Below are positions 1-23,396 of a DNA stretch of 23,396 nucleotides, piece after piece (the stretch's first letter is position 1; each line of letters starts with the position of its first letter). The notes under the pieces were generated by a model. It saw only the letters and a list, made by a program, of their open reading frames with translations. It had not been told where the DNA came from and made no database searches. The position numbers and the translations under genes are program-made. Source of the stretch: a virus. The stretch spans positions 1-23,396 of the IMG/VR virus record IMGVR_UViG_3300037584_003347; one strand, written 5' to 3'.

Positions 1-117
1 ACCTCGTTCTTTCTCTATTTCTGTTATTAATAAATTGTTTAAGTTTTCGTAATTGTTCCAGCGTTTATAAAACAATCTTGTGTCTTGTATAGGTATTTTA
101 CTTATTACTTCGCTCAT
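1..117 (-). CDS. Partial gene of unknown function, cut by the left window edge
   Basis: An open frame starts with ATG at 117 and runs to base 1 without a stop, giving 39 residues that begin MSEVISKIPIQDT and end in a charged stretch (EIEKERG). A GGAGA ribosome binding site lies about four bases before the ATG, which is good support for a real start. The gene overlaps the 3' end of the zinc-protein gene by 20 bases, the same overlap size seen at other junctions in this operon. The visible part is rich in Asn, aromatic and charged residues and has no signal peptide or recognisable motif. I do not recognise it. It is the last gene visible in the leftward replication operon. Confidence 0.6.
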   Translation of the reverse strand, partial: MSEVISKIPIQDTRLFYKRWNNYENLNNLLITEIEKERG

Positions 118-280
118 ATTTCTCCGTCGCGCATTTTGGACCACAAAAGAATATTAAGTTATACTTTTGATCCGGGTTAAATTTTTTGTCTAACCAGTAT
201 AGTAATCTACTAAACCAGTTACCACATTCACTGCATTTAAATTCTGGTCCTGGGCGCACGCTGCTTTTATCATACTCCAC
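98..280 (-). CDS. Small zinc-binding protein with an FCS/TRASH-like finger
   Basis: This is a roughly 60-residue protein with a CSEC pair near its N-terminus and an FCGPKC group near its C-terminus, about 26 residues apart. That spacing fits a treble-clef, FCS/TRASH-like zinc finger. Between them is an aromatic stretch (NWFSRLLYWL). I chose the GTG at 280 because a GAGGG ribosome binding site lies about five bases upstream and the overlap with the preceding PP-loop gene is then only 11 bases. ATG codons at 298 and 313 are alternatives that would add 6 or 11 residues. Such small zinc proteins usually bind nucleic acid or another protein. The tight overlap with the PP-loop gene suggests co-translation with it, but the function is unknown. 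Confidence 0.6.
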   Translation of the reverse strand: MEYDKSSVRPGPEFKCSECGNWFSRLLYWLDKKFNPDQKYNLIFFCGPKCATEKYERSNK

Positions 281-1406
281 AAAGTCCCTCGCATTCATCT
301 GCAAATTCTTCATCAAATGTTTCACCAAACAATGACGCTTGTTTTTTTGGTTCTAAGAAATTTATGTCTCCTAAAGGCTTAGCTGATTTATGTAAGTATA
401 ACTTTGCTTCTGAGTTTTTTAACCCATTTCTAATTAAATTGTCTACCTCTACAGCATCTGCAAAATCTTCTGGATAATTTTTTTGCATGTTTTTCCATTG
501 ATCATTGTGATGATAAGGACACCCAATACATGATGACTTACCCGGCATAGGATGTTTCTTTATGTCTTTATACCAATTAAGACAATCCATACGAGACATA
601 CCCATTTCTATTAATGGCCAACGTGATGTCAACCATGGCAATCTAGCGTTTTTCATACGCATAGCTTCATCTGTAGATATACCTATCCATTGTTCCACAA
701 TCATGTCTTTAGGCACTCTGTGTCTAGGTTTTACACCCAATAATTCTCTAATTTTCTTTTGTATAGGGATAACTTTATAATCATGTGTACACTGACGATA
801 AAGCATCCCCACACGTCCACCTTCACGTGCAGCAAACAACGGTGGGTTTGGCACACGTCCAGCAAACGACTTTTCCTCTTCTCTAGACCCTGGTATTGGG
901 TTCGCTGCTTTGATCAGATCTTCACGGATATTTCCTCTCTCTACAGTGATCAACGGACAAATCGTTATAGCTTTTCTTAAATATTCTACATGCTCATACA
1001 CAAATTTAGGCTCCCACCCAGTGTCAGCAAATATCATATAATCTGGTTTATGTTTTGTTAATCCTTCTTGTGCCATCAAAGCTAAACAAGACGATTGTAC
1101 GCCAGCTCCTAATGACAATATACGCATAGTAGGCTCACGTTGTTCACCTTTACCTTCTGTGCTATCATATTCTGCAGGCTTACCTGCTTTTGTTAAATTG
1201 GTAGTTTTAAAATATTTAGGCTCTACTGTAGCTGCAACTGCAGCCATATTATTAAGTCTTTTTTGATCAACTTTTGTAGACAATTGTTCAAGAACTTTTC
1301 TTCTTTCAAACTCCATTTGTTCTGGATTAATTGCAAAATTACTTTTGACATTACCAGCTCTGGCTTTGCCTTGGTCACGGTACCCGGGTTTTTTAGTCTC
1401 TGTCAT
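270..1406 (-). CDS. PAPS-reductase-like PP-loop protein (phage CysH-like family)
   Basis: This 378-residue protein has a PP-loop nucleotide-binding motif, SLGAGVQSS, at residues 98-106, followed by FADTGWEP at 126-133, the layout of the PAPS reductase/adenine nucleotide alpha hydrolase superfamily. Cysteines at 206 (QCTHDYK), 275, 293 and 296 (CIGC) could ligate an Fe-S cluster or zinc, and the protein ends in a CxxxC tail (C372, C376). Residues 241-247 (IGISTDE) are typical of the phage branch. The first 93 residues are a charged, low-complexity extension, and Met94 could be an alternative start. The chosen ATG at 1406 overlaps the glucosaminidase gene by 14 bases and has AGAGG just upstream. 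Members are often called phosphoadenosine phosphosulfate reductases. The true substrate in phages is uncertain, and a nucleic acid sulfuration or modification role is as plausible as sulfate assimilation. Confidence 0.8.
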   Translation of the reverse strand: MTETKKPGYRDQGKARAGNVKSNFAINPEQMEFERRKVLEQLSTKVDQKRLNNMAAVAATVEPKYFKTTNLTKAGKPAEYDSTEGKGEQREPTMRILSLGAGVQSSCLALMAQEGLTKHKPDYMIFADTGWEPKFVYEHVEYLRKAITICPLITVERGNIREDLIKAANPIPGSREEEKSFAGRVPNPPLFAAREGGRVGMLYRQCTHDYKVIPIQKKIRELLGVKPRHRVPKDMIVEQWIGISTDEAMRMKNARLPWLTSRWPLIEMGMSRMDCLNWYKDIKKHPMPGKSSCIGCPYHHNDQWKNMQKNYPEDFADAVEVDNLIRNGLKNSEAKLYLHKSAKPLGDINFLEPKKQASLFGETFDEEFADECEGLCGV

Positions 1407-1914
1407 AGGCCTCTAGTTCTCTAATTGTTCTGATGATTTTTTGCGTATAATATACATCTTCAGCATATATTGCAAGTGTCATAGCTAATTCTTCTAAGTC
1501 TATTTCATCGCTAAAATGCTGGGTTATTCGTTCGCTTCTAAACTTATAATAATGATGATTATGATTTAATAAATCAATATAATAAGAAATGGATTCGCAC
1601 TTTGTCTCAAAGATCCTAAGCCCCCACGTCGTGTTAGGATTATTAAGCGGCTTTAGTTGATTATCTGACGGGTCAAATGTGCGGATTCCAAGGAGGTTAT
1701 TTGCTTCTCGTGCAAACCTAGATTTACCCCAATTAGATTCATGCACTGCTTGTGCAATTATAAGATCTACTGGAACACGATCTGCTTCAACATGCATAGA
1801 ATTAAGGTGTAAAGCACATGCTCGCACTTGTTCTATGAATTCGTCATTATTTGTATAATCCATAATTGGATTAAAGCTTAAACAAACAAGAAGTGTTTTA
1901 CATATCCAACTCAT
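1393..1914 (-). CDS. Glucosaminidase (Bax/FlgJ-like) peptidoglycan hydrolase
   Basis: This 173-residue protein matches the mannosyl-glycoprotein endo-beta-N-acetylglucosaminidase family (Bax, FlgJ C-terminal domain). Residues 48-80 carry the family core: VPVDLIIAQAVHES with the likely catalytic Glu59, then NWGKSRFARE and NNLLGIR. A later YAEDVYY segment (150-156) matches the family's YATDPxY motif. The enzyme would cut glycan strands of the cell wall. The N-terminus (WICKTLLVCLSF) is mildly hydrophobic, too weak to call a signal peptide with confidence. The ATG at 1914 overlaps the stop of the endonuclease gene as ATGA, and an AAAGGAG ribosome binding site lies inside that gene's end, so translation is probably coupled. 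A wall hydrolase in the replication operon, separate from the lysozyme of the late operon, is notable. Confidence 0.82.
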   Translation of the reverse strand: MSWICKTLLVCLSFNPIMDYTNNDEFIEQVRACALHLNSMHVEADRVPVDLIIAQAVHESNWGKSRFAREANNLLGIRTFDPSDNQLKPLNNPNTTWGLRIFETKCESISYYIDLLNHNHHYYKFRSERITQHFSDEIDLEELAMTLAIYAEDVYYTQKIIRTIRELEAYDRD

Positions 1915-2324
1915 CCATATCTCCTTTTGTATTTTATTGCTCTTTTTAATTGTTCTATATTTTCATCGAACATACCATATGCAAGATTGTGACGTTGACA
2001 CAACATGTGTCTAGGTATAAATTTTTTTATATTGTGATTATGATCAATAACTAATTCTTTAAGATTACTCCTACCTTTCTTTCTTGAAGGTGCTTTTTCA
2101 TAGATCACATCTTTGCCACAAATAAAGCAAATTGGCTTTTGTTTTAACCACCAATCTGCCACATCTTTGCCATGCTCACATTTGATTTTTCTATATCTTA
2201 ATTTAATTCTACCTTCTTCTGTTGATCTAAGTTTGTTTTGATGATTTAACTTAGATCGTGACGCAGCAGCTTTTCCTTTCTTTGTATTAACATATCTTTC
2301 TTGCCTAGCTCTAGCATAGGTCAT
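1911..2324 (-). CDS. Endonuclease VII-like HNH resolvase
   Basis: This 137-residue protein resembles phage recombination endonuclease VII (T4 gp49 type), which resolves Holliday junctions and branched DNA before packaging. The N-terminal 60 residues are very basic. The zinc and catalytic region follows: C66 and C69 (CFIC), the nuclease motif LVIDHNH at 91-97, then MLCQRHNLAYGMFDE at 107-121. In the classical family the last pair of zinc ligands is CxxC. Here it reads C109-x2-H112, so one ligand appears to be His. The catalytic Asp-His and the following Asn113 are present. The start ATG overlaps the polymerase stop as ATGA, with GGGGTGA upstream. Position directly after the polymerase fits a role in DNA replication and repair. 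Confidence 0.85.
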   Translation of the reverse strand: MTYARARQERYVNTKKGKAAASRSKLNHQNKLRSTEEGRIKLRYRKIKCEHGKDVADWWLKQKPICFICGKDVIYEKAPSRKKGRSNLKELVIDHNHNIKKFIPRHMLCQRHNLAYGMFDENIEQLKRAIKYKRRYG

Positions 2325-4168
2325 TTATCACCCCAACTTTCTCCAAGATCTACGTCTACTTTTGAAGGTACTTGTAAATCTACACATGTTTCCATGACTT
2401 CTTTTATTTGATTAGCTTGTCTTTCGTCTTTAACAGAACAATCAAGCTCATCGTGAACTTGTATAAGAGGTATTACACCTAATTCATCATATACATTAAC
2501 CATTGCTTTCTTTGTTTGATCAGCAGCAGAACCCTGTATCAATCTATTTAAAGCTTTATATGTACCATATCTTTTAATGGCATCACCATATTCTACTTTA
2601 GCTTGATTCAAAGGTAATGGTTTGTGTACACCCCAGGACGTAGGTTCCCATAAATCAAATCTACACTTACGACCTAATAAAGTTCTAATTACGCCTTTAG
2701 AATTAGCACGATTCATAACAGCTTCAAGCATACCTTGCATAAAAGGAACTTTACCACGGAAGTCTTTTAACATCTCTTTAGCCTCTTGTGGCTCAAGATC
2801 TAACTCACGTGCAAGCTTATTATAACCCATGCCATACATAACACCCAGACCAATTGTTTTTGCTAATCTTCTATCCACTCCTGCCATGTCTGCTGTTTGT
2901 TGGTGAAAGTCTAAATCTTTCTTTTGATAAGCTTCTTTTACATCATGTGAACCTGGTTGGTCCACGAGGCACGCCCAATGTGTCAAGAGTCTTGGTTCTT
3001 GTTGCGAGTAGTCTGCTTTGAGCCAATACTCACCCATCTCAGGAATAAACAACTTTCTAACATCTTTTGCAAACTGGCCACGACTAGGCACTTGCTGTAA
3101 GTTAGGATGATTATAAGAAAAACGGCCAGACACAGTGCCACCAGTATCAGACCTAATTTGATTAATGTGTGCGTGTATTCTCCCATTCTCTGTATAATTC
3201 ATTAACCCTTGTAGAAACGTGCCTCTTAACTTATTTAATTCACGTGCCTGCATTATTAATCTTGGTAATTCATGAGGATGATCTGTCAAAAACATTTTTG
3301 TAAACGATGGTGAATCTGTTTTTTCTGTTCTTTCATAAGGTAAATTCATAGAATCAAACGCTTTTGCAATAGAAGCTGCGGCCCATATTTCTATGTCAAG
3401 TCCAGTTAAATCTTTAACTCTTTTCATTAACTTCTTTTCTTTGTTGTAGAATCTACTCTCCAATTTATCACATTTTTCAGCATCAAATCTAACACCACGT
3501 TGTGTCATTTTAAAAATAACATGAATTAATTTACATTCCACATCATACACTGTTGTAAGATTATCTTTTACAATTTCCCAAGATAGTTTTTCGTGTAACT
3601 TGTATGTAAGATCTGCATCAGCCTCAGCATACTCACCAACAAACATAGCCGGTAATTTATACATCTCTGATTTTGGATCTACACCAAATGCTTCTGCTGC
3701 TTCTCTTAGTTTTTGTTCGTTTTTAAACTCACCTAAATATTCATGCACTATACTATTAAGAGTATACGAATATCTATTCTCATCTATTAAAGCTGCTGCC
3801 ACCATTGTGTCATGCACTCTGCCTTTAACTTCTATATTCAACGCCCATAACCATCCTATATCATACTGCGCATTGTGAAATATTTTTTCTATTGATTCAT
3901 CTTCACAAATAGATTTTATATATTTTACAACTTTATCTTCATCCATGTTACCACCACCATCATGTGCAATGGGGTAGTAAGCTTTAAATGATGCAGTAGC
4001 CATAGCTATACCAATCACCTTACCTCTCTTAGTTGGCCACCCTGGGCCATGTTTAATTAATTCTGGATCACATGTTTCTAAATCAATCGCTACGCGTCCC
4101 TCTATACGAGGGAACTCCGTAGGAGCAACCCATTGTGATGTAACTGTCTTAAAAAGATCCTGTGTCAC
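2321..4168 (-). CDS. polA: Family A DNA polymerase with 3'-5' exonuclease domain
   Basis: This 615-residue, Klenow-like polymerase lacks the 5'-3' exonuclease domain of bacterial Pol I. The proofreading domain shows Exo I (D29-L-E31), Exo II (HNAQYD, 98-103) and Exo III (YAEADADLT, 180-188). The polymerase domain shows motif A (DYSQQEPR, 386-393, against the usual DYSQIELR), motif B (RRLAKTIGLGVMYG, 433-446) and motif C (VHDE, 571-574). In motif B the residue equivalent to E. coli Phe762 is Leu441, encoded by CTG at 2848-2846. Translation starts at a GTG with AGGAGAAATTA before it, overlapping the DUF6378-like gene by 20 bases. It is the replicative polymerase of the module, working with the primase, helicase and ssDNA-binding protein encoded upstream. 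No thioredoxin-binding loop of the T7 type is evident. Confidence 0.95.
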   Translation of the reverse strand: MTQDLFKTVTSQWVAPTEFPRIEGRVAIDLETCDPELIKHGPGWPTKRGKVIGIAMATASFKAYYPIAHDGGGNMDEDKVVKYIKSICEDESIEKIFHNAQYDIGWLWALNIEVKGRVHDTMVAAALIDENRYSYTLNSIVHEYLGEFKNEQKLREAAEAFGVDPKSEMYKLPAMFVGEYAEADADLTYKLHEKLSWEIVKDNLTTVYDVECKLIHVIFKMTQRGVRFDAEKCDKLESRFYNKEKKLMKRVKDLTGLDIEIWAAASIAKAFDSMNLPYERTEKTDSPSFTKMFLTDHPHELPRLIMQARELNKLRGTFLQGLMNYTENGRIHAHINQIRSDTGGTVSGRFSYNHPNLQQVPSRGQFAKDVRKLFIPEMGEYWLKADYSQQEPRLLTHWACLVDQPGSHDVKEAYQKKDLDFHQQTADMAGVDRRLAKTIGLGVMYGMGYNKLARELDLEPQEAKEMLKDFRGKVPFMQGMLEAVMNRANSKGVIRTLLGRKCRFDLWEPTSWGVHKPLPLNQAKVEYGDAIKRYGTYKALNRLIQGSAADQTKKAMVNVYDELGVIPLIQVHDELDCSVKDERQANQIKEVMETCVDLQVPSKVDVDLGESWGDK

Positions 4169-4481
4169 TAATTTCTCCTGCTATTGCTGCATAACCTGCC
4201 ATATCAACAAAGTTATCCATGTTAATTTTTTCACCTTGTGTATGTCTAGATATTTTTAACAATATCATCATGATGGCTACATCATCAGCTGTGATATTAG
4301 CCATTGGCCTTAATTTCTTATCAAGAAATATATTCCAAAACTCTGCTATCTCTGCATGATTATTAAATGCATCACCATGTGATTTGTTTCTATCATTAGA
4401 AACAAGGTCACTAGCCTTTGCTAGTATTTCTTCTTTTGTCATGCTAGTTTTTATTCTAGCAACTCCACTACTAAAACTCAT
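4149..4481 (-). CDS. DUF6378-like phage protein, possible nucleotide pyrophosphohydrolase relative
   Basis: I place the start at the ATG at 4481, giving 110 residues. It overlaps the helicase stop as ATGA and has GGGGGA upstream. A longer frame to 4565 exists, but its extra residues are a Cys/Arg-rich shadow of the helicase C-terminus. The protein carries the pattern of a widespread small phage family (DUF6378): ASDLVSNDRNKSHGDA near residue 20, IAEFWNIFLD, then a helix DVAIMMILLKISR and a C-terminal DNFVDMAGYAAIAGE. The helical build and the conserved acidic helix before GYAAIA recall MazG-like all-alpha pyrophosphohydrolases, which clean nucleotide pools, but this link is my inference. Its place between helicase and polymerase genes supports a role in DNA metabolism. 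Confidence 0.75.
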   Translation of the reverse strand: MSFSSGVARIKTSMTKEEILAKASDLVSNDRNKSHGDAFNNHAEIAEFWNIFLDKKLRPMANITADDVAIMMILLKISRHTQGEKINMDNFVDMAGYAAIAGEISDTGSF

Positions 4482-5989
4482 ATTATGAATCCCCCTTCTC
4501 TTTGTGGTTGTACTACATGTAGACTCTCTCTGGCACGTGTTGCTCCTACATAAAACACACGGCATTCGTCGTCCGAATCTTTTTCCATAGCTTCTTGTGA
4601 TTTTCTAGACAAGTCTGTAAGAAGCATTACATTATCTGCTTCACCACCTTTAGCTCCATGTATAGTGCTAATATTTATTTTCGGTGTTTTTGATATTGTC
4701 CCTCTTACTTCTATGGCTCTTAAATATTCTTTATCTCTGTTACCAACTTTATCAAACGCTACATCCCACGGTCTACCACCCATTAGTAATCCGTGATGCA
4801 TGACTAATTCTTCTAACTCGTATTGTTCTTTGTCAGCCATTTTAAGAGTCTTATGACCTCTTTCTATACCTATCTGACTTGACATGTATGAATATATGTC
4901 TTTTATATCTACAAGAGGTACAATTTCACCACTGTTTAATTTCTTCCAAGCTTCTACTGCATTTAAAAGTTTAGCTGATATAGGTAATTTATTGTTTCTT
5001 TTATACAACATACCTTGTAAACGTATGTCTCTTTCTATCTCGTCTAACATATAATTAGTTCTAGCCATAACTAACCAACTACCATCGTCACGTAAATTAA
5101 CACTTTCTGGATAAGTATGATATTGAACCGCACCTTCTCTGCTTGTTCCTTTCCATTGCTTATCTCTTCTAAACTTAACTCTACTGATTATTCTATTAGA
5201 TAAATTTTGAATAACAGAAGAACAGCGAAAAGACTGTTTTAGTGTTTCTACTTCACCTGGCAATTGAATAAAATGTTTAACATCAGCGCCTGCCCAGTTA
5301 TATATAGCTTGATCATCGTCTCCACTAATGTAAACCTTTCTTGCATTTTGTGTTATTTTATCTATCATTCGCCATTGTAATTTACATAAATCTTGTGCTT
5401 CATCTACAAACACTACTTCTAATTTTGGTATTGGACCAGAATCTAAATACAATTCAATCATGTCGGTAAAATCAAACACCTCTTTTTTCTTTTTAAATTC
5501 TTCTAATGATCTTTGTGCACGTAAGAGTGAATGCCAAGACATATCTTGTAAATTAGATTCATTGTAATGATGTTCTAAATCCATACATTTCATACGTGCT
5601 AAATTTATTTCATTAATTAAAATATTATCTGTTGTTACTACACCACCAGAATCTGCGCCATCAGCAACAGATCCTAAATCCATACCAAATGTTTGTGCAA
5701 ATTCTTTATAGTTATCACGCGACATTACCTCTGACTTTGTCAGCCCTAATTGATTGAAAGCAAATGAATGTAAAGTTCTAAAATATGGAAGGTGTTGCTC
5801 TTCTAAATTAAACTTCTTCATTGCCCGGTCACGAGCCTCGGTTGCCGCTTTCTTGGTAAATGCTAAAAAAGCTATGCGATCAGGTGGAGTACCTTTGGCT
5901 AATTCTTCTTCTACTAAGTTTAATAAGTTATGTGTTTTACCTGTGCCTGGAGGGCCAAGTATTATTTTAGTTTTAGAATGGTGCACCAT
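4478..5989 (-). CDS. UvrD/Rep-like superfamily 1 DNA helicase
   Basis: This 503-residue protein holds the full SF1A helicase motif set: Walker A GPPGTGKT near residue 12, motif Ia AFLAFTKKAATEA near 40, motif II VDEAQD near 195, motif III GDDDQAIYNWAGA near 223, motif IV SFR near 253, motif V STIHGAKGGEADNV near 441 and motif VI FYVGATRAR near 479. It would unwind duplex DNA 3'-5' using ATP. At 503 residues it is shorter than UvrD (about 720), so the 1B and 2B insertions must be reduced. AAGGAGG lies 3 bases before the ATG at 5989, and a GTG at 5986 with 6-base spacing is an equally good start. The gene overlaps the primase gene by 17 bases and has an ATGA junction with the next gene. With no DnaB-type helicase in view, it may be the replicative helicase. 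Confidence 0.93.
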   Translation of the reverse strand: MVHHSKTKIILGPPGTGKTHNLLNLVEEELAKGTPPDRIAFLAFTKKAATEARDRAMKKFNLEEQHLPYFRTLHSFAFNQLGLTKSEVMSRDNYKEFAQTFGMDLGSVADGADSGGVVTTDNILINEINLARMKCMDLEHHYNESNLQDMSWHSLLRAQRSLEEFKKKKEVFDFTDMIELYLDSGPIPKLEVVFVDEAQDLCKLQWRMIDKITQNARKVYISGDDDQAIYNWAGADVKHFIQLPGEVETLKQSFRCSSVIQNLSNRIISRVKFRRDKQWKGTSREGAVQYHTYPESVNLRDDGSWLVMARTNYMLDEIERDIRLQGMLYKRNNKLPISAKLLNAVEAWKKLNSGEIVPLVDIKDIYSYMSSQIGIERGHKTLKMADKEQYELEELVMHHGLLMGGRPWDVAFDKVGNRDKEYLRAIEVRGTISKTPKINISTIHGAKGGEADNVMLLTDLSRKSQEAMEKDSDDECRVFYVGATRARESLHVVQPQREGGFII

Positions 5990-7463
5990 CAACCTCCTTT
6001 ATATCGAATGCAGAATCTTGTTGTTGATATGCAGGCACACCCCACACTCTTACTGTTCTACCTTTTAAATTATATTTCTCACTCTTACCTTTTAGATGTC
6101 TTAACGCTTGTACAAGCTGACCTGTATTAAAATATGTAAACTTGTTGCGTGTAAGATAATCCTGTAGATCTTTTAACCTAAACCATGTGATACCATCTTC
6201 GGTCCATGGTTTACGTAATAATAACTCATCACGATTTAGAGCCTGGGCACGATCAGTACAAAACTCCTGGAGGTGAGCCTCAAACTGACCGGCCAATGAC
6301 CCATCATCAGAAACAGGAATAGTATTAAGATTGACCATAAGTCTCTCTATAATTTCCTGCCACACTGACTGTTTTACAAGAGCAGGCATATGATTCAAAC
6401 TATTCATACATTTCTTTTGAAATTTAGTTTGTATTTGCAGCTCTTCTGTTTGTAATTCCATTCTAGAGTCACCAACATCCAAAAACCATACTGGTGGATC
6501 TGTTTCTAATTTGGTAAGTGCACTAAACTCTAGTGATGATCCATTACCACCTATGCCGTGTTTTCTACCACTGCATACTTTAGCATTGCAGTAAGAATTT
6601 ATTGGTGGTTCTTTACATCTATAACTATATTCTTTCTTCTCTAATTGTTTTTGCACTGTCACAACTTCTGATGCTGACAATGGCGGCGTCATATAATCTT
6701 GGTTATATTTTTCTAATAATGTTTTCCAATTATCTGGATCAAACTTTCGTAAATACACACCTATGTTAAACAAACCATTATTACGTGTACCTTCTGGAAA
6801 TCCTTGACTACACAATTGTTGTAAACAAGGTGGACCATCCTTTATAACTTCATTAGATACTTGAATTGCAACTTTGTCTATTTCTTCTACAACGTATTTA
6901 TCGTATAAGGTGTAGAACTCTGGCAATGTAGCTGCGGTTCCATCATCTTTATAGGCGTATCTCGTTGTACTTTTGGAATTATAATATGGAAGATTTAGGA
7001 AATTACCTAGATCTCCTTTTTCTATTAGTATGGTTGATTGCTTGGGGAATACTTCTACAGCGGAATATCCGAGACCAGATGCAACCTCTCGTAATTTCTC
7101 TCGTACTAATCTGGCGGATACTGGGTTTTTAAGAAATAAAAATATATGCATGCCTCCACTTTTGGATCTGCATGGCACCAGTGGCAACTGTAAATTTCTA
7201 ATACTATTTATTATTTTTTTATAATCAATTGGATATGTATCAATATCAATACATCCCCATCGGACTGTGTTATCAGCCATAATAGGAATGATTCCTAAAG
7301 AAGGACCATTTCCATTAAGATGCTCTGTCCACAAATCATCTCTAACTTCTTGTTTTACAATGTAAGACTTACCTTCTTGCTTACCGTCAGCACGTTTCCC
7401 TTGGGATTGGTGCTGACCATAAGCCACGTCTAAGCCTTCAAATATAGATTTGAATCTTTCCAC
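5973..7463 (-). CDS. Archaeo-eukaryotic-type (TOTE-like) primase
   Basis: This 496-residue protein has an N-terminal AEP-superfamily primase core. It shows the metal-binding DxD in WGCIDIDTY (D73, D75), SKSGGMHIF at 100-108 carrying the conserved His106, and EVFPKQ followed by GNFLNLPYY (137-161). This layout matches the TOTE-type primase branch common in phages. A middle region, PPCLQQLC then GTRNNGLFNIGVYL (211-237), and a Cys cluster (C283, C292, C297, in YRCKEPPINSYC and VCSGRKHGIG) suggest a metal-binding C-terminal module as in PriCT-type primases. It would make primers for the family A polymerase. The C-terminus is acidic and ends DGAPF, like an SSB tail. Translation begins at a GTG preceded by GGAGGTTTA. 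The gene is 28 bases after the SSB candidate and overlaps the helicase gene. Confidence 0.88.
   Translation of the reverse strand: MERFKSIFEGLDVAYGQHQSQGKRADGKQEGKSYIVKQEVRDDLWTEHLNGNGPSLGIIPIMADNTVRWGCIDIDTYPIDYKKIINSIRNLQLPLVPCRSKSGGMHIFLFLKNPVSARLVREKLREVASGLGYSAVEVFPKQSTILIEKGDLGNFLNLPYYNSKSTTRYAYKDDGTAATLPEFYTLYDKYVVEEIDKVAIQVSNEVIKDGPPCLQQLCSQGFPEGTRNNGLFNIGVYLRKFDPDNWKTLLEKYNQDYMTPPLSASEVVTVQKQLEKKEYSYRCKEPPINSYCNAKVCSGRKHGIGGNGSSLEFSALTKLETDPPVWFLDVGDSRMELQTEELQIQTKFQKKCMNSLNHMPALVKQSVWQEIIERLMVNLNTIPVSDDGSLAGQFEAHLQEFCTDRAQALNRDELLLRKPWTEDGITWFRLKDLQDYLTRNKFTYFNTGQLVQALRHLKGKSEKYNLKGRTVRVWGVPAYQQQDSAFDIKEVDGAPF
5993..5998 (-). promoter_or_regulatory. Strong Shine-Dalgarno site of the SF1 helicase gene
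   Basis: On the minus strand the bases read AGGAGG, a near-perfect anti-16S match located within the 3' end of the primase gene. Spacing is 3 bases to the ATG at 5989 and 6 bases to the GTG at 5986. The start therefore cannot be fixed to one codon, but a start further upstream is unlikely. Confidence 0.6.
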
Positions 7464-7466
7464 TAA

Positions 7467-7472
7467 ACCTCC
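7467..7472 (-). promoter_or_regulatory. Shine-Dalgarno site fixing the GTG start of the primase
   Basis: The minus strand reads GGAGGT three bases before GTG at 7463. It lies in the 28-base gap between the SSB candidate and the primase, one of the few true gaps in this operon. No ATG in the gap offers an alternative start. Confidence 0.6.
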
Positions 7473-7491
7473 AGTATAGTAGAAGACTTAC

Positions 7492-8301
7492 CTAAAACGG
7501 TACGTCTTCGTTGCTTTCTGTATTGTTAGATTGTGGCGCCTCTTTTATAGGCTCACCCTCGACAGTAGGTTTAGCTTCGACATCTCCTCTTGATGCTGCG
7601 GTTGAAAATGATTTTGCTTCATTATAAATACCAGCGTCCTCAACTTGACCTGCTTTCTCAACTTGATACCCAAACCAACTACCACGATCATTAGACTCAC
7701 TAACTGTAGTAAGTTTATAAATCATAGCATATGTTGGTGGAGTAAAACTTCCCGATGGACCACTAACTTTTTGAGTTAACATTAAACTGTTCCAACGTCT
7801 GCTCTTTTTTAATTGAGTAGATGTCATGCTAATAACAGCTTGAGACCACACGCCACCTTTGTCTTGTACTAAGACATAGTGATATGCAGTTGTAGCAATG
7901 TAATTACCGTTAGGTAATGTGTCCTTAAACGTCATTTGATCACGTTTAGTTTTACTTAAGACACCACTATCAGCGTGATGAGATTCTACGAATCCTCCAC
8001 CTTGCTCACGTGGTTTCCATTCTACGTATCGTAGTTGGTAAAGAACAGGAATCACATTTAGTGAGTCACTGACTTCTTGTGAGACAGTGTTATAAAACTG
8101 TCCAACTTTAGCCCCTTCAACATATTCCGCTTTTGATGGATTAAGTTGTGGACTATTAGATTGTAGTATGTTGATGTAAGGGATTGCGATATCTCTTGAC
8201 ATGTCAAGATTACCAAAACCGCTTGCATCTTTTGAATCACTAGCAAGAACTGCTAGATCTAATTTTGCCGCTTTAGTAGCGACTGCCTGTGCTTTTGCCA
8301 T
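7492..8301 (-). CDS. Probable phage single-stranded DNA-binding protein with SSB-like acidic tail
   Basis: This 269-residue protein starts MAKAQAV with AGGAG eight bases upstream. The middle (about residues 39-220) is beta-rich and includes IPYINILQSNSPQL, YVEWKPREQGGG, YHYVLV and STQLKKSRRWNSLM. The last 40 residues are a disordered acidic linker ending ESNEDVPF, which closely resembles the DDIPF tail by which bacterial SSB recruits partner proteins. T7 gp2.5 and T4 gp32 also have acidic C-terminal tails. The tail, together with its position directly before the primase and helicase genes, makes ssDNA binding the best guess. I cannot confirm an OB fold from the sequence alone. An alternative is another replication-associated scaffolding protein. 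Confidence 0.65.
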   Translation of the reverse strand: MAKAQAVATKAAKLDLAVLASDSKDASGFGNLDMSRDIAIPYINILQSNSPQLNPSKAEYVEGAKVGQFYNTVSQEVSDSLNVIPVLYQLRYVEWKPREQGGGFVESHHADSGVLSKTKRDQMTFKDTLPNGNYIATTAYHYVLVQDKGGVWSQAVISMTSTQLKKSRRWNSLMLTQKVSGPSGSFTPPTYAMIYKLTTVSESNDRGSWFGYQVEKAGQVEDAGIYNEAKSFSTAASRGDVEAKPTVEGEPIKEAPQSNNTESNEDVPF

Positions 8302-8315
8302 GGCCTTTTCTCCTA

Positions 8316-8879
8316 TTATTCTTTTATCGTTGTTTTTTGTCCTACGAAAGCCCCTAACAAATCCATAGGTAATTCCTTACCTGCTTCATGCTGCTCTCGT
8401 ATGAATGCGCGAAGGGTGGAAGGTTCGACCCATTCACGTTGCATTGATTGATAACCTTTCTCGGACAAAGTATCTATCAACGACTTAGCTTTCTCATCTT
8501 CATTCCTTCCAAAGCTACAAGAAACTTGGTTCTTTATTAAATCACCAAATCCATTGTCTCTTAGCCAACTAAAAGCTGCTTCTTTCTTAGCTTCTTTGAT
8601 TGAAGCACCATAATAGTTGGAAACTTTTAAGTGTCTACCATCTGCTAATTTTAATTCAGACAAACCTACTTCTGCAAATAAGTTAGGTAGAACATTTTCT
8701 GCTAAATGTTTTTTATAATCTTTTTTCTTTTTAAGTTGCTCTTCTAAATTAGCAATCTCTTGATCAGTATCTGCTACATCATTTGCAACAGCACCTATTT
8801 TACCCATGTTGTCCTGGGCCGTGGCCCCTGAATCTTGCTGCATTTGGGTAAGTAAATCTTTTGGATCTAAACTTGTCAT
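8316..8879 (-). CDS. Conserved phage protein of replication module, coiled-coil N-terminal half
   Basis: This 187-residue protein has a Gln/Asp-rich N-terminus, a predicted coiled coil at about residues 38-62 (DQEIANLEEQLKKKKDYKK), then a compact domain. That domain includes LPNLFAEVGLSELKLADG, AAFSWLRDNGFGDLIKNQV, a SCSFGRNEDEKA segment and, near the end, PSTLRAFIREQHEAG and PMDLLGAFVGQK. I recognise this arrangement as a common, uncharacterised phage family found beside ssDNA-binding and primase genes, but I know no proven function. The start ATG follows AGAGGTTAAT and lies one base after the preceding gene. The gap to the SSB candidate is 14 bases. A DNA-binding or replisome-accessory role is an inference from context only. 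Confidence 0.7.
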   Translation of the reverse strand: MTSLDPKDLLTQMQQDSGATAQDNMGKIGAVANDVADTDQEIANLEEQLKKKKDYKKHLAENVLPNLFAEVGLSELKLADGRHLKVSNYYGASIKEAKKEAAFSWLRDNGFGDLIKNQVSCSFGRNEDEKAKSLIDTLSEKGYQSMQREWVEPSTLRAFIREQHEAGKELPMDLLGAFVGQKTTIKE

Positions 8880-8880
8880 A

Positions 8881-9186
8881 TTAACCTCTCAAATCTATTT
8901 CTATATCGTAGTATCGTTTTTCATCACGATCCCACTTCAGCACTTTAAACCTGCCTCTATTAACATCACTGACAACCGCGCCAGCTAACGCAATAATAGC
9001 AGGGTCACCAATCAAAAGCAAATAGTCATCATCATTAAATGTGGATAACTCTTTTTTTAACTTATGAGTAAGTGGTCCAGAAGATAAAACTATCTGTTTG
9101 TTATCTGGTAGTAATACTTTTAGATCACCAAACTTTTCGGCCGACCTAATGTTTCTACCCATTTCTTGTAGTACGTAAACTGTCAT
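8881..9186 (-). CDS. Conserved phage protein, first gene of the leftward replication operon
   Basis: This 101-residue protein has a hydrophobic segment DDYLLLIGDPAIIALAGAVV (residues 52-71), then SDVNRGRFKVLKWDRDEKRYY. The pattern (IGDPAI, a small-residue helix, then N-RGR--LKWDR---Y) recurs in many phages next to replication genes, and I know of no established role. The helix is amphipathic rather than a convincing membrane segment. The ATG at 9186 is about 13 bases downstream of the expected transcription start of the minus-strand promoter at 9206-9234. It has only a weak AAGAAA ribosome binding site, so its leader is very short. Confidence 0.7.
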   Translation of the reverse strand: MTVYVLQEMGRNIRSAEKFGDLKVLLPDNKQIVLSSGPLTHKLKKELSTFNDDDYLLLIGDPAIIALAGAVVSDVNRGRFKVLKWDRDEKRYYDIEIDLRG

Positions 9187-9197
9187 AATTTTATTTC

Positions 9198-9227
9198 TTG
9201 ATTCTCATATAGATCATGTTATATATA
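9198..9227 (+). promoter_or_regulatory. Sigma70-like promoter for the SNF2 helicase, overlapping the leftward promoter
   Basis: On the plus strand TTGATT (9198-9203) is followed by TATATA at 9220 (16-base spacing) or at 9222 (18-base spacing). Transcription would start near 9233, just upstream of the ATG at 9249. The element occupies almost the same bases as the leftward promoter, so the two should compete for RNA polymerase. Confidence 0.45.
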
Positions 9228-9234
9228 AAGTCAA
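9206..9234 (-). promoter_or_regulatory. Sigma70-like promoter driving the leftward replication operon
   Basis: On the minus strand TTGACT (9234-9229) is followed after exactly 17 bases by TATATG (9211-9206), a good fit to bacterial -35 and -10 elements. Transcription would begin near 9199, leaving a leader of about 13 bases before the ATG at 9186. All genes from there to the left edge run in the same direction with no gap over 28 bases, so this could be the main promoter for the whole module. Confidence 0.55.
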
Positions 9235-9248
9235 CATTAGAAATAAAA

Positions 9249-10685
9249 ATGTACAAATTTAAAACTGAGCCTTATGAGCATCAAAAAGATGCGCTAAAAA
9301 AATGCTGGAATAAAGAAGCATTTGCTATCTTTGCAGAGATGGGTACAGGTAAAACTAAAATTGCATTAGACAATGCTTGCATATTATATAACAAAGGTAA
9401 GATTGACAGAGCATTAATTATTGCACCAAAAGGCACATACATGAATTGGGTAGATCAAGAAATACCTACACACATGCCTGATTACATAGAAAAAAATGTA
9501 GTAGCATGGAAACAATCAACAAGTGCAGAATACAAACAACAATTAAAAAACATAAAAGATTTAAATGATTTTAGATTTAAAATAATGGTTATGAATGTAG
9601 AAGCTTTGTCAACAAAAAAAGGTGTAGAATTTGCTAAAATATTTTTAATTGGTAAATCTATGATGATAATAGATGAAAGCACTACAATAAAAAATCCACA
9701 AGCTAAAAGAACTAAAAATATATTAGGGCTCGGTAAAGAAGCAAAGTATAGAAGAATACTTACAGGATCACCAGTGACACAATCCCCTATGGATCTGTGG
9801 TCACAGATGGATTTTCTTGATCCAGAAATATTAGGGCAACAAAGTTTTTATGCATTTAGAACTAGGTATGCAGTGGTTATCACAGCTAACGCAGCTGGTG
9901 GCACACATAAATATCAAAAAGTAATTAAATTTAAAAACTTAGCTCAGTTAGGACAACTTGTATCGCCACATTCTTACCGTATTCTTAAAAAAGATTGCCT
10001 TGATTTACCTGAAAAAACATTTGTTAAACGTGAAATAGAGTTAACTGATGAACAAATGACAGCGTACCAGGAAATGAAAACTAACGCCATGACTATACTA
10101 AAAGGCGAATCACTAACAGCCGTTAACGTGCTTACACAACTAATGCGGTTACATCAAATAACATGTGGACATATGAAAACGGATAGTGGTGAAACATTAA
10201 ATCTTAAAAACAATCGTGTAGATGAATTGATGCAAGTATTATCAGAGACTACAGGTAAAGCAATTATATGGGCAAATTATATTCACGATATATTAAATAT
10301 AGAAGCAGCTATAAAAAAAGAATATGGACCTACTTCATATTGCACATATTATGGTGCAACTAAGGCAGAGGACAGACAACGTTGTATATATGATTTTCAA
10401 AATAAAAAAAATGATTGTCGTTTTTTTATAGGTAACACACAAACAGGTGGTTATGGCATTACATTAACAGCAGCTAGTACAGTAATATATTATTCTAATA
10501 ATTATGATTTAGAAAAAAGAATACAATCAGAAGATCGTGCACACCGTATAGGACAAGTTAATCCTGTATTATATATTGATATGGTAGCAAAGAAAACTGT
10601 AGATGAAAAAATAATAAAAGCTCTTAAAAATAAAGTAAATATTGCTAAAGAAATTAGTGGAGAAGAATTATCCGAGTGGATTTAA
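9249..10685 (+). CDS. SNF2-family DNA-dependent ATPase/helicase
   Basis: This is the only plus-strand gene. From the ATG at 9249 it encodes 478 residues. Both RecA-like lobes are present: motif I AEMGTGKT near residue 29, motif II IIDEST near 140, motif III LTGSP near 171, then in lobe two GYGITLTAAS near 401 and motif VI RAHRIGQ near 430. SNF2 enzymes translocate on duplex DNA and remodel bound proteins. In phages they are thought to aid replication, repair or defence evasion. An upstream ATG at 9216 adds 11 residues but sits inside the putative promoter, and neither start has a good ribosome binding site. The stop codon overlaps that of the converging exonuclease gene in the palindrome TTAA. 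Confidence 0.9.
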   Translation: MYKFKTEPYEHQKDALKKCWNKEAFAIFAEMGTGKTKIALDNACILYNKGKIDRALIIAPKGTYMNWVDQEIPTHMPDYIEKNVVAWKQSTSAEYKQQLKNIKDLNDFRFKIMVMNVEALSTKKGVEFAKIFLIGKSMMIIDESTTIKNPQAKRTKNILGLGKEAKYRRILTGSPVTQSPMDLWSQMDFLDPEILGQQSFYAFRTRYAVVITANAAGGTHKYQKVIKFKNLAQLGQLVSPHSYRILKKDCLDLPEKTFVKREIELTDEQMTAYQEMKTNAMTILKGESLTAVNVLTQLMRLHQITCGHMKTDSGETLNLKNNRVDELMQVLSETTGKAIIWANYIHDILNIEAAIKKEYGPTSYCTYYGATKAEDRQRCIYDFQNKKNDCRFFIGNTQTGGYGITLTAASTVIYYSNNYDLEKRIQSEDRAHRIGQVNPVLYIDMVAKKTVDEKIIKALKNKVNIAKEISGEELSEWI

Positions 10686-11350
10686 ATTATGCTTTCATTG
10701 TAAGCATCTAGTTTTTTCATAAATGCGTTAGTTGCACGTACAAATTTTTCACCAGTCAATTCAAATCTTTGAAATGTTAAATCACGTGAACACATAAGAA
10801 CTACACCCTGGTCTATTTCTGTATCAAATATAGAATTGTGGGCCGCGGCGTACGCTGCAAGCTGCATTAAATAATCCTGCACCCATTCACGTTTCTTTGG
10901 TCTATTTGTTTGTTTAAAATCCATAATAGCTGGTCTCCCTTTGTACACACCAATCATGTCTGCAGTTCCTGCGTACTTACCAGGATTATATAAATGTACT
11001 TCTGATCCCCATATCTCTGTTATATCTTTAAATGATTCATCAATAATTTTTTGTGCCATTTTTTCTGCTTGTACACCTATTTCTGTAAGATCTTTGTATT
11101 TATCTCCGTTCACAAAACGTTCTATATATAGGTGGAGCGCGGTGCCAATCTGACCTGCACTCTTAATTATTTCCTCAGCTTTTTTTTCGCCTACTTTTGC
11201 ACGCCATTGTTTTAAAAATGTTTTATCTTTTGTTTTAGAAAGTATAGTTGTGACAGATGGTAATGCTTCACCATCGGGTGTAAGATATAATCTTCCATCC
11301 CCTTCTTTGCGTTTTAATTCTGCGTAATTATATTTCTTAATTAATTGCAC
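10682..11350 (-). CDS. PD-(D/E)XK exonuclease (MGME1/Cas4/lambda-exonuclease superfamily)
   Basis: This 222-residue protein shows the nuclease core in order: GTALHLYIERFV with His73, SEVHLYNP with Glu117, YAGTADMIG with Asp131, the D-x-K motif MDFKQT (Asp144, Lys146), and QDYLMQLAAYAAA with the helical Gln163 and Tyr167. Phage relatives degrade host DNA and process ends for recombination, and this could supply the 5'-3' exonuclease missing from the polymerase. It starts at a GTG with a poor ribosome binding site, 6 bases after the lysozyme stop. It is the last gene of the late operon, converging with SNF2. Its position away from the replication operon suggests late expression, perhaps for DNA maturation. 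It might also be transcribed separately. Confidence 0.85.
   Translation of the reverse strand: MQLIKKYNYAELKRKEGDGRLYLTPDGEALPSVTTILSKTKDKTFLKQWRAKVGEKKAEEIIKSAGQIGTALHLYIERFVNGDKYKDLTEIGVQAEKMAQKIIDESFKDITEIWGSEVHLYNPGKYAGTADMIGVYKGRPAIMDFKQTNRPKKREWVQDYLMQLAAYAAAHNSIFDTEIDQGVVLMCSRDLTFQRFELTGEKFVRATNAFMKKLDAYNESII
10689..10717 (+). terminator. Weak intrinsic terminator candidate after the SNF2 gene
   Basis: Four bases beyond the SNF2 stop, ATGCTT and AAGCAT form a 6-bp stem around a 7-base loop (10689-10707). Four bases later there is a run of six T. The stem is short and AT-rich, so this is only a candidate. It lies inside the 3' end of the opposing exonuclease gene. Confidence 0.4.
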
Positions 11351-11356
11351 TATGGC

Positions 11357-11797
11357 TTATACCATACACTCCGACATATGCCTAGCCATTTCTTGAGCTC
11401 TGTTGGGTGTCTGTTTTGCCCAACGTGAGTCAAGCATTTGAACAGACGCTTCAGCGTAATCTGGTGGATCTTGCTGAAGAGCCTGCCACATTTTCCTGAA
11501 CTTGGAAACTCCTGTCCCCCCAAGCTGGAAAATCATTTCGATGATTATAATTTTTGCATCATCACTTATTGTTAAACCTTTACACATATCATCTGCTTGA
11601 TCAATTGCAGATTGTAAATCTTTTTCTAATATACCCATTAAGAAATCTTCATCATACTCTTTGCCATCTTCCCAAAAGTCTTCTACACATAGGTGGCCAA
11701 CGCCCACGGTTCTTTTGTTTAAGGTATCGAGGTACACTTTATTTCTGTACCCTTCGTGTTTTTTTACTGATTCTAAAAGTTTATCCATGTCAATCAT
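11357..11797 (-). CDS. T4-type lysozyme (glycoside hydrolase family 24), endolysin
   Basis: This 146-residue protein has the T4 lysozyme catalytic triad with identical spacing: Glu15 (KKHEGYRNK), Asp24 (VYLDT) and Thr30 (RTVGVGHL). The C-terminal region DSRWAKQTPNRAQEMARHM matches the substrate-side helix of T4 lysozyme. It would cleave the MurNAc-GlcNAc bond to lyse the host. There is no signal peptide or SAR helix, so it needs a holin or another route across the inner membrane. The one-helix membrane protein encoded immediately upstream is a candidate. The ATG lies one base after that gene's stop, with only a GGA-type ribosome binding site, so translation may be coupled. Confidence 0.93.
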   Translation of the reverse strand: MIDMDKLLESVKKHEGYRNKVYLDTLNKRTVGVGHLCVEDFWEDGKEYDEDFLMGILEKDLQSAIDQADDMCKGLTISDDAKIIIIEMIFQLGGTGVSKFRKMWQALQQDPPDYAEASVQMLDSRWAKQTPNRAQEMARHMSECMV

Positions 11798-11798
11798 A

Positions 11799-12002
11799 TT
11801 AATTATCCAATTTTTTATTTATGTTTTTTACTTCGTTTTCTATGACAGCTATTCTAGCTTCCATTTTTGTAAACAGAATAAGTGCTTCTTCTATTCTATC
11901 TATGTCACGTTCCATTGCATTGATACGCTGTGATGTCATACCCCATGTAGCACCTAATGCTATAAAAATTCCTATGATCCATACTGCGTCTCTTATACTC
12001 AT
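11799..12002 (-). CDS. Small membrane protein beside lysozyme, candidate holin or spanin-like protein
   Basis: This 67-residue protein has one transmembrane segment at residues 7-22 (VWIIGIFIALGATWGM), followed by a continuous charged coiled coil to the C-terminus (ERDIDRIEEALILF, then EARIAVIENEVKNINKK). It is encoded directly before lysozyme, and its start overlaps the stop of the 1086-residue gene as TAATG. One membrane helix plus a coiled coil is compatible with an inner-membrane spanin subunit, an XhlA-like lysis accessory protein or a small holin. The sequence does not decide between them. No second, lipoprotein-type spanin gene is embedded in it that I can see. Confidence 0.65.
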   Translation of the reverse strand: MSIRDAVWIIGIFIALGATWGMTSQRINAMERDIDRIEEALILFTKMEARIAVIENEVKNINKKLDN

Positions 12003-15000
12003 TAACTTACCAAAGATATTATTCCGCCTCTTGCTGCCATACGTGGTGCCACTCTATTAGCGAGTGCCTGGTCCAAGTTTCCTTCATACAAGGAAGCTGC
12101 AGCTGCAGGGTTCATGTTAGGGTTTTGTAGTATAGAAGAACCAATACTTGTTACTTCATCTGCAAAGTAATTTGAGTCTGGTTGTGGAGGACTTTGTATT
12201 CTATCTAATATGTTCATTGCAGGTGATGTACCTGGTGTACCCATTGTATCTTCTACTATTCCTTTACCAGTTTCTAAAATTTGTTTACCAGCTTCACCAA
12301 ATGTTTCTAATGCACTTTTTGCTGGTGCCATACTTTGACCAACTTGTTCTCTGTATCGTTGTCCTTTTTCAATCTCTGCTAATTCACGATCAAACTCTTG
12401 CCATTCTTCAGGACGTAATCTTACAAGACGAACAAAATTAGCAAGTCTAACTTGCTCTGGTAATGTATCATCTAATATGTTTCTGTATGCACGAAGAGAA
12501 GGTGGGCTTGTTATAATGCCACCCATGTATCGTACACCGTATGCTAATGCTGCTGGTATTAACCAACCACTTCCAAAAGCTGCAAGTGCACCAGCTCCTG
12601 CTGTTCTTGTCTGTATTCCTAATGCTGATGTAGGTAATGCTGAAGCAATACCTGAACGTATACCACCCATTACTGCACGACGTGCCATGAATGTACTTAT
12701 TTCTGGTATACCATTTGCTGCTGCCGCAGTCATTAGTGTAGCAAAGTCTTCTAAATCTTTTAAGTTAGGTAATTGAGCTGCTTGTTTACCAACTAAACCT
12801 GCAGGTGCATCGTATTTTACTGCCTTTAATCCTTCGTTAAAATTAACGTTGTCAAATTCTTTTACTATTCCTGTTTGTCCATCACGTACTACTATTTTAG
12901 ATACTTGTGGTCCTGGTAATGCTTTTTCAAATAATGTTTTAAGTGGGTTGCCTTTACCTAAACCAAGTGCACGTCTAAATATTTCTCCATCAAATAATTC
13001 TGCACCATCTCTTTGTACAATAGAATTGTTAAATACTTTGTTAAGATAAATACCTAATCCTTCATAGTATGCTTTATCACCAACAATGTTTTTCATTGTC
13101 GCTAAATTTGTTGCAGCATTGGCTGGATCTTTTTTAGCTATATCAATAACTGTTTCAAATATATTTGTTGCTTGACGATCTGGATCAACGTTAATAGCCA
13201 TACCAAATCTTTCTACAGGACCAGCTACAGCTTTACCTGCTTTTGTTGTAAACATCATCATGCCGTTGCTTACAAACTTTTCATAATCACGCCATAATTT
13301 TTCTACTTCAGGTATACCTGACTTTGATAAGTTACCAATGTCTGCTTCCCATGCTTTATATATATTTAAAATATCTGCTTGACTCTCTCCATCTGCATTC
13401 TTTAAAAATTTATTATATAGTTTATCCATTTGATCACGAAGACCATAGTATTGCTCTATTGTTCTAGCACCTGCAATGCCAGGATTTATAATTTGAGTTT
13501 TTAAAAAATCAATAAAAGGTTCTGGAACTGCTTTACTAATTGCAGCTGTGCCTTCATCTGTAGGAGCAATTTGTCTTTGTGCTAAAGCTCTTTGATATAT
13601 TCTTTTTGCTTCATTAACTAATGTAGAATCATCTACAACAGCGCCGTATTTTCTAGCTGACTCTAATAACAATTGTTGTTTTTCTGCAGCAGCATCTCTA
13701 AATCCTCTTGCAGCAGCACCACCTAATCCTGATATTTTAGCACCGTGTTCACTAACATTTAATATGGGTGCAAAAGTTAATTTTTGTATTATGCTGCCAC
13801 CAAGATCCATGTAAGCATTCATTTGATCTGCTTTGTTTTTATATATTCTTGTACCTATAACTGGCGCACGTCCTAATAATTTTGAGATACCTGCTAACAT
13901 AGGAGAACCAACATCAGATCGTTGTACGTTTGTACCAATCATTTTTTCTGTTTGCGGTAATAAATCACCTACTTGTTTTAAAGGCGTTTTTAATTCAGAA
14001 GGACTTAAAAAATTAAAGACAGGGCTTCTCATTAATCTTGTCATTAGATTTCCAATTAAAGGAATATTTAATTGTATGTTTTGTGATCTACCACCAACAG
14101 ATGTTTCTATAAACTCTTTTGTTAACGGATCTTCTTGTAGCATAGTAGAAAATTTACCAGATTGATATAATCTTTGTTCGGCATCTAATATTTCTTGACC
14201 TGCAGGAACTCTAGATCCTGCTCTTGGTTTAAACATGCCAAATACATTACCACCTATAAATCTTTTTGTAGCATAGTAAGCAGGTCTTGCTCCAAAGAAT
14301 ACACTGGATATCGCACCATCAATTGCTGCATCTTTCAATGCACCTTTTATTCTTGTTGCTTGATCAGGACGATTAATACCTTCCGGACCAAATGTTAATC
14401 TGTCTGGTATTACAGCAGACATTGTTTCTAATATTTGATTATCACTATTCTTTAAAAACTTTTTTGCTGTGCCGGCTTTGTTCATTATATCTAATTGAAC
14501 TTCATAACCATAGTCAGCTATGCCTACGCCTGCAGCACCACCGACCACTGCGCCTAATGCTTTTGCCCACCAAGGTCCTGGGACCTTGCCACCACGTGCC
14601 ATGCCAGCCATAAATCTTTTACCAATACCTTTTGTTCCATATCTAAATGAATCTCCAAAAGCATCAAGAATTACTGGTCCAGCTTTATATCCTTTTAAAG
14701 CACCAACTGTTCCCACTACCATTTCTTGTCCAGCTTCTAATACAGGATAAGGACTAGGAGTAGAAGTATACAAACCAAACTCATCTTCATTAAGTAATGT
14801 ACTAGGCGTTATTGTTGTAAAATCTTTTTGTGATAAACCCATAGATCTAATGTATCCTTGTATGTCATTATTAAGTTCAGCCACTTGTTCTGGTTCCATA
14901 TTAGGATATTTTTCTTTTGCTCTTGCTATAATGTTAACTACATTGTCACGTACTGTATCTCTTTTTTCTCTATATGTTTTTAAATTTTGTAATTCTAAAG

Positions 15001-15262
15001 CTCTTGCATCAAGTTCTTTTTGTGATGCGACAAAAGGATTATCTTTACCAAAAGGTTGTCCAGGCAATAAAGCGTTTCCAAGTATTTGAAATGGAGCTGA
15101 TGCAGCTTCTGCAATAGGTTCCATAGTTTTTCTATTCTTCGCTATTATCTCTTCTGCTTTTGTTTGTGGTACACCACCTTCTGTTTTACTTACAAATGTT
15201 TTATCTTTTGCATCTAACTTTGATGCTGCTTTTTCAAATTGTTTTGTTGTTACATCTACCAT
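12002..15262 (-). CDS. Very large structural protein, candidate internal virion/DNA ejection protein
   Basis: This 1086-residue protein is the largest in the window. The N-terminus is polar and helical. A glycine-zipper hydrophobic segment lies at about residues 231-250 (KALGAVVGGAAGVGIAD), a second Gly/Ala-rich hydrophobic stretch at about 888-916, and a mostly helical middle contains several charged coiled-coil-like regions. The C-terminus ends AARGGIISLVS, a tail I associate with marine phage proteins. Two potential membrane segments in a huge helical protein, encoded between tail and lysis genes, fit an ejection protein that forms a channel in the host envelope, as the T7 gp14-gp15-gp16 proteins do. 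No lytic transglycosylase motif is visible. Junctions on both sides are TAATG. A tail tape measure is the main alternative. Confidence 0.65.
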   Translation of the reverse strand: MVDVTTKQFEKAASKLDAKDKTFVSKTEGGVPQTKAEEIIAKNRKTMEPIAEAASAPFQILGNALLPGQPFGKDNPFVASQKELDARALELQNLKTYREKRDTVRDNVVNIIARAKEKYPNMEPEQVAELNNDIQGYIRSMGLSQKDFTTITPSTLLNEDEFGLYTSTPSPYPVLEAGQEMVVGTVGALKGYKAGPVILDAFGDSFRYGTKGIGKRFMAGMARGGKVPGPWWAKALGAVVGGAAGVGIADYGYEVQLDIMNKAGTAKKFLKNSDNQILETMSAVIPDRLTFGPEGINRPDQATRIKGALKDAAIDGAISSVFFGARPAYYATKRFIGGNVFGMFKPRAGSRVPAGQEILDAEQRLYQSGKFSTMLQEDPLTKEFIETSVGGRSQNIQLNIPLIGNLMTRLMRSPVFNFLSPSELKTPLKQVGDLLPQTEKMIGTNVQRSDVGSPMLAGISKLLGRAPVIGTRIYKNKADQMNAYMDLGGSIIQKLTFAPILNVSEHGAKISGLGGAAARGFRDAAAEKQQLLLESARKYGAVVDDSTLVNEAKRIYQRALAQRQIAPTDEGTAAISKAVPEPFIDFLKTQIINPGIAGARTIEQYYGLRDQMDKLYNKFLKNADGESQADILNIYKAWEADIGNLSKSGIPEVEKLWRDYEKFVSNGMMMFTTKAGKAVAGPVERFGMAINVDPDRQATNIFETVIDIAKKDPANAATNLATMKNIVGDKAYYEGLGIYLNKVFNNSIVQRDGAELFDGEIFRRALGLGKGNPLKTLFEKALPGPQVSKIVVRDGQTGIVKEFDNVNFNEGLKAVKYDAPAGLVGKQAAQLPNLKDLEDFATLMTAAAANGIPEISTFMARRAVMGGIRSGIASALPTSALGIQTRTAGAGALAAFGSGWLIPAALAYGVRYMGGIITSPPSLRAYRNILDDTLPEQVRLANFVRLVRLRPEEWQEFDRELAEIEKGQRYREQVGQSMAPAKSALETFGEAGKQILETGKGIVEDTMGTPGTSPAMNILDRIQSPPQPDSNYFADEVTSIGSSILQNPNMNPAAAASLYEGNLDQALANRVAPRMAARGGIISLVS

Positions 15263-17097
15263 TAATTTAATCCGTATTTATTTAATAAACTTTCATATGT
15301 TTGTTCATTCTTTTGCATGTTTTCATTGTGGTCTACTTGTATATTACCTTCAAAACTTTTCATCCAATCCGGATATCCCATACCACCAGATATATCAAGA
15401 TTAAGCGCTCGTTCTTCTGGATTATTAGATAGCCAATTATAGTATGCATTTTCTAATTTTTTAGAACCTTCTATTGTAAAGAAATCTGGTTGTTTTTCTT
15501 TGTCATAACCGGCAAGTGTTAAAGCACCTGACATGTTATTGTATAGTTGATTGTATATTCTTACATAGTTTTGTATAATTGCTTTATCAGTTGTACGCCC
15601 ACCAATACCTGTTAGTCTTACGTCTTCAAATGATCTACGTAAAACGTCTGCTAACATACGACCAGTTGGCTGTCTGTCTCTCGCTAACATTAAACCTAAT
15701 GTTGTTTCAAATGTTTCTAATACAGATCGCTCACCACCAGATTGTAAAAGTTTTGTAAAGGTATCTGCAACAACGTACGCTCTTGCAGGTTGTCCATTGG
15801 TGTCTACGCCATAATCATCACCACCTAAAGCTGCTCCATATCTATCTTGCGTTAATCCATTACCACCATATTTATTCTCTCTATCAACAAATACAGGTAT
15901 TTCTACACCACCTATATTCATCGTACCATTCGCTGTTTCACGAACAGCAAAACCTGAACCCGTAGGATCTGCAGAATCAAAATCACCTGCAATTACTTGT
16001 CCTGTAAATTCTTCAAATACTTGTGCAGCTGGTCCTACAATTTTTCCTAACTCACCTGAAGCACCAATTAAGTCTGGTCTTTCTATAATTAATGGAATAA
16101 TTTCATTAGCAAGTGGTACTAATCCACGTTTAACATAATTAGCATATTGTACTTGAGCATCAGATGACGCATCACCTTTTACGTTTATTGAATCAGCATA
16201 ATTTAATCCAAATGCATCTTGACCTTCTCCAGCTTCAACAAAACTAAATACATCAAAACCATAAGCTTGATTGAATCCGTAAAATTTAGTTTCTTCTGGA
16301 CTTGTTCTTTTCACAGTTAATACTTTTAAAGGTTTTTCTAATTTAATTGGGTTACCTTTTGCATCTAAAGAAATACTACCATCATCTTCTGTTTTGTAAT
16401 TTTGATATACCATAACGTATGGACCACTTCTATCTTGCATGTCTTCCATTTCTTGAAAATATAAATCTAATGCAGCAGCTCCTATCTCACGATCAGCTTT
16501 TGCTTTTTCTACACCCATCTCAAATAGTAATGGCGCAGTTTGTTGTCCTGTTTGTCCTACTACATCAAAAAATCCTCTGAGGCCAGGTTGATCAGTTCTA
16601 CCTGACATTAAAGAAGATCCTATTTGCATAAGTAAAGCTATTTTTTGTAATTTGTTTCCTGACGAATCGCCAATAAAATTTTTAATTACATCTTTATAAT
16701 TGTTTATTCTTTTTACACTATCATTATCAATGTAATCAGCAATAACTGGATCATTTTGTAAATCATTTGATGCGTAGTTATTTGTTTCTGTGCCAGCACC
16801 TGAGTTTGTTGTAAGAGATTGTTCATTTTCAATTTCTTCTTTTTTTGATTCTACCTGTGATTTTATTGGAGGACCATCTACAGGAGCATTTGGTTGTGGG
16901 TCTTTTGATGTGACGTTGATTTCTGTACTTATATCAGTCGTTACATCATCTTGAAAATCTGCTGGTGTTATGTTTCCTGTATCTGTTAGAGAGTCAACCA
17001 TTAAAGGTCCTGTCCCAAGAGTAAACATTCTACCTTGTGGGGTGTTAAAACCTCTAGCTGTTCTTTGAAACAAAGGTCTTAGTAATGAACTAACCAT
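15262..17097 (-). CDS. Candidate internal virion protein (611 residues)
   Basis: The N-terminal 120 residues are low-complexity and acidic, rich in Asn, Thr and Ser. A conserved-looking block follows at about 150-215: KIALLMQIGSSLMSGRTD, GLRGFFDVVGQTGQQ and then EKAKADREIGAAALDLY, a pattern I recall from marine phage virion clusters. The rest is mixed alpha and beta with no enzyme motif. Its place directly before the 1086-residue gene and after the Gln/Ala-rich gene suggests a virion or ejection component. The ATG has AAGG 4 bases upstream, 6 bases beyond the previous stop. The stop overlaps the next start as TAATG, so the two large proteins are probably made in linked amounts. Function remains inferred. 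Confidence 0.6.
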   Translation of the reverse strand: MVSSLLRPLFQRTARGFNTPQGRMFTLGTGPLMVDSLTDTGNITPADFQDDVTTDISTEINVTSKDPQPNAPVDGPPIKSQVESKKEEIENEQSLTTNSGAGTETNNYASNDLQNDPVIADYIDNDSVKRINNYKDVIKNFIGDSSGNKLQKIALLMQIGSSLMSGRTDQPGLRGFFDVVGQTGQQTAPLLFEMGVEKAKADREIGAAALDLYFQEMEDMQDRSGPYVMVYQNYKTEDDGSISLDAKGNPIKLEKPLKVLTVKRTSPEETKFYGFNQAYGFDVFSFVEAGEGQDAFGLNYADSINVKGDASSDAQVQYANYVKRGLVPLANEIIPLIIERPDLIGASGELGKIVGPAAQVFEEFTGQVIAGDFDSADPTGSGFAVRETANGTMNIGGVEIPVFVDRENKYGGNGLTQDRYGAALGGDDYGVDTNGQPARAYVVADTFTKLLQSGGERSVLETFETTLGLMLARDRQPTGRMLADVLRRSFEDVRLTGIGGRTTDKAIIQNYVRIYNQLYNNMSGALTLAGYDKEKQPDFFTIEGSKKLENAYYNWLSNNPEERALNLDISGGMGYPDWMKSFEGNIQVDHNENMQKNEQTYESLLNKYGLN

Positions 17098-17103
17098 AGG
17101 ACC

Positions 17104-17961
17104 TTAATTCTTCAATGCTTCGTATGCGGCCAATCCTTGAATACCACTACCTACAGCTTGAGCTAATGGGTTGACCGTTGGTGAAGTGCCCATGGTTGTA
17201 GCCATACCACTTGACGGCATACCTTGATAAATATCGCTAACAAATCCAAGACGTTGAAACGGCTCGTATTTTTGTTGTATTGTTTGACGATATTTAGCGT
17301 CTTCAATTTGCTGTAGACGTTGTTGCTGTACTGAGCCAGCTGACATAGCAGATGCAATATCCCCCTGTTGCAATGCTTGTTGTTGTGCGCCGAGTGCTCC
17401 AAGACCTTGTGCTGCTTGTGCTTGTCTTTGCATTTGATTTTGAAAATTTTGTTGTGCTGCTTGTTGTGCTTGTTGAAAGTTTTGCGCTTGCGCTTGACCA
17501 ACAGCTTGTGCTTGTTGAGCACCTAGTTCTGCAGTTTGTATACCTTGTCTAGCTCCACCAAAAGCTCCTGCTTTTGATGCTTGTAAATTAGTTTGATTTT
17601 GTAATTTTGCAAATTGATCTTCTATTCCTGAAATAACTTCGTTTTGATATGGATTCATATATGCTTGATATGACATTGGATCATATGCTGCTGTGCTACC
17701 TAATAAATTATCTGTAGCTGCATTTAAATAGGGTTGAAACGAGCCAAGACCACCAGCTGTATCCATAAAAGCTTGATTTTGTAAATCAGTAAAATCGACA
17801 ACTTGTTGTTGAGGAATAGTTACAGGATCTTTTGCAAATCCTGAAGCTGTATCCATAAGCTGTAACTTACGTGCTTCTATTTGTGGTGCTTCACGCTGAA
17901 ACGTCGTCTGGAACTGGGTTCCTGATGGATCGCCTCCGTCGCTTAATCCTGGTATACTCAA
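17104..17961 (-). CDS. Gln/Ala-rich virion-associated protein with TTG start
   Basis: This 285-residue protein contains a segment YMNPYQNEVISGIEDQFAK (101-119) followed by KAGAFGGARQG (130-140), a signature shared by a family in podovirus-like marine phages. Residues 142-220 are strongly Gln/Ala-rich and should form a long helix or coiled coil. The C-terminal 50 residues are small and flexible. The start is a TTG at 17961, chosen because AGGAGA lies 5 bases upstream and it overlaps the acetyltransferase stop as TTGA. The next Met (residue 36) would remove part of the N-terminal domain. A role as an internal core or ejection protein is inferred from the neighbours. No catalytic motif is visible. 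Confidence 0.6.
   Translation of the reverse strand: MSIPGLSDGGDPSGTQFQTTFQREAPQIEARKLQLMDTASGFAKDPVTIPQQQVVDFTDLQNQAFMDTAGGLGSFQPYLNAATDNLLGSTAAYDPMSYQAYMNPYQNEVISGIEDQFAKLQNQTNLQASKAGAFGGARQGIQTAELGAQQAQAVGQAQAQNFQQAQQAAQQNFQNQMQRQAQAAQGLGALGAQQQALQQGDIASAMSAGSVQQQRLQQIEDAKYRQTIQQKYEPFQRLGFVSDIYQGMPSSGMATTMGTSPTVNPLAQAVGSGIQGLAAYEALKN
17365..17520 (-). repeat. Low-complexity CAA/GCA repeat tract within the Gln/Ala-rich gene
   Basis: Imperfect runs of CAA, CAG and GCA-type codons (seen on the plus strand as TTG/TGC-rich text such as gcttgtgctgcttgtgc) encode alternating Gln and Ala. The tract stays in frame and explains long spurious frames on both strands. It is a likely site of slippage length change between relatives. 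Confidence 0.6.
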
Positions 17962-18404
17962 AATATTCTCCTATAATTTGTTCCAATTTTCTGCATTCCT
18001 AAACGTTTTGCAACTTTATCAAAGCTACCTGCTTGTTCAGAAACACTTAATATTACTTCTTTCACTTTATTCATCTCTGACCAATTTACAAATCTTTTCA
18101 TGAGTTGTATACCAGTCATTTTACCTCTCTCCTCTGGAACTACATACAGTTCCAATTGTCTACTAAAAGTGTCCTTACTATAAGGAAATTCCAATATGCA
18201 TCCTATCATAAAACCTATTGGTTCTTCCTTTTTTGTAGCAACTATACCAAACATGTTTGGTTTATTCATTGCTGCGAAGAAATAGTTTTTAACTTTTTCT
18301 TCGTTTATCTCTACTTCATTCCCCCAGTGAGATTCTTTTAAAAAGTCTTTGCTAACTTTTTGAATCCAATGAAGATCTTTCTCTTCGAAAAATCTCCAAT
18401 CCAT
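17958..18404 (-). CDS. GNAT-family N-acetyltransferase in the virion gene cluster
   Basis: This 148-residue protein follows the GNAT fold order: PIGFMIGCILEF (62-73, beta 2-3), LELYVVPEERGKMTGIQLM (84-102, beta 4 and acetyl-CoA motif A), VKEVILSVS (114-122, beta 5) and VAKRLGMQKIGTNYRRI (131-147). In motif A the expected RGxGxG reads RGKMTG, so the first glycine is replaced by Met96. This degeneracy occurs in phage GNATs and may alter CoA binding. Phage GNATs sit in many structural operons, and their substrates are mostly unknown. The start is ATG with a weak ribosome binding site, 3 bases after the upstream gene. It could modify a virion protein, a host protein or a toxin, and context favours a late function. 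Confidence 0.8.
   Translation of the reverse strand: MDWRFFEEKDLHWIQKVSKDFLKESHWGNEVEINEEKVKNYFFAAMNKPNMFGIVATKKEEPIGFMIGCILEFPYSKDTFSRQLELYVVPEERGKMTGIQLMKRFVNWSEMNKVKEVILSVSEQAGSFDKVAKRLGMQKIGTNYRRIF
17967..17972 (-). promoter_or_regulatory. Shine-Dalgarno site fixing the TTG start of the Gln/Ala-rich gene
   Basis: AGGAGA on the minus strand lies 5 bases before TTG at 17961, inside the last codons of the acetyltransferase gene. There is no ATG or GTG at a comparable distance. Confidence 0.6.
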
Positions 18405-18407
18405 TTA

Positions 18408-19367
18408 CTATACCATAGCTTCCGAAGGTTTTTCAGATTCTGGATCTAGTTTGTTCATCATTTTATACATCTTTTTTGCTCCTTTTATTCTGCTACCATT
18501 ACCAAAATTTTCTACAGCTTTAGCTGTCATGACAAATTCGCCATCACTTAACTTTGCATTTATCGCATCATCTTTTGGTCCACCTGGGCCACTGACCTCG
18601 CCACCTGTTTCATAAGGCGTAAAATTAAATTTGTCTGGCACGTAACTATAGTAAGGATTTTTCATCATGTCGTATAGTTGAGCCATACGTTTTTTTTCTT
18701 TTTCACGCATCATCTCTTCTGTTTGTGCTTCTGTTGGCATGCCTCCTGTTAAACCTGCTAGTAAAGGTAAACCAGCTTTAATATCAAAAGATCCTGCTGG
18801 AATGTCAGCTCCTAAAAAAGATTTTCCTGCTTGTTGTGTTCTAAATAAATCTGATAACTTCATGCCTGGCGATAATGTCCTTGTAGTATCTCCAAGATAT
18901 TGAGTTTTAGGCATTACGTTTAAAGGTAAACCTTTCATGTTACCTTCTACACCAAATCTTGGTATTGTTTGTGTAATTGGTTGTCCACCAGGTGCCATTA
19001 ATAAATCCATTGCACTTACATCACCGCCTAATGTATTAGCCATAGCGTTTGCTTTCATAAAAGAAAACGGAACAGCTGTTAATGCAGAATATAATGCTGC
19101 ACGTTCAGGATTTTTTTGTCCCATCAGTCTTGCTAATCCATAACTTGTTAGACCAGATGTAACTGGTGCTTTTAACATCATTGGCATTGCGCCAAACTTT
19201 GTACCATAACCACTGAGTAAACTACCTAGGCCAGCGCCTTTGCCACCAGCTGCTAAAAATCCACCTAGTTTTGGTGCAAGGTATGGTGCAGCAAACATGG
19301 CTGCAACAGGCAACATTGGTTTTGCTTTCTTAACTATATTCTTTATTGCTTTATCAAAAAATCCCAT
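18408..19367 (-). CDS. Virion-type protein with hydrophobic N-terminus and C-terminal SDGEFVM module
   Basis: This 319-residue protein begins with a basic helix (FFDKAIKNIVKKAKP), then Ala/Gly/Met-rich hydrophobic stretches at about 19-55 that could insert in membrane. Residues 255-305 form a distinct module: GGEVSGPGGPKDDAINAKL, SDGEFVMTAKAVENFGNG, then GAKKMYKMMNKL. I recognise this module from the C-termini of diverse phage structural proteins, although its function is not established. A charged linker (EEMMREKEKKRMAQ, 218-231) precedes it. The gene starts one base after the 250-residue gene with little ribosome binding site, which suggests coupling. A membrane-active ejection or tail accessory role is plausible but inferred. 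Confidence 0.6.
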   Translation of the reverse strand: MGFFDKAIKNIVKKAKPMLPVAAMFAAPYLAPKLGGFLAAGGKGAGLGSLLSGYGTKFGAMPMMLKAPVTSGLTSYGLARLMGQKNPERAALYSALTAVPFSFMKANAMANTLGGDVSAMDLLMAPGGQPITQTIPRFGVEGNMKGLPLNVMPKTQYLGDTTRTLSPGMKLSDLFRTQQAGKSFLGADIPAGSFDIKAGLPLLAGLTGGMPTEAQTEEMMREKEKKRMAQLYDMMKNPYYSYVPDKFNFTPYETGGEVSGPGGPKDDAINAKLSDGEFVMTAKAVENFGNGSRIKGAKKMYKMMNKLDPESEKPSEAMV

Positions 19368-19368
19368 A

Positions 19369-20121
19369 TTATATTGTCATTGTAGCACCTGGATATAATA
19401 GTTCCAAGTCGTTTGTTAATAATTCTAGTTCATCTTCATTGCCTGCATCTCTTGCATCTTCTATCATTTGTAATAAATTTGGTAATGTGTAAGTGCCTGC
19501 ACTAGCCTCTATTCGTGGTTCTTGCATTTGTTTTATAATATCTTCCATAGGCATATCATCAAGATCCATACCTTCAGGTAACATGAACATATTAGGATTA
19601 TTTGGATCGTATTCTTGAAACTCGTCCATTGGTAAACCTTCATTTTCTGGATTTACTGGATTAAAATATTTATTATAAAGCTCTGTTAAAAAGTAATCAT
19701 CTGCTGTGGGGTCTAAGTATGATGTAGCTGGTGTTATTTCTGGTAAAGCTTCTTTACCCTTGTCAAAAAAATCTTGAAAATTTCTTTTCATATCATAAAT
19801 ACTTCCAGGAGTATCTTCTTGAAAAATGTCATCTAAAAGCATATCTAATGTTGTTTCAGAACGATCTTGACCAAACGTATCTACGGGTCCACCTGTAGGT
19901 ACTTCAATAACAGGGTCCATTTTTCCCAATCCAAAACCACCTATCATGGAAGGATCTCTACCACCTTTACCTAAATTGTAATCTACTATTGTGCCTGCTT
20001 TAGGTGCAAAGGCTCCTATGCCACCTGATCTTGCTATATAACTTTCTCTATTACTATCATCAAAACCTGGCGCCATGGGTGACGGGTATGATCTGTCTCT
20101 TCGTCTAGTTGATAGTGCCAC
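19369..20121 (-). CDS. Acidic protein of unknown function in virion cluster
   Basis: This 250-residue protein has a basic start (STRRRDRSYPSP), a Gly-rich stretch to about residue 75, and a strongly acidic, Met/Pro-rich second half (for example LPEGMDLDDMPMEDIIKQMQ) with a Leu/Glu-rich C-terminus. I recognise no domain. It starts at a GTG whose T and G follow the previous gene's TAG stop as TAGTG, with AGGAG seven bases before, so the start is well supported and translation is probably coupled. Acidic, low-complexity proteins at this place in a structural operon are often scaffolding or minor virion proteins, but nothing in the sequence proves that here. Confidence 0.55.
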   Translation of the reverse strand: MALSTRRRDRSYPSPMAPGFDDSNRESYIARSGGIGAFAPKAGTIVDYNLGKGGRDPSMIGGFGLGKMDPVIEVPTGGPVDTFGQDRSETTLDMLLDDIFQEDTPGSIYDMKRNFQDFFDKGKEALPEITPATSYLDPTADDYFLTELYNKYFNPVNPENEGLPMDEFQEYDPNNPNMFMLPEGMDLDDMPMEDIIKQMQEPRIEASAGTYTLPNLLQMIEDARDAGNEDELELLTNDLELLYPGATMTI

Positions 20122-20369
20122 TATACGTCTCCTGATTGTCCTTCTATTATTTTATGAATTGCTGCACTAATAACCACATCTTGTCTAATGTGTTCTGATT
20201 TAGTGTCAGTTGCAGGGTTAGCAACATCGTCATCAGCTTCTTTAGCCGAACCATATTCCTGTCCTGTTACAGTGTTGGTAATAGTTATTTCTGCTGGGAC
20301 AACGATTTTAGGTACCTGTTCACCGTTAATCTCAACATACTCTACTACTCCGTCATCTTTTATAGGCAT
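20121..20369 (-). CDS. Small conserved phage protein of unknown function (82 residues)
   Basis: An AAGGAG ribosome binding site lies 6 bases before the ATG at 20369, the strongest in this part of the operon. The protein is beta-rich at first (VEYVEINGEQVPKIVVPAEI, ITITNTVTGQEY), then has an acidic loop and the segment NPATDTKSEHIRQDVVISA. This looks like a member of a small marine phage family, but no function is known to me. The 40-base gap upstream (20370-20409) holds only this ribosome binding site and no hairpin. Confidence 0.6.
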   Translation of the reverse strand: MPIKDDGVVEYVEINGEQVPKIVVPAEITITNTVTGQEYGSAKEADDDVANPATDTKSEHIRQDVVISAAIHKIIEGQSGDV

Positions 20370-20409
20370 ATTCTCTCCTTATAGCAAGTATTTTGTATGT
20401 TTTCAATCA

Positions 20410-20715
20410 TTATGATATCTCTAAGAATGTTACATACACGTTTATAGGTTGTGCATTTGTGTTAATTTTTAGTAAGTCTCCTGCTTCTAAAACATCTGAC
20501 CCAGAAATAAAGGTTTTTGTAGCATTAGCAGCTAAACTAGCTTCTCTTTCTAACTCCAAAGTACCTATTTTTACAGATACTTGAGCTGCTCCACTACTAT
20601 TATTAAATACTTTAATTGTTTTTATTATGGTAGTTGTAGCTGCAGGACAAGTGTATACCGTATTATCTCCTGTGCTAGTTAGTGCAGATATAACTCTTTT
20701 ATATGTATTAGCCAT
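20410..20715 (-). CDS. Small beta-rich structural-type phage protein (101 residues)
   Basis: The sequence MANTYKRVISALTSTGDNTV followed by CPAATTTIIKTIKVFNNSSG and a C-terminal INVYVTFLEIS fits a compact beta-sandwich. I associate this pattern with small virion proteins of marine phages, placed between tail and internal protein genes. It has no Cys pair or catalytic motif. It may decorate the head or tail, or act as a fibre or baseplate accessory, and the sequence does not decide. Its ATG overlaps the stop of the preceding 56-residue gene as TAATG. Confidence 0.65.
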   Translation of the reverse strand: MANTYKRVISALTSTGDNTVYTCPAATTTIIKTIKVFNNSSGAAQVSVKIGTLELEREASLAANATKTFISGSDVLEAGDLLKINTNAQPINVYVTFLEIS

Positions 20716-20885
20716 TAATTTAAAAACCAGGCAAAAGCCTCGTCCTCTTCTCTAAGTGTTTCTGGTGTGTAAGAACTATTAAGTAATTGGATTAACAAAT
20801 CTAATGACTGTATCATTTGATCTATTTGTCCTTTACTATATTCTTGTGGTGCTTGTGGTAATCTAGGTATATTTATTTGTGCCAT
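20715..20885 (-). CDS. Small conserved phage protein of unknown function (56 residues)
   Basis: The real start is the ATG at 20885, which overlaps the stop of the tail protein gene as TAATG. An in-frame extension to 20936 only shadows that gene. The protein begins MAQINIPRLPQAPQEYSKGQ and continues with a helical stretch IDQMIQSLDLLIQLLNSSY. Small proteins of this form appear repeatedly at this position in marine phage tail clusters. No function is established. Both ends use TAATG overlaps, so its dose is probably tied to its neighbours. Confidence 0.65.
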   Translation of the reverse strand: MAQINIPRLPQAPQEYSKGQIDQMIQSLDLLIQLLNSSYTPETLREEDEAFAWFLN

Positions 20886-22765
20886 TATCTCATTCCATCG
20901 GGTTGTACATCTGCGCGATATGTGCCATATCTCCACTTAGTATCTATTGCAGAACTTGTTATTTTTAAAGATGCTTGTCGACCACGTGCACGTGTGTCTA
21001 TTTTTGTTGTTGTAGGTGAAACTGTGTAAGGACCATTTGTCGTAGCTGTAGAGCTCGGATATAACTTAAAGTTTAATTCTACATCAACGTTACCACTTTG
21101 ATCTTTAAAGTCTGGTATGAATTTTTTTATTGACATAAGTTTTTCTCCTGCTTCTGGTAAAACAAAATCACCTGATGTTATTGATGAAGACAAAGCTACA
21201 CCATCCGCATTGTTGCCATTTTCATGACTATATAAAAAACTTCTACCTGCAGTTAATCCTGTGATTGTACTAACTGTAGATGTTGTACTAGAATTTTCAA
21301 ACTCCATTGCTTGAGGAAAACCATAGACACCCTTATCAAACCATGAAGATCTAGCAAGACTACCAACGTACCAAACGTTTTCTAAGTAATTGTAAGTTAC
21401 AGATCTATTTATTACGTTTGAACCACTAGAGCAATAAAACCAAGTGACTTCGTTAAACTCTGTGTTAAGTCCTGCAAATGTATCTTTTTGAGATGCTTCA
21501 TCAATATCAGTAAAAACATAATCTTCTACACTACATGGTATTTTTTGCACTGAACCATCAAATACAAAGAAAGAATCATTACCCATCCAAAATGATTTGC
21601 CGTTAGATTCAACAGCTGCGTGTTGTCCTATACAACCACAAGCAGAACCTAATTGTTGAAAACCAAATACAAATGGTGCACCAATTAATTGCATTTGATA
21701 CAATGCTGTGTCTGACCACACAAGTACAGCACCACGAGAACGTTTTGCTGTTACAAGTTTGGAGCCATCTGTGAGTCTTTGTGAACCAGCTGTGTTTGTA
21801 GCAGTTGGTGTCCATACTGCTGGATCTTCTTGATCAGACCAACGAAGAAACATATCATCTCTTGTGGAAGACGTGCCTATTGTTGTTTCTGTACCAAAAC
21901 AAATTACATGTCTATCAGTGCCAGAAACTAATACAAATCTACTAGATGTAGGAGCACCAGAAACTGCTGTTCTATTTGCACGCTGTACTGTCGAAGTACT
22001 AGCTGACGTGTCCCAATAATATAAACTACCATTTAATTGTTGACATAATATATCTTCACCCCAGTTATCTAAAGACCATTTACCAGAATCAAGCTGCACA
22101 CTATTAGGTGCTGCAAGAGCTGCTCTGGATTTATTCCAACCAGGTCCACCTGATACACCACCGTAAGGTCCTGCACCCCAACCATATCCTAATATAGAAA
22201 ATGGTGGTCTAGTATTTATTTGATATTCTGCACTACCTGTGACACCACTAGCACCTGCACCAGAAGCTGCTGCTTTTGCAGTGATTACATAATTGTTTGT
22301 GTCAGTGACTGATTGTATTTCAAATTCACCTTCTAAATTACTAGCTGTTATACCATTTGCTGTACCTGATACGCTAGATATAGTAACAAAATCACCTTCT
22401 ATAGCACCGTGTGTAGCGTCTGTTACTGTGACTGATGTAGATCCTGAGGCTGTTGTAAAATTAGTTATTGATGCGCCAGTTTCTCTTATAGGCGTAATAT
22501 CATGAAAAGCTTGGTTTTGATAAACGTATAATTTTTTGTTAGTTCCTGTAATTAAGTAAGCATCTCCGTCAAGAGAAAACCAAGTTATAATTCCTCGTGC
22601 TGCACCTACTAATGCCTCTGGTGTTGTTTTTGCCCAACCACCTATTTTTTCTGGTAATCCGTATCTAAAACGCACGTTGTCACAATCTATCCAACGACCT
22701 TCAGCACCATATTCGGTGTTTTGTTTGTCTATACCCGGCGCTACTTGAATTTTTATAAGCGTCAT
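20885..22765 (-). CDS. Large tail protein, possible tail hub/nozzle or packaged-DNA stabilisation protein
   Basis: This 626-residue beta-rich protein starts APGIDKQNTEYGAEGRWIDC with RFRYGLPEKIGGW near residue 32. That opening is typical of a podovirus tail protein family resembling the P22 gp10-type stabilisation/nozzle proteins. Repeated short beta units (such as GDAYLITGTNKKLYVY and HVICFGTET) suggest a beta-propeller. Residues 98-175 form a Ser/Thr-rich inserted domain (STSVTVTDATHGAIEGDFVT) of a kind that recurs in phage tail proteins, and 193-210 is a Gly-rich linker. It starts at an ATG with AGGAG 5 bases upstream, 8 bases after the tail fibre gene. The nozzle assignment is an inference from overall likeness and context. 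Confidence 0.65.
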   Translation of the reverse strand: MTLIKIQVAPGIDKQNTEYGAEGRWIDCDNVRFRYGLPEKIGGWAKTTPEALVGAARGIITWFSLDGDAYLITGTNKKLYVYQNQAFHDITPIRETGASITNFTTASGSTSVTVTDATHGAIEGDFVTISSVSGTANGITASNLEGEFEIQSVTDTNNYVITAKAAASGAGASGVTGSAEYQINTRPPFSILGYGWGAGPYGGVSGGPGWNKSRAALAAPNSVQLDSGKWSLDNWGEDILCQQLNGSLYYWDTSASTSTVQRANRTAVSGAPTSSRFVLVSGTDRHVICFGTETTIGTSSTRDDMFLRWSDQEDPAVWTPTATNTAGSQRLTDGSKLVTAKRSRGAVLVWSDTALYQMQLIGAPFVFGFQQLGSACGCIGQHAAVESNGKSFWMGNDSFFVFDGSVQKIPCSVEDYVFTDIDEASQKDTFAGLNTEFNEVTWFYCSSGSNVINRSVTYNYLENVWYVGSLARSSWFDKGVYGFPQAMEFENSSTTSTVSTITGLTAGRSFLYSHENGNNADGVALSSSITSGDFVLPEAGEKLMSIKKFIPDFKDQSGNVDVELNFKLYPSSTATTNGPYTVSPTTTKIDTRARGRQASLKITSSAIDTKWRYGTYRADVQPDGMR

Positions 22766-22773
22766 TCAAGCTC

Positions 22774-23396
22774 CTATATTGCGTTATCGTAAAATCTTAT
22801 CCAACGTTCTGTGCCATTTACCCTTATTCTTATTGCACCAACTTTGTTTGCTGCTGATGCTGTAGAAGAAGATAAACTTTTTGATGCATCACTAGCAGAT
22901 GTACCAACAAAGTTAGTAAAAGCATAATCTTGATCTAATTGTTCTAACTCTAAAACTGGTTGTGCACCTGTAGCAGAAGATTGATTTATGTGTAATTTAG
23001 CGTTAGGTGTTGGTGCACCCATGCCTACACGGTCTGTGCTGCCATCTGTTATTATTAAATTTTGATCAGTATCACCTTCAAATCTTGCGTCTACTGCAGC
23101 TCCTGATTGGTTAAAAATAAAAGCACCACCATCAAATGACACATCACCTGTTACGGTAAGTGTGCCTGACAATGCCATGTTGGCTAAATTTTCTGGTATT
23201 TGAAATGCTGATGATCCATCAGTATAAATTAAATGTATTGCACCTGCTGTAAGTGTCACAGCAGAACCGCCAGATGGTCCAAATGTTAAAGCGTGACCAG
23301 CTCTTGTTGTTGCATCTTTTATTATATACCAATTAGGATTTGCTTCACACGTTAGTGCTGTTGATCCTGAAAGTGTGCCTGTTAAATTAAGTACAG
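22774..23396 (-). CDS. Tail-fibre-like protein, N-terminal part cut by the window edge
   Basis: The frame is open from base 23396 to the stop at 22774, about 207 residues, so the gene continues beyond the window. A GTG at 23259 is internal, because the coding sequence upstream of it is a continuous beta-rich repeat: LNLTGTLSGSTALTC, YIIKDATTRAGHALTF, then VTLTAGAIHLIYTDGSSAF. This resembles phage fibre repeats around NATTG and DGT. Downstream are LSGTLTVTGDVSFDGGAF and RVGMGAPTPNAKLHI, the VGIGTxxPxxKLHV motif seen in tail fibres near intramolecular chaperone or receptor regions. The C-terminus RWIRFYDNAI is hydrophobic. It probably binds the host surface. No enzymatic domain is visible in this part. 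Confidence 0.75.
   Translation of the reverse strand, partial: VLNLTGTLSGSTALTCEANPNWYIIKDATTRAGHALTFGPSGGSAVTLTAGAIHLIYTDGSSAFQIPENLANMALSGTLTVTGDVSFDGGAFIFNQSGAAVDARFEGDTDQNLIITDGSTDRVGMGAPTPNAKLHINQSSATGAQPVLELEQLDQDYAFTNFVGTSASDASKSLSSSTASAANKVGAIRIRVNGTERWIRFYDNAI

Follow-up and report, generated by a model that had tools for sequence, protein, structure and literature searches.

The window analyzed here, a 23,396-base virus fragment from IMG/VR, encodes a family A DNA polymerase (PolA) with leucine at the position equivalent to E. coli 762 and T7 526, and comparison of PolA sequences indicates that this Leu762 travels, with few exceptions, with a proline at position 711, beside the steric-gate residue Glu710; we put this forward as an association only. 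The new part of the finding is the pairing with motif A Pro711; Leu762 itself is an already known type. The explanation that we favor for the whole, and consider probable, is that this is the replicative PolA of an HTVC023P-type marine phage, in which Leu762 would reflect a type of replisome and not lysogeny, and Pro711 would act as a compensating residue.

The polymerase and its gene neighborhood

The features of the polymerase and its surroundings are given below in window coordinates, those of the two motifs being computed from the ORF start at 4168; G004 is a related 61,655-base record.

1911..2324, minus strand: endonuclease VII-like HNH gene (PF02945, 8.7e-7), sharing 4 bases with the end of polA
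2321..4168, minus strand: polA, family A DNA polymerase with 3'-5' exonuclease domain; ORF with GTG start, 615 aa (PF00476, 2.2e-66; PF01612, 2.2e-16)
2831..2872, minus strand: motif B RRLAKTIGLGVMYG, residues 433-446
2846..2848, minus strand: CTG codon of Leu441, in motif B
2990..3013, minus strand: motif A DYSQQEPR, residues 386-393
4478..5992, minus strand: UvrD-like SF1 helicase, 504 aa (PF00580, 2.9e-29; 86% identical in G004)
5973..7463, minus strand: archaeo-eukaryotic type (AEP) primase, 496 aa (PF22548, 9.7e-14; 96% identical in G004)
7492..8301, minus strand: Pam3 gp34-like protein, "ATP-binding protein" in DSL-LC04 (PF23977, 2.8e-70)
8316..8879, minus strand: Pam3 gp33-like protein, "putative DNA ends protecting protein" in DSL-LC04 (PF23984, 5.7e-32)
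9216..10685, plus strand: SNF2-like SF2 helicase/translocase, 489 aa (PF00176, 6.8e-27; 88% identical in G004)
10682..11350, minus strand: PD-(D/E)XK (RecB-like) nuclease (PF12705, 2.2e-5)

The PF00476 match covers PolA residues 231-614. The first-pass annotation had assigned Leu441 to the 762-equivalent position and had called motif A deviant, and both observations hold. A phmmer search against PDB chains pairs L441 with residue 438 of Klenow chain 8oo6_A (604 residues), which is the Phe of RRSAKAINFGLIYG and corresponds to E. coli 762; in a MAFFT alignment with T7 polymerase L441 lies opposite the Tyr of RDNAKTFIYGFLYG; and in an AlphaFold2 model of the protein (mean pLDDT 91.1) residue 441 falls within helix 433-445, the motif B helix. 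Neither the Klenow nor the T7 alignment puts a Phe or Tyr of the window PolA at 762, the arrangement that would contradict the assignment. Residues 12-615 of the model align with the Bst, Taq, M. smegmatis and Klenow structures at Z of ~32-35 (best in the PDB, 35.1). For motif A, Gln390 corresponds to 709, Glu391 to the steric gate 710, which is thus retained, and Pro392 to 711; the model has a motif A strand at 381-387 and a helix from 390, which would place Pro392 in the first helical turn, adjoining Glu391. Of the two features, the deviant motif A proved to carry more information. The catalytic residues of family A motifs A, B and C are in place (D386, E391, R433, K437, Y445 and H572-D573-E574, invariant in set A8), as are the proofreading residues D29, E31, D103, Y180 and D184.

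Leu441 is not a chance event or a sequencing slip, since Leu is present in each of the 82 PolAs that form the window's cluster at 70% identity, written with four codons (CTA 27, TTA 24, CTG 23, CTT 8). In the wider lineage, here called lineage A, Leu762 is present in 288/288 PolAs with all six codons (TTA 75, CTT 75, CTG 54, CTA 42, CTC 22, TTG 20) and Pro711 in 288/288 with all four, in row counts that can hold one contig twice. Because Leu is constant although several codons are used, and 192 of the 288 lie one base from Phe, Leu762 is fixed in lineage A through purifying selection on the amino acid. Glu710, Lys758 and Tyr766 are retained throughout the lineage (the equivalent of Tyr445 in 288/288), and the five proofreading residues listed above are intact in 286 of the 288, the other two being gapped.

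The polA gene sits in a non-ring replisome made up of the UvrD helicase, the AEP-type primase, the SNF2 translocase and the RecB-like nuclease. G004 carries the window's replication genes in the same order at 83-96% identity, and its other half matches HTVC023P in the terminase large subunit (TerL, 57%), GroES (55%) and capsid (72%). Among named phages, the closest PolAs come from DSL-LC04 (51%), 023Pt_psg01 (50%), HTVC023P (50%) and HTVC027P (44%). Membership of the HTVC023P type is defined by PolA similarity of at least 45% to cultured members (PMC9599517), a bound within which the window PolA falls at 50% identity to HTVC023P; of the core genes of the type, the helicase and DNA polymerase are in the window, and the terminase, capsid and GroES only in the near relative G004. 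Because of this PolA kinship, and because G004 joins the window's replication genes with HTVC023P TerL, GroES and capsid, we file the window, on gene similarity, as a fragment of an HTVC023P-type phage. The HNH gene beside polA may be a recent free-standing insertion, since it has no tblastn match in the four related stretches searched: G004, HTVC023P (1-26853), HTVC027P (1-50000) and the DSL-LC04 stretch.

Several further features of the window and its relatives were recorded. A PAPS-reductase-like (phosphoadenosine phosphosulfate reductase) gene lies at 270-1406 (minus strand; phrog_424, 6.8e-46; 82% identical in G004), and there are two different lysis-type enzymes, an endolysin-like one near polA at 1393-1914 (minus strand) and a phage lysozyme at 11357-11797 (minus strand). 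Against the record L654 there is a mosaic break at 12002-17097 (minus strand), where identity falls to 24-27% for two large proteins of 1086 and 611 aa; it is 56-59% for the virion proteins, and the replication genes are 83-96% identical to G004. Relatives are also found in MAGs and SAGs labeled as taxa other than SAR11. Maricaulis MAG IN14 (G107) holds nine PolA matches, most likely from a number of phage contigs that were binned together, which cautions against host calls by co-binning.

Leu762 and Pro711 among family A polymerases

The PolA sample was drawn from 22 named phage records (plus P23-45 and six later ones), seven viral contig scans and one genome scan, giving 642 aligned rows (the 22 named PolAs in twice) that form 188 clusters at 70% identity, one of them gapped at 762; rows were dropped where no PolA was found (L129, L152) or where the ORF was shorter than 450 aa (L121, L412, L125, L127, L423, L472, L153). 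Pro711 is present in 69/72 Leu762 clusters and in none of the 78 Phe762 or 37 Tyr762 clusters. Of the clusters counted, those of lineage B and two from lineage C (out of four) were recruited with a scan pattern that restricted residue 711 to L, P or Y. When clusters recruited only by motif A patterns are omitted, the resulting 113-cluster subset has Pro711 in 52/55 Leu762 and 0/57 Phe/Tyr762 clusters, and column 711 has the highest mutual information with Leu762 of any column (0.885 of 0.9995 bits). Among 6345 column-residue pairs scored over four Leu lineages, Pro711 ranks first after Leu762 itself (0.94, the next 0.75; 0.92 vs 0.70 in a 187-row version). A later set of 25 PolAs comprises 18 mycobacteriophage-like Leu762 rows, all with Pro711, and PA-SR01 (Leu762) and six Phe762 rows, all without it. 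The P23-45 polymerase has Phe762 with Leu711, and in a cellular control of 299 genomes from one bacterial phylum DYSQIEP was found in 0/299 and DYSQIE[L/F] in 262/299.

How far this pattern reflects repeated events was assessed on an IQ-TREE tree of 77 rows from which the motif A columns and column 762 had been removed, an unrooted tree with long branches on which gains and losses are indistinguishable. Leu762 needs six changes on it, five of them on starred branches, and constraining all Leu762 rows to a single clade lowers the log-likelihood by 444 units (p-AU 9e-40), so that such a clade is rejected. Over five independent contrasts, Pro711 changes the same way as Leu762 in 3.8, the opposite way in 0.0 and shows no difference in 1.2 (averages); with no more than four or five independent Leu762 lineages in the sample, p = 0.125 is the lowest value that the sign test can reach. 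These few independent events leave some room for a reading in which the pairing is shared ancestry plus chance, without functional coupling, and that reading draws further support from the many other columns that also separate the clades and from the four kinds of Leu762 enzyme that do without Pro711 (Enterococcus phage 47, Salmonella phage PMBT28, Vibrio phage phiVC8 and Pseudanabaena phage PA-SR01). We nevertheless regard it as the less probable account, at somewhat under one chance in three, given the top rank of Pro711 over four lineages, its complete absence beside Phe/Tyr762 (0/115 clusters and 0/6 further Phe rows), its position adjoining Glu710 within the same active site, and its occurrence together with an ordinary Ile709 in lineages B and D.

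Gln709, the other unusual residue of the window's motif A, accompanies Leu762 in lineage A and part of lineage C. As a general partner of Leu762 it was rejected: lineages B and D have Ile709, and Gln709 is found in 8 Phe762 clusters. Its independent contrasts run 1.0 the same way, 0.6 the other way and 3.4 with no difference, and we infer that it is a lineage-specific extra.

A second site of interest lies in a D-x-H motif before motif B, whose His (His422 in the window) we take to be residue 734. Tyr at this site occurs in 41/620 rows, all of them Leu762, and also in each of the 18 mycobacteriophage-like rows. The conserved His is replaced by Tyr, instead of the Pro711 change or in addition to it, in lineages B, C and D; lineage A retains His. 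When six lineages are counted equally, phiVC8/PMBT28 and PA-SR01 included, Tyr734 scores 0.667 vs 0.625 for Pro711. Two clades are described here in their own right. Lineage B (L477, L482, L488, L499, L523 and their clade) is a further clade that combines Leu762 with Pro711, and in it residue 709 is the ordinary Ile and the 734-equivalent is Tyr; mycobacteriophage PDRPxv and its relatives (L304 and L636-L653) are Leu762 in 19/19, with motif A DW[SA]QIEPV and DLY replacing DxH.

A literature search, with most subscription journals outside its reach, returned no paper coupling 711 or a motif A proline with 762. Motif A and 709 go unmentioned in the main texts of PMC13228545 and PMC9069017, and the accessible portions of PMC4731470, PMC7708058 and PMC9629493 make no statement on 711.

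Leu762 and phage lifestyle

The first-pass annotation had pointed to a published link of Leu762 to temperate or slow life cycles, and correctly so: the accessible text of Nasko 2018 (PMC6302109) and of Keown 2026 (PMC13228545) credits the Leu762-temperate link to Schmidt 2014. In that proposal Leu762 is a mark of temperate phages, a slow, accurate polymerase being suited to lysogeny. A tyrosine integrase (PF00589 over its cut-off) is indeed present in 7/55 Leu762 records, namely 5/11 of lineage B, L474 and L235, and lineage B may be a really temperate Leu762 group. By residue 762, however, the integrase is most frequent with Tyr (8/14, against 7/55 for Leu and 7/58 for Phe), in records that were chosen rather than sampled at random and that include fragments, where absence of an integrase is not proof of virulence. 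Lineage A has none in 36 records (32 environmental ones of at least 30 kb and 4 named, many of them fragments), and the window, itself a 23,396-base fragment, was found to contain neither an integrase, in agreement with the first-pass annotation, nor a serine recombinase. Among other Leu762 records, PF00589 is matched in 0/2 for YuA and MW2, 1/1 for the YuA-like L235, 1/2 for lineage C and 0/3 for PDRPxv, phiVC8 and PMBT28. Serine recombinases (PF00239) are found in 0/55 Leu762 records, lineage A's 36 included, and in 2 of the 27 non-Leu762 records searched for them; both are Phe762 actinophages, Expelliarmus and Erik.

Scanning 84,980 species genomes with an alignment of seven Leu762 sequences yielded 66 loci, and all 39 loci of at least 40% identity are on contigs of 3,001 to 62,140 bases, none within a long chromosome, so that no inserted prophage was found among these 39; two 37% loci (L123, L124) are on contigs of 111,818 and 81,373 bases. 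Cultured phages also speak against the proposal. HTVC027P, whose PolA is Leu762, is described as obligately lytic (PMC12753301), whereas HTVC019P, which shares its host species, has Tyr762 and an integrase; for this reason the proposed rule runs backwards among SAR11 phages. YuA (Leu762) is reported to form no stable lysogens (PMC11946847), and twelve phages of Bradyrhizobium elkanii that are described as Leu762 are virulent isolates (PMC12656738). Genes of YuA-type phages are annotated as integrase and repressor, annotations judged mistaken by later work, in which the YuA "integrase" is taken for a primase-helicase (PMC11946847); such annotations may have fed the original Leu762-temperate correlation. 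In the YuA record (L085; gp25, gp26) gp26 is labeled "putative integrase", and in that of phiVC8 (L310) a gene at 2781-3764 is annotated "Integrase"; neither record has a PF00589 match. We conclude that Leu762 as a marker of lysogeny is not supported for lineage A phages, and a general temperate meaning of the residue appears very improbable.

The prediction of a temperate or slow cycle thus divides. Its temperate half is not supported by the lineage A records and the SAR11 phages, and a modestly slow cycle is compatible with the data, the latent period being ~18 h for HTVC027P vs 15 h for the temperate HTVC022P, of the HTVC019P type (PMC12753301). This latent period also favors a different account, in which virulent phages would have taken up Leu762 to suit hosts that grow slowly, where speed is not limiting and a slow or accurate enzyme is kept. 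The authors of the Bradyrhizobium phage study propose slow host growth as the reason (PMC12656738), no ribonucleotide reductase (RNR) is reported for HTVC027P in the accessible text of PMC12753301, and none is among the assigned ORFs of the window (20 proteins scanned in this 23-kb fragment). However, YuA and its relatives, phages of Pseudomonas aeruginosa with an RNR gene, have Leu762 as well, as does Enterococcus phage 47, and Tyr762 SAR11 phages share the same slow host species; we judge adaptation to slow hosts to be unlikely, at about one chance in four.

Proposed active site and known counterparts

The reading that we prefer, Leu762 as a replisome type with Pro711 as its compensation, can be put in terms of the active site. 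Glu710 is the steric gate, and the ring at 762 positions the sugar (PMC13228545); changes of Ile709 are reported to give mutator enzymes (PMC7708058). Normally an aromatic ring at 762 packs against the sugar of the dNTP that enters, and Leu762 enzymes lack this ring. Pro711, which the predicted structure places in the first turn of the helix that follows motif A, could stiffen the gate and hold Glu710 in place, and with the gate so held sugar selection and catalysis would survive without the 762 ring. The cost of losing the ring is known from T7, where Y526L lost 97% of activity and left the phage unable to complete its cycle, and where fidelity could not be measured (PMC13228545, a 2026 preprint). 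That study holds that natural Leu762 enzymes need compensating changes and that finding them is a key direction; from the alignments, Pro711 may be a candidate for such a change. Native Leu762 enzymes extended primers in 5/8 cases, with strand displacement in 2 of those 5 (PMC9069017). The slower, higher-fidelity synthesis that the first-pass annotation attributed to Leu762 is not borne out here, its basis being the point mutants Taq F667L and T7 Y526L and not native Leu762 enzymes.

A broader proposition, to which we give even odds, is that Leu762 polymerases have a rebuilt active site that several lineages reached separately, the ring becoming dispensable only once the steric-gate strand or the phosphate site had been re-formed, mostly by Pro711 and elsewhere also by Tyr734. 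If this is true, motif A changes should rescue T7 Y526L, at least in vitro, and residue 762 should report polymerase architecture rather than lysogeny. The point matters for viral metagenomics, where residue 762 serves for lifestyle guesses: Leu762 is reported as the commonest PolA type in two virome sets (934/2045 and 624/1215; PMC6302109), and contigs with Leu762 have been taken for temperate phages and for a sign of abundant lysogeny in Chesapeake Bay (PMC6302109, PMC9069017). If Leu762 instead marks one of the ocean's most abundant virulent phage groups, those lysogeny estimates need revision. Pro711, adjacent to the residue by which dNTPs are told from rNTPs, is a concrete and cheap candidate worth a bench test.

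Several known systems can be set beside the window. The T7 Y526L and Taq F667L mutants (PMC13228545 and citations therein) carry the same substitution at the same site as Leu441, but in a Tyr or Phe background without Pro711. The DpoZ polymerase of phiVC8 (PDB 7pbk; PMC8599892) is a solved structure with Leu at the 762-equivalent (L455 in the authors' numbering), and the window PolA model aligns with it at Z 33; DpoZ differs in belonging to a 2-aminoadenine system, in its motif A, MASFEVR, without Pro711, and in having Phe (F459) at the Tyr766-equivalent, where the window keeps Tyr445. The Group II virioplankton PolAs of Nasko 2018 (PMC6302109) combine Leu762 with adjoining UvrD-like and SNF2-like helicases, without RNR, and the window resembles them, by description, in Leu762 and both helicases; the authors infer a temperate lifestyle for the group, which the lineage A data do not support. 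The HTVC023P-type pelagiphages (HTVC023P, HTVC027P and the 023Pt genomes; PMC9599517) share Leu762 and DYSQQEPR with the window, with PolAs 50% (HTVC023P) and 44% (HTVC027P) identical, but their primase and UvrD are only 29-32% identical to those of the window. Phage DSL-LC04 (OR003939), a freshwater phage, is closer in these two proteins (43-50% identical) and has the same genes around polA, i.e. primase, UvrD, PolA, SNF2 (HepA) and PD-(D/E)XK; its PolA, 51% identical, has Leu762 like that of the window, with DFSSQEPR as motif A, and polA is not followed there by a match to the window's HNH gene.
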